Below are positions 1 to 64,000 of a stretch of 64,000 nucleotides of DNA, piece by piece (position 1 is the stretch's first letter; each line of letters opens with the position of its first letter). The notes beneath the pieces were generated by a model. The model was given only the letters and a program-made list of their open reading frames with translations, made no database searches and was not told the DNA's origin. Position numbers and translations under genes: made by a program. Origin of the DNA: Actinernus sp. WN-2022 (taxonomy: Eukaryota > Cnidaria > Anthozoa > Actiniaria > Actinernidae); assembly GCA_030867875.1 (NCBI GenBank), contig JAOWCC010001751.1:24110369-24174368 (forward strand). Direction: 5' to 3'.

Positions 1-348
1 ATATAACTGGCTAGGGCTCATATACACTTTAAATGCTTATGAACGAGCTAACGTTTCTTGATTTTCACTAGAATATAACATTCCTTAATATGCTTATGCT
101 TCTACTTCCATCACTAGTGAAAACCCTCCTTACCTTCATCAGTTACTAAGGATATTCTGCATATATATTTAAAAGTACATACATGTATATTATTTTACAT
201 GTGTTGTTTTTAATGAAAGTTCTTGGATTCCACTTGCATGGTTTCAAATGAGTCAGTTCTTGTGTTAAAAAATATATTGTGAGAGAAGTAATTCATGCTG
301 AAATAGTCTGTTCTGAGCTATGATGTATACAATGCAACTTACTTTTTT
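1..348. other. non-coding, AT-rich
   Basis: No open frame, splice-like exon or obvious repeat is visible. It may belong to the intron or downstream part of the Trm9-like gene on the minus strand, whose later exons must lie to the left. Confidence 0.4.
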
Positions 349-665
349 AGGGCCCGATTACATGAGGTGGGTTGTTTGGCGGTCTGGCCCACCTCGGCTG
401 TGAAACACAGCAAAAATTAACTCTGCGATTACACAAGGTGGACCGGCCCAATTTTCCGGGCTAGCCTGTCTTGTGTAGTCGTGATCACAGGGCTAGCACA
501 GTTTGCTGAGCAATAACAATAATTACCCCACACATTGTCCTTGTGGTAGCCATTTTGTAAACAACAACTTCCAGCCCCAGGCTGCCTCGCTGTAACACCG
601 GGCTGAAACACAGCTCTGCAAACCGGGCCAGTATGCCTCATGTAATCCCCGAGTAATCAGGCCCT
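349..665. mobile_element. MITE-like TIR element
   Basis: The ends are inverted: AGGGCCCGATTAC on the left and the complement of AGGGCCTGATTAC on the right. Inside are further partly palindromic pieces (GATTACA...GGCCCG...CGGGC...TGTGTAGTC). It is more GC-rich than its flanks and has no credible protein. I saw no clear target duplication, so the class is open. Confidence 0.6.
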
Positions 666-1380
666 TGTATATATGTCACACAGTTGATCGGAGTGAATTG
701 ACTTTTTAATATAAGTTTAAGTGCAAGCTTTTAAAAATACGAAACAAAAATAACACAGAAACATAAAGAAAATCAATAATACAGATATACATTTTGCCCA
801 CATTTTAATTGTCCTTTAATATTTAGCAAGGACCTTATAAAATATTCACAAAATAACTGGAGCTTTTCGACTCAATGATCACGAAAGACCTGCTTTTTGT
901 AAGTTTACTGGTTTATAGTAAAAGTCAATAAAACGCCTCACATTTGCACTAGAAAATACATTTACTGCTTATTGAATAGCATAAACGAAACTGGAAATAT
1001 TTTCATAGATAATAATTATTGTAAGATAATTGTACTCTTATACTCGAGAGTTTCCAATTGAAACGACTCTCCTACATTAAATTGCGGAAGGTGTTCTTGG
1101 GTATTTGTAGATATAAATATTCCAAAAATACGTGTGTATACATGTACATACACATAGGTAAACGTTTAAGCATTAGCGGCATAGCCTGCTAGCTACATAT
1201 ACATCAGTTTTTATAGTAATTATTTACGCTTGAAATGCTTTTACTGTAGCAGGCTAACATGGGAATACTCGAGAATTGAAAACACTATATATTTTATTAA
1301 TCTGTGACATACATTGCATTGTGTGCAACTCGCTGACAATAAAACAGAAATCCAACCGCGAAGTAGATTTCTGCACTTAC
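666..1380 (-). other. probable intron 1 of the Trm9-like gene
   Basis: This AT-rich stretch follows the splice donor of the exon at 1381-1540 on the minus strand. I could not find the next methyltransferase exon (the motif I GCGNGKY region), so the intron probably runs past the left edge of the window. Confidence 0.5.
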
Positions 1381-1540
1381 CAACGTCAACGACAATACTT
1401 CCACTTTGTTGCGAGCGTATGAAATTCTCCACACAGGGCCAAGCCTTGTAGCGAGTGTGCTTGAAACCAGGAGCAATTTCTCTGTAGGCTTGATGCACGA
1501 ACCTTCGCTCTAGTTCTTCTGGAGATGTAAATTGGAACAT
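1381..1540 (-). CDS. TRMT9B: Trm9-like tRNA methyltransferase, first exon (partial)
   Basis: The exon starts with ATG at 1538-1540 and encodes about 53 residues. These include EELERRFVHQAYREIAP, then HTRYKAWPCVENFI, then GSIVVDVG. That pattern (VH..YxxIAPxFxxTRxKxWPxVxxFL...GSxVxDVG) is the N-terminus of the Trm9/TRMT9B/ALKBH8 SAM-dependent methyltransferase family, which completes mcm5U at the tRNA wobble position. The exon stops at a clean donor (G|GTAAGTGC) in phase 1, exactly inside the Gly codon that opens SAM motif I, so the next exon should begin with the rest of that codon plus CGNGKY. Because the ATG immediately precedes the methyltransferase domain, a stand-alone TRMT9B-type protein is more likely than ALKBH8, which has AlkB and RRM domains in front. 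The remaining exons are outside the window. Family assignment is from motif memory, without a search. Confidence 0.75.
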
Positions 1541-2797
1541 TTCCGAAGCTGGCGCCGTTTTGATTGGTATCAGCTAGAGAATCCAGCTTTGTGAAACATC
1601 GTCAGGTTGTGGCGTTCCCAGATCTGAAACTTTAAATGTGATGGGGAAAAGCTTCATTTGTGATCTTTGTTATGAACGGAACTGAGCGGTTGCATATACA
1701 TTTGTATATCAGCCGGTTTCGGTATCTTCCTGTTGAATTTTAACGACAACATCACGTAATGTCTGAATGTTTACAGTCGGAATTCTGTGAGCTGAACATT
1801 TATTTTCAAAACTGGATATGGAAAATGTTTGCCCCTGGTGCACGAGGCGAGAGATAACAAACGCGTGTTAAGTATGACAATTAGGGGAGGAAAACAAAGA
1901 CGAGGAATACATGGCAGAAGGGAAAATCCGGTCAACGATAAACACAAAGGCTTGCAAATGCTGTTTATATATTTCACTCAACTCATTTCGTCGTTCTACC
2001 AGTGAAGTGTCGAAACTGAAGCACGCAGGGTACAATCATAGCATTGAGAAATGGCAAGAATATAGGGTTAAACCACTCTAGATTACCTCAAGCATTATTT
2101 GGTCGAAATGTTGTTATCGAAGATTTTTACACGCACATTGTACGAGTAACCGCGGAGATCTGTAGCAGGACTGGCTCACATTCGTGCTTTTTCAGCTCTA
2201 AGTTTGAAGTCCATTGTTCTGATTCAGGTCTCGCATTTAGTTTCGCCAGCTATAATGCATCCAAAATGAAATAATATTCGTCTCCTTTGTTATTCAGCGA
2301 TCACGGCGTGGCTCACCGGATCATACAAAGGACCCGCATTAACGTCAATACACGTTTTGTCTCGTTTCCGCTTTTTTTTTCATGCTGAAAGCTCTACTCG
2401 TAATACTTACTATAGAAGTTGCTTGGCGAGTGAAAACGGAGATGGAACTATGCAAGAACCACTTCTCGGTCGCCCTCCCAAGATTTGCTAAATTGGCTTG
2501 TTCCGAGCTTGCTGTCTTTCAAGCCGCGGCGACAGCTGCTAAGGGGAAAACCATCGATCCCGTCGTGTTCCTGAACATGGATATGCAAATTACTCTCGCA
2601 AATCAAAGTACCGCGTGTCCACGTTCACTACAGATACCGCTGAACAGTATACATTTGAGCCGCGCACTTAGCGAGAAGGACGTCTGGCACCCATGGTAGC
2701 ATCGCAGCGGCGTTAAAACACTATCACACAATAGAATAAACTTTATACAATTACATGTAAGCTTTATTTGACTTCGAATTCAAGATAGCAATAAGTA
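1541..2797. other. promoter-side intergenic region; one unassigned ORF
   Basis: This lies upstream of the Trm9-like exon and should hold its minus-strand promoter. It is partly CpG-rich around 2300-2720. A 105-codon ATG frame on the plus strand (2382-2699) has an initial hydrophobic stretch (MLKALLVILTIEVAW) but matches nothing I know. Its amino-acid make-up is not persuasive, so I do not call it a gene. Confidence 0.35.
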
Positions 2798-3062
2798 GAG
2801 GAAATCGCATGAACGCGAGCGCTATACGAGATTTATAGGCACAGTGATATTTTGAAAGTTCTAATAAGTGCACGAGCCTTTAGGTGCGTGTTATTTGAGA
2901 ACTTTCAAAATATCACTCAGTGCCCATAAATCAAGTATAGCACGAGCAGTTCATGTGATGTTTTGTTTATAATATTTGCTGAGAGCATGCGACTGAGCAC
3001 TCAATAGCCTTTAGATGCACTCGTCATTGCCCAATCAGAATCCAGATATTTTGTTGAGTATG
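2798..3062 (+). repeat. dispersed repeat with internal hairpin (copy 1 of 2)
   Basis: It contains an inverted pair, GATATTTTGAAAGTTCT and AGAACTTTCAAAATATCAC, and the phrase CTGAGAGCATGCGACTG. The whole block recurs in reverse orientation at 13670-13928 with scattered substitutions. No protein is encoded. Confidence 0.8.
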
Positions 3063-3189
3063 TTATCTCCGAAGAAGGAAAAAAAGAAGGAAAATATATA
3101 GAATTAGAAAATTAAATTAAGACTACTCAAAAGAGATAATACCCACTCTCAGTGGTCATTACGAACGGACCTGAAACAACCATTGGAGC

Positions 3190-3400
3190 TGATCAAAGTC
3201 GGGACCCGGCTAATCCACAGATCGAATTGGCTGTTTTTTTTTGTGTGGAGGGAGGAAAACCGGAGAACCCGGAGAAAAACCCTCGCAGCAAGGGTAAGAT
3301 ACCAACAAACTCAACTCTATTATGGCGCCGTGACCGGGGTCGAACCCGGGCCACATCAGTCAGATTTAAAATTAATGTCCGTAACAGCAGACCTAAAGGT
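3190..3400. repeat. dispersed repeat with tRNA-like B-box
   Basis: A block reading GGAAAACCGGAGAACCCGGAG is followed by TGACCGGGGTCGAACCCGGG, whose complement resembles a tRNA T-arm/B-box. No complete cloverleaf can be drawn, so it is better seen as a SINE-like or other dispersed repeat than as a tRNA gene. Confidence 0.4.
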
Positions 3401-3485
3401 GCTTACTGAGGAAGAATTTGTAATAGAGTCAGTCAATGAGTTCCAGAGTTTGCGAACACAGTAGCGGAAAGAACTGATGAATTCC

Positions 3486-3636
3486 TAGCCTCCTCCGCAG
3501 GCAACTAGTAGTAAACCGTAAAGAAACGAAGAAAACCAGGAGAAAACCGGGCTTCCTGTTTTACGGAGCGACGAGCGCGAGGGGCTGAGGCGAGCGCGGA
3601 GCGCGAGAAAATTAGAGATGCCTGCGGAGGAGGCTA
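3486..3636. mobile_element. 151-bp MITE, 9-bp target duplication (Mutator-like)
   Basis: The terminal inverted repeats read TAGCCTCCTCCGCAGGC. The element is flanked by a perfect 9-bp direct repeat, ATGAATTCC (3477-3485 and 3637-3645). A 9-bp duplication is typical of Mutator-like elements. The core is GC-rich (GAGCGCGAGGGG...GAGCGCGGAGCGCG) and non-coding. Confidence 0.85.
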
Positions 3637-3649
3637 ATGAATTCCATAT

Positions 3650-4085
3650 TTAGTAGAGGTTAGTCGAGGAATCACGAGTGACCTCTAGCCACGTAGATTT
3701 ATGCTTGCAGACCACCTGTAGTGACTTATTGCTGCCGCAACGAGCGAGTTTGTGTAGTGGAGCTTTTTGGCGCATTGCCAGAGCAGTGCATTGTGGTGGT
3801 GGCTTTTCGTTTGGACGTGAAGGTGTGTCTATTTGTACTGCTTTTATTTTGCATTTCCACGTGAATGTGATCAATATTCGTACTTCGAATCTATTGTTCT
3901 TGCCATCCTACAGCGAGTGTAAATAAATTGTGATCGCCTTAGTTTGTATTTTTACCACAATTCCTTCAGTGCTCCTTAATATTAGTCATGTGTTTTGATG
4001 TGAAGTTTAACTAACCCACAAAATATGTTTTGTTACTTGATGATCATGTTAAGTTGACGACTCCACGCGTCACTGGAGTCGTTTA
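3650..4085 (+). repeat. dispersed repeat (copy 1 of 2)
   Basis: The segment from GGTGGCTTTTCGTTTGG through TGTGATCGCCTTAGTTTG to GACTCCACGCGTCACTGGAG recurs in reverse complement at about 53705-54060. This copy lacks the small TIR element that interrupts the other one. Reading frames across it are not conserved between the copies. Confidence 0.7.
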
Positions 4086-4621
4086 GTCGGACTCAGTATG
4101 AGATGTTGGGGCGTATATAATAACTATTTTCCAAAGAGCAAGATCTCTCCTCTTATCAACAAATAATTTTCTTCTATTATCTTCGATAAAGTCAAATCAA
4201 CATAGTTACAATTTGAAAAGTGACAGCAGGGTTCGAAACACAAAAACCAGCATGTCTCAATAACAGTCGATTTCCTGTGTTCATGGACTCCAATATATGC
4301 ATGCCTGTTTCCGGAGAACAGCAGTTTTTTTTGCTGGAAATCCTGAGAAAATGTCGGGAATTGGTAGATACAGGGAATTTACCGGAAAATTATTGATATA
4401 TCGGACAAACTTTAAAATAAATCGGGACGACTTTTGAAAAAACATGACACTGCTCAAACAGGCTTCAGGCAACGTAGCCCCAAAGCTAGTACAATAGATT
4501 CACCTAACACACATCACACCTTGACATGTTTGTTACCCATAATCTATTTTTCCTGCCAAAGAGCTACTGTAGCTTTTCTTTCTAATACATTTCCTTAACT
4601 GAGCGGCAGCATTCACTACCT

Positions 4622-4690
4622 ATTAGGTATACTAGTATATTAGGTATACTGGTATATTAGGTATACTAGTATATTAGGTATACTAGTATA
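4622..4690. repeat. 17-bp tandem repeat, about 4 units
   Basis: The unit ATTAGGTATACTAGTAT is repeated with one A/G variant. Confidence 0.9.
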
Positions 4691-5267
4691 CAAGTATAGT
4701 AGCGTATTGTGTGTTGTTAGGTATATTCTATAAGGAAGACCGAGTAATGTATTCTAACAACGATTTGTATGAGCTATTAAAATCATTGAATACGAAACGT
4801 AGACCGAGTCCTTTCATTAAGCTTTTCGAGCTTGTCACACACACATACTAGCCTATAATTCAGACATATATTTTCCGGCAATAGATATCATCACCTAACG
4901 TTCTAATTTCATTTTTATGGCAGGGGATTGAACAGTGTTACTCAAGATGGTGCTGAAGATAGATATAGAAACATCAGCACAGGTAGCACAACGCAAGAGA
5001 TTCGTATGCTGCCTCCAACGCGTATCACATATCGGTTGTGGTTAATCACAGTCACCAGAAAATTATGGACGTGCGCAGTAACCACTGCGCATCTTTGTAT
5101 GGTTGGTTGGATACCGAAACTCCACTTGGGCTCCACTGATCTCAATGGGATTTTATCGCACGGCGGCCATGTTGAATCCCAGGAGAATAAAAAACCTTTG
5201 TTTTCGTCCGGTGAACTCGTTGTGAAACCAACCAGTGCGAGGCTACCGGGGCCAAAACTATTGTTTA
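4691..5267. other. non-coding intergenic
   Basis: A 138-codon plus-strand frame crosses it, but it runs directly into the tandem repeat that follows and resembles no family I know. It includes CGGCGGCCATGTTG, a phrase that also appears near 17.2 and 58.8 kb. Confidence 0.4.
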
Positions 5268-6308
5268 TTCTGACTACACTGACAAGAGACTTCGTAAGTA
5301 TAGTTTATTGTGGGATAGTCGCCAGACAACTCCGTACTACATAATACAATTAACTAATATTGTATTGTATTCCTAACTAATGGGAAACTGCCAGATACGA
5401 AAAACCGCTTAAACCACGAAAAAACCACCCTGGGGTTGTGGCCAAAAAACGTGGGGAAATGCGGAAACGTACTCCTCGACCTAATGCAGCAACCCGGATT
5501 CTCCGAGGGTTAGAGAACTGACTATTCACTATTAACCTTTAAGCTAATTAATCAAAAAAAAAATTTGAACCAACGTGGAGTTGACTGGCCTAGAATGACT
5601 ACTTTTCCCGCTCGAAGCATTATATATGCTAGAAGCGTTACCCATAATGCTATAGATTCGTATCCATACCTCTCTACCGTGCCGGCAGAATATCAATTTC
5701 TGACTATATCGCTCCTGTGTCGCTCAACCGTCAGAAATTACATATCATGATTCTGACTACACTGACAAGAGACTTCGTAAGTATAGTTTATTGTGGGATA
5801 GTCGCCAGACAACTCCGTACTACATAATACAATTAACTAATATTGTATTGTATTCCTAACTAATGGGAAACTGCCAGATACGAAAAACCGCTTAAACCAC
5901 GAAAAAACCACCCTGGGGTTGTGGCCAAAAAACGTGGGGAAATGCGGAAACGTACTCCTCGACCTAATGCAGCAACCCGGATTCTCCGAGGGTTAGAGAA
6001 CTGACTATTCACTATTAACCTTTAAGCTAATTAATCAAAAAAATTAATTTGAACCAACGTGGAGTTGACTGGCCTAGAATGACTACTTTTCCCGCTCGAA
6101 GCATTATATATGCTAGAAGCATTACCCATAATGCTATAGATTCGTATCCATACCTCTCTACCGTGCCGGCAGAATATCAATTTCTGACTATATCGCTCCT
6201 GTGTCGCTCAACCGTCAGAAATTACATATCATGATTCTGACTACACTGACAAGAGACTTTGTATAAGTATAGTTTATTGTGGGATAGTCGCCAGACAACT
6301 CCGTACTA
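5268..6308 (+). repeat. 484-bp tandem direct repeat, 2 copies plus a third partial
   Basis: Units begin with CTGACTACACTGACAAGAGAC at about 5271, 5754 and 6238; the third breaks off at 6308. A piece of the same unit (GAACCAACGTGGAG...CGTCAGAAATTACAT) recurs at 8942-9088. The copies thus bracket the gag and recombinase remnants at 6.3-8.9 kb, which is what terminal repeats of a DIRS/PAT-type element would do. The two full copies differ by very few bases (for example AAAAAAAAATTTG against AAAAAATTAATTTG), so the duplication is recent. Confidence 0.8.
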
Positions 6309-6345
6309 GAAAGACAAAGAAAGGGAAAGCTAACAAACAGATTAC

Positions 6346-7361
6346 TCAAAGACCGAGATTCTTGGAGACATCTAAGCGCACGTTCAGCTCATCCTTAACA
6401 TAACCATCTTTAGCAGACAGAGACTTCCACCTGCCGTGTCTCTGAAACGCCCGATCCGCTATACCCGCACTAGCGGCTGCTGTGGCTCCACCCGCTCTCA
6501 GGGAGTGAGTACTATATAAGTAATGTCTGTAACAATATCCTTAAAGGATGACTTAAATGCCTCTCTGATAGTAGAATAACTTATGGACTTTAACCAATTT
6601 ATAACCAGCCCGGATTTTGGAAACAGGCCTGAAAATAAACTCGGAAGATAAAGGATTACTAATACCAGCTAGAGCTAAATAAGCCACTAAGATGGAAACG
6701 GGGCAAGCTGCGGCACCTATAATTCTAGAAACAACCACTTCGTTGCCCTTACGATTCTGATCCGTTTTGCTGCGCTCTAGTCTGATGCTTGCATATTCTT
6801 CATTGATAAGTATATTATTTCTCTTGATATTTATAGTCTCATCTATTCTAAGAAAACCAGCAAATGAAAGAACAATTATACATACATTCCGTAATTCTAA
6901 AAGGTTATCTAAATTAGCCGTAGCTACTACAGTTTTAATCATAGTTGGTGAAACGGGTTCTTTTTTGTGACTTCCTACTTTTCCACAGATCCGTTTGGCT
7001 GCTTCTTTGACTGCTATAACAGTGGATGGCATTAGCGTTTGTAAATACAGAGCGACATGCAGTGGCTTGGCTGGAAAACATTCTATTCCATCTGTGTTAT
7101 TCGCGAACGATTTCCACCTCTGAAAAGCCCTTCGGTAACCATCAGTTGTTCCCTCCGCTTTAGCTGCGATAACCGTGGTTTGAAGTTTGGCCATCGTATA
7201 GCCCTCAGATCTACATTAGTTATGGAATCCGCTTCTGTCCAAATCTCGCCCTTAAAGACATTGTAACGATAAAATAAATACGGATTAGAAGAATACATGG
7301 TATCTGGCCCACCTCTGTGGAACGGCCGACGGGGTCTTCCACGCCGACATGTGTGGCACAC
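6346..7361 (-). pseudogene. DIRS-type tyrosine recombinase, frameshifted
   Basis: Three minus-strand frames together cover a tyrosine recombinase of the DIRS group. The first (7361-7083) holds an N-terminal CHTC-containing segment. The second (7194-6553) holds the core-binding region and the first catalytic arginine in LSFAGFLRIDE. The third (about 6515-6346) carries HSLRAGG (the HxxR box), RHGRWKS and the nucleophile region DGYVKD before a stop. All catalytic boxes are recognisable, but frame changes near 7190 and between about 6580 and 6515 separate them. The enzyme would cut and join the circular cDNA of a DIRS retrotransposon. The zinc-knuckle gag remnant lies upstream on the same strand; no reverse transcriptase lies between. 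Confidence 0.85.
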
Positions 7362-7402
7362 GGGGGCCTTTAGTACACATTCGGCAACAGGGCCTTTTGT
7401 TT

Positions 7403-7590
7403 GACTCGTGGCGGCCGACAGGGCCCCACTACTGAGTCTTCACACTGACTCGTGGCGGCCGACAGGGCCCCACTACTGAGTCTTCACACTGACTCGTGGC
7501 GGCCGACAGGGCCCCACTTTGTCTACTGAGTCTTCACACTGACTCGTGGCGGCCGACAGGGCCCCATTACATATAGACTTCACACCGAGT
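7403..7590. repeat. 44-bp GC-rich tandem repeat, 4 units
   Basis: The unit starts GACTCGTGGCGGCCGACAGG and begins at 7403, 7447, 7491 and 7541; the third unit has a 6-bp expansion. It lies between the gag and recombinase remnants, where the RT region of a DIRS element would be expected. Confidence 0.9.
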
Positions 7591-8010
7591 CTACACACTG
7601 ACAACGGATTGATAATAGACGGCTTAGAGAAAACTTCTTCTACACGATTGTCCATGCAACAATAGTTCAGTAAGCGCTACATCTACAAACTCGGTATGCA
7701 GTAACGCTGATCTGTTGTTTTTACGCTCAAAAGGCGGTGGAGATGAATGAACGGAATTCTGTAACCGTCCTTTATTGTACTAACAATAAAGTCATTAGCT
7801 TGGAATGAATAGAAACCCACTCCACCCACTCACTTGTGGCACTCCTTAAGTTTCCTTTAACTGATTTACAATGTAAATTAGCTTCATACTCAAAATTTTG
7901 TTCCAAATCTTGAGAGAGCGAGAGTCCAAATTATGTGAGTCGTTGAAGTCAAAATACAAATCACTCTAGTGAGAACTATACTGGTTTGTCTTTCCTCTAT
8001 TTTCCTCCAG
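7591..8010. other. non-coding spacer inside the DIRS-like remnant
   Basis: No RT or RNase H motif can be read in any frame here. The central genes of the element are deleted. Confidence 0.5.
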
Positions 8011-8591
8011 TCATTTCTTACCAGTCTGAGAACCGAATCCTGTAAAGGGGCAATTCACTCTCCAATGACCAAACCTGCCGCAGGCAAAACAACTGCCCGT
8101 TCTTGAAGCTGTGCTATTTGTTGGTCTGAAAGAACGTGGCAATTCTGCGGCAAACGCTTGCTTATTGGACGTTGTAGGATATCTGTACAACCGGGGACTG
8201 AAGGGAAGGTTGGTCTTCCTTGACTTCTTGGCGCGTTCGGCTTTGGAGGCTTTCCCTGCTCTTTCCTCTGCTCTCCGGATTCGTTTGGCGTCCTCTTCGT
8301 CGGTGGCAAGCTCGTGTTGCTGGTATTCGCTGACCGTCTTCCAACCGAAATCCGATTTATCTGCTAAAAGCACGTGTTTTTGCCTTTCTTCTAGGAGAGA
8401 CGTACCTTCAGCTAGGCATTCTTTAGCTTTGTGAAAAGCTTTGGCTTCTAAATGATAACTGGCGTCTTGTAGCGTATCTTGCAATTTGGTATTAAACTTA
8501 TACTGAATCTCGTTTCCTTTGCGCTTAAAGACCTTGTGCTCAGTAGATTTGAGTCTTGATTTCCCTAATCTGTAGTTCATTAGCCACTGAA
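8011..8591 (-). pseudogene. DIRS-like gag with zinc knuckle, interrupted
   Basis: About 190 residues are open on the minus strand. They run from a charged helical region (ERQKHVLLADKSDFGWKTV, then EEDAKRIRRAEERAGKA) to a basic stretch and a CCHC zinc knuckle, CFACGRFGHWRVNC (C-x2-C-x4-H-x4-C), near the C-terminus. This is the architecture of a DIRS or other retroelement nucleocapsid protein. The 5' part is cut off by a 245-bp TIR element inserted at 8600-8844. No intact start codon context remains. The recombinase remnant follows on the same strand, so both probably come from one element. Confidence 0.75.
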
Positions 8592-8599
8592 CTAGCAAG

Positions 8600-8844
8600 A
8601 GGGTCTGAATGGGGGGGTCTACATGTCAGTTATCAGTTAAATTTTTGGCCATTTGTCAGTTGTCAGTTAGCCCTAGTTAATCATTGCTAGAGAAAATTTA
8701 CAATGGTTGACCCACAAACACCAAATTTGTCAGTTGTCAGTTATTTTTCGGTTGTCAGTTGTCAGTAAAAAAAATGGTCATTTGTCAGTTGTCAGTTATT
8801 TTTAAGGCCGTTTGTCAGTAGTCAGTTAACCCCATTCAGACCCT
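8600..8844. mobile_element. 245-bp MITE, 8-bp target duplication (hAT-like), inside gag
   Basis: The TIR is AGGGTCTGAATGGGG on both ends, and the flanking direct repeat CTAGCAAG (8592-8599 and 8845-8852) is perfect. An 8-bp duplication with an AGGG-type end is typical of hAT elements. The interior consists largely of the short word GTCAGTT repeated in pairs (TTTGTCAGTTGTCAGTTA). Confidence 0.9.
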
Positions 8845-8941
8845 CTAGCAAGTACTAAAGAGAACCTAGATATAAGCTCTTCGTTGTTTTTAGATACAGT
8901 AGACTACTTCTTTAGAAACGGACGACATGGATGAAGAGAAA

Positions 8942-9088
8942 AAAATTGAACCAACGTGGAGCTGACTGGCCTAGAATGACTACTTTTCCCGCTCGAAGCA
9001 TTATATATGCTAGAAGCATTACCCATGGCTGAATATCAATTTCTGACTATATATCGCTCCTGTGTCGCTCAACCGTCAGAAATTACAT
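8942..9088 (+). repeat. partial copy of the 484-bp repeat
   Basis: It matches the downstream half of the units at 5268-6234 in the same orientation, with a short internal deletion between CATTACCCAT and GAATATCAATTTC. It marks the far end of the DIRS-like remnant. Confidence 0.85.
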
Positions 9089-9888
9089 TATCCAAGATGG
9101 CCGAATTGCGATAACAGCCATTACAGCACGGGCTTGGTTCATTGCAAAATGTGGCCGTCTTTTATGAACCAACGCATAGTTCAGTAAAACCGCCTCGAGT
9201 GACGTCCATCTTTGTTAATCTTGGCTTTCAAGTTCTCCCGACTCACCGCTTGCCGGCGTCCTTTTGAACAAAACGTCTCCGGCATAAGTTGCTTACCGTG
9301 CCGCTCTTTTCTACGGAATATCACCAGCAGTCTTACTGAAAAGAAAAACCCTCAGCGGCAAACGCAGCTTTTCCAGTTCATAATCTCAGGAAGTTACGGC
9401 AAAGCGAAGGAAAAAAACACTGCACTTTCCTCTTGGGCTTTTTACTTTAAAATATCAATTTTGGACTTGGCAAACAAGCATGTTATCACGAGTAGCCGTT
9501 TTCAAAAGTTAGTTGACCGTTCACACGAAAGCGTCGCGTTTTCAAATCTTTCCACCCAGGAAATATAAATAAACGAAGTGCTTAATTAGTTATTTATTCT
9601 CGGATTTGAGGATTATTAGTCCCGGCTGGCCGGCTCTAGCTATATCAGCTAATTGACCAAGATTAATTAGTTCTGAAACATGATTTAAACAAGAAGTTCC
9701 GGTATAAAAGGGTTATCCCCTCCTTATCATGCATGGCCTGGCGAACTCGAAATTTGAAATTGATGTTACAGAAAATTGAAGAACGCAGGCGAGTGAATCA
9801 GCCTCAAGCCGATTAAAATGCGAAATATAGAGGATTTAAAATGAAACAAGACATCAAATAGTGAACCGAGGGACGATATTTGTTTATT
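9089..9888. other. no gene seen
   Basis: A 118-codon frame at 9212-9568 has no recognisable family features. The segment has the look of an old dispersed repeat, but I have no second copy in the window to prove it. Confidence 0.3.
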
Positions 9889-10190
9889 ATTGTTTTTGTG
9901 TTAGAGCGGGTATTCGCACCCAGACATCAAATAGGGAGGGTGAGGGAATAGGGATGAGAGAAGGGAGTAGAGGGGGTAAAAATTATCACAGTTGTACATG
10001 TAGTTTTGTTTTTGTGTCAGTGCGGGTATTCGCACCCAGACATCAAATAGGGAGGGTGAGGGAATAGGGATGAGAGAAAGGGGTAGAGGGGGTAAAAATT
10101 ATCACAGTTGTACATGTAGTTTTGTTTTTGTGTCAGTGTGGGTATTCGCACAGGAAGGGTGGGGGTGAAGGAATAGGGATGAGAGAAGGG
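9889..10190. repeat. about 116-bp tandem repeat, 3 units
   Basis: The phrase TGTTTTTGTGTCAGTGCGGG recurs at about 9891, 10008 and 10123, followed each time by TATTCGCAC and a purine-rich GGGAGGGTGAGGGAATAGGG block. The third unit is shortened. Confidence 0.9.
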
Positions 10191-10391
10191 TGAGTTAGTA
10201 CAAATTAGTAACTAAAATATACTAGGCATCATACACTTTTAAAATGACTGACCCCGAAGGAAACTGAGAGTCGATGGAAACACAATTCACTGGTTTGCCG
10301 AGGGACCAGTCATTAAGTGTTTATAGACATCTGATCAGTACAACTACCTGATACAAGCGAGGTTTGTCGTCTTCTCTTCAGGAAACTGCTT

Positions 10392-10520
10392 TTAGACAAA
10401 AACCGCTGCCAGCGTCGCTGTGGCAGTACCGTTTTGTTTCTTTCTTGGATCTTTTTTAGCTATCAATTTATATTGCGAGCGCTTGATAAATTTAAATTGT
10501 TTCTTTGGAGCTGGTTCCAT
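10392..10520 (-). CDS. short basic ORF, possibly a truncated element ORF
   Basis: ATG at 10518-10520 opens 42 codons rich in Lys, Arg and Gln (KQFKFIKRSQYKLIAKKD). It ends near a sequence break. I do not recognise it. It lies just beyond the 177-bp promoter-like array, so it could be the start of a transposon ORF whose rest is deleted. It could equally be chance. Confidence 0.25.
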   Translation of the reverse strand: MEPAPKKQFKFIKRSQYKLIAKKDPRKKQNGTATATLAAVFV

Positions 10521-10566
10521 TTTAAACTCTTTCTTTCGACAAAAACGGTAAGCCTTAGACGTTTCG

Positions 10567-11100
10567 ATAAACAAATATTTCCCGCCTTTAGCTAGCCAGT
10601 GGCGCACGCGACACCAGTGGGCAACAATTGATGTATTTTTACCCTCTGACGTCAGTTTCCAAATTGTTGCCCGCGCGTGAAACAGTTCGTTTTGTTACTT
10701 GTCACGTGACCATAAATCGACCAATGAGGGCGCACGTTATATAATAAACAAATATTTCCCGCCTTTAGCTAGCCAGTGGCGCACGCGACACCAGTGGGCA
10801 ACAATTGATGCATTGTTACCCTCTGACGTCAGTTTCCAAATGGTTGCCCGCGCGTGAAACAGTTCGTTTTGTTACTTGTCACGTGACCATAAATCGACCA
10901 ATGAGGGCGCACGTTATATAATAAACAAATATTTCCCGCCTTTAGCTAGCCAGTGGCGCACGCGACACCAGTGGGCAACAATTGATGCATTGTTACCCTC
11001 TGACGTCAGTTTCCAAATGGTTGCCCGCGCGTGAAACAGTTCGTTTTGTTACTTGTCACGTCACCATAAATCGACCAATGAGGGCGCACGTTATATAATA
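10567..11100. repeat. 177-bp promoter-like tandem monomers, 3 units
   Basis: Units begin with ATAAACAAATATTTCCCGCC at 10567, 10744 and 10921, an exact 177-bp period. Read on the plus strand, each unit carries TGACGTCA (CRE), CACGTG (E-box), ACCAATGAG (CCAAT box), TTATATAATA (TATA-like) and TTTCCCGCC (E2F-like). The third unit has lost the E-box (CACGTC) and runs into A-rich sequence before the LINE remnant at 11110. The order CRE, CCAAT, TATA points to plus-strand transcription, as in the monomeric 5' UTRs of some LINEs. Confidence 0.85.
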
Positions 11101-11109
11101 AAAAAAATT

Positions 11110-11420
11110 GTTAGGGTGAAAAAATCTGACCATATCTCCCCTGTACTCTGTAACCTGGTTACACTGGTTAGCAGGATAATTTTTAAGATACTGTTAATTA
11201 CTTTCAAAGTCCTTCATGGTCAGGCTCCATCTCTATTACCGAATTACTGAACCAATACAAATCTATTCGTACTTTAAGGTCGTCCACCAGCAATCTGGTA
11301 TTAGTTCCGAATCAGCTAACACTAGAACCTATCGAGACAGAGCCTTCTCGGTTGTCGCTGTTAAACTCTGGAACTCACTTCCTGCCCACATTAGAAGAAC
11401 TGACTCTAAGCTATTTTAGT
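11110..11420 (+). pseudogene. LINE reverse-transcriptase ORF, C-terminal fragment
   Basis: Two overlapping plus-strand frames encode the tail of a CR1/L2-type ORF2: RIIFKILLITFKVLHGQAPS, then a region with RTYRDRAFSVVAVKLWNSLP. These match the FK.L....P.YL...R.FSV...WNSLP pattern seen at the end of such proteins. Frame shifts and stops make it dead. Confidence 0.8.
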
Positions 11421-12483
11421 CCTCACTCAAGACCTTTTTTAGTTTGATAGTTGTAATATTAAGCAATGGTCCGCGCATATGTTATGCATGGATGTAAAGA
11501 GGTGCTAATTGTGGTATTGTTTCAATCTTCCACCTCATTGGCTTAGACATTACAATATATTAACTTGAAGAAGAATATTATTTTTCTCATTTTGTAAACA
11601 GATTTGAATTATATCTAGTGAAAACACTCATAACTTTTAATATGACTAACTTTCAATATGGGGAACATTTTTCTTGGTTATTGTTTTAGACTCTTCTGAT
11701 TGGACGAAATGTTTTCACACAAAAGAAATGTACCTTTAAAATGCATTTTTAGTGGATTTGATTTCAGAAATTTATAATTTAAGGTTTGATGAGTTGTCAG
11801 TATGAAAATTACGCATTACGGCAAAAAGATTTACACTGATCATTGAGATAATTTAGAAAATCACAGAATCCCATAAACGGAGGATTGAATGTAAAGGACA
11901 GGACGGCGTTAAAAGCCATACAAAATCGAGCACATCATTCAGGACTCTAAAACCTCACGTGTTCCGCGCGCTGGTGCACGGTCGGGTGGTCGGTTGGGCA
12001 AGAACATAGCTAAAATTTCACTCATGCTATATGTATGGTGCTCCTCTATCATCGCACACAAGAACCCCTCTCTTACTAATGCTCTCTTGGTTCTAAGTAT
12101 AAATTTGAGAAGGAAACGGTGGACTATATTTTTGTTATTTTTATCTCTAGCCTGCCTCGTAAGTGTTGTCAGCCCTCGTGACAGTCTCGTTAAACAGTTA
12201 CAATGCAGGCAACCCGGCCAAGCTCTAATTTCGAGGTATCCTCACTCTAGCCGATCGTCGAGTAGCGGCGTGTAAGAAATTTATCCCATCTACCCCCTAA
12301 TACATAACAAACTCAAAGGCGCAGTACTCGCTGAGATCGGGCAAAAGGGTTACCCAATGGCAACTTTGTATCTAAATATCAAACACTACCTAATAATTCA
12401 TGAGGTAGCCAACCAGAGGTCTCGATTTGTACCACGTGCAGTACTTTAAAACCCCGTCAAAGTTCTCTCTACGGTACTTTGAA
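11421..12483. other. no gene seen
   Basis: AT-rich sequence, probably LINE 3' UTR at first and then unassigned. A 93-codon frame at 11994-12275 has no recognisable motif. Confidence 0.35.
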
Positions 12484-12554
12484 ATCCTTTCCCAAGTCCA
12501 AGGACTTTGAACTATGAATATTCAAAGTTCAAAGTCCTTGGACTTAGAAAAGGA
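12484..12554. repeat. perfect-arm hairpin
   Basis: The arms AAGTCCAAGGACTTTGAAC and GTTCAAAGTCCTTGGACTT flank a short TATGAATATTCAAA loop. It is probably a MITE or a transcribed hairpin. Confidence 0.8.
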
Positions 12555-12827
12555 TGGACGTTTAATTACTTAAGTCAAACAAAGCAACGATATGTAAATA
12601 CGCAAGTACAACCTACAAGCCTGAAACATCAACTCTAAATGCATGAAGTTTTAAAATCATTTTGTTGTTTATCCCACAATCACCAAACTAGCATGAAATT
12701 ATTAAGTAGTGTTTGATGTCGGCCTCCAATTCGGACTCGACGGCATAATTGATCAAACTCATTAATAATTCATGAAGTAAAAACAAAGCAAATCACCGAC
12801 CGATAAGTGATCTTTAAATCTGATACA

Positions 12828-12985
12828 GATTTCGTCCTGATTTACATAAATTTTACTTCGATTTTCTCGGCCAAAATAAGGCGTATCGCCAAAATAAGGC
12901 GTATCGCCAAAATAACTGAAAACATGACTCTTTACATCTAGACATTTGATCTTTATGGGGTCTTTATGGGATTTACAAACTATCG
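12828..12985 (+). repeat. dispersed repeat (copy 1 of 2)
   Basis: The block GATTTTCTCGGCCAAAATAA...AATAACTGAAAACATGACT...ACATCTAGAC recurs in direct orientation at 14820-14955. This copy has an extra tandem GGCGTATCGCCAAAATAA unit. Confidence 0.75.
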
Positions 12986-13669
12986 CTTTCAGCTCGAGTT
13001 TGTAAATTCTATAAAGATCGTCCGCTCATTCTTTATCTGGTACTTATAATATTCATTAATAATTCATAAGGGTACTAGCCTATCCAGACCCAGCATTCAT
13101 ATCAATGATCAATGATGCAGAATACTAATAAGCCCTATTAGAATTCTGTATATGATACAGAATACTAATAAGACTTAGTATTCTGTATCAAATGATACAG
13201 AGTATAAGTGAATCAGCCTGTAATTCAGTATATGTTTATACTGCAAGAGGCGTGAATAAACTAATTATTATTAAATTACAAATTTTACCATTATCGATAG
13301 CTTCAAATCAAGTGAAATAAACGCCATTGCTCTTTCTGTTATCCTTTGTCGTACATTAGCGTTTTGGGATTTTTTTCTTTTTCTACTCAAATAAATACAC
13401 CAACAACTCGAAACTAGAGCTTGGGTTGCCTGTGGTTACATAGACGTTTTAACTGACTATGTTCGTGCGCACTATAACAAAAGACTGCACGGAATATGAA
13501 CACATTCACGTTGTTATTGTTTACAAGTGACATACACTAATATTGCAAACTTCAACATAGTTTAGTGTTGGCATTAAACCTGTGCCATGTTCCAGCATGT
13601 TTATTCCGTGTGTCAATTCCGTGTGTCAATTCCGTGTTTGCGAAATTTAATAAATTCAGTATAGCTACT
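12986..13669. other. no gene seen; palindromic ATACAG cluster
   Basis: At 13090-13215 GATACAGAATACTAATAAG and its complement alternate, giving nested hairpins. A triplicated TTCCGTGTGTCAA phrase lies near 13610-13635. Nothing is coding. Confidence 0.5.
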
Positions 13670-13928
13670 CAACAAAACTTATCTGGATTTGGTCAATAAA
13701 GAGTGCATAAAAGGTTATTGAGTACACAGTCGCATGCTCTCAGCAAATGTTTGCTCAGTATATTATAAACAAAAAATCGCATAAACTGCTCGTGCTATAC
13801 TGATTTTAGGGCACAGTGATGTTTTGAAAGTTCTCAAATTGCACTCGCCTAAAGACTCGTGCAATTATCGGAACTTTCAAAATATCACTCAGTGCCTATA
13901 AAGGACGTATAGCACGATTTCCTATACA
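13670..13928 (-). repeat. dispersed repeat with internal hairpin (copy 2 of 2)
   Basis: It is the inverted copy of 2798-3062; AGTCGCATGCTCTCAGCAAA and GAACTTTCAAAATATCACTC are shared. Confidence 0.8.
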
Positions 13929-14029
13929 CATCCTCATCAGTTTCGACCTTGTTAGCATGCGTCGGGTAGTGGTGGAATAAAGTATAGGGTGTTTCATTTG
14001 GTATATTTAGAGCGGTTTTCAGTTGAGTG

Positions 14030-14240
14030 TAGTGAAACCAAACTCAAATTATCCACAGCCAGCCAACCATAGGAGCGAGTAATCACAAGTAACTCATAAA
14101 TGGCTTCCCTGTGAGCCAACAACAAACCAAAGCAAAACCAAAACCAATTTGCGTTTGGTTTTACTTTGGATTCTGATTGGTTGGTTTACTTTCTCAGCCA
14201 ATAGGAGAGCTTAGTAAACGCAAAACCCAAACACTTCCGA
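14030..14240 (-). repeat. dispersed repeat (copy 1 of 2)
   Basis: It shares CCAATAGGAGAGCTTAGTAAACGC and neighbouring AACCAAA-rich words, inverted, with 18490-18680. It holds a short frame that is not a gene. Confidence 0.7.
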
Positions 14241-15012
14241 CACTCGATCGAAATCCGCTCTAATGAAGCGTATACAAGCACGGCCTTTACGGGAAACGAC
14301 AGATTTTTTTTAAAGTTCTCATTGAAGTACTGAATGAATGTATGAGAAAAATAGAAAAGAAATCCCACGTTAACAACTCACCTTGACGTAGAAACCGTAA
14401 ACGGCAAGCTACGAACGCGCCGGAAAATCGCCGTCGAGTGGTCTGTTCGCGGAAACAAAACGCGATGTTTGTAGGACGCGTTCGAGTTACCGTATTCCCG
14501 AATAAGAATATATGGAATATAATAGTCTCTGGAAATCACTGGTTCAGGCACATTTTGTACTGTAAGCTACAACTGAACGCTTGCTGACTTATGATATTCA
14601 GGATACATTTAGTATTCCAGTGACTAATAGATCCCGATATAAGTGATTTGCAGTGATCATTCTGTGTATTCTTAATCTCTCTAATCTCTACGAACGAAAG
14701 ACGTTCGTGAGCATTCCGTGCGCGGGTACGGTATTGTGTGTTGTCTCTTTAATTTAAATTTATCAAATGATTGATGAGGCAAAACAAAGGAAATTAATAA
14801 AACAGTCATTAATTCTACTAGAGATTTCATTCTGATTTACTTTAAACTTTGGCTTCGATTTTCTCCGCCAAAATAAGTCGTATCACCAAAATAACTGAAA
14901 ACATGACTACATCTAGACGTTTGATAAGTGCGATAAAGACTTTATCTAGTACATAGATTCTTAGATTCATTTGCCCCAAGATCATGTGAGCTCATCTATG
15001 GGGCTTACGCTA
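14241..15012. other. no gene seen; includes a dispersed repeat at 14820-14955
   Basis: At 14820-14955 it repeats the block at 12828-12985 (AAATAACTGAAAACATGACT). The rest is unassigned. Confidence 0.4.
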
Positions 15013-15362
15013 AAGTCCCGGCTAAACGCTCAAACAATCTCAACAAACTCAGTTGAACATTTTACTACAGTGGCTTAACAGTTAAACAATGCACAATGTT
15101 TGATCGTTTAGCCGCCTGCATAAAACATTCAGCAAGCATCTCTACAGAATATTTTCTTTGAAATACCGCTGAATTTCAATATCGCTTGCACGTGCATGTT
15201 TTGTTAGAAGAGGGCTTCGGCTAAACGATATAAACTATTTGTTCATCACGCGAAATGTTAGATGAAATCAAACACACAAAAATGTTGGGAAGCCATTTAA
15301 CAGTCATTTTAAAGAGAATGATAAAACATGTTCATCCAATGTTTGTGCGTTTAGTTGGGGCT
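15013..15362. mobile_element. possible degenerate MITE
   Basis: The left end, GTCCCGGCTAAACGCTCAAAC, and the complement of the right end, GCCCCAACTAAACGCACAAAC, are similar inverted repeats. No target duplication was resolved. Confidence 0.4.
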
Positions 15363-15702
15363 TAAAAGAAGAAAAAACAGGCAGATGGCTCTGTTGTCAG
15401 TCATTTTTACTGGAAACGTTTATAGTAATATGTTTGGTATATTACTGGACGTGATAAAACATTTCACCGTTTTCAGGAAAAGTCAAAATGTTGTTCAGTG
15501 TACAAAAGTATCCATATTCTTTGGGACTGACGAAAGTTGCCAACTGTCAATAAAATATATGCAGCAGTAGAAAGTATACTCTAGCCTAAACCGCTGTGTA
15601 GTGCTTCATTTCACTTCATTCCCCCACAACTGTCATTGTTGGCTGCTACAGGGGGCTAAAGAAAGTAAGGTTGATCTAAGAATAGCAAAACGGGGACAAT
15701 GT

Positions 15703-15791
15703 TAGTCTCCTTCGCAGCCGTTATGGTCTCTGTCACACAACGCTCTTGATGGGGCTGAGCCCAGAGACCATAACGGCTGCGAAGGAGAATA
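15703..15791. mobile_element. 89-bp MITE, 9-bp target duplication
   Basis: The arms CTCCTTCGCAGCCGTTATGG (and on to GTCTCTG) are inverted around a 30-bp core, so the whole element folds into a hairpin. It is flanked by the perfect direct repeat GGACAATGT (15694-15702 and 15792-15800), which fits a Mutator-like insertion. Confidence 0.9.
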
Positions 15792-16158
15792 GGACAATGT
15801 AGGACAAAGTCCGCATGTGCACATGATGGAGATGTTACGCATTTAAAGCCCGATGTACACGACAAGCATTTTTGGTACGGCACTCCTAAATTCTGGTACG
15901 TGTGCCAAAATATTTCGGCACGTGTTGCAAAAGGCATCTTGCTTTTGCCTGCGCTGGACTCAATTCACTCAAGGGACTGTATCTATCTTCATTTATTTCT
16001 TCCAAGCACCGTCCGCCTTACACTCGTTACAATACTTATGCTGCATGTTCAGACTCGTCTCTTTTCTTACAAAAACGCATTCATGGTTCACTACAATACA
16101 ATCATCTTTGTCTCTTAATCCCCTGGCATGCAAAATATTTCCTGTACGTCACTATGAC

Positions 16159-16699
16159 TTAAAGTGCCCCTAAACCCTTTTGCAATTTTTATATATATGA
16201 AACTTTGAAAGGTTTTGAGTACTTCTGCGAATAAATTGTTGGCTTACAGAGAATACACTATGTTCTAGGCTTGTTTGAAATGGTGAAAATGTGACCTCTC
16301 CTGACCCATTACCGTGTAAGAAAAAGCCTGGGTCGATTCCCTATCTTATGTCACCTCAATGCATTATTGTCCATGACGCCTTTCTATCACAACAGCATCG
16401 ATATATAGAGAATATACACAGTCTGAGATTTTAGTAAAGAAAACAGCTATTTTAGACAAAATGCTAAATATTTATTCAAGTTATTGCAAAGTCGAATGAA
16501 TTGATGACGTAAGATAGGGAATCGACCCAGTCTTTTTCTTACAAGGTCATGGGTCAGGAGAGGTCACATTTTCACCATTTCAAACAAGCCTAGAACATAG
16601 TGTATTCTCTGTAAGCCACAAATTTCTTCGCAGAAGTATTCAAAGCCTTTCAAAGTTTCATATATATAAATATTGCAAAAGGGTTTAGGGGCACTTTAA
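16159..16699. mobile_element. 541-bp foldback MITE with about 200-bp TIRs (TTAA ends)
   Basis: The left arm (16159 to about 16360) and right arm (about 16500-16699) are near-perfect inverted repeats starting TTAAAGTGCCCCTAAACCC and including GGTCGATTCCCTATCTTA. TTAA at both ends is compatible with a piggyBac-type target. A single diverged arm of the same family lies at 44985-45170. Confidence 0.85.
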
Positions 16700-18489
16700 T
16701 AATACAATGCACTATTCTTCAGAGCGTGCTAGCCAGAAACACATGCTACAGTTTGCATGTACTGAATATCATGTGACATGTTACCAAGCGTGACTAAATT
16801 CACTGATGCGTGATTAACCAAACGATATAAACAAACTTAAGATAATATTCCCGGACACTTTCCCCCCTTTGACTCATTTATGAGTCAAGCATACTCCTGA
16901 CCTTCCACCTAGCGTCGAAAGCTACAGCTCGCTTAGGAATTCCCGGATACGGCTTCCCTTATTTTTGTGGTGCAAATGGAATCTTTCGGGTACGCGTGTC
17001 CAAAAATCTAGTGGTGCTGTGAAAAAGCAGTCTCGGCCAGCCTGTTTGGAGTGCCGTGCCCAAGTTAGGAGTGTCCAAAATGTTCGTTGTGTATATCGAG
17101 CTTAAGTAATGCTGCGGCTAAGAACGATAGCACTGAACGGCAAGGAATTCTTCTTTCTCATAATTTCATTGGTGGATACTCCTACTTCAATAGATGGTTG
17201 CACATGACGTCACGGCGGCCATGTTGGTCTACCTTTAACAATAGATTCTTCGTTAGCTTCTTTTGTTAGGTACACCAACATGGCCACCATGCCCTTTGTC
17301 ATTTGAATCTCTGGGGAGTGACTGCAACCCATCTATAGAAAACCATCGAAATAATACATTTTAATTCAATAATTTATTTACGTTTAATAAATTTTTGATC
17401 AAATCAACTATGGTTGAAGAATATTGTATGTGGGGAAAACTCTAAAGGTAAATTTACGATTGAAAGATCTTTTGTTTTCTTTTCCTATTGCCTGCATGGT
17501 AGCTTTGAGTTTTCACAGTAAAAAGAGCCAATAGCATAAAAAAAAGTACTTTAATTATGGTCTGGGTGTAGTTTGGACCGTGTAGACAATCTCATACAAC
17601 GCACGGTATTCGAGCAAAATCGTATGTGGAGATATTCCCATTGCCGCAGCCTATTGTCTTTTGCTATAGTTCCGCTTAGCCCAATCATTACTAAAGTGCA
17701 TATAAGCCCTGGATAATTATATTTCTTACGAAGAGACTAGAGGTCATAGACAAAGGATTCCGGAATAAAAAGTTGATTTGATTTATTTGTCATGGTATAT
17801 TGGCCGTTCAAAGTTGCCCAAAAACGTGTCTTGGGTTGCCTGGGGACGAAAATCAAGCACACGAGAGCGCATAAAAAAATTGGCACTGGGTCTAGTTTGA
17901 CGTCATCAACAGAACACGCTCGATGCGCCATTGCATGAAAGGCCTTGTTTGCAGCTAACAGTCACGTGCTGATATAGTACTTCATTAACGAATGAATTGA
18001 GCTCGTGATTCCCATGGGAAAGGCGTTGCCATGGATGCTGGAGAGCAAGCTATCTTTTAAAACGCAGGTTTAGAAAGATCGACAATCGATTGGAGGTGAA
18101 AAGTAGCATTTACAAACAGGTTTTGCTAATAGCAATACCGATGTCGTACAAGGCCTTAAAATAAATGAAGTCAGATATTGTTTGCTCTCCAGTACAACCA
18201 CGTGATGTACTAGCTGCAAAGGGCCTATTATTTTGCAAATAAGCCATGCTTTATACCCTTGAAAAGACTAGTTATGTTGATGACGTCACGTTTTATTCTC
18301 GTCCCAGTCCCCGAACGTGCGAGGAAATTATTCTAAAATTAGAACTTTAGTCGCTAAAAAATAATAGAAACATTTGTATTTTAAAATATCGGATTTTTCC
18401 CCTACCTTTTAAGGTCTAAGCTTTAAAAAAAAGCATATATGCACTTTAAACAGATGATAATTTACAGCACAGTTCCTTTGAGCAGTTTT
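16700..18489. other. no gene seen
   Basis: It contains an imperfect palindrome, CGGCGGCCATGTTGGT and ACCAACATGGCCACCATG (17211-17292), close to the perfect-arm one at 58.8 kb. The short frames in it are not convincing. Confidence 0.4.
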
Positions 18490-18680
18490 CACGTGTTTTG
18501 GTTTTGCGTTTACTAAGCTCTCCTATTGGCTGAAAAATCAATCAGATTCCAAAGTAAAACTCAAATTGGTTTTGCTTTGATTTGTCATTTTCTCTACTCG
18601 CTCCTGTGATTGGCTAGCTGTGGGTAATTTGCGTTTGGTCTTTCGACACTCATGTGAAATTCGCTCTTTCGCTCTAAAAC
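18490..18680 (+). repeat. dispersed repeat (copy 2 of 2)
   Basis: Inverted relative to 14030-14240; the shared core is TTTACTAAGCTCTCCTATTGG. Confidence 0.7.
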
Positions 18681-18787
18681 TAAAAGGTAATCCAGCTTGA
18701 TTGAGGGCAGTCTTTAGTTTGATTTGCCAACTTGTGGACTACTGATTTGGTATTAAAGCTAAGGGCGCGTTTTTGAGGGACATATTA

Positions 18788-18860
18788 CGAGTATTCACCG
18801 AGTATATTCCGAGTATTCACCGTGTATATTCCGAGTATTCACCGTGTATATTCCGAGTCA
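18788..18860. repeat. 22-bp tandem repeat, about 3 units
   Basis: The unit GAGTATTCACCGTGTATATTCC is repeated, with an A/T variant in the first unit. Confidence 0.85.
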
Positions 18861-19433
18861 CTCCGAAAAAAGAATACACCGAAAAACCAATCTTGTTTAC
18901 TGATTAAAACAAGTAGCGCCTACTTCCTACATTTCAGAAGAAGGATAATTATGTGCAGGATTTCGAGGTGTGCTAATTTCGGAATAGCTGGAATAAGTCC
19001 CCCAAACTAAACGCACCTTTATTAGCCATTTCCGACAAAGGACTAGGGACGAGTATGTAAATTTCTTCGAATTAAAAAAGATAACCCAACCACAAGAAAG
19101 ATCACAACTTTTATAAATAGTGTGTTGACTGACTGGTGACGTTGGAATCAACATTAACGAGGTGGCGAGCTTTCATAAATCACAAAAATAAGAGCTCACT
19201 GGGGATTGGGGCCCCAATCCATACTGACCTCTTATTTTTGTAATTTTCAAAAGCTTGCTATTCAGCTCTTATTTACTCAAACATCTTCAAACTCAGTAAA
19301 CAGACTAATTTCGATGTGATTTTTCATGTGGTGGGGTTCTTTTTCAAAATCGTCAAAATTATTTTGGAATTCGATTAAATTTACACACTCGGGCCCAGTC
19401 CTTTATCAGTTTACGAAATGGCTAACAGTCCAC
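18861..19433. other. no gene seen
   Basis: Unassigned AT-rich sequence leading to the outer end of the second DIRS-like element. Confidence 0.35.
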
Positions 19434-19605
19434 GTTCGTATTCGAAAATTACCGCTGAATGCAATGACTACAGACGCATGTACGCAGGGTTAGCCTCATT
19501 CTGAAGTTAAACATTCATTGATGCCAGCGAGCAGGTGGGCTATTCACAACAGTAATCTATTCTATAACACTCGCAGTCGTATTTAGGTATGGGATAAATA
19601 TTGAG
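19434..19605. repeat. outer terminal repeat of the second DIRS-like element (left)
   Basis: Positions 19434-19493 (ATTCGAAAATTACCGCTGAA...) are the inverted copy of 24925-24985. Positions 19551-19605 (AATCTATTCTATAACACTCG...GGGATAAATATTGA) recur directly at 20981-21044. Inverted outer ends plus internal copies are the DIRS terminal layout. Confidence 0.7.
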
Positions 19606-20713
19606 TGACAGACGACAAGTTGTCCGAATTAACTCAGCCCTATCTGAGCCTCTTACTATGGTCAGCGGCGTGCCTCAAGGGAGCATACTGGCACCACTCC
19701 TATTCAGTATATATACGAATGATCTCACCTCTGTACCACAGAAATGTATTGCAACGAGTTATGTGGACGACACCAAACTACTTATATCATTCAATCTGAG
19801 AGAGAGGACATCTACAATAACTGATATAGAAGAATATTTATTTAACGTCAGCAAGTGGTGCTGTCAGAACCGCTTATTATTAAACCCAGATAAAACTAAA
19901 CTCTTAGTATTTGGTAGTAAACAGAAGATAGCTGAACTAGAATATTTTAAGATTTCATTGCTAGGAAAGGAGCTGTTACCAGTATCCAGTGCCAAAGACT
20001 TGGGCGTGATCTTAGACACGAACTTAACCTACGATGAACACATTACTAAGACCGTTTCTTCATGCTTTTCTCGACTAGCACAAATAAACCGTGTTAAATA
20101 CGCGTTTAATAAGAACACTTTAATTACTGTTATTAATACATTAGTATTTAGTAAGTTGCTTTACTGCTCGAATGTATGGGCAAATACATCTAATAGAAAC
20201 ATACGTAAGCTACAATCATGTCAAAACTATGCCTGTCGTATTGTTAGCGGGGCCAAAAAGTATAACCATATTACACCTATACTAAAAGAGCTAAATTGGC
20301 TCCCAGTAGATAAGCTAGTGTATTTTAGAAGTGCCACTCTGGCATTCAAATGTATGACTGATTCCGCACCAGGTTATTTAATATCTAAATTCACGAAGCG
20401 CTTCAATATTAGTGGTCGTGAAACTCGAAACTCGCAATTATTACAAATCCCCTTATTCAAATCTGCGAGTGGTCAGAGAAGTTTTTATTACAGAACAGTA
20501 AAAATATGGAACTCACTAGATAACGAACTGAAATTAAGTAAAGACGTTTTAAGTTTCAAGCGAAAGCTGAAGAGCAAATTATATCAAACTCAAAATAGGT
20601 TAAATTAATAGATGTAATTCAAATTGTCATGTAGACTGTAGTTGTATTGTATTTGTATTTTGTCTTTGAAAAGCCTTTTTAAGGAAAGATAAATAAAGTA
20701 TGAAGTATGACCT
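19604..20713 (+). mobile_element. 5'-truncated CR1/L2-type LINE with open RT frame (to 20608)
   Basis: A frame of about 335 codons is open to 20608 but has no ATG at its left end, so the element is 5'-truncated. It begins inside the RT palm and contains GVPQGSILAPLLFSIYTNDL and the catalytic YVDD (usual F/YADD). It then runs through the thumb and the typical C-terminus (LAFKCMTDSAPGYL, later RSFYYRTVKIWNSLDNEL). The 3' UTR ends at GGAAAGATAAATAAAGTATGAAGTATGA. The left junction falls exactly where the DIRS terminal sequence GGGATAAATATTGA stops, so it is nested in that element. The open frame over the whole remaining ORF suggests a fairly recent insertion. Confidence 0.85.
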
Positions 20714-20797
20714 AGCGGCCTAAGCCAAAGCTGGAACGGCTTGGCTTAGGGGAGGAACCTACGACCCACGCGAATTCATAGGGTGGGTGGGTGGGCC

Positions 20798-21044
20798 GTT
20801 CCCTTTCTCCTCACTCCGCCAGGGTAAGAAAACTGAGCAAGAGAGCGAGCATGCTGCTTGTATTCAGTATTTATACTTGCCTATTTCGTAATACACGTGC
20901 AAATTCGCAAAATATACATGCAGTTCTTTGGTGTTTATAGCCTAAATTCATCCGTGCATATCATTACGAGTGTTATGAATAGTAATCTATTCTATAACAC
21001 TCGTATTCATGCCCAGTCGTATTTAGGTATGGGATAAATATTGA
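20798..21044 (+). repeat. direct repeat of the second DIRS-like element (left copy)
   Basis: GTTCCCTTTCTCCTCACTCC through GAGTGTTATGAATAGT matches 24574-24877 in the same orientation with few substitutions. Unlike that copy it has no insertion, so it gives the empty site for the MITE at 24611. The end forms a near-palindrome, GAGTGTTAT...ATAACACTC. Confidence 0.85.
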
Positions 21045-21239
21045 CTCCGCGTTAACTAGCCAGGATCTTCCCCTATTTCGCTCACATGCTGATTCAGTAT
21101 TTTGTTAATCTCCAGAGCACAAATCCCTATCCTAAAAAAGAATCCCCAATCCTTACGCAATTCCCAATCCTCATACAATTCCCAATCCTTATATTCCAAT
21201 ATTTAGTACCGAAGTCAAAACAGGGATAAGGAGATGGCG

Positions 21240-22554
21240 CTAGCCTGTGAAACCAGATTGAATAATTAGGAAGTAATAATCAAGACGGGACAAGAGGCAA
21301 ATGCTATTGGCATTAGTGTGTCCTCTAAGTAGCCACTCGCATCCAACACCAACCATTTGCTTGAGTGATCTTTGACCCTTAGATATTGCCACATTCACCT
21401 CCCTGGTAAATAGTCTTGCTACTGGGAAAGCCAGAGAGAAAGAAACACATTTGCCAGCGAGGCGCTGAAGGGTTTTTACAGTCACCGAGGGCTTTTCCAG
21501 TATCTCTTTCACCAGCTGAATAAATCTCGCCTTCTTTTCAGGGATCAAATGGAACGTCTCAGTCGAGGAATCCACCAAATATCCGAGAAATTTCACTTTC
21601 TTTGCTGGGATCAACACTGCTTTGGCCAGGCCCAAAAAAAAATAACCCAAACGCACCAGATAATACGCTACTAGAAATATAGCAGACTCTGCTGATGCTC
21701 TTCTGCGCTGATCCTCAAACTTGAACGTCGAATATTCTCCACTAATGAGAGAGACTTGGAGCTGTCCGTTATGTCTGTCGTCTATGTATAACAGACAGGG
21801 GATCCCCATTGGCCTCCGGAAGAAACTGTTAGCCACGAGGCTTGTAGTGTGATATATGTATGGGGAAATCTTCCAGCCGAATGGTAACGTATTATACGTG
21901 AAGAGCCATCCACCCCATTGAATTCCAAAGTAGATTCGACTCCCTTCTGTTAAGAGAATGTGATCGTATCCAGACTTATCGTCAAGGATCGTTTGATAAG
22001 AATTCTTCGTAACGTATCTTGGGAGGTCGCCCAAACCATCTAAAGTGAATGGCATATCATTCTTCCATAAGTTGAGATACCTGGCATCATGACATAAGCG
22101 TGGGCTCAACTGTCAGGGGAAGTACTATGTGGGTCGGGGTCACTTTTCCCACTCTTCCAAGTAGCGTGATTGCCCCAGTCTCCAAACGGTTCATTAAAAT
22201 CTGCTGGACAAACTCAACGAACGGTTTACATGATACATTATTTTGAAATTGTTTTGGTGGTGGATGATCCGAGTTGTAATTTTCACCTTTGAAGGTTCCC
22301 TTAAAACGCTGAAAATAAGGGAAAATCGATACTTTGTTATCAATCCAGTTTAAGACCTCTTCTTGTTTCACAGATGGGTTTTTCCCATATATTTCCTGCC
22401 AGACCGAGGCATGACTATGCAGCTCCCCTGCAATGAAGTGGTTAGGGTCACGGAACATTAGCCAATTGATATCTCCCACAATTTCACCACATTGTACCAG
22501 TTTTACCTTATCTGCAGCAGCTGTCATCTCTACTAACTTCGACGGTGTTTCCAA
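21240..22554 (-). pseudogene. DIRS-type reverse transcriptase, frameshifted and truncated
   Basis: Two overlapping minus-strand frames (22554-22087 and 22109-21240) make one RT. The first ends with LPLTVEP and the second starts with PRLCHDARYLNLW, the usual continuous DIRS motif, so a 1-2 base indel near 22105 splits the gene. The second frame has DDKSGYDHI (RT motif A), QWGGWLFTYNTLPFGW and the catalytic YIDD. It then has a connection region with KVKFLGYLVDS and LQRLAGKCVSF, and stops before any RNase H. Gag fragments lie upstream on the same strand. There is no tyrosine recombinase downstream; the terminal repeat follows instead. Confidence 0.85.
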
Positions 22555-22972
22555 GAGAATTCACCCACTTAACATGATCATTCCTCATATTCTTAGTGTA
22601 AACATCGTTCTGTTCGTCGAGTGTTTCCTTCCTCTCCCAGGACCAGGTTATGTTCTGTCAGAATATGGAAGGTCTCATCAATGGAGGAAACTGAGAAAAC
22701 CCATCGAAGTCAGCAGAGAAGATGATAGCTCTGACCCGTTAAAAATGAGGGGGTGATTTAGAAACCCTTTTTCAAAGCTATCAAATGCACTGAGACTCCA
22801 TAGAGTTAGGGAACACAAACAAGGGGAAAGACACCAGTAGAGAACAAATTTACCAGCAAATATGTGTTTATTTTCACTGTCTTAATAATCGATATCATTA
22901 ATCAAATTATACCATCAATATTTAGACAATTATAACTTCAAGAATCATCTCTTCTAGTTTCTCTCTTGTTTT

Positions 22973-23560
22973 TTATTTTATTTTCGAGGCCGGACGTTCC
23001 TCGTTCTTCCTCGCCGGTGATCTCAACGCCATGTCCGTTCTTCTTTGCAGGCATCTCATCTTGGTATAGCCTATTTTTTGGCGTGCATCCCCAAAAGAAC
23101 TCGGACCTCCTCTTGCGTAGGGTGTCCACCCTGCTGTTGATCCCTGAGCCCTATCGCGAGACTCGCCTCTGTATTGTTTCTCCACCTTAGTAACGATATC
23201 AAATACTCGCTCGTGATCCTTATCACCAAGTATACGCAAAAGCAGGGTTCGGAACTGTTCCTTTGGGAGATCTATCTTTCCTCTAATGGTCTGGTATGCG
23301 AGACGGTAATACCCTTCCTTTTCATTCTTTGTATCATGGCCTGTATGATACAGCGTCTCCATTGTCTCTATGACCTCGTGTTTACTGAACTTGGTAATTG
23401 AACGCGAGGCGTAGGCCAACATCTTCTTTACAACTGCCTCGACTGTGGCACTCGTTATAGATTCCATACTTTTCTTTAACTTGGCGAGTTCATCTTTCAG
23501 TTTCTGACAAATAATCAAATAGAAAGAGATTCCATCGTTAAACTTTTCACTAATCACCAT
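22973..23560 (-). pseudogene. gag region of the second DIRS-like element
   Basis: About 195 codons are open: a coiled-coil-like segment (LKDELAKLKKSMESI), a helical region (FSKHEVIETMETLYHTG), then GKIDLPKEQFRTLLLRILGD and a basic tail. Position and composition fit retroelement gag. No CCHC knuckle is readable; the tail is probably out of frame. It precedes the RT on the same strand. Confidence 0.6.
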
Positions 23561-23659
23561 GACGATTACTCATCTCCACTAACATGTTTATAGCCTGACT
23601 AGGAATCACATAAGTCATCATACCCCTCGCCTCGGTGAAACCTCACCCTGGAGGACAGT

Positions 23660-24290
23660 CATACCACAATCAAATTAGTCATTTTTTGTCGTTCTCCCTG
23701 CACCCGACAAATGGAAGTATTCCACAAATAACCGACAAAATATTGCCTCAGTGAAACCTCATCCCGGTATACAGTTATATTTCCGCCAAACCTGGCGCCC
23801 ATGTGGTCATCCCACGTGGTCGAGGGAATCATTCCACAAATAACCGGCAAAACATTGTCCCAGTTAGACCTCACCCTGATATACTGTGATATCCCCGCCA
23901 AACTTGGCGCCTTTGTCATCCCACATGGTCGAGGGAATCATTCCACAAATAGCCGGCCAAGTATTTCCCCAGTAAAACCTCACCCCGGTAGACTGTGCTA
24001 TACCCGCGAAACCTGGCGCTTTTGTAGTCCTCCCACGTAGTCGAGGGAATCATCTCACAAATAATCGGCCAAATATTGCCCCGGTGAAACCTCACTCCAG
24101 TATAATGTGATATCCCCGCCAAACCTGGCGCCTTTGTGGTCATCCCACGTGGTCGAAGGAATCATCCCACAAATAACCGGCAAAATATTGCCCCGGTGAA
24201 ACCTCGCCACCATATACTGTGATATCCCCGCCAAACCTGGCGCCCATGTGGTCATCCCACGTGGTTGATGGAATCATTCCACAAATAATG
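23660..24290. repeat. about 112-bp tandem repeat, 5-6 units, within gag region
   Basis: The word TCCACAAATAACCGGCAAAA recurs at about 23721, 23833, 23942, 24054, 24166 and 24278 (spacing 109-112 bp). CCGCCAAACCTGGCGCC and CCCACGTGGTCGAGGGAAT fill the units. It separates the gag start (24532) from the gag body (23560). Confidence 0.9.
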
Positions 24291-24299
24291 TACAATTTA

Positions 24300-24532
24300 A
24301 GTTTGGTATCTTTACAGTCAGCGTGCACCCAAAATAACAAAATCTCAAGTTCACCTTGGCCTGCCTGTTCGCGAGGAGCCGCTTGTCCACCTTGATCTGC
24401 TCGTTCACCTTCAGCTGCTTGTTCAACTTCAACTGCCTGTTCGACTACTTGAATTGGTTGTGCCTCCGGGGCTGCTTGACGAGGGTTTTCTGGTTCTGGA
24501 GCAGCATGAGCCGGATATTGAACTTCTGCCAT
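24300..24532 (-). pseudogene. gag N-terminal segment of the second DIRS-like element
   Basis: ATG at 24530-24532 starts an Ala/Glu/Gln-rich sequence (MAEVQYPAHAAPEPENPRQ, then QAVEVEQAAEGERADQGG) that runs into the 112-bp array. Low-complexity acidic starts of this kind are common in DIRS gag. Inference only. Confidence 0.5.
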
Positions 24533-24573
24533 GGCTGAATACGTGTGGGTCGTAGGAAAAAAACAAAACCAAA

Positions 24574-24985
24574 GTTCCCTTTCTCCTCACTCCGCCAGGG
24601 TAAGAAAACTGGTAATAAGTTCATGTCCTAGATACACCAATATGTTACTGACGTTCTATGACCGAAACATAATAGAACGTAATTAACCTATTGTTGTATC
24701 TAGGACATGAACTTATTACCAGAAAACTGAGCAAGAGAGCGAGCATGCTGCTTGCATTCAGTATTTATACTTGCCTATTTCGTAATACACGTGCAAATGC
24801 GCAAAATATACATGCAGTTATTTGGTGTTTATAGCCTAAATTCATCCGTGCATATCATTACGAGTGTTATGAATAGTGCATTGTTGTAGTTTCGCGTTTT
24901 GCGCCTTCTCTCTGGTATTTATGAATAACCCTGCGTACATGCGTCTGTATAGTCATTGCATTCAGCGGTAATTTTCGAATACGAA
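24574..24985 (+). repeat. terminal repeat of the second DIRS-like element (right copy)
   Basis: 24574-24877 repeats 20798-20983 directly, interrupted by a MITE. 24925-24985 is the inverted match to 19434-19493. Together they delimit an element of about 5.5 kb (4.4 kb without the nested LINE). Confidence 0.8.
24611..24720. mobile_element. 110-bp MITE with 8-bp target duplication
   Basis: The arms start GGTAATAAGTTCATGTCC on both strands and pair for about 50 bp. The direct repeat AGAAAACT flanks it (24603-24610 and 24721-24728). The homologous repeat at 20798 has the single uninterrupted AGAAAACTGAGC, which proves the insertion. The 8-bp duplication suggests hAT-type mobilisation, although the end is not the usual CAGGG. 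Confidence 0.95.
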
Positions 24986-25863
24986 ACTAGACTATTGTTT
25001 GACGAGCAATGAGTAGTACCTTTCTACTCAGTTGTAATCCTAGAATAAAGAGACACCTTTTACCAACTTCAAGAGAACGAAAATTATCGGTTAAAATTTA
25101 ATCCAGGATTAAAGCTAATAGGGGTTTACAAGTTGGGTTCGAGGAGATTACGCCAGCAATCTAAAGTTAGATAGGAGTGTAAAATCGAAGTGTTCCTGTC
25201 AATAGCTTGGAATATTGTAAAAGCTTTGCTGAATTTGTCATATATGGAAAATATGACATTACTGATATAAGTTAAATACCGAGAACGGTCCTCGTACACC
25301 CTTGAAGTTATAATGAGCAATTGAATTCAATTCATCATCCCCTGACTCCTCCCTACTGAATATCAAATCCCTCGCTGGGCTTTTAACTACTTGATTATTG
25401 AACAGGAATTTATGTTAACTAAAACCTTATAAATAACAGAAAACCACGTAAATCATAATGTAATTTGATTTATTCATTTTTTTCCATTTAACATTCGCGC
25501 AATAAGTATATGTTCTGCCATGAACCCATAACTAGGAGCGTCCATATCTCCTATATTTTCAGCTGTCACAGCGTTTTCATAAGTTGGGTTATTTTTAGAT
25601 GCCTCATTAGCTACTTTTGTTATACCAACAACATCGGGTTGCTACACTTTTGTGATTTTATTCCACTGATTAGGAATTATTGCAACCCAAGCCGGAATAG
25701 CGGGAAACCGTTCTAAACATAACCTAACGCTTAGACATAGGCCTAGTATGCGGGATGGATGCTCCTAGTTATGGGCTCCTGGTTCTGCCTTATAAGCGAG
25801 TTCCTTCCCTTATGCTGACTAACCAGTAGTTATCAATTTAGTTATATAGGTACACTTTTAATG
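24986..25863. other. 3' flank of chitinase; no gene seen
   Basis: Inverted words CCCATAACTAGGAGC (about 25523) and GCTCCTAGTTATGGG (about 25760) suggest a small TIR element. On the minus strand AATAAA at 25657-25662 is a candidate polyadenylation signal, about 200 bp past the chitinase stop. Confidence 0.45.
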
Positions 25864-27291
25864 TTACATGCATGTGCAGTGGCTGGGAGGACAGTTTCCA
25901 AGAGCACAGTTATTTGTACACCAGGTATCCATGTGGGGGCCATCGAACGGAGGCACCCCCACGCAGTTTCCTCCCGGACCTACCGTTGGCGGCGGAGGAG
26001 GAGGAGGTCTTGCAGTTGGAGGAGGAGGGGGAGGAGGACCCTGGGTTGGGACAGGTGGTCCACCGGTAGGTCCCATTGTTGGCGGGGGTGGGGGTACTCC
26101 AGTAGGAGGTGGTGGAGGTGTATATCCACCCAGATACCTCTTCACAGCATTCATCAGCGGATACTTGCCCTTGCCACAGAAGGTCCCCTTGAAATCATCC
26201 AACGGAAGCGCCCAAAACATAGCCCCTGCCAAACCTTTCTTTTTAATAACTTGCTCGACCTTTAAAGACAAGCTGTACTCGTCATCAAATCCAACCCAGT
26301 TAGTACTCCAACCGTTACCATAGTGACCATAGGGAGCCTTCACTGCGCTGTCTTGAGATTGAGTAATCTTTAGCGGCAACTTGCAGATTTCGTAATACGA
26401 CAGGAAACCTGCCTCGCGGGTGAACTGACCTTTCTGTGGGTTACCGCGAGCTGGAGCACCAAGACCAGTTTGGTCAGCCTTTTCCAGTTTAAAGGCTCGT
26501 CCGTACGTGCCAAGACCAAGGGCGATTTTATTTGCTGGGGCACCCTTATCGATCCAGTACTGGGCAGCAAAGGTCACTGTTAGAATGTCACCAGGGGGGC
26601 CAACGAGAGCGGTGTGGTGACCAGTTTCTGAGTCCCACTTGCCATGTAGATCGTAGGCCATCAGGTTAATCAAGTCGAGAATCTTGCCGATCTTTTCCAC
26701 TTCGTATGCCTTGTCGATGGTGTTCTTTCCTGCGGACACGGCCGCGGTAAGAAGCAATCGAGGTTTTCCCGTCTCTGCACTTTCCTTAATAAAAGCATCC
26801 ATTAACTCCTGGCAGAGGACCGTGAACCTCTGTTTGTCTGATGGAGGGGAACCACCACGTGTTCCGGGGTACTCCCAGTCGAGGTCAAGACCATCGAATC
26901 CCCACTTTCGAAGCATTGCTATCGTTGAGTCGATGAATACCTTCCTGGTTGATGCAGTCTTCACCATCCTTGAAAATGGACTGTTGGCGTTCTCGTGATT
27001 CCATCCACCAACTGCAAGCAGGGTCTTCAAACTTGGATTTTTCATCTTGAGGGCGTTAAACCTCGGGTACAGCTTATCGTCATTCCACTCGAACATTGCC
27101 AGTTTGTTGTTTGGGGCGATCTTTGCGAAGGAGTACATCAGATGAGTACAGAGCTCCGGTGGGATATCCTCAGGCCAAAATTTTCCTTGACCTGGGCGAT
27201 ACTGTGACCAGTTGGTGTGATAACACACACGGACATAGTTGCCCGCGGCGTACGAGACGAAACCCAAGAGGAGAACTGTCAGTAACTGCAT
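25864..27291 (-). CDS. secreted GH18 chitinase with Pro-rich linker and Cys-rich tail
   Basis: Single-exon gene of 475 codons. The ATG at 27289-27291 is preferred: the frame extends 12 codons further up, but only to a GTG. The protein starts with a signal peptide (about residues 1-17, hydrophobic [15 protein letters not shown]). The GH18 barrel (about 19-385) has LLAVGGWN, the catalytic DGLDLDWE at 133-140 with the acid Glu140 intact, NLMAYDLHG, and [12 protein letters not shown] near the end. A Pro/Gly-rich linker (about 391-440) leads to a six-cysteine tail (C443, C458, C462, C467, C472, C474) with [15 protein letters not shown], probably a small disulfide domain that may bind chitin. It should hydrolyse beta-1,4 GlcNAc polymers outside the cell, for defence, feeding or matrix turnover. 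The lack of introns is unusual for an animal chitinase and could mean retroposition or horizontal origin. It is not a catalytically dead chitinase-like protein. Confidence 0.93.
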
Positions 27292-27342
27292 GCCTCCAAG
27301 TGTCCCTGCTAGCTGAAGTGATTTCACAAGAGCTGCTAGCTA

Positions 27343-27351
27343 GTATATATA
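27343..27351 (-). promoter_or_regulatory. TATA-like box for the chitinase
   Basis: On the minus strand TATATATAC lies about 52-60 bp before the chosen ATG. Initiation some 25-30 bp downstream would fall between this box and the ATG at 27291, which supports that start and leaves a very short leader. Confidence 0.5.
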
Positions 27352-30300
27352 TTCAGCACAGATTCTCCAGCTACGTTGCAGCTGCACAAATCTCTTAAAG
27401 TTTCATCCAATAACAATGCGTCACCTCTCCAGTTGGTTCAAACTTTGAATAATAATCTTGTTTGAATACCGCCATTTATTTGTTCTTTCCTGCGAACCCG
27501 GTTGTGTCCTGGGAAACACCTGGCTCTTGAATAAACCCAGAACATTATACGTAATACAAATAAATGTATCTCTTGTCGTAAAGGTTTAATTGAAAGCGTT
27601 GTACTTTGCTTGATTCACGGTTATCAACATTGTGAAGGCTTTGTAACGCGTACGTTAAAGTTTTTGTACACACAATTCCTGTTTTGCCACACGGTGCTTT
27701 AACCACTATTCGGGCATAGCCCATGTAGTAATGTGCTTTGTTCTTAAACCTGCAGCAGTGGTACCACTCATGTTATGACAGGCGTCATGTCAAATACGTT
27801 AGTTTAAAATAAACATGCTCCTCCTGTTGTAGAATACTATACCAATCTTGGTTATGCTTTTCGATCGTTTTCTTGCTGGAAAGTAGTCCAATATTCCTAC
27901 TTAACTTAGTCAATTACAATTTTTATGTTAGCTTTCTTCTTGTTCTATGTATTTGAGTATCGTTTTATCTTACTTATTTTTCACCTGGCTCGGTTTTCTT
28001 TGTTCTTTTCGGGGGCCAATATATCTCTAAACTCCCGCCCATTTCCAAAGGAGTAGGGAATGTTGCAACATATTCCCCTCGACATATCATCCACGCACTT
28101 TCCTAGTAAATGTACGTATCAAAAATTACTTCGCTACAAGAAGGTAGTGGATATCTTACGAGGCTTTCCGACAGGTTCGTAAAAAGCTTGTAACTTTTGG
28201 CAAGTTCTCTAGAAACCAGCTGTTTTGCTGGTTCAATTCAATTGAAAAACCGTCAATCAACAGCCGTCTTTAGCCAACCTGTCATTGGGGATAAAACGTA
28301 CTTGTCCAAATATTTGTACTGCAATTTCACCTCTGTTTCTGCCCTCAATCCCTTTTAAGTAATGATTCAGCTAAGAACTATCGCAGAAGCCATTGTTCTG
28401 CGGCAATGAGCCTCCCTCACATAGGATTCTCGTGTATTTTAAAATATAGATAAACTGGGCGATATATAGGGATAAGTATTCTGAAACAAAATTTGTAGAA
28501 AGTGCTTCTTTCATTTCAATGAGGAAATCCTTTTCCAACCAATAGGAATTGCCGAACACAAAAGCTACGAAAGTGGCACATAAGGTTCCTCACATACGAT
28601 TTCCTTTATAAACGACATGGAACCACCATGTAAATCACTTCATCAAACTTTAATAAAATCATTTAAAAAAATTATACTTCTCTCTTACTTTTTGGACGAA
28701 CCAATCAAATCAAGAGTTTTAACAATACAAAATTAACACCTCACTGCATTCCTTTGCCATTGATGCTATCGTTCTTACATGAACCATTACTTAACATATT
28801 TATCTTGAAACGGTGTGTGTTCCAGTTAGAAATGGGTAAACTAAAAATACTCATAAAATGGCCCTTAACGGGGAGTTTTCAAGGGGATGTTGCTGCTTTT
28901 AATCTAACACGCTGTTTATATTATAGGAACACTCCTTGAACACTAAAAGAACATATTTAATGATCAAATTACGATTCGTTTCATAATCAGCAACCTTTTC
29001 TAGACCGGCACCAAAGAAATTTTAAACACTGCACGATGTTTTCCAGATGATTTTGGTAACTATTTCCACTTATCCGTATCTCAACACATTTTCCAATACT
29101 ATGGCTCAACAAATTAAGTTACATTTAACTAACATGGACCCACTATTTCTAACTATGTCCGTTGATTTGAATGTTTGTCAGGTTTGGGCCGATCAAATGA
29201 AAAGTGTTTTTAAATAGTTGGCATAACTAGGCCCTTCAGGTTGGTGCGTTAATCGAGTATCCCCATTGATGCTTTCAATACAAAGACAGTCTGTGGTGTG
29301 TATATAATTTGTTCTTAATAGACCGAGTAAGCTTTTTCGAGCGATTTCAAGCTTATAAGAGTTTGATTTCATGGACTCCCCACATATACATAGCGGCAAA
29401 ACTGTTTCCAATTGATTAAAGCAGTACAGGGTTATCAACCTTACAAAGTTCTCTATCACTGTGCTCTTTTTCCAGCAACATTTTTGCAACAACATGAGAT
29501 GTAAACTAATATTTTGCCAAGTGTAACATCTCATTTCCGCAGTTTTGTGTTTTGTACACGAGGTCTACTTTTCGCTAGCCTGCGTCGCATCCGATCGAGA
29601 GTTACTGACACAGTATATTTCCAACAACTGCACAGTTTCTCGTTTTCTGATTGGCCGATTGCCATTGGAAATAGGAAGACATACCACGGTAGATTACGTG
29701 ATCGCTCGCACAAGAAACGTGCGCTATAGAACGACTCCCACCCCCCCCCCCCCCCCCTCCCCCAATTTTCCTTGTCTTGTCGCTGCTTACTTCACTATTG
29801 TTAGTCTGTTATTGTAAAAAAACAAATTTACGATAGTTTACTGTGGTATGTCCTCTTATTTACCACGTTTTGCGTCTACTCATCGCATGGTAAAAATATG
29901 CTGTGGATTGACTCGACTAGCGCCTCGGGTAAACTATCGTAAATTTATTAACTATCTCCGTTTCGCAGCTCCAGTGATACGATCTTTAACTATTGCAATA
30001 CAATACTTTTATTTCACACTTTTTTTAGATTTTACAATTTCACTGTTAAATTCAGGACAAATTACGTATATGTTGTATAATAAATAATAATTTACTAGAA
30101 GTGTCTAGAGGCTAAACGCAAGGTTTTCTAGTTAGCCACTAGCCTATATTTGTTACATTTTTAGTGTGTAGCAATCTAAGACTAGTAAACAAACAAGGGG
30201 GGGGGGGAGGGGAGACGAAAAGTGAATATGATACAGAAGTAGGTTTGAGCATTGCTTTCTGTTTTAAACTGCTCTGTTAATAAGAACAGTTTCACTTTTT

Positions 30301-30828
30301 CAGAAAAAGAGGAAACATTTTGTTCTTTTAGAGAATCTGGAAGTTATTGCCAAGAATCGTTTGCCATATAAGATACTGTAATAGTTTGTTTGCCAGTGTT
30401 TGTTCTAACAGACGATTTATACAGATTTTTTTAGAAGCGTATCTGGTGTATGAATGTACATCACTTGCGTAGCGAAGATAATTTTTAAATGGGAGTGGTA
30501 ATTGATTTTATGCCATAAATGGCATAAAGAACTTGCAAGGCAAGTTGCTAAGACGGGCATTTCACAGAGTAAGAGTGTTTCAGTTTCTCAAATGCTAGCA
30601 GATAAACTTCAAACTTTGACCACAAGCTCATGACATGTCTTTGTACTGTTTACACACAATTGGTAAGGCGTTGAGCTTGAAGATCAACAATATGTCATTG
30701 CAGCTTGTAAAAGAACACACTTCTCCTAAACCAGTGACATGCAAGCTGAATTAACTGAACTAGTTGTTCTTTGTTTCATAGGATCGAGTTCTTCGTTTGA
30801 AAAGATTAAAATGCTTCAAGTGACGATA
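27352..30828. other. intergenic; no gene seen
   Basis: It should hold the chitinase upstream region. Notable are a run of about 20 C with one T (29741-29763), a G run (30197-30212), and an inverted pair AATTTACGATAGTTTA / TAAACTATCGTAAATTT at 29825-29948 (hairpin of about 120 bp). The short frames show no family motif. Confidence 0.45.
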
Positions 30829-31150
30829 AGTAGTATAGGAAGTGGGGGTTCTGGGTTTATAGTGAGAACACTTTGCCAAAAATACCACATTTTTACAGTA
30901 CCCACAATTCTTTTTGTCGATCCTTGTGTTTCGGCATGAAGTAGACTTTGGAAGACAAGGCAGCAAAGTTGGGGTAGCCAGGGCCACGAAGTAGTCTTTG
31001 GAAGACAAGGCAGCGAAGTTGTGGAAATTGTGGAAATGGTGTGGAAATTGTGGAAAACGAATGTGGAAATTGCGGGGAAAATATGTAGAGAATTGCAACA
31101 ATATATAGAAAATTGTGGCGAACAGGTAGGAACACCTATTAATTAGAGAA

Positions 31151-32041
31151 ATGGGAACACAAGTATATATCGGTAGGAATACATCTGTCGAGAGAAGAAC
31201 CATGCCAGGAAAAAGCAAAATTCCACCCTCGGCCTACGGGGAGATACGAATGGGCAAGCTAGGATTCCGAGAGGCTAGGAGGAGCTACGGGATTGGACAC
31301 GCACGATACAAAAAGATCCAGCAAGGAGAGGAGGCTCCCCCTTCTATCGTGCCCCCTCCCATTTCCTTCCGGAGGCTCGAGCAGGACACCAGTGGCGAGA
31401 TTCTCGACGATCTCCAAAGCGTGCAACAAGCCCGCCCGGACCTATTCCTATCCCACGAAGAATACAAGCTTTTGGCGGGGGCGAAAGATGCAAAGCAGTC
31501 CTACACTTTTGCCCATCTACGAGATTTCCCTCGACAGCTTCGCGAGCTCTATAGGCTACAGTACCACTATTTCCTAGCCTCTGGGTATGTACAGGACATC
31601 GTGGATATGCGAGTCCACGAAAGCGGTAGGGCCGGCTTCGTATCCTTCGAACGGCTTCTACTACCAGAAAGCTACGAACGGTTTCTACAACCAGGATTCT
31701 ACGAGCGGCAGCCCCTCGAGCAACTGCCCAGCCCCGCGAATTCGCTGGAACTGGATGGCGGTGCACAGACATCGGCAGTCGAGCCCCTCGATACTACTTG
31801 CCGCTGCGGATCCAAAAACCATAGAACCCATAGCAAAGTGTGTATACTCGAAAGGCAAAGCATACGAGAGACCGGAGACTCGCATACTACACCTGCGCGA
31901 GAAACACCCAGTTTGGATCCGGAGGAGCAGCAAGAGACCGAGGAGGCGCAAACTGCGCTTGCGCGCGATATCGACGCCACAGAGGAGCAAGAGGACCTGT
32001 TGCAGCTGCCAAAACGGATTCTGGCCAACAAAGCAGTGTGA
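31151..32041 (+). pseudogene. element ORF, copy A, stopped early
   Basis: The 296-residue frame is the same as the first 296 residues of the copy B protein apart from a handful of substitutions (S/N, S/P, T/A, L/S). Codon 297 is TGA here and TGG in copy B, and a second stop (TAG for TAC) follows 44 codons on, so this copy has lost the last 70 residues. The cysteine-histidine cluster CRCGSKNHRTHSKVC (residues 217-231) is kept. Function unknown. Confidence 0.75.
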
Positions 32042-32394
32042 AACATCGAAAACAAAGACGATATATGTTTGTACTGGTCTGTTCGAACGGCCACGAAATT
32101 GCGAAACCTCCAGGCGGCATGTCTGTGTGGCAAAGGAGACGATTGTATCTGGCAACGGATATAGGCTACGCGAGTCGCAAAAACAAGAGCAAAAAGAAGT
32201 AGGAAGGCACCAAAAGCAAAGCAACAAACCAAAAGCAAAGCAACAAAGCAACGAACCAAAAGCAAAGCAAAGCAAAGCAACAGGAAAAAGCAGAGCTACG
32301 AACATATTGCAAAGCTCCGAACATATTGCAAAGCTACAAACATATTGCAAAGCTACGAACCATATTGCAAAGAGCAAATGCAATCCAAAGAAGA

Positions 32395-33030
32395 AGAAAT
32401 ATTCGAGCATACAGGCCACCATGGACAAACGCAAAACGAATGCAATCCAAAGAAACATACAAGCATGCAGGCCACCAGCGACAAAAGAAGACAAAATGCA
32501 ATCCATAGGCAGCAACATCCAAGCATGCAGACCACCATGGACAAAAGCAGACAAAATGCAATCTATAGGAAGCAACATACGAGCATGCAACCACCATGGA
32601 CAAACGATTGATTGCAATCCACAGAAGAAACATACGAGCATGCAGACAAATGCAATCCATAGCAGAAACATTCCAGCATGCAGACCACCAGCGACAAACG
32701 CACAGACAAATGCAATCCATGGCAGACCACCAGCGACAAACGCACAGACAAATGCAATCCATGGCAGACCACCAGCGACAAACGCACAGACAAATGCAAT
32801 CCATGGCAGACCACCAGCGACAAACGCACAGACAAATGCAATCCATGGCAGACCACCAGCGACAAACGCACAGACAAATGCAATCCATGGCAGACCACCA
32901 GCGACAAACGCACAGACAAATGCAATCCATGGCAGACCACCAGCGACAAACGCACAGACAAATGCAATCCATGGCAGACCACCACAAACAAACGCACAGA
33001 CAAATGCAATCCATGGCAGTACTATCCAAG
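32395..33030. repeat. minisatellite: 60-bp units grading into 42-bp units (copy A)
   Basis: At 32395-32660 the period is about 60 bp (CATGCAGGCCACCA...GACAAA...ATGCAATCCA). From about 32690 to 33010 there are about 7 units of exactly 42 bp (ACCACCAGCGACAAACGCAC...ATGCAATCCATGGCAG). The 42-bp unit equals the 60-bp unit without its AGAAACATACAAGCATG-type segment. Both lengths are multiples of three, so most frames stay open across the array without being genes. Confidence 0.9.
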
Positions 33031-33682
33031 ACTAGCCAGACGCTGGAATGCTAGACTATCTGGCCAAGGCAACACAAGGCCATCCTCGTTGCACAACGAA
33101 GGAGTCTCGTCGTCGTCGTCTCGAACAAGAAACAATGGTCCAAGAGCAAGAGCACAACACAGAGCTTTCCCCACACTTTCTACTCCAACATCCTCCACTC
33201 CAACGCAGCACAACGCTCCTTTCCCTTTTTTCGGCAAGGCGAGGTATTCCTCCAAAGTCGTCGCGGCTGCACCCGAAGACACCGCTATTGCCATAGCATC
33301 CCTCCAGGCCTGTATTGGATAGAACGATGGCCACTTTCCCCAAGTACCACACACTCGTAGCATAGCCACTTTTCTGTATACCTATACCTATACTCTGCAG
33401 ATAGGAGATTTCCCCAAGAACTGTATACTCCGTATACCCTATACATAGGAGAGCTCCAATTGCACATTCCTACTAGGGAATCCAACCAAAGATCCCGACC
33501 AATAGGAAGAAAACAAAAGGAAGCGCAATCGCAAGGCCTTGGCCATGAAGTAGACTTTGGAAGAATTTTGGAACAACAACGATGCTTGGCCACGAAGTAG
33601 ACATTGGAAGAATTTTGGAACATTAGCAATGCTCGGCTACGAAGTAGTCTTTGGAAGAATTTTGGAACGACAGCAATGCTCG

Positions 33683-35259
33683 CCGACCTCAGCTTTCACA
33701 AGCCACACTTTGGTAAAAAAACGCATTCATATTTTTTTTTCGCTTTTCCTGGCAAAATCTTTTAAACCGTGATGCACTCCAATTGAAAACTAGTACTCCA
33801 CTCACTACTGCATGCCATGCCAGAGGCAGTCAACTATATATTTACTCAAAGTAACTGTAACTTTTGTAAGGTTCTTCGGGGGTTCTTGTAAAGGTCTTGA
33901 CTTGAGAATAAGACCGTAGTTGGTTCTGTTCAACTGGAGCAAATGAGATTCTTAATATGACCATACATACAGTGACGTCATACCTATGTGACGTCATAAA
34001 GGTAAGGGGAGGGGTGGTGTGCATATGAAAAAAATATAGAATTACTAAAAAATTCTAAAATTAAATACATTTTTGCTAAATTTATTAATACCGATACGAT
34101 ACACATTTACAATTTCAAAGTCACAATAGCTTGTGAAAATTCATTTATTGAAGCCGCGCATGCGCCAAAATTTGCAACGGCTAACGAACTTTCGATCACG
34201 ACTCATATCAGCTGTGTTAATAATGGCGGAGCTTGAGGGCCGAATTCAGCAAACAATATATCTACTGACCTATAGTAGGGCCGACACAGAAATTTCCCAA
34301 CAGAGAAAGCTTTTCCCAAGCCGTTATCGAAGGATGGGAGCAAAATAGCAACAAGGTTATTCAATGGGTGGTTTCTTTAGAGGGTCACGCAGAGCTTGAA
34401 GAGCCAAATCTGGAAACGAATCGCTACCACTATTACATGGCTCTGAAGTTAAAGACGAAATCAAGGTGGTTGAATGTAAAAAGATATCTATATTGAAATG
34501 GGGGAGGGCGGTTGGTTAAAAATAGCCCTAAATTGCTAAGAGGTCCGACTTAAATGGCAGGCATCTAGGCATCAAGGTCATCAAGTCCTACTCCATAATG
34601 AGATGCCTTTATTGGCATAAACCAATATATTCGTTCCTGTATCTGTCATGTTATGTCATGTTAGGGCCAATCAGAATGCTTAAAAGGGTGAACTTCTGCA
34701 AACCCCAGAAGCATGTGTCATAGCGTTGCCGCTGACCGATTTACAGTACTGTAGTTACCAGTTTCTACTCGTGTATCAGGAGACAGTACTCGCGGAATAA
34801 CTGCGGACTAGATCGATTGATCTTCCGGACTATTTTCATAATACTATTTTGTACTATAGTATTAATTTTCATTTATTAATGCGTAAGCAATTTACTATTT
34901 AAAATAGTTCTCCGCATCTGAGAAAATTTCCGGATTCTGCCAGTTTATGTTTTACCCACTCGCTGCGGTCTACAGCCGCCCATGCGGTCAGGATTTCAAA
35001 TACTCTGACCTTATTTCAGACAAAAATGTGTAATTTACATGTTTTGTCAGACGAAGGAATTCCATATCACATTTCAAACGAAAACAAAAACGGTATCGCA
35101 TGAAACGCATAGCATTTATCAAATGAATGAAATAAATATATAATAGATTTGAAAGATGAAGTAATGAGGAGGCCTCGTTTTCTATGTCGATCAATTATAT
35201 CTGTAAATAGTTTTAAATAATAGTTACAATAGTTATTAATAGTTTAATTGTTATAATTT
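33683..35259. other. intergenic; no gene seen
   Basis: At 34980-35170 there is a dispersed repeat (CTGACCTTATTTCAGAC ... CATGAAACGCATAGCATTTAT) that recurs at 37290-37650. The small frames are unconvincing. Confidence 0.45.
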
Positions 35260-35345
35260 AATTGTCAGGGCTCCTATTGATAGCACTCACATTTTGTAAC
35301 TGAAGGGACTACCCTGCTTAAATAAAGGTTTATTCATTCATTCAT
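35260..35345 (+). repeat. LINE 3' tail
   Basis: GGGACTACCCTGCTTAAATAAAGG is followed by TTTATTCATTCATTCATTCA. A LINE-type 3' end with a short tandem tail, here without its body. Confidence 0.6.
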
Positions 35346-35544
35346 TCAAGCGTTTTTCGGTTGCATGAATTGATTGTTTTCTGAGGACACCTTCGGAAAA
35401 TATCACAGTTAACAATAGTTTTTTTTTATCATTTTATCCGCCGCGGGATCAAAACAAACGTTGGAAAACTTTCTCAAAAACTAAATCCATCTTCTGTAAC
35501 GGCGTTCCTTAATTTCATACAGCACTACCACAGCAATAACAGGC

Positions 35545-35995
35545 TTTACAGAATTTGTAGTGAAACATTCCGTTACAGCACACTCTTTGTTTTGCCAATG
35601 ACTACAAATGGAAGCGAAAGAAAGGAATTCATTATCAGCTATGCCGAGCTAGCACCGAAACTTTATAAATAAACTTCCCGTACATCACCCTCTTTGATTT
35701 ACCAGTGACTCCAAATGGAAACGAAAGAAAGAAATTCATTATCAGCTATGCCGAGCTCCGAAACTTTATATGTAAAACTTCCCGTTACAGCACACTCTTT
35801 GTTTTACCAGTGACTCTAGAAAGAGAAGCGAAATAAAGGAATTCATTATCAGCTATGTCGAGCTCCGAAACTTTATAAATACCTGTAAAACTTCCCGTTA
35901 CTGCACCCGCTTTGTTTTGCCAGTGACTACAAATGGAAGCGAAAGAAAGAACTTCATTATCAGCTTTCCATGCTGCAGAGCTCCGAAATGTCATA
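35545..35995. repeat. about 115-bp tandem repeat, 4 diverged units
   Basis: Each unit contains CACTCTTTGTTTTGCCAGTGACT, GGAAGCGAAAGAAAG, TTCATTATCAGCTATG and GAGCTCCGAAACTTTATA. A fifth, more diverged unit lies at about 36675-36775. The units are about 3 kb upstream of the TPR-CHAT gene. Confidence 0.85.
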
Positions 35996-38740
35996 AGAGC
36001 GGTTATGTTATGATCCGTTATGTCGGATCCGTTATTGCACATTATCAACTTAATTGATACTATCATGTCGAGTTTTCGCTTAAAAACTCAAGATTGCTCA
36101 AGTTATACCAATTAATTCGTTTCAAGGCTGACGGACCAGAACTCTTCAGTATATAATTATAGGCCAATATCTATATTCTAGCAGTGGTTAACAAGAATAT
36201 AGAACCAGTACATACATGTAGTAAATATTTATTCATTTAAATATCAATACATTTCATTTTTTCTTCTTTTTGATCATTTTGTTTGCTATTATTATTGTAA
36301 ATATATTTTCATTATAACTTTCGCAAGCGCCCTATACATACTGACAGACACGAGCGATAACACGAAACTTGATCAGTAGCCGACTGACAACAATACCATT
36401 TTTGTAATGTGAACAGTTTTTGCTGAGTCTTTAAAGGGGAAAAAGGAAGAATAATTGTGTAGAGATGAATATTGAGGCTTGTTTTAGAAACTTCTAATAT
36501 AAGCCGCATTTGCTCATTTAAAATAGAGACTTGGGGCAGGTGGGAGTCAATATTAATGTTGATTTCTAGCTCTTTCTCTGCCAACAGAAGTCTTTCGTGG
36601 AAAACTGTAATAGTTAAGGGAAAATGAAGCCAGGCTTTTCAGCAGCAACAGTAAAGCTTGCTCACGAGCAAACACTATGATTTGCCAGTATTTATAATTC
36701 TATGATAAATGAAAGAAAAAGGAAGGAAGTCATGATCAGCTATCACAGCTCCGAAACACAATCAGGGAATGCCAGTTCCAATGCGATATAGGACGCAAAG
36801 GTTTTGATACTTTAAAAGAGTTTCTCCAGATTACTCCAAATTAAGGTATATACATTGTACATGCCTTAGTATAAGGGTTGAGTTGTTGTACATCTACTAG
36901 GAGCGAGATACAATGTTAAAAATATTAGAGGTAGAAGAGAGAGACCCATGTGAGACCCAATATGAAAGCGAATTGGTTATACGCCCACAACAAATAGCAG
37001 CATTATTAATTGCTTGGCATAGGATAGGATGTTAATTAGGTGTTTGATTACTAAAATGTTATAACAATTTTGCAGGTTTATGACTTTATATATAGAAAGA
37101 GGCCATGTTTAGCTGTGCAATTATTTTACAGTTTTAGTAATGAAAAGTGGATCACACTCCTACATTAAAAATGTTATTTTTCACATCATTCTGTAGGCTT
37201 TAACAAATACCCTAGGGCCTAGCCTACCTTGAAAACTGGCCAACGTTATTTTTAGGCAGGACATTTACTAGATAGGGACGTGCCAGCGGGATTTCAAAAC
37301 CCTGACCTTATTTCAGACCAAACTTTGTGATTTTCATACCCTTAAGTTCAGACTTGACCCCCAAATTCTGGAACCTATTTTTCCCTTTGGTTTATTCTGT
37401 TTGTAAATTTACTCTTAAGATGAATAACCAAACGATACTATTTCGGACCAGAAGAAGGACTTTCTTGCCTATTTCAGACTAAAACAGTACATACCAATAT
37501 AGATTATTTAGAAGAGTATATATATCCCCCGACCCCCGGACATTCTTTGACTGAAGAGGGAATTCCACGTTAAATTTCAAGCGAAAACGAAAAACGAAAT
37601 TGCATGAAACGCATAGCATTTATGAAATAAAAATATAATCGATTTGAAAGATGAATAGAAAAATTAATTAGGTAGAAAATCTCAGAATTGAAAGATATGT
37701 GGCGCTACTATACTGGGACAAAGCGGGTTGCTTGCAGAATATAAAAATTGCTGGTGAATTGGGGTTTAGTTGCTCTGATATTTTACAAGCAAGTAAAAGG
37801 GATATCTCAAGTTTTATTTGCTCAAAATCTACTAAAAGAGTTTTGAGTAGAAATCCAAGATGGCTGCGGATGTGATCACTGCCCCAATTCATACAGTAAT
37901 CAACGGTAAGCTTGATATCAAGCTGAAGTAATTGCTTTCTGAACACGCTGTTGTAAGCTCATCATATTTAACAATCATTTAATTTTTAATTTGAGAAAAT
38001 ATTTCTCAAACTCATTAATAATTCATGGCATAATCAGCCAACCAGGATCTCGTATTGGAAACCCAATGAAACACCAGTTCACAAAACACAAGTTCAACAT
38101 ATTTCCCTAAAGAACACACTACTTTTTTTCCTCGAACACTTCTGTCCTTCAAAGATCGATGCTGTATAAAATTCCTCCCTCACATGGATTCACCTCGAAA
38201 ACTAGCTCTCAAACTATCAGTAATACTTAAATGTTTTGAAACGAAGCATGCTCTACTCAAACTAAAGTATGCACGGCATTGTTTCCATTCAAAGTTGTTC
38301 GCATCATAAATTAAGCCCGCAAACCGCCTTCAGAATAAACTTCGGAGCTGGTAACGAATAACGCAAAAATTACTCATACTTTCGAAATATCAGTCCAATT
38401 ATCGAACTGTAGTATTAAAGAATCACTGCCGTCTTATTCAATCTATAATTTTGGCACAAGAAACCAATTTGCAAACCTTTTACCTCAGCTTAATGAGGAG
38501 ATGTTAATATTAATGATCGAAGGGAACGTTTTTTAAAAGATCAGAACTATATGATAGTTAATTAGAATTTAAAATCTTAACAATAGAATCTGACAAATGT
38601 TTAAGGTAAAAAATCAAATCCATTGCAGATGAATTAACGTTATTACCAGTACATTGCCACTGCTAAAAGACTCATGCAAGCGACATGAGAAACATATTAA
38701 TAGATACTTCCTACCCTTAACAGAACAACACAATATTAAG
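35996..38740. other. upstream region of the TPR-CHAT gene; no gene seen
   Basis: It includes the second copy of the TTTCAGAC repeat (37290-37650). Shortly before the TPR-CHAT ATG, TTGCAG at about 38623-38628 and TTACCAG at about 38643-38649 are possible splice acceptors, so an upstream non-coding or short coding exon cannot be excluded. Confidence 0.4.
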
Positions 38741-41700
38741 ATGGCAAACTCTTGCCGTATCTTGGGAAGCGCCAACACAGGAAAGAATAAAGGAAAAGCA
38801 ATGGCTTATGTACCCCTGGTAAACGAGTATGATTCAATATCTGAGGCCATTCAGTATCATGACAAAAAACTAAACATCGCCAAAGAGATATCTGACAGGT
38901 CCGGCGAGGCGGGAGCATATGGAAACTTGGGAATCGCCTATAAGTCATTAAGCAAATACCACGAGGCCATTCAGTATCATGAAAAGCATCTCAACATCGC
39001 CAAAGAGATATCTGACAGGTCCGGCGAGGGGCGAGCATATGCAAACTTGGGAAACGCCTATCAGTCATTAGGCAAATACCACGTGGCCATTCAGTATCAT
39101 GAAAAGCATCTAAACATCGCCAAAGAGATATCTGACAGGTCCGGCGAGGGGAAAGGATATGGAAACTTGGGAAACGCCTATCAGTCATTAGGTAAATACC
39201 ACGAGGCCATTCAGTATCATGAAAAGCATCTCAACATCGCCAAAGAGATATCTGACAGGTCCCGCGAGGCGGGAGCATATGGAAACTTGGGAATCGCCTA
39301 TAAGTCATTAGGCAAATACCACGAGGCCATTCAGTATCATGAAAAGAATCTAAACATCGCCAAAGAGATATCTGACAGAGCCGGCGAGGGGCGAGCATAT
39401 GCAAACTTGGGAATCGCCTATAAGTCATTAGGCAAATACCACGTGGCCATTCAGTATCATGAAAAGCATCTCAACATCGCCAAAGAGATATCTGACAGGT
39501 CCGGCGAGGGGCGAGCATATGCAAACTTGGGAAACGCCTATCAGTCATTAGGCAAATACCACGAGGCCATTCAGTATCATGAAAGGCATCTCAACATCGC
39601 CAAAGAGATATCTGACAGAGCCGGCGAGGGGCGAGCATATGCAAACTTGGGAAACGCCTATAAGTCATTAGGCAAATACCACGAGGCCATTCAGTATCAT
39701 GAAAAGCATCTCAACATCGCCAAAGAGATATCTGACAGGTCCGGCGAGGGGCGAGCATATGCAAACTTGGGAATCGCCTATAAGTCATTAGGCAAATACC
39801 ACGAGGCCATTCAGTATCATGAAAAGGATCTCAACATCGCCAAAGAGATATCTGACAGGTCCGGCGAGGGGCGAGCATATGCAAACTTGGGAATCGCCTA
39901 TAAGTCATTAGGCAAATACCACGAGGCCATTCAGTATCATGAAAAGCATCTCAACATCGCCAAAGAGATATCTGACAGGTCCGGCGAGGGGAAAGGATAT
40001 GGAAACTTGGGAAACGCCTATCAGTCATTAGGTAAATACCACGAGGCCATTCAGTATCATGAAAAGGATCTCAACATCGCCAAAGAGATATCTGACAGGT
40101 CCGGCGAGGCGGGAGCATATGGAAACTTGGGAAACGCCTATCAGTCATTAGGTAAATACCACGAGGCCATTCAGTATCATGAAAAGAATCTCAACATCGC
40201 CAAAGAGATATCTGACAGGTCCGGCGAGGGGAAAGGATATGGAAACTTGGGAAACGCCTATCAGTCATTAGGTAAATACCACGAGGCCATTCAGTATCAT
40301 GAAAAGGATCTCAACATCGCCAAAGAGATATCTGACAGGTCCGGCGAGGCGGGAGCATATGGAAACTTGGGAAACGCCTATCAGTCATTAGGTAAATACC
40401 ACGAGGCCATTCAGTATCATGAAAAGAATCTAAACATCGCCAAAGAGATATCTGACAGAGCCGGCGAGGGGCGAGCATATGCAAACTTGGGAATCGCCTA
40501 TCAGTTATTAGGTAAATACCACGAGCCCATTCAGTATCATGAAAAGGATCTCAGCATCGCCAAAGAGATATCTGACAGGTCCGGCGAGGGGCGAGCATAT
40601 GCAAACTTGGGAAACGCCTATCAGTCATTAGGCAAATACCACGTGGCCATTCAGTATCATGAAAAGCATCTCAACATCGCCAAAGAGATATCTGACAGGT
40701 CCGGCGAGGGGCGAGCATATGCAAACTTGGGAAACGCCTATCAGTCATTAGGCAAATACCACGAGGCCATTCAGTATCATGAAAAGCATCTCAACATCGC
40801 CAAAGAGATATCTGACAGGTCCGGCGAGGGGCGAGCATATGCAAACTTGGGAATCGCCTATAAGTCATTAGGCAAATACCACGAGGCCATTCAGTATCAT
40901 GAAAAGGATCTCAACATCGCCAAAGAAATATCTGACAGGTCCGGCGAGGGGCGAGCATATGCAAACTTGGGAATCGCCTATAAGTCATTAGGCAAATACC
41001 ACGAGGCCATTCAGTATCATGAAAAGCATCTCAACATCGCCAAAGAGATATCTGACAGGTCCGGCGAGGGGAAAGGATATGGAAACTTGGGAAACGCCTA
41101 TCAGTCATTAGGTAAATACCACGAGGCCATTCAGTATCATGAAAAGGATCTCAACATCGCCAAAGAGATATCTGACAGGTCCGGCGAGGCGGGAGCATAT
41201 GGAAACTTGGGAAACGCCTATCAGTCATTAGGTAAATACCACGAGGCCATTCAGTATCATGAAAAGGATCTCAACATTGCCAAAGAGATATCTGACAGGT
41301 CCGGCGAGGGGCGAGCATATGCAAACTTGGGAATCGCCTATAAGTCATTAGGCAAATACCACGAGGCCATTCAGTATCATGAAAAGCATCTCAACATCGC
41401 CAAAGAGATATCTGACAGGTCCGGCGAGGGGAAAGGATATGCAAACCTGGGAAACGCCTATCAGTCATTAGGTAAATACCACGAGGCCATTCAGTATCAT
41501 GAAAAGGATCTCAACATCGCCAAAGAGATATCTGACAGGTCCGGCGAGGGGAAAGGATATGGAAACTTGGGAAACGCCTATCAGTCATTAGGTAAATACC
41601 ACGAGGCCATTCAGTATCATGAAAAGGATCTAAACATCGCCAAAGAGATATCTGACAGAGCCGGCGAGGGGCGAGCATATGGAGACTTGGGAAACGCCTA

Positions 41701-44356
41701 TCGGTCATTAGGCAAATACGACGAGGCCATTCAGTATCATGAAAAGCATCTCAACATCGCCAAAGAGATATCTGACAGGTCCGGCGAGGGGCGAGCATAT
41801 GCAAACTTGGGAATCGCCTATAAGTCATTAGGCAAATACCACGAGGCCATTCAGTATCATGAAAAGGATCTCAACATCGCCAAAGAAATATCTGACAGGT
41901 CCGGCGAGGGGCGAGCATATGCAAACTTGGGAATCGCCTATAAGTCATTAGGCAAATACCACGAGGCCATTCAGTATCATGAAAAGCATCTCAACATCGC
42001 CAAAGAGATATCTGACAGGTCCGGCGAGGGGAAAGGATATGGAAACTTGGGAAACGCCTATCAGTCATTAGGTAAATACCACGAGGCCATTCAGTATCAT
42101 GAAAAGGATCTCAACATCGCCAAAGAGATATCTGACAGGTCCGGCGAGGCGGGAGCATATGGAAACTTGGGAAACGCCTATCAGTCATTAGGTAAATACC
42201 ACGAGGCCATTCAGTATCATGAAAAGGATCTCAACATTGCCAAAGAGATATCTGACAGGTCCGGCGAGGGGCGAGCATATGCAAACTTGGGAATCGCCTA
42301 TAAGTCATTAGGCAAATACCACGAGGCCATTCAGTATCATGAAAAGCATCTCAACATCGCCAAAGAGATATCTGACAGGTCCGGCGAGGGGAAAGGATAT
42401 GCAAACCTGGGAAACGCCTATCAGTCATTAGGTAAATACCACGAGGCCATTCAGTATCATGAAAAGGATCTCAACATCGCCAAAGAGATATCTGACAGGT
42501 CCGGCGAGGGGAAAGGATATGGAAACTTGGGAAACGCCTATCAGTCATTAGGTAAATACCACGAGGCCATTCAGTATCATGAAAAGGATCTAAACATCGC
42601 CAAAGAGATATCTGACAGAGCCGGCGAGGGGCGAGCATATGGAGACTTGGGAAACGCCTATCGGTCATTAGGCAAATACGACGAGGCCATTCAGTATCAT
42701 GAAAAGCATCTAAACATCACCAAAGAGATATCTAACAGGTCCGGCGAGGGGGTAGCATATGCAAACTTGGGAATCTGCTATTTGATATTAAGTCGATACT
42801 ACAAGAAGAGAAATGAAAACGAAAGCTACCACGATACCATACTAACATCGGAGAGGTTTTTGAAGGCGAGTTTGCGATGTTGGGAGTGGTTGTTTGATAA
42901 CTTACAGGAGCAAGACCAATTTAAGATCTCCATTTTTGACACCTTTATTGATGTGTTCAAATATTTGACACATGTACTGATTGAGACCCACCAAATAGAA
43001 GAAGCTCTTCTTGTGTGTGAGCGTGGACGAGCCCGTGCCTTGGGCGATATTTTGATGTCAAAATATAATATTACTCCGGAAAATGCCTCGAGGGGTGATT
43101 CACTGAAGTATTCCGATGTTGAGATGATATTGTCGAGTGGTTATTTTTCCATGATCCTCTTTTTTACACTTATGGACATAGATGTGGCTGTTTGGACTTT
43201 AACACATCAAATCCCATTGATGTTTAAGGCGATGAATCTGATCACAGGATCTGAATCTACCATAGACAAACTCGTGGCTGCAGCCTATGGTAAATTGAAT
43301 GTCAGAGGATTGAAATGCGAGGACAGATCACTGGAGGTACCTGAAAGTTCGCATGCTAATAATGACGGGAAGGGTATTGGGAAGCAATCGTCGTTGTCCT
43401 CAGGTGAAAGAAGCGAGACCATGAAAGAAGAACAGAGTAACAAATATAACTCTAAACCTCGCATAAGATGTATATTCAGAAAGGAGCAGCATACATATCC
43501 ACTCAATAAATTGTTTGACCGATTAGTGGCTCCTGTACAACATAGCTTTACGAAGGACGAGGTTATCATAATTCCAGATGGCTCTCTGTACACGGTGCCA
43601 TTTGCAGCCCTACAAGATCCCAAGACAGGATTATTTCTCTCGGAAACTAAGCGCATTAGGTTTGTTCCCTCACTAACAGCATTAAGGGCTTTGCAAGAAT
43701 GCCAAGCAGATTATCACAGCAGGACAGGTGCACTGGTTGTTGGAAATCCTAAAGTAGGAGAAGTAATGTTTAGAGGCGACACAAGAAAGTTTCCATCTCT
43801 GCCATGCGCAGAAGAGGAGGCCAAGAAGGTTAGCGAGCTACTGGGCGTGCCACCATTGTTAGGACCCCAAGCAACAAAAGAGGCGATCAAGAAAATACTA
43901 CAGAAGGGCGTGGCTGTCATACACATTGCAGCACACGGAAATACAGAAGGAGAGATTGCACTGGCCCCATGTGCTTCAACATCAACAAGAAGTATTCCGG
44001 AAGAAGAGGACTACATCTTGACAATGAGGGAGGTACAAGCAATTGGTATTCGAGCGCAGCTGGTTGTCCTGAGCTGCTGTCACAGCGGTCGTGGTGAGAT
44101 CAAGGCAGAAGGAGTAGTTGGGATGAGCCGAGCGTTTCTTGCCGCAGGAGCCCGCTCTGTCCTAGCATCATTGTGGGCTATTGAGGACCATACTACCATG
44201 GACTTCATGTTGAGCTTTTACTCGTATTTGAAGAGTGGAAAGAGTGCTAGTACAAGCCTGCAGCAAGCCATGAAGGAAATGAGAGAGAAATACAGCAAAC
44301 CAAGGGACTGGGCCGCTTTCTTTCTTATCGGTGATGACGTAATAATCAGTGTATAA
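38741..44356 (+). CDS. giant TPR-CHAT protein (caspase-like CHAT protease)
   Basis: 1871 codons in one exon. The ATG at 38741 (AAGATGG, good context) is chosen; the frame is open earlier, but only to a TTG. Residues about 58-1370 hold 32 TPR units of exactly 40 residues ([20 protein letters not shown] then [10 protein letters not shown]) and a degenerate capping unit, of the LGN/kinesin-light-chain type. After a helical linker with [13 protein letters not shown] (about 1426), the CHAT domain (about 1590-1868) follows: [16 protein letters not shown], then VIHIAAHGN with His1732, then VVLSCCHSG with Cys1780, then [17 protein letters not shown] and [10 protein letters not shown]. Both catalytic residues of the caspase-like fold are present, so it is probably an active cysteine protease. 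In prokaryotes TPR-CHAT proteins act in defence (for example with type III-E Cas effectors); in corals the family is expanded, with unknown role. The TPR solenoid would bind a partner or trigger. It lies between inverted element copies. No AATAAA was seen close to the stop. Confidence 0.92.
38881..42780 (+). repeat. 120-bp coding tandem array, 33 phases without indel
   Basis: CAAAGAGATATCTGACAG recurs at 38881 and every 120 bp to 42721 (there with an A/G change), with no insertion or deletion in between. Higher-order copies are visible: 40761-41751 and 41721-42711 are identical at a shift of 960 bp (8 units), including private variants such as CAAAGAAATA and GCAAACCTGG. 39961-40200 and 40201-40440 repeat at 240 bp. 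Confidence 0.97.
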
Positions 44357-44552
44357 GAACTTCACCATCAGCAAATGGTGACTAATATCGTATCTAATAA
44401 TCAAGAGGTAATTATAATACGAACAGAGGTGAATATTTCGACTGTTATCAGTATTATTTTGGTCTGTAGCTGTAAGAACTTAGTTTGCATAGTATGTTAT
44501 TTAGCTGCTGGGAGATTCGTATAGAGAAAACACTATGCCCGGGGTGTTGAAT
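44357..44552. other. 3' flank of TPR-CHAT gene
   Basis: AT-rich, with several TAATAAT words but no canonical AATAAA close to the stop codon. Confidence 0.4.
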
Positions 44553-44697
44553 GTACGTACGGACCGGACCGCGTGTGTACGTACGGACCGGACTGCATGT
44601 GTACGTACGGACCGGACCGCATATGTACGTACGGACCGGTCTGCATGTGTACGTACGGACCGGACTGCATGTGTACGTACGGACCGGACTGCATGTG
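44553..44697. repeat. 24-bp tandem repeat with GTACGTAC core, 6 units
   Basis: The unit GTACGTACGGACCGGACTGC plus ATGT is repeated six times with C/T variants. Each unit contains the palindrome GTACGTAC and a near-palindrome CGGACCGG. The frames through it are low-complexity artefacts. Confidence 0.92.
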
Positions 44698-45319
44698 TGA
44701 CAGAAATGTGGCTGCTACGTCAGAATCTCGGCACAAACTTTGTAAAAAGTGTCATTTCCACTGGGATGAGGCGCTAGGATACGGTGATAGTGGTCAGATA
44801 GAGAAAATACCGTCCGCTCTAGGATCCAATCAGATTGCAGGACATATATACTTGGTTACGGTCCTCTCGCACACAAAAACAAAATGACTAGTATTGGTTA
44901 TTTTGACGGTATATATGTTTTATTTCTAGACTACTTTAAAAACGTTTTCCCATTTTAATATTGTAATGTGCATTTGACCGTTTAAAGTGCCTATAACCCT
45001 TCTTGCAATTTTCATAATGAATCTCCGAAAAGTTTTGAGTACTTGTGTGAAGAAAGTTTTGGTTTACGCTTGTTTGAAATCGTGTAAATTTGACCTTTCC
45101 TGACCCATGACCGCGTAAGTAAAAGCCCGAGTCGATTCCTGATTAGACGTCGTATAACTAATTCGACTTTGCAATAATTTGAAGAAATACTTCAAATGTT
45201 GACTAAAATGACTTTTTTTATCTTTACTAACAACATTGGCTCTTACTAATGCTCATTCTTACGCGTATTCTGGTTGGCCATACAACTGTGTGATTGTTAT
45301 GACGGGCAGTTCAATAGAG
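44698..45319. other. non-coding; one arm of the 16.2-kb MITE family at 44985-45170
   Basis: TTTAAAGTGCCTATAACCCTTCTTGC through CGAGTCGATTCCTGATTAG is a diverged single arm of the foldback element at 16159-16699. The rest is unassigned. Confidence 0.6.
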
Positions 45320-46130
45320 GCCGCATATGTTTCTGCGTTTGTCGATGGTGGCCTGTGTGTTTGTATGTTTCTGCTTTGGTTCGCATTTGTTTCTGCGTTT
45401 GTCGATGGTGGCCTGTGTGCTTGTATGTTTCTGCTTTGGTTCGCATTTGTTTCTGCGTTTGTCGATGGTGGCCTGTGTGCTTGTATGTTTCTGCTTTGGT
45501 TCGCATTTGTTTCTGCGTTTGTCGATGGTGGCCTGTGTGCTTGTATGTTTCTGCGTTTGTCGATGGTGGTCCTTGCTTGTGTGTTTGTTCTTCGAACTGG
45601 TGGATTGCATTTGTTTCTGAGTTTGTCGATGGTGGCCTGTGTTTGTATGTTTCTGCTTTGGTTCGCATTTGTTTCTGCGTTTGTCGATGGTGGCCTGTGT
45701 GCTTGTATGTTTCTGCGTTTGTCGATGGTGGTCCTTGCTTGTGTGTTTGTTCTTCGAACTGGTGGATTGCATTTGTTTCTGCGTTTGTCGATGGTGGCCT
45801 GTGTGTTTGTATGTTTCTGCTTTGGTTCGCATTTGTTTCTGCGTTTGTCGATGGTGGCCTGTGTGCTTGTGTGTTTCTGCTTTGGTTTGCGTCTGTTTCT
45901 GCGTTTGTCGATGGTGGCCTGTGTGCTTGTATGTTTCTGCTTTGGTTCGCATTTGTTTCTGCGTTTGTCGATGGTGGCCTGTGTGCTTGTATGTTTCTGC
46001 TTTGGATTGCATTTGTTTTGTGTTTGGCCATGTTTGTATGTTTCTGCTTTGGATTGCATTTGTTTTGCATTTGGCCATGTTTGTACGTTTCTGCTTTTGT
46101 CGATGGTGGTCTGTGTGCTTGTATGTTTCT
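45320..46130. repeat. 60-bp minisatellite beside element copy B
   Basis: The unit TTTCTGCGTTTGTCGATGGTGG...TGTATGTTTCTGCTTTGGTTCGCATTTG repeats with a 60-bp period, exact in 45361-45540, with shorter variant units to 46130. It is the complement of the 60-bp unit inside copy A at 32395-32660. It lies outside the terminal 46-bp repeats of copy B, so it may be the remnant of a third, adjoining element. Confidence 0.92.
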
Positions 46131-46894
46131 GCTTCCGAGCATTGCTGTCGTTCCACAATTCTTCCAAAGACTACTTCGTGGCCAAGCATTGCTGTCGTTC
46201 CACAATTCTTCCAAAGACTACTTCGTAGCCGAGCATTGCTGTCGTTCCACAATTCTTCCAAAGACTACTTCGTAGCCGAGCATTGCTGTCGTTCCAAAAT
46301 TCTTCCAAAGTCTACTTCGTGGCCAAGCATTGTTGTTGTTCCAAAATTCTTCCAAAGTCTACTTCATGGCCAAGGCCTTGCGATTGCGCTTCCTTTTGTT
46401 TTCTTCCTATTGGTCGGGATCTTTGGTTGGATTCCCTAGTAGGAATGTGCAATTGGAGCTCTCCTATGTATAGGGTATACGGAGTATACAGTTCTTGGGA
46501 AAATCTCCTATCTGCAGAGTATAGGTATAGGTATACAGAAAAGTGGCTATGCTACGAGTGTGTGGTACTTGGGGAAAGTGGCCATCGTTCTATCCAATAC
46601 AGGCCTGGAGGGATGCTATGGCAATAGCGGTGTCTTCGGGTGCAGCCGCGACGACTTTGGAGGAATACCTCGCCTTGCCGAAAAAAGGGAAAGGAGTGTT
46701 GTGCTGTGTTGGAGTGGAGGATGTTGGAGTAGAAAGTGTGGGGAAAGCTCTGTGCTGTGCTCTTGCTCTTGGACCATTGTTTCTTGTTCGAGGAGACGAC
46801 GACGACGAGACTCCTTCGTTGTGCAACGAGGATGGCCTTGTGTTGCCTTGGCCAGATAGTCTAGCATTCCAGCGTCTGGCTAGTCTTGGATAGT

Positions 46895-47215
46895 ACTGCC
46901 ATGGATTGCATTTGTCTGTGCGTTTGTTCGTGGTGGTCTGCCATGGATTGCATTTGTCTGTGCGTTTGTCGCTGGTGGTCTGCCATGGATTGCATTTGTC
47001 TGTGCGTTTGTCGCTGGTGGTCTGCCATGGATTGCATTTGTCTGTGCGTTTGTCGCTGGTGGTCTGCCATGGATTGCATTTGTCTGTGCGTTTGTCGCTG
47101 GTGGTCTGCCATGGATTGCATTTGTCTGTGCGTTTGTCGCTGGTGGTCTGCCATGGATTGCATTTGTCTGTGCGTTTGTCGCTGGTGGTCTGCCATGGAT
47201 TGCATTTGTCTGCAT
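46895..47215. repeat. 42-bp minisatellite, about 7 units (copy B)
   Basis: Complement of the 42-bp unit of copy A, with nearly identical units (CTGCCATGGATTGCATTTGTCTG...). All three forward and reverse frames are open, giving artefact frames rich in Cys/Trp or Gln/Thr. Confidence 0.92.
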
Positions 47216-47403
47216 GCTCGTATGTTTCTGCTGTGGATTGCATTCGTTTGTCCATGGTGGTTTACATGCTCGTATGTTGCTGCCTATGGATTGCATTTGC
47301 TCTTTGCAATATGGTTCGTAGCTTTGCAATATGTTTGTAGCTTTGCAATATGTTCGTAGCTCTGCTTTTGCCTGTTGCTTTGCTTTGCTTTGCTTTTGGT
47401 TCG

Positions 47404-48504
47404 TTACTTTGTTGCTTTGTTTTTGGTTTGTTGCTTTGCTTTTGGTGCCTTCCTACTTCTTTTTGCTCTTGTTCTTGCGACTCGCGTAGCGTATATCCGT
47501 TGCCAGATACAATCGTCTCCTTTGCCGCACAGACATGCCGCCTGGAGGTTTCGCAATTTCGTGGCCGTTCGAACAGACCAGTACAAACACATATCGTCTT
47601 TGTTTTCGATGTTCCACACTGCTTTGTTGGCCAGAATCCGTTTTGGCAGCTGCAACAGGTCCTCTTGCTCCTCTGTGGCGTCGATATCGCGCGCAAGCGC
47701 AGTTTGCGCCTCCTCGGTCTCTTGCTGCTCCTCCGGATCCGAACTGGGTGTTTCTCGCGCAGGTGCAGTATGCGGGTCTCCGGTCTCTCGTATGCTTTGC
47801 CTTTCGAGTATACACACTTTGCTATGGGTTCTATGGTTTTTGGATCCGCAGCGGCAAGTAGTATCGAGGGGCTCGACTGCCGATGTTTGTGCACCGCCAT
47901 CCAGTTCTAGCGAATTCGCGGGGCTGGGCAGTTGCTCGAGGGGCTGCCGCTCGTAGAATCCTGGTTGTAGAAACCGTTCGTAGTTTTCTGGTAGTAGAAG
48001 CCGTTCGAAGGATACGAAGCCGGCCCTACCGCTTTCGTGGACTCGCATATCCACGATGTCCTGTACATACCCAGAGGCTAGGAAATAGTGGTACTGTAGC
48101 CTATAGAGCTCGCGAAGCTGTCGAGGGAAATCTCGTAGATGGGCAAAAGTGTAGGACTGCTTTGCATCTTTCGCCCCCGCCAAGAGCTTGTATTCTTCGT
48201 GGGATAGGAATAGGTCCGGGCGGGCTTGTTGCACGCTTTGGAGATCGTCGAGAATCTCGCCACTGGTGTCCTGCTCGAGCCTCCGGAAGGAAATGGGAGG
48301 GGGCACGATAGAAGGGGGAGCCTCCTCTCCTTGCTGGATCTTTTTGTATCGTGCGTGTCCAATCCCGTAGCTCCTCCTAGCCTCTCGGAATCCTAGCTTG
48401 CCCATTCGTATCTCCCCGTAGGCCGAGGGTGGAATTTTGCTTTTTCCTGGCATGGTTCTTCTCTCGACAGATGTATTCCTACCGATATATACTTGTGTTC
48501 CCAT
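47404..48504 (-). CDS. element ORF, copy B, 366 residues, unknown function
   Basis: ATG at 48502-48504 opens a complete 366-codon frame. The N-terminal 60 residues are basic (KLGFREARRSYGIGHARYKK), possibly DNA- or RNA-binding. A middle helical part follows (LRDFPRQLRELYRLQYHYFL). Next comes a zinc-binding-like cluster CRCGSKNHRTHSKVC at 217-231, of a CxCGSxxHxxHxxxC type that I associate loosely with eukaryotic mobile elements. An acidic Glu/Gln segment (256-282) precedes a second cysteine group (C324, C326, C332) and a Lys/Ala-rich tail. I do not recognise any catalytic domain. Copy A carries the same protein but stops at codon 297. The near-identity of two copies implies recent movement or gene conversion. 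Confidence 0.65.
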   Translation of the reverse strand: MGTQVYIGRNTSVERRTMPGKSKIPPSAYGEIRMGKLGFREARRSYGIGHARYKKIQQGEEAPPSIVPPPISFRRLEQDTSGEILDDLQSVQQARPDLFLSHEEYKLLAGAKDAKQSYTFAHLRDFPRQLRELYRLQYHYFLASGYVQDIVDMRVHESGRAGFVSFERLLLPENYERFLQPGFYERQPLEQLPSPANSLELDGGAQTSAVEPLDTTCRCGSKNHRTHSKVCILERQSIRETGDPHTAPARETPSSDPEEQQETEEAQTALARDIDATEEQEDLLQLPKRILANKAVWNIENKDDMCLYWSVRTATKLRNLQAACLCGKGDDCIWQRIYATRVARTRAKRSRKAPKAKQQTKNKATK

Positions 48505-48937
48505 TTCTCTAATTAATAGGTGTTCCTACCTGTTCGCCACAATTTTTTATATATTGTTGCAATTCTCTACATATTTTTGCCGCAATTTCCACATTCGTTT
48601 TCCACAATTTCCACATCCATTTCCACAATTTCCACATCTTCGCTGCCTTGTCTTCCAAAGACTACTTCGTGGCCCTGGCTACCCCAACTTTGCTGCCTTG
48701 TCTTGCAAAGTCTACTTCGTGGCCCTGGCTACCCCAACTTTGCTGTTTCGCTTTTTTGGGGAAAAAAGAGACTACTTCGTGGCCCTGGCTACCCCAACTT
48801 TGCTGCCTTGTCTTCCAAAGTCTACTTCATGCCGAAACACAAGGATCGACAAAAAGAATTGTGGGTACTGTAAAAAATTGGTATTTTTGGCAAAGTGTTC
48901 TCACTATAAACCCAGAACCCCCACTTCCTATACTACT

Positions 48938-50631
48938 CGATATTAACTCATAGAGGCTGCGCGCACCTGACTCGGGCCGTATGGATAACTAATTTTATAG
49001 CTAGTTTTGACTCCTTATCTTAATCTGCCTGCATAAATCTGCCCCGATATCGTGTTTCGAGACGCTTTAACGGATTTTATTGTGGTACTCAGAAGGACTG
49101 CTTGTGGCTAAACTCTGCTCTGGCTGACTATCCGTCCGTTTTCCAACTCCCTTAACGGTAATGCGTCGCGCCTTTTCTAGTCCTGCGCTAGAGTCCCACC
49201 GGGCCCGACGCTGTCAAACCGGTTTCTTCGTTCCTTTCTGGATTCGGCGTAACGGCCGTGAGAAAACGTTACTGAACTTGAGATTGGTTCGGCGTCTCTT
49301 GGACGTATTAAACATGAAAACCTAAGCATCTACCTACTGTAAATCTCGATCATTTATCAACCACCCGAAACCGTCTCAGGATGGAGACCTTGTGCTCCAT
49401 ATAAAATTATCCCAGTCTTACATCTAGACTTCCTGGGGAAAAGGTATTGAATCACTAATGACCCCTACTGGAAATTTATCGCGTTTATCTGAATTCCATT
49501 CAATGTCTCGGTCTATACTGCGCAGGATCGAGCAAGGTCGAGAGACTGATTAAACGCGTTTACTTACCGTTAGGATCAAGCTACGCGGTCGCCATACAGG
49601 TCGCCGTAAATTTAAACATTAACGGAGTTACATACATTAAGTATCCTTTCAAAACATATCATCGATTATTCAAATCTTCACCCAAATGTGTTGTTACAAT
49701 TACATTAGACCTGTTGTCATCACTGTTTGAATGTGCTCAGTTTTGTTCCAAAGCAAGAATTGCAGAAAAGTATCAAAATATTCATATATTTTTGGGTCTA
49801 TAAAAAGTTCCTTACAAAAATAATAAGGTTGGGAAAAAGTCAATAGGAAAATGGAATGCGGAAGTATCTTAGAAACTAGTTTAACCCACATCGATAACAC
49901 GGTAATGGCCTATTATGCAATTTCCCACTTGTGACACCGGAAAGAACAGCCCATTTTATTTTATCAGTAATTTTGATGTATTTGTTAAGAAAAGGCATTT
50001 CACGATTTTAGACAAAATTCTACGTCAGGAAAACATAGATTATACAGTTATAGTTTAGCGCACTACATTGTATATTTGAGAAACTTTAATTCAAACTTTC
50101 TTCTGTTGAACTAGGTTTGGATTTGTATGAGAATAGTCCAGTACGAGCCTCTATTCACTAAGGCTACTTTTGATCAATTGACAACATTGAATATAACTTA
50201 TTTTCCAAGAGCCTCTTCCACTTACCGACATTAAGATTTACATTTATTAAGCTTATTACTATTTAGAGATCATGACAACAAGCCAATAGAATTTGAGTAC
50301 TTTTAATTACAGTTCCGTTCTTTAAAAGTACTATATAGATTGAGCTAAAAGATAAACAAACAGTCAGATATTATTTTTTCATTAAGTTGTATTGAACTGA
50401 AGAGCATGGGGCCAATACAAATTAGTTACCAACTTTAAGTGAGATTTCTACGGAAATATCTAACGTTGTCAAACCAATCTGCAAGCCAGTCATGAAACTA
50501 CTCTAGCCCCGGGCTATCACACACAACATTAATTGTGTTGTACCCTGCTGTGGACCCTCCCTTACTCTCTCCCAAGACTAGTATATAGAGGATATTACAT
50601 GCCGCGCGGATATGCGGAATTTATCTTCGAG
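48938..50631. other. no gene seen; compositionally odd segment to about 49620
   Basis: 48960-49620 is less AT-rich and richer in CpG than its neighbours (CCCACCGGGCCCGACGCTG, GCTACGCGGTCGCC) yet has no long frame, repeat or RNA gene I can identify. From 49620 on it is ordinary AT-rich sequence. Confidence 0.4.
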
Positions 50632-50870
50632 TGTTGATGAAATATATTTCATCAACACGAGAAGTTAACATCCGTATACGTAATATTCTTTTTAATATAT
50701 AATTATCGATGAATTACGAAATACCAGTTTCTATCTCTTACTAAAAAGGCTAGAAATCTTTGAAAGCAAGCCATATTTTCAAAAGTGATATCTTCACATG
50801 TGAAGATATAACTTTTTAGAAAGAAATATACGCTGGTATTTCATCGATTATAACATGACCTAAGAAATTT
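50632..50870. repeat. cluster of hairpins, probable MITE
   Basis: TGTTGATGAAATATATTTCATCAACA is a near-perfect palindrome. ATCTTCACATGTGAAGAT is another. TTATCGATGAA...AAATACCAG near 50703 pairs with CTGGTATTTCATCGATTATAA near 50833. It does not encode protein. Confidence 0.65.
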
Positions 50871-51989
50871 CTGCAATCTGATTGGCTAAAGGGAATGGTA
50901 TTTCAACGTAATAATGAAATTACAAATACAGGGAGTGGTATTTCAAACTCCGGGGGGCACTCACGTGCATCACGTAAGTGAGACGGTGCGGCGGTACCGT
51001 GTCCAGGTTTGAGCCCAATTTCGCAAACAAAGTCTTGTTTTGGAGCAAATCATCTATCAATTCGGGTTGATTTTCATAAATTTCATGAAAATCTGGTTAA
51101 TAAGAATACCTTCATTTTTTTGTTTTTGCAAACCGGGTCGGGCTCTGAATACAACACCTCACATACCTACCCTTTATTATGCAAACGGTGCAAAGTTCTC
51201 AATATTGTACACATTAACTTTATCTTTAGAACATCGTCAATACACCTGTATGGTTCTTAGTAACTATTGTTTATATATGACATACTGATACAGCATGAAT
51301 ATCTTATAACATAGAGCGAGTAAGAGTGAGACCCTAGCCCGTTATGGCGAGACCGTGATCCGTCATCATTGGATATGGCCAGTCAATCTCTTGGAATATT
51401 GCCAGTCTTTGAGACAATGATTAAAGTATGAAGTAACTCCAACCACGCTGTGAGTCCTGCATGTTGTGCCAACACAAGTTAAAGAAACTCCCTCTTGACA
51501 TATACACTGGAAAATGTTGACCACTTCCTTAGAAAATTATTATAGAAAATATAGTTTTCGTTTATCTCCATAATAAATATTAAAATAGACAAAAATATGT
51601 AAATTTTCTAGAAATACGGATTTCCATACTGTGGAGAAGTCCAGTTTTTCCTGCGTCTATAAATGAGAGAGGCCAGTGCTGAAAGCTCAGAAAGAGCGGA
51701 GAGAAACGGCTAGTGAAATCTCCCTCCCTAGTTTTTTCGATTTTTTCTCCCAAGAGCACGAATGTCGATCCCATTTTCTCCCTCCTCCCTATATGCTGCA
51801 ATCTCCGTTGTTTTTCTGGACATTTCTCCCGTCTCCCTAGTTACTTTTAACCGTTTCTCCCTCGCCCCTAAACCGTTCCTCTCCGCTCTAGAAACGCAGG
51901 GCAAATCACACTAAATATGTTTTACATTAGCAGTAATAACATAGGAAAGGCAGGGCTCAGTTTTTCAATAGATAAAATGATACACGCTA
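50871..51989. other. no gene seen
   Basis: A plus-strand frame at 51009-51260 and a minus-strand frame at 51580-51801 have no family features. The CTCCC/TTTCTCC-rich part near 51700-51870 is low in complexity. Confidence 0.35.
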
Positions 51990-53245
51990 AATTCCAATCC
52001 CGGGGGGGGGGGACTCCCTTATATGAGGGGTACATGGATGCTCGTCGTACCTTTTAGGGGTCAAAATCAGGAGTTTGGTACCACTTAGGGTATTCACCAT
52101 CAAACACAGACATTTCTATGTAAAGCGGTACCTTTTAGGGGTCGGGTGTCAATTGAACAAAAAAGCTGTTATCAATTTACATTTCTATTATCTTTTAGGG
52201 GTCAAAATAAGCTTGAGCCACGCACATTTTAGTACCTCTTTAGGGGTCAAATCGAAAATGTCCGACGAGCATCCCGTTCCTCATGGATCACCTACAAGTT
52301 CTACAAAACAAGGCAGCCAAAATTATTTTAGATATTCGTATGCGTTCATCTTTAGCTCCTAGCGATCATGGATGGTACACCTTAGGTAAGCGTTGCCATT
52401 CGTTTTGTCATAGCTTTTAAGCCCCGGGATTGGGGTAACCCCCATACAAACGCTATACGGGATGGGGTCGGGATTTTAGCCTTCTGGGTCCGAGATGGGG
52501 TCCCATTTTTACTCTTTTTGGTCTGAGATGGGGTATACATTCCCTGAATTTTCTGAAGGCCAGGTTTCTTCTGGCCTGAGATGGGGGTATACTTTTTTGT
52601 TACTTTTACCAACCTTTGATGCAGCGTTTATAATATCGATCACGCGATGCTGATCGATAATTGGTTTACGTAATAAGACCTATTATGCCATTGTCCCCGG
52701 CCTTATCGCCGCATGATATTTAACCATTGCTTTTACATAATTTCCTAATTAATATGACGGACAACTCTTATTCTTTGAACCTCGTAAAGCAATGCGCAAA
52801 TGCACAAGGCATTTTTACAATGGCATTTCTCAAAGAAATAAAGAAGCTCGTTTAAGATACACTCCCGGGATTACACACTACGGTAGATAAAAGACTGAAT
52901 CAAAGCCAGTGTTTTTGAAAGTCGGCCTGTCAAATACTGAGATAGGACATATAGATTACTGATAAGGTGCCGGAGATGCTATAAAAGTATATTAAAGAGA
53001 GCATTCGTTTCGGATGGGCTTCTGAACCATTTAATCTAGTCTGAGGTGGGGTATCAATTTTCAACATTTAGTCTGAGATGGGGTATCAATGTTTAACATT
53101 TGGTCTGAGATGAGGTAGGGAAAATGCCGTTTTTGGTCTGAGGTAGGGGTTTTGAGCTACCAGAGGACCACCCCCACCTAAAACATATTCAAGTATCCCC
53201 CCCCCCCCTTCCGGGGGGGAGGGGGGGGGGGGGATTTTCAGTACC
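51990..53245. repeat. diverged GGGGTC / GATGGGGT repeat block with G and C tracts
   Basis: ACCTTTTAGGGGTC recurs several times at 52040-52250, and GTCTGAGATGGGGTAT recurs at 52490-53130. Runs of G or C occur at 52003-52011 and 53200-53235. Similar phrases (TTTCAGACTAAAAC, ATTTCGGACCAG) at 37.3-37.5 kb suggest the same family. Confidence 0.6.
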
Positions 53246-53704
53246 TCGATGGTACTCGTCTTAATCTGGTTGCGACGTCTGCTTTACGAGCAGCAGAGCG
53301 GGGTTTCGAGTTCCAGAAAAGCTCTGAAATTGTTTTCTTCCCCATTTGCTTGAGAACTCCTTTACCTGTGAACTCTAGCCACAAATTAGCCCTAAAACCT
53401 CGTCGTTTACCTGGAAACTTGTTTACTGACCGGTCAGGGTAGGGTTTTAGCAAGGGATTTAGTTAGTTTATATTGTCAGAGGTCATTCGTGTATTTAGCC
53501 GCACGTTTCTCGTTTTATGGCCTACAAAGTAATGTAAAATTGTCGTACTTTCATTGACCCACAGCTCCGTTGGGAAATAATCTAATGTTCCTAAATTTGG
53601 TTTATAAGTGTATTTTTGGTAGACCAAGATGTTTTATTTGATTTTATCAATGCAAACCAATATTGCGATCGCGTGTTATGGCGATAAAAATCACCAATAC
53701 GCTC
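53246..53704. other. no gene seen
   Basis: A minus-strand frame at 53238-53453 (71 codons) has no recognisable motif. The remainder is unassigned. Confidence 0.3.
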
Positions 53705-54060
53705 ACACTGACTCCAGTGACGCGTGGAGTCGTCAACTTAGCATGATCATTCACATCAAAACACGAGACTAATAAGGAGCGCTGAAGGAATTGTGGTAAA
53801 ATACAAACGAAGTAGCCTCGTAAAGCAGACCCGGCGGCGACATCCGTTTCACTTCCACGGAAATGAAACGAAAGTCGCCGCGGGGGTCTGCTTTAGGCTA
53901 AAACGAAGGCGATCACACTTATTGACACTCGCTGTAGGATGGCAATAACAACAGATTCTAAGTACGAATAAGGGCCACATTCGCATGAAAATGCAAAATT
54001 AAAGCAGTAAAAATATACACACCACGCCCAAATGAAAAGAAAGCCACATGTGAAACGCGC
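53705..54060 (-). repeat. dispersed repeat (copy 2 of 2), interrupted by a MITE
   Basis: Reverse complement of 3650-4085, sharing GTGACGCGTGGAGTCGTCAA and AAGGAATTGTGGTAAAATAC. The interruption at 53813-53900 is absent from the other copy. Confidence 0.75.
53813..53900. mobile_element. 88-bp MITE, 8-bp target duplication
   Basis: The ends TAGCCT and inner AAAGCAGACCC are inverted (hairpin arms include CGGCGAC / GTCGCCG). AAACGAAG flanks both sides (53805-53812 and 53901-53908). The homologous empty site near 3935-3950 reads AAACTAAG on the complement. Confidence 0.88.
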
Positions 54061-54149
54061 ATACCGTTTATATGTCCTTGCGCATGACTACAATGCACTT
54101 CGTTTGATCTGCGCATATCGTTTCTGTGTCCAATCAAAATAACCGACGG

Positions 54150-54385
54150 GGAAATACATATTCCGGGTTACTATTTCATTCGAAAGGATCGCAATAGATT
54201 TAGCGGTGGTGTGGCTATATATTTCAGAGATCACTTGCCAGTTTCGAATAAGAATGATCTAGTCCCCGACTCACTTGAACTGTCAAGGACTGGAATTGCC
54301 TACCAAATTATCTGTTAGAAAAAACAACGGTCAGCAGCTTCAAATCTGCCTTTGCTGCACACTTTTGCCATGACCAATAACTTAA
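54150..54385 (+). pseudogene. internally deleted LINE: endonuclease fragment joined to ORF2 tail
   Basis: Frame 1 reads KDRNRFSGGVAIYFRDHLP, a typical motif of the APE-like endonuclease of CR1/L2-type LINEs. A few codons later another frame reads WNCLPNYLLEKTTVSSFKSA, the usual end of the RT ORF, then a stop. The whole RT domain between them is missing. Confidence 0.75.
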
Positions 54386-54457
54386 TTTATTATTATTTGT
54401 TCATTCTTGCACAGGCACTTGCATTTTACCTAAAGCATAATTAATGCACTTGCACTG

Positions 54458-55343
54458 TAGCCTGAATTTCAGCCGTCTCCTCTGGTTCGTTCCTCCCGAG
54501 AGAGACGTCTGAATTCAATAGCCGCTAATGCCGTCCAGTGACGTCACTACCAGAAAACCTGGTAGTGATTTTTGATTGGTTCATATTCTATAATTTCGCA
54601 TAATTATCATAATTATCAGCCGAGGAGACGGCAGGATTCACTTTGGACTCGCGATTGTTGATCGTTGAGTTTCAGTGGAGTGATTGTCTTTGGCAAAGAC
54701 CTTGAATTAGTTTGGAAAACATCTGGAAATGGATTGAAAGTGTCCTGCACAATAACCGGCCGACTAACTGTAAACATGTACATTTTATCGCGTCGCGTCT
54801 GCGGGGTTGTTGACAATCTATTATTTGTTCACACTCGCAGTGGTAAAGAATGTCGCTACTCTATTCAAGGAACTGTTCTTTCCCGTAAATGAGTCTTCGT
54901 ATTTCTTCGAAAATTCTCCATTACCCTTTCATGTTTTTCTACTTTTCTGTTGCATCATTTACATAGGTAATATCTCGTAGCTGTGTCGATTCGAACGGCA
55001 GATCACGAGACATGTACAAAGATCAACGGAAAGACAAAGATCAGCTGTACTTTGCCTCCAAATATAATATAACGATTTGTTGCTTCGGAAAGGCTTTCAC
55101 AACATAAGAGGCACTTGAGAAGCAAATGGATGGAGTTATATAATATAGGTAAGACTTTTATTTTGGTCGGCATAATCTCAAATAAATATTTCTCACGAAC
55201 TTTTACTACCGCCGTGACAGTTTTATTTGCATAAGTTAAATTGTTAATCCGCCTTGACGTCACTGGACGGCATTAGCGGCTATTGGATTCAGACGTCTCT
55301 CTCGGGAGGAATGAACCAGAGGAGACGGCTGAAATTCAGGCTA
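54458..55343. mobile_element. 886-bp TIR element, 9-bp target duplication (Mutator-like)
   Basis: The 89-bp terminal inverted repeats begin TAGCCTGAATTTCAGCCGTC and end at TGACGTCA, with two mismatches. They are flanked by the perfect direct repeat CTTGCACTG (54449-54457 and 55344-55352). The interior has no transposase; frames of about 75-86 codons inside are unconvincing. It is therefore non-autonomous. Confidence 0.95.
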
Positions 55344-56165
55344 CTTGCACTGTACATTCGCTGTGATGGTTTTTACCTTTGCGAATTACCATATATAAAT
55401 AAATATTAACATTCATATTAACAATCTAAGACAGCAATTTTTAACTCGTGGATGCACGCATGTGCAGGAACGAGTTATTCGGAATATGTTCGGGAAATAA
55501 GATTTCATGGCTAACTCGCTTAATATTACTGGCAGGTGGCTCAAACCTGGACAGACATGGTAGCGGGTCCCTATCAATCACTTATTGGTGATGACGTAAC
55601 GATGACCTCATCGGTCACGTAATTTGTAGTATATGCCCGTATCCCTCATTTCTAATGGCAGGCGGCTCAAACTTTGATAGACATGGTATTGGGTCCCCAT
55701 GATTCACTTAGTGGTGTGACGTAACGATGACCTCATCGGTCACGTGATTTTTAGTATATGCCAAAATTACTCACTGACCACCCGCGAGTTGCCCTTAGGG
55801 GCCCTATGTTGAAACCTTGTGATTCAGTTTCTATCATGCTAAAACGTGGTATTCTTGCGAATTCCGGTGTGGTCTTTCTTGTGACTAGGTTTATTTGTTA
55901 ATTGGATTAACTCTACAAACTCTGCGCCAGTTCTTTTTTCAATTTGGTAATGGCCAATTAAGCCTCGCCCTTTTGGCGCGCTGTAAATACATACTATATA
56001 TTATCATATATTATTTTTATGTATAGAATTATCGACCTTTGGAGAGTGTGCAAGTCCAGGCTTAATATGGACAAATGAACTTTCAAAGCTTGTATCTAAA
56101 AAGTAATTATTTTACGAAACGCGTGACAAGGCGTAGCCAAAAGGCAATTGGAACGGCGATTTAGG
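55344..56165. other. upstream region of GPCR exon; tandem pair at 55531-55763
   Basis: Two diverged copies of a block of about 110 bp lie here, with GGCAGGTGGCTCAAAC, ACATGGTA and TGACGTAACGATGACCTCATCGGTCACGT. The conserved TGACGTAA and GGTCACGT words resemble CRE-like sites, but a regulatory role is a guess. Confidence 0.5.
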
Positions 56166-56391
56166 ATGTACGGGCAAACCGTAAATACAGCAAACGCAAC
56201 GCTCACTTCAGACAGAATTTCACTCTTCATCGCACCTCTTCCTTTCCGCGTTATTGAAGGTGTCATCGCTGTGGTAGCATTCTTGGGTAATCTACTGTTT
56301 CTACTGATGCTGTTCAGACATCGTCGTTCGCTGTTAAGGAAACCCTACAACATTATTGTACTAAACCTGGCAGTAACCGACATGCTGACTG
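56166..56391 (+). CDS. rhodopsin-class GPCR, first coding exon (partial)
   Basis: ATG at 56166 starts an extracellular N-terminus with an N-glycosylation site (NAT). TM1 follows (VIEGVIAVVAFLGNLLFLLMLF, with the Gly-Asn pair at the 1.50 position), then a basic first loop (RHRRSLLRKPYN), then the start of TM2 (IIVLNLAVTDMLTG) with the class A signature LAxxD. The exon ends at a canonical donor, CTG|GTGAGT, in phase 1. An intron right after the NLAVTDMLTG stretch is common in cnidarian class A receptors. I could not find the exons for TM3-TM7 in the remaining 7.6 kb, so they are beyond the window or the gene is a fragment. The ligand cannot be inferred. Confidence 0.82.
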
Positions 56392-58409
56392 GTGAGTATT
56401 CTCATATCACCCAGTATGTTTTAATTTGATAGCACTTGAATGTATACCAAACCAACAAATCGGATTTTCCGTGCATGAAGAAATGCATCAAAGCTAAGTT
56501 GGAGAAAAATGAACAAGACTGAACCAGGGTCCGGGTGCTCGAAGCCCAGTTAGTGTTAACTCTGGATGAAATCTTAAGGCCCGGTTAAACGAGAATGAGA
56601 GTGCATGAGAGTTGAAGTAATCTCTCATTAACTCATGAAAATTTGACCAGGTACAAATTCGAGGAGTGCACATGAGAGTCGATGAGAGTTTGCGGTCCAA
56701 ACGAGTGAGAGTTTGAACTCTCTTCGACGGCTTTAGCCAATGGTTTTGGTTCTCTTGGGAAACTTTTTTATCTAGGATCTCGAGTTGTAATTTCTCCTCA
56801 AGCAATAAGTTTTTAACCTCGAGCAAGCAGTAGTTCGCGGCCGCGAGAAATCAACGAACTAAAGATTAGATATCGCCTTAATCCTGGATGAGCTTAATCA
56901 GGCTTTGAACAACCGTACCCAGTAATTTGTATTCCAACCAACCACATAAAAGAAATGTTTCTTTCCCCAGATATTGATTCAAGTAATTATAGATTAGATG
57001 ACAGGGTGCTGCAGTAGTTTCAAATAAAATTAATAATTAAGGTGATTTTGAGTGGTCGAGTAAACATATTGCCGGAATTGTTAATTACAAAAAGTGATTA
57101 CAGTGGTTTGACTATCTTTCAATATTACGAGAGAGAGATTTTTCTTCGTACCGGTTAGATTCCTTGTTGTTTGCAGCAGTTTGAACGAAGTAAACAAAAT
57201 GAAAATACCGTTTTAATATTGTTTACATTTTTTGTTGTTCTTCTAATACGCTGTGTGATGAAACTTAAGATTAAATATGAATATGGTGTTACATTAAAAA
57301 AAAGTTTTAATATCGATCAAGGAAACTCGACTGTTCGGAAATGAAAAAAATAACAGTGACTGGATGATTTAGAGTTTCATAACATTTTTTTATTTTTTAG
57401 TATCTTAAAGTCAACAGCTTACCATACGATCAGATTGATATCTCTACTGCGTCGCAGTTTTAGCAACAGCATATTTATTTTCTGAACCCAGGCCACATAG
57501 CCGAGATATTTTCTTCGAAGGTTAATCCTTCAGTTACAGCCGGCCGCAGTAGAAATGTAATAGCTCAAAAGTGTTCTGTTGGTGAATTTCACATTAACAT
57601 TTATGGATTAATCTTAGAAAACTACAAAGCTTTATAATCCAAATTCTAAATTATTTAAAACGAGAGGAAAAAACATCGACAAACAAACGAGAAACGACAT
57701 AAACACGGAAAACAACACAATGTTATATGGAAACCAGCCTTAAGAAATACTGTTTCTTTTGTTCGATTTTCGTGACTGAAATGTGTTTCCACTTAAGTTT
57801 GGAAAAAGCCATTAAAAAATATTGAGTCCGCTGGACTCACGACAGTATACAAACACGGCGTGCAATAACATTTATGGAAATCTATAATCATTATAATCAA
57901 AACCCTAAATTATTTAAACAAGAAAAGGAAAAACATCGACAAATAATGGTGTTATCATTTATTACTGTCTGATCATAAGAACATTTTAATTTTCGTGACT
58001 GCAATATGTTTGCCATTTAAAAATCATTGAGTACCTTAAACGAATGATTTATACCAAAACACTACTAGATATCAGGAGCACATTGGTAATGCGGATATAT
58101 GTATTTTTCTTACAGCTTTTATTTATAATCTTAGAAAAGTAAATTTGAGCCATGCTCTGGTTGTCATCAATCATCGTGTTCATTTATAGATCGTGTGCAC
58201 GTGACGTCATCAAAATTCTAAAATCTAAACTAAAGGATATATAACCCTGTTCTTTTAATATGATTTAGGTATCGGTATACTCTTTGAACATTTAAAGTCG
58301 ATACGGTGTATCGTTATTGAGTTAGAGTATTTTGAATTTTGTGACAGCCCAGCGTGTTTCCTAAATGTAATTAAAATCCATATATTTCTGCCAATTTAAA
58401 ATTTTAGAG
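56392..58409 (+). other. probable GPCR intron; no exon found
   Basis: AT-rich. A diverged direct duplication (57590-57840 and 57866-58040, sharing CTAAATTATTTAAA and AAAAACATCGACAAA) is visible. Around 56575-56720 the words ATGAGAGT and GAGAGTTTGA recur. No TM-like exon was seen. Confidence 0.5.
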
Positions 58410-58719
58410 TTAAAGGGGCTATGTCATGGTACTGCGCATGTATCGAGTAATCGCTCGTTTAGTGGCTGTTATTTGGATACAAACAGTTAAACTTCCCTCC
58501 CTCAATGCTTGATTGAAAGGATTTTCAATATTTTCCCTGGAGACTGTTTATATGCACTGTTTATATGCACTGTTTGTTAGTCATTTTTGCATATTTGCTT
58601 TCATTTTAAGCATCCCACATGGCCGAGAGGTTCGTTAGTTCATGTCAAAATCGGTGGAAAAAGCTCTTTCCGGCCCGGAAAAACGAATGTAAAGTCTTAC
58701 CGTGACACAGCCCCTTTAA
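58410..58719. mobile_element. 310-bp MITE with TTAA ends
   Basis: The left TTAAAGGGGCTATGTCATGG and the complement of the right TTAAAGGGGCTGTGTCACGG differ at two sites. The TTAA at both borders suits a piggyBac-type target; a TA target cannot be excluded. Non-coding. Confidence 0.8.
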
Positions 58720-58807
58720 TAAGACCTTTAAAAGTGATATCTAAAGTGCTTTGAGGTGAATGCTAATCATATTGCTGTGAAAAACAGCTTTATTTGTAGA
58801 GTACGTT

Positions 58808-58856
58808 TTCGGCCGCCATCTTGGTGTACCAAAGTGGTACACCAACATGGCCGCCG
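58808..58856. repeat. near-perfect palindrome
   Basis: CGGCCGCCATCTTGGTGTACC is followed by AAAGT and then GGTACACCAACATGGCCGCCG. Confidence 0.85.
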
Positions 58857-59168
58857 CATACAAATTACACTAAATTGTTTTAATGTTATTTGTACGACAG
58901 CTCAAACATTAAAAATATTTTACTAATATATTTTCTTGAGGGAATTGTTTTTGTGACGTCAGTGAAAACGATCTATAATCTATATATTTTGTTTTAGTCA
59001 TAATTGAAGTTAAATAAATAAAATGAAATAAAATCGAATCAACTTTCCATTATTATAATTACCTCTCAACCCCCTGCCTCCCCACGCACGCTATATTTAT
59101 TATCGGGAGAATAAATCCTAGTTGATCGAGGTGGATGTTAGAGAGGAGTAAAAGAGGACATGCACAGA

Positions 59169-59335
59169 AGCTAGCTTGTGTACAGTGATCTCGCACCAAT
59201 ACGGGCTTTAAGCTAGCTTGTGTACAGTGATCTCGCACCAATACGGGCTTTAAGCTAGCTTGTGTACAGTGATCTCGCACCAATACGGGCTTTAAGCTAG
59301 CTTGTGTACAGTGATCTCGCACCAATACGGGCTTT
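59169..59335. repeat. 42-bp tandem repeat, 4 units
   Basis: The unit AGCTAGCTTGTGTACAGTGA plus TCTCGCACCAATACGGGCTTTA starts at 59169, 59211, 59253 and 59295. Confidence 0.95.
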
Positions 59336-59339
59336 CATA

Positions 59340-59556
59340 CAGCAATTTTCAAGAATTCTGACCCCCCTCACCATATATAAATATATATCAAAAATATATC
59401 AAACATTATGGGATACCTCTACCTATATTTTTTTCAGAAGGCCTTGATGATAGGCAACTTGAAAAAAATATCAGCAATGACATCCCATAATGTTAGATAT
59501 GTGTTTGATATATATTTATATATGGTGAGGGGGGTCAGAATTTATGAAAATTGCTG
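59340..59556. mobile_element. 217-bp MITE, TA target (mariner-like)
   Basis: The inverted ends start CAGCAATTTTCA and include CTGACCCCCCTCACCATATA. The element is flanked by TA on both sides. A related CTTTGACCCCC phrase follows at about 59593. Confidence 0.8.
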
Positions 59557-59907
59557 TATATATATATATATATATACAGCGAAGTGCAAAAACTTTGACC
59601 CCCGCTCCTCAACTATATCAATATATCGGGTGCATTATGGGTAGGAGCCAGTTCATTAAAATGCAACTACAGCCAAATATCCGCGCGCGTTTGCAAATCG
59701 TCATAGCGAAGACTTATGCAGTTGATTTAAAGCTCAGATTTCATCTAGAATACAACATTTTTACTCGGGACAGGCAGGGCAGCTTAAATAAACCTGAGTA
59801 TTTAAATGCACTCTATATATTTACTGTTAGATCGAATATTTGCAAAACAGAAGATATCCCTGGTCGGCGGAAAGAGAACGGGAAATGATCATGCCGAAGT
59901 TTCAGGT

Positions 59908-60678
59908 TCGAACACAGGCAGCCCAATCTCAAGATTTGTGTATTTATACGCTTACAAATATCGCTTGAATAGTTCATATTATAAATCCTTCCAAAACATG
60001 TATGTTAGACAAATAAATACACGACTTCATCCTACAATGTTTCAGTTGTGGTTATTCATACCTCTGAGCTCTTCTAGGGTCGTTTCCGCTGCTTTTTTCG
60101 AACCTCTTTCCCTCACCTCCTAATATAATGAAAAGGCTGGAGACAACCGACAAATATACGATGCATAACCTGTAATCTTTGCCACGAAAATCACACTTCG
60201 CTCACTCCAAATAACTCCAAACTACGGTAGGACATAGGATGATAAATGAACTCATCCCTACCCGAATTTTAAGATCCAGCGATACCACAGTCTGGAGAAA
60301 GCAAACAATTTGTTGGCAGCCAACGAAGTTGGACGGCGGAAGTGCGACCGTCAAAATAGCCTCGGTCTGGCGAAGACAAATAGCAACTTAACAGGAGTGA
60401 GTGGGGGCATAGCTCGTTTTCAGGTGGACCAAAAATACCGTACCTGTACAGGGAACGTTACGAAATATGAATTCCGCTCGCTGTTTGAGTTTGACAGCTA
60501 TTGTACTCCCTCAGCCAATCGCCGAGCGAAAAAATCAAAACACAAACGCACGTGTGTCGGTAAATCAAAACACAACGCACGTGTGTCGGTAAATCAAAAC
60601 ACAAACGCACGTGTATCGCTAAATCAAAACCCATTTTGTCCATGTAACCCCCATATGTGTTTGAAAAACTTTCTTGTG
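59908..60678 (+). repeat. long inverted repeat, left arm
   Basis: This arm matches 63170-63936 in reverse over about 760 bp, from ACAGGCAGCCCAATCTCAAG to CATATGTGTTTGAAAAACTTTC. It contains 2-3 copies of the AATCAAAACACAAACGCACG phrase. The arms enclose a LINE and its duplication. Confidence 0.88.
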
Positions 60679-60686
60679 GTAAGTTA

Positions 60687-60952
60687 TTAAGGTTCCAACG
60701 GACGTTCCTGCACTGCGGGGCTAGTATCTTTCGTTTGGACACGTAAGTTTTCGTACACGTAAAACGTACTCAATATTTCCCTTTTCTTCATGAGTTTTAC
60801 TCGTTCACCCCACACTTTGTTTACAATTCTTGTCAGGGTGCATGCCGTTAACTCTTCGATGGACAGATAATCTTTGTCAGATTCAGCATTAATCAAAATA
60901 TCTTCTCTTTTTATGAAATCACCCTCGGAGAACTCATAATTCTTTATTACCC
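60687..60952 (-). CDS. possible exon of unknown gene
   Basis: Behind a plausible splice acceptor (TTTTAATATAG|GGTAATA) an 88-codon frame is open with balanced composition. It includes KNYEFSEGDFIKREDILI, YLSIEELTACTLTRIVNKVW and REILSTFYVYENLRV, then a stop. There is no ATG at its left end, which fits an internal or terminal exon. It stops at the border of the inverted repeat arm. I do not recognise the family; it could be host or transposon. Confidence 0.35.
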
Positions 60953-61017
60953 TATATTAAAAATACAAGAAAAAAATATTTGAATTACCCTACACTGATA
61001 ATGTTCCTCAAGTTCAA

Positions 61018-62595
61018 GTTCAAGTTCATTTTATTCACACTTATTTAAAAAATATGTAATTATGTACATTTACGACAGCCATAAAAAAAAGAAGAAAATG
61101 TATAAAGGTATAAAGATTTTGTAGGAGGAGAGTGCGTAGTGGCCAAAGGAGCAAAGCTTTCGAGTTGGCCACTACAATGTTGAAATTGATGAGGGAAGGA
61201 AGGTGATTAGCTTACATGTATATGGCTTAGGTGTAGATTTAAGAAAATAAAGAAAGAAAGGAAGGAGTCAAGAAAAGTATTTGATAATAATTTACAAGTA
61301 AAGTAGACTTACATATTTAAAGATTAACAGATAGATTAACAGATAAATTGATGAGGGAAGGAAGGTGCTTAGCTTACATGTATATGGCTTAGGTGTAGAT
61401 TTAAGAAAATAAAGAAAGAAAGGAAGGAGTCAAGAAAAGTATTTGATAATAATTTACAAGTAAAGTAGACTTACATATTTAAAGATTAACAGATAAATGT
61501 TACACTACAGATATTACGTATACAATAACATCATTATTTTGAAGGAAGAAAAAGAAAGAAAAAAAAAACACAGGAGAATACAGGTGACTATGACTGGCTG
61601 CCAAGGAGATATATTTTATATTGATTTTTAAAACTATTATGAGGCAAACATTTAATCTCGAATGGTATTTTTTCCCATATTTTTGCTGACAGAGCTCTAA
61701 ATCGTGTAAGGCCATAATTTGTTCTGGAGGCTGGTCTGTGTAGGTTTTGTTTAGCAGCATATCTAGTATTATGTTTGTGTACATCAGAGGCAGACACAAT
61801 CAAGTCAGAAAAAGTGGCTGGAATTCTATGTTTCACATATATTATTTTATGTACAAGAGTAGATATTTTAAAGTTAAAAATGTTCTCAAGTTTGAGGATT
61901 TCTAGAATTCTATAATATGGGGTGGCACTTTCGGTTTTCTTTGCAAAGAAAATACAGCGGACACATTTATTTTGCTTAGTTTTGATCTTATTTAGTCTGG
62001 ATTGGCATGCTGTTCCCCAGCACATTAGAGCATAATTTAGATATGGGTAAATAAGAGTATAGTAAAGTTGCTTTTGTGTATTAATAGAAATATAATGTCT
62101 AAGTTTGAAAAGAATTCCTACATTTTTTGTCAATTTGTTGTTAATATGTTTGAGTTGAGCATCCCATTGTAAGTGCTGATCAATAAAGACACCTAAATAT
62201 TTTATTTGTGTTTTTTTCTTTATATTACAGGTTGTTATTGTTATATTAGGTTTTTTCCTGGGTGTGGTTATTAGCATATAGTTGGTCTTTTTAAAATTGA
62301 TAGATAGCTTATTTGCAGCACAATACTTTAAAACATTCTTAAGCTCATCATTGACAACTTTTCCTAACTCATCGAGGTCATTAGAGGAATAAAACATATT
62401 TGTATCATCGGCAAAAATTCTAAAGATAATTTTTTTTGAAGAGTTTGGGAGATCATTGATATAGAGGAGAAAGAGTAGAGGTCCTAAGGTAGATCCTTGG
62501 GGGATACCACATGTTATGGTTCTCAAGCTGGATTCCTTGTCACCAATTGGTGAAACTGGAAACTTTTGAACGAACATCTTAAATTGCAACAACAA
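61018..62595 (-). mobile_element. 5'-truncated CR1/L2-type LINE, open RT frame 62595-61588
   Basis: The open frame of about 335 codons begins inside the RT domain: [20 protein letters not shown], then the catalytic FADD in RIFADDTNMF, thumb motifs (IKYLGVFIDQHLQWDAQLKH) and a C-terminus with RFRALSAKIWEKIPFEIK, ending at 61588. The 3' UTR carries a 162-bp tandem duplication (61185-61346, 61347-61500), an A/T-rich tract and a hairpin at 61136-61176. It ends near 61018 with AATAAAATGAACTTGAACTTGAACTTG-type short repeats (AACTTG)n. The left end of the LINE lies within the 496-bp duplication next door. Endonuclease is missing. It is of a different subfamily from the LINE at 19604. Confidence 0.82.
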
Positions 62596-63438
62596 CTCTT
62601 AATAACTTACCACAATTGCCATATCATAGAATTATGTAGAGTTTTTTTTTTTGGTGGTTCACCAGCTGACATTTTGGAAAGTTTTTCAAACCCATATGGG
62701 AGTTACATGGACAAAATGTGTTTTGATTTACCGATACACGTGCGTTTGTGTTTTGATTTACCGACACACGTGCGTTTGTGTTTTGATTTTTTCGCTCGTC
62801 GATTGGCTGAGGGAGTACAATAGCTGTCAAACTCAAACAGCGAGCGGAATTCATATTTCGTAACGTTCCCTGTACAGGTACGGTATTTTTGGTCCACCTG
62901 AAAACGAGCTATGCCCCCACTCACTCCTGTTAAGTTGCTATTGGGAGATCATTGATATAGAGGAGAAAGAGTAGAGGTCCTAAGGTAGATCCTTGGGGGA
63001 TACCACATGTTATGGTTCTCAAGCTGGATTCCTTGTCACCAATTGGTGAAACTGGAAACTTTTGAACGAACATCTTAAATTGCAACAACAACTCTTAATA
63101 ACTTACCACAATTGCCATATCATAGAATTATGTAGAGTTTTTTTTTTCGGTGGTTCACCAGCTGACATTTTGGAAAGTTTTTCAAACCCATATGGGAGTT
63201 ACATGGACAAAATGTGTTTTGATTTACCGATACACGTGCGTTTGTGTTTTGATTTACCGACACACGTGCGTTTGTGTTTTGATTTTTTCGCTCGGCGATT
63301 GGCTGAGGGAGTACAATAGCTGTCAAACTCAAACAGCGAGCGGAATTCATATTTCGTAACGTTCCCTGTACAGGTACGGTATTTTTGGTCCACCTGAAAA
63401 CGAGCTATGCCCCCACTCACTCCTGTTAAGTTGCTATT
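62447..63438. repeat. 496-bp tandem duplication, near identical
   Basis: 62447-62942 and 62943-63438 are direct copies with only a few differences (T-run length near 62642/63138; GCTCGTCG against GCTCGGCG). Each copy joins the 5' fragment of the LINE RT (GATCCTTGGGGGATACCACA on this strand) to part of the inverted-repeat arm. Confidence 0.93.
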
Positions 63439-63936
63439 TGTCTTCGCCAGACCGAGGCTATTTTGACGGTCGCACTTCCGCCGTCCAACTTCGTTGGCTG
63501 CCAACCTCGAAGGACTTGAAAATGGGCGACAAATTGTTTGCTTTCTCCAGACTGTGGTATCGCTGGATCTTAAAATTCGGGTAGGGATGAGTTCATTTAT
63601 CATTCTATGTCCTACCGTAGTTTGGAGTTATTTGGAGTGAGCGAAGTGTGATTTTCGTGGCAAAGATTACAGGTTATGCATCGTATATTTGTCGGTTGTC
63701 TCCAGCCTTTTCATTATATTAGGAGGTGAGGGAAAGAGGTTCGAAAAAAGCAGCGGAAACGACCCTAGAAGAGCTCAGAGGTATGAATAACCACAACTGA
63801 AACATTGTAGGATGAAGTCGTGTATTTATTTGTCTAACATACATGTTTTGGAAGGATTTATAATATGAACTATTCAAGCGATATTTGTAAGCGTATAAAT
63901 ACACAAATCTTGAGATTGGGCTGCCTGTGGTTCGAA
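63170..63936 (-). repeat. long inverted repeat, right arm
   Basis: Inverted match to 59908-60678. It contains an extra GAAGGACTTGAAAATGGGCG segment near 63508 that is absent from the left arm. A further partial copy of the arm (62670-62940) results from the 496-bp duplication. Confidence 0.88.
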
Positions 63937-64000
63937 GCGTGAATTCAGAGCTATTTGTGAAGCTGTTAGGATATCTTCTGATGACCTAAAATATCGAGAT
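63937..64000. other. window end; nothing seen
   Basis: Short unassigned tail. Confidence 0.3.

Follow-up and report, generated by a model that had tools for sequence, protein, structure and literature searches.

The hexacorallian Actinernus sp. WN-2022 carries an intact TPR-CHAT gene whose product is probably a functional cysteine protease of the separase/Csx29 kind, and the gene apparently reached its present site as captured host DNA. We give this reading a probability of about 0.62. In the window, the whole 64,000-nucleotide stretch of DNA analysed here, the TTC28-like TPR-CHAT open reading frame spans positions 38741-44356 of the forward strand, inside an 18.1-kb transposon (30829-48937) that ends in long inverted repeats. 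The original observation of an unbroken 5.6-kb frame holds: the region translates into 1871 amino acids without an internal stop or an intron in the frame. Its stop-to-stop length of 1907 makes it the longest open frame among the at least 136 CHAT matches listed for the genome. The TTC28-like/TPR-CHAT family is characterised by tandem TPRs with a single CHAT domain at the C-terminal end, as seen here, and the observation is far beyond chance. The gene belongs, as an intact copy, to the cnidarian TTC28-like TPR-CHAT family.

The TPR array

The array comprises 33 tandem 40-residue units of the LGN/GPSM2 type (residues 35-1354; 38843-42802, forward strand). An earlier count of 32 was correct in the tandem 40-residue organisation and one unit short, unit 33 being degenerate. 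The predicted structure of the last ten units consists of regular helix pairs, LGN gave the best Foldseek matches of the modelled units, and a profile search of PDB sequences returned TPR proteins in the best 60 of 252 matches. The Pfam and fold results, together with the dN/dS of the CHAT domain, rule out a simple satellite without coding meaning.

Units 17-24 (40763-41722, forward strand) are base-for-base the same as units 25-32 (41723-42682, forward strand), the unit string HOJKPQRS occurring twice. An assembly error may have contributed to this exact 960-bp duplication.

The overall pN/pS computed between units was 0.78, a value that alone resembled weak constraint. When split by position, it is explained by unit-to-unit differences that concentrate at the ligand-facing positions of the groove. 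The signal rests on few substitutions, and the tests against synonymous sites are weak, with p values of 0.059 for groove nonsynonymous against all synonymous changes and 0.11 for variants in at least three units. The groove permutation p rises to 0.0037 (gene) and 0.006 (relatives) once positions 33 and 34 are added, and position 27, outside the groove set, is the second most variable TPR position. TPRs of many kinds generally show variability of this sort (PMC1261162).

Linker, CHAT domain and predicted fold

In the structure model, the linker (42893-43498, forward strand) contains helices, three strands and a loop modelled with low confidence (about residues 1546-1583); the ERGRARAL motif noted there begins at residue 1427. 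The CHAT domain (PF12770; residues 1587-1865; 43499-44335, forward strand) is identified by a Pfam match with an E value of 1.4e-58 and 199 bits, for a cut-off of 24. As originally proposed for the CHAT protease, the predicted fold is caspase-like and matches Csx29/Craspase and separase. The structural alignment (VIA-align) covers model residues 5-487 on both proteins, and the three linker strands may correspond to their pseudo-protease region.

A sequence search with the gene product yielded no match to separase at E<=1; separase has different N-terminal repeats and is a single essential gene. Csx29, the TPR-CHAT protein of Craspase in type III-E CRISPR, differs in its 751 residues, its short TPR part and its identity of only ~13%. 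In its complex with Cas7-11 it is activated by RNA, whereas the Actinernus gene belongs to an animal and no Craspase membership is claimed.

A clustered family and a possible immune role

The animal origin deduced from the letters agrees with the sequence matches, in which the nearest named relatives are sea anemones: identity over linker and CHAT is about 50-56% to the best sea-anemone proteins (Actinia, Actinostola) and about 40-44% to coral proteins. The gene, which had been called giant, is one of many in the Actinernus genome and in corals and does not stand alone. The figure of at least 136 CHAT matches, 85 of them with a neighbour within 100 kb, is a lower bound in which two are pieces of one frame, and it may be inflated by haplotype duplicates since some of the small contigs are repeats of long ones with the same score. 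In the CHAT tree, the 34 sampled domains of the cnidarian set (8 chosen, 25 drawn at random and 1 from the search that gave arthropod TTC28) form one group with a support of 0.982. The tree does not resolve whether cnidarian and arthropod CHAT domains are sisters apart from unnamed or bacterial sequences (supports 0.336 to 0.858).

Passages of the coral literature count, place and compare TPR-CHAT genes, and describe a family that is greatly expanded and clustered in corals, with strongly variable TPR length (PMC12314368, PMC9145168, PMC6208414). The coral proteins described there have the same long TPR array and single C-terminal CHAT domain as the Actinernus gene. A passage in PMC12314368 places the coral expansion after the split from Actiniaria, with 15 genes in Nematostella, in contrast to the at least 136 matches of Actinernus, which is closest to sea anemones. 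The words protease, catalytic and histidine are absent from the main text of PMC12314368.

These features raise the possibility that the family serves innate immunity or cell death, with variable TPR arrays that, in analogy to NLRs, would recognise foreign or modified partners. The many clustered copies, the groove variation and the place of Csx29 in a CRISPR system all point this way, as does a review passage stating that, in Podospora anserina, a gasdermin is activated by a CHAT protease with TPRs (PMC12881547). However, copy expansion alone fits many roles, we found no direct evidence in Cnidaria, and the part of the window's frames that was scanned with Pfam contained no gasdermin domain. 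We consider this role a tentative proposal, and one that may hold together with our preferred reading.

Selection on the CHAT domain

The 120-bp TPR unit is a multiple of three, so the openness of the array is partly self-fulfilling as a sign of intactness; the CHAT domain and its low dN/dS are therefore the stronger evidence. Against the 15 nearest fetched paralogs, CHAT dN/dS was computed as 0.21-0.51, well away from the value near 1 that would have counted against the reading, although the comparison is among paralogs of a single genome rather than the related species first proposed. These ratios show purifying selection on the CHAT domain of the family, as judged from its coding sequences.

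The gene could nonetheless be a dead or dying duplicate, borne by the transposon, silent and still open by chance. Its position within a transposon would suit such a fate, as would the stop inside the domain in 4 of the 136 listed CHAT matches and the recent turnover implied by the identical 960-bp duplication. On the other hand, neither the frame nor the CHAT motifs are damaged, comparison with the eight nearest paralogs (dS 0.05-0.10) gives a dN/dS of 0.21-0.44, and the interior of the transposon includes upstream sequence common to paralogs. As dN/dS averages over both lineages, the comparison could miss constraint that this copy lost very recently; we regard a dying copy as unlikely.

The catalytic dyad

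The IAAHGN motif puts His at residue 1732 (codon 43934-43936, forward strand), and LSCCHSG puts Cys at 1779 and 1780 (Cys1780 codon 44078-44080, forward strand). His1732 and Cys1780 had been assigned to the positions used by caspase-like peptidases, and they indeed align with H615 and C658 of Csx29, which have been shown to be catalytic. In the model, the two residues come after strands 1726-1730 and 1774-1777, and the model, as far as its strands show, does not refute the reading.

The closest listed relatives (the best 120 of 1400 and the best 120 of 2340 matches, found by shared words) retain both residues in 240 of 244 complete domains, and this selection may overstate retention. Of 61 domains examined from the Actinernus genome, 58 keep both, and one dyad residue is lost in 3 of 60 fetched paralogs. 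It is Cys1779, rather than Cys1780, that is invariant (121/121 relatives; 61/61 in the Actinernus genome), which leaves room for another role of the CC pair. Cys1779 is rejected as a catalytic candidate, since Csx29 and DdvA carry Ala in its place and have their Cys where Cys1780 stands, and so does LSACxTG, the commonest bacterial motif. Taken with the predicted fold, the dyad indicates that the gene product is probably an active cysteine protease.

A pseudoprotease scaffold would likewise keep fold and dyad, and would bind without cutting, as human TTC28 is thought to do in cytokinesis. Passages of PMC12314368 assign human TTC28 a role in cytokinesis and describe its TPR and CHAT functions as not well understood. 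Arthropod TTC28 belongs to the same family, with a TPR array and CHAT, and differs in a long tail after CHAT. Among the arthropod TTC28-type proteins Cys is lost in 13 of 15 and His also in 8; none of the matches in that search was named as vertebrate. The retention of the dyad among the closest listed relatives, of which the named ones are all cnidarian, and in Actinernus, as well as purifying selection on CHAT, argue against a scaffold, which we judge rather improbable.

For an active protease, we infer gating by a ligand. A partner protein or peptide would be received by the concave groove that the long TPR superhelix forms, and the ligand-induced change could pass through the pseudo-protease linker, bringing His1732 and Cys1780 into register. 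A specific protein might then be cut.

The enclosing transposon

The transposon around the gene had been missed. It is flanked on the left (30824-30828) and right (48938-48942) by the target-site duplication CGATA, and the same 5 bp at both outer flanks has a chance of 0.0011. The left inverted arm (30829-33687, forward strand) holds tandem repeats and an inward ORF; of the right arm (45322-48937, reverse strand), 46136-48937 pairs with the left arm and 45322-46136 adds one more tandem array of the arm type. The right copy of the ORF (47404-48504, reverse strand) encodes an orphan protein of 366 aa with at least 151 matches in the genome, and the left copy (31151-32041, forward strand; 296 aa) stops where the right copy continues. 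For the right-arm ORF, we found no Pfam match, a PHROG match at E 0.081, PDB matches at E 0.55 or higher, and nothing in IMG/VR. A repeat-rich arm frame gave a weak phage-tail match (E 1.1e-5), and a scan of viral contigs found neither the transposon terminus nor CHAT relatives.

The interior (33686-45324, forward strand) consists of the TPR-CHAT gene and flanks homologous to paralogous loci elsewhere. Paralog homology ends at the inner edges of the arms; the left edge is seen in one paralog (L106), the right edge in one (L105), and other paralogs share a shorter stretch. The interior thus seems to be a captured host TPR-CHAT locus carried to this site by the 18.1-kb transposon, an order of events that we infer from an anatomy observed directly. 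All three inverted pairs examined have 5-bp duplications, the two others being 8.1 and 17.7 kb long, each with its own.

Polinton/Maverick elements have a 6-bp target duplication, a DNA polymerase B and an integrase; the duplications seen here are of 5 bp. Pack-type transduplication is gene capture by DNA transposons and resembles our element in that host DNA with a whole gene lies between terminal inverted repeats. Unlike Pack-type elements, the arms measure 2.9 and 3.6 kb, each with an orphan ORF, and 11.6 kb were captured.

That the arms are two independent insertions flanking a gene never in a mobile unit is very improbable. In favour of it, 6 of 6 paralog loci read are without arms (a search at E 0.001 gave 0 matches, and four element loci served as positive controls), a result that also led us to reject dispersal of the nearest paralogs by these arms; moreover, no listed CHAT lies within 38 of the at least 39 listed inward pairs of arm ORFs (both lists being lower bounds). 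Against it, independent insertions would not share a target duplication, as this pair and the 8.1- and 17.7-kb pairs each do, and paralog homology stops at the inner edges of the arms.

Implications

The transposon offers such a gene a concrete means of moving, beside the tandem duplication known from reports on corals. In a broader and distinctly doubtful scenario, a family of giant TIR transposons would have captured an intact, catalytically competent TPR-CHAT sensor-protease with its flanking control region and could spread and amplify immune-type proteases around an animal genome. Unequal exchange, together with selection on the TPR groove, would meanwhile retune the recognition of each copy. 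Corals and Actinernus hold tens to hundreds of TPR-CHAT genes, with the dyad kept in nearly all sampled. Set against its loss in most sampled arthropod TTC28-type proteins, this retention leads to a testable claim, namely that animals may possess a large family of active, partner-gated proteases.

Architecture and relatives of the TPR-CHAT gene

The intact reading frame of the original prediction, at 38741–44356 on the forward strand, is real and encodes 1871 residues. Its TPR array does consist of 40-residue units, which number 33 from residue 35 instead of the 32 first counted. A linker carrying the ERGRARAL motif at residue 1427 and a CHAT domain at residues 1587–1865 make up the remainder. 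Among the matches listed, sea-anemone proteins annotated as TTC28-like or hypothetical are the named relatives that score best, with approximately 50–56% identity over linker and CHAT, followed by coral proteins with approximately 40–44%. Directly 5′ of the ATG, a pyrimidine-rich stretch and CAG (38705–38740) resemble a splice acceptor, so the gene may have an upstream exon or a 5′ UTR.

The TPR-CHAT family itself is already known from corals. Published studies count 276 members in one Acropora species, 304 in another and 15 in Nematostella, the TPR part varying in length from tens of residues to thousands (PMC12314368). They further describe an expansion of TTC28-like genes in Montipora (PMC9145168) and, in Pocillopora damicornis, TPR together with CHAT, for which apoptosis was suggested (PMC6208414). 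The Acropora study holds that the family expanded once corals and Actiniaria had diverged (PMC12314368). However, the 1.39 Gb genome studied here, which is sea-anemone-like, contains at least 136 CHAT matches (two being pieces of one frame), and the expansion is therefore not confined to corals. A neighbour lies within 100 kb for 85 of the 136 listed matches. Titles and abstract openings, in which subscription journals were thinly covered, contained no report on the catalytic state or activity of animal TPR-CHAT proteins. The present analysis adds the dyad survey, the cnidarian-arthropod contrast and the probable transposon capture described below.

Predicted fold and catalytic dyad

The structure model of linker and CHAT is confident (pTM 0.86). 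Its structural neighbours include Csx29, the TPR-CHAT protease of the type III-E CRISPR complex Craspase, as well as separase, DdvA and a SAVED-CHAT filament; one axonemal chain was among the 35 best. Since the structural alignments to separase and Csx29 cover the linker as well as CHAT, we infer the domain order TPR, pseudo-protease, protease, with the linker as the putative pseudo-protease. At the sequence level, His1732 aligns with H615 of Csx29 and Cys1780 with C658, and mutation of these Csx29 residues is reported to abolish Csx30 cleavage (PMC10028731). Structure comparison supports a caspase-like fold and sequence alignment places the dyad in its catalytic positions, in agreement with the original prediction, and a protease reading of the gene is well supported by computation. 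Model confidence drops around and after Cys1780 (pLDDT 73 for model residues 391–400 and 63 for 401–410), which would fit a catalytic loop that is set by a partner, as in Csx29.

Retention and loss of the dyad

The dyad is kept in 119 of the 121 sequences aligned for the structure prediction. A survey of 241 proteins (the window protein with the best 120 of 1400 and the best 120 of 2340 matches, 18 matches with a gap at the dyad being set aside) found both residues in 240 of 244 domains with letters at both places, although it leans towards conserved sequences because relatives were found by shared words. Within this genome, 58 of 61 CHATs retain both residues; these comprise the window copy and 60 fetched from the 136 listed matches, hand-chosen across contigs and scores and not random, with four stop-bearing matches excluded. 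In contrast, among 15 arthropod TTC28-type proteins from a long-protein search (13 with organism names, two assigned in this analysis), only two have both residues. The Cys is absent in the other 13, eight of which are dipteran and lack the His too. As the dyad is readily lost elsewhere in the TTC28-type family, its retention in Cnidaria carries weight.

Rather than lying near 1, a value that the original prediction had named, for related species and together with a missing transcript, as counting against it, dN/dS in CHAT was 0.21–0.51 between the window copy and the 15 nearest fetched paralogs of the same genome. The median was 0.381 (range 0.134–0.621) for 78 pairs of the 13 closest sequences and 0.306 for 706 pairs with dS of 0.02–1. 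Purifying selection acts on the CHAT family, which does not in itself prove present constraint on the window copy.

Outside animals, the green alga Chara braunii encodes a 2248-residue protein, P0322, whose CHAT has a cnidarian-like LSCC motif. The chlamydial genome bin OFTM140 holds 12 of 79 prokaryotic CHAT loci (L009, L010, L012, L013, L014, L016, L017, L018, L024, L026, L030 and L050), on separate small contigs; either the family has expanded in this bacterium, or the bin includes contigs of foreign origin.

Variation on the TPR binding face

The TPR units are 94% identical at the DNA level. Units 17–24 equal units 25–32 across 960 bp, and thus the array length is probably quick to turn over, or the array is partly mis-assembled. 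Amino-acid differences fall mostly at positions 2, 5, 9, 12 and 27. The concave ligand face of TPR is described as lined by positions 2, 5, 9, 12, 13, 33 and 34 (PMC1261162), a set that includes all of the variable positions but 27. Mean entropy measured 0.96 at positions 2, 5, 9, 12 and 13 versus 0.27 overall (p 0.00025), with an excess also in 81 relatives with at least eight units found (p 0.00065); adding positions 33 and 34 gave p 0.0037 and 0.006, respectively.

Between units, pN was 0.224 at the five groove positions and 0.027 elsewhere, with a pS of 0.065. Of 29 possible nonsynonymous changes in the groove, 7 were seen, compared with 13 of 232 at other positions (p 0.003), whereas testing groove nonsynonymous against all synonymous changes reached no lower than p 0.059, and p 0.11 when variants had to occur in at least three units. 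A sound reading is that the binding face has tolerated or favoured divergence between units, while the other positions have resisted it. In the structure model, units 24–33 form regular helix pairs (pTM 0.74), with LGN/GPSM2 as the nearest structure. Partners of LGN/GPSM2 bind within the TPR groove.

Probable capture of the gene by a transposon

The gene lies within an 18.1-kb element (30829–48937), flanked by inverted arms at 30829–33687 and 46136–48937 that are 98–100% complementary in their longest blocks. The outer ends of both arms start AGTAGTATAGG and are bordered by CGATA on either side (chance of this 5-bp match, 0.0011), with unrelated sequence further out. The same terminus is found in two more inverted pairs of this genome, of 8.1 kb (C235:49743145–49751248) and 17.7 kb (C888:71483709–71501421), which have their own perfect 5-bp target duplications, CTGCG and GGGCT. 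An orphan ORF inside the arms, pointing inward, has at least 151 matches in this genome. The 87 places used from the matches listed include 39 inward pairs at most 25 kb apart, of which the pair in the window spans the greatest distance and alone encloses a listed CHAT. In this genome, large TIR elements that carry an inward arm ORF and are bounded by 5-bp target duplications form a family; a Pfam scan of the right-arm ORF recognised no transposase.

Homology to paralogous TPR-CHAT loci starts at 33686, the end of the left arm, in one paralog (L106) and stops at 45324, the start of the right array, in another (L105); the remaining loci share less, from about 34983 or later to 45014–45234. Neither arm has a match in the six paralog loci examined, from 20 kb upstream to 10 kb downstream of CHAT. 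The simplest account is that an element of this TIR family captured an 11.6-kb host segment containing the whole gene.

Upstream of the gene, repeated DNA at 34983–38017 recurs, often more than once, in the six paralog loci examined. Its copies share a left boundary close to 34983 (TGCGGTCAGGATTTC) and may represent a control region common to these loci or a small transposon of greater age. The right flank (44982–45234) is a dispersed repeat with a 72% copy at 16431–16699 and others near paralogs. The window also encodes a full GH18 chitinase domain in a 487-residue frame (25864–27327, reverse strand; E 6.3e-93) and reverse transcriptase fragments at 19601–20608, 21240–22109 and 61588–62595.

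Proposed mechanism and role

We propose that a ligand would occupy the groove of the TPR arm and that its binding would cause an allosteric change via the linker, completing the His1732/Cys1780 dyad so that one substrate could be cut. The logic would be that of Csx29, with a different trigger. In the fungus Podospora, a TPR-bearing CHAT protease is reported to activate a gasdermin (review PMC12881547). By analogy with this precedent, a pore-forming protein is a candidate substrate, as a fair first guess and no more, and a putative immune role of the TPR-CHAT gene is plausible.
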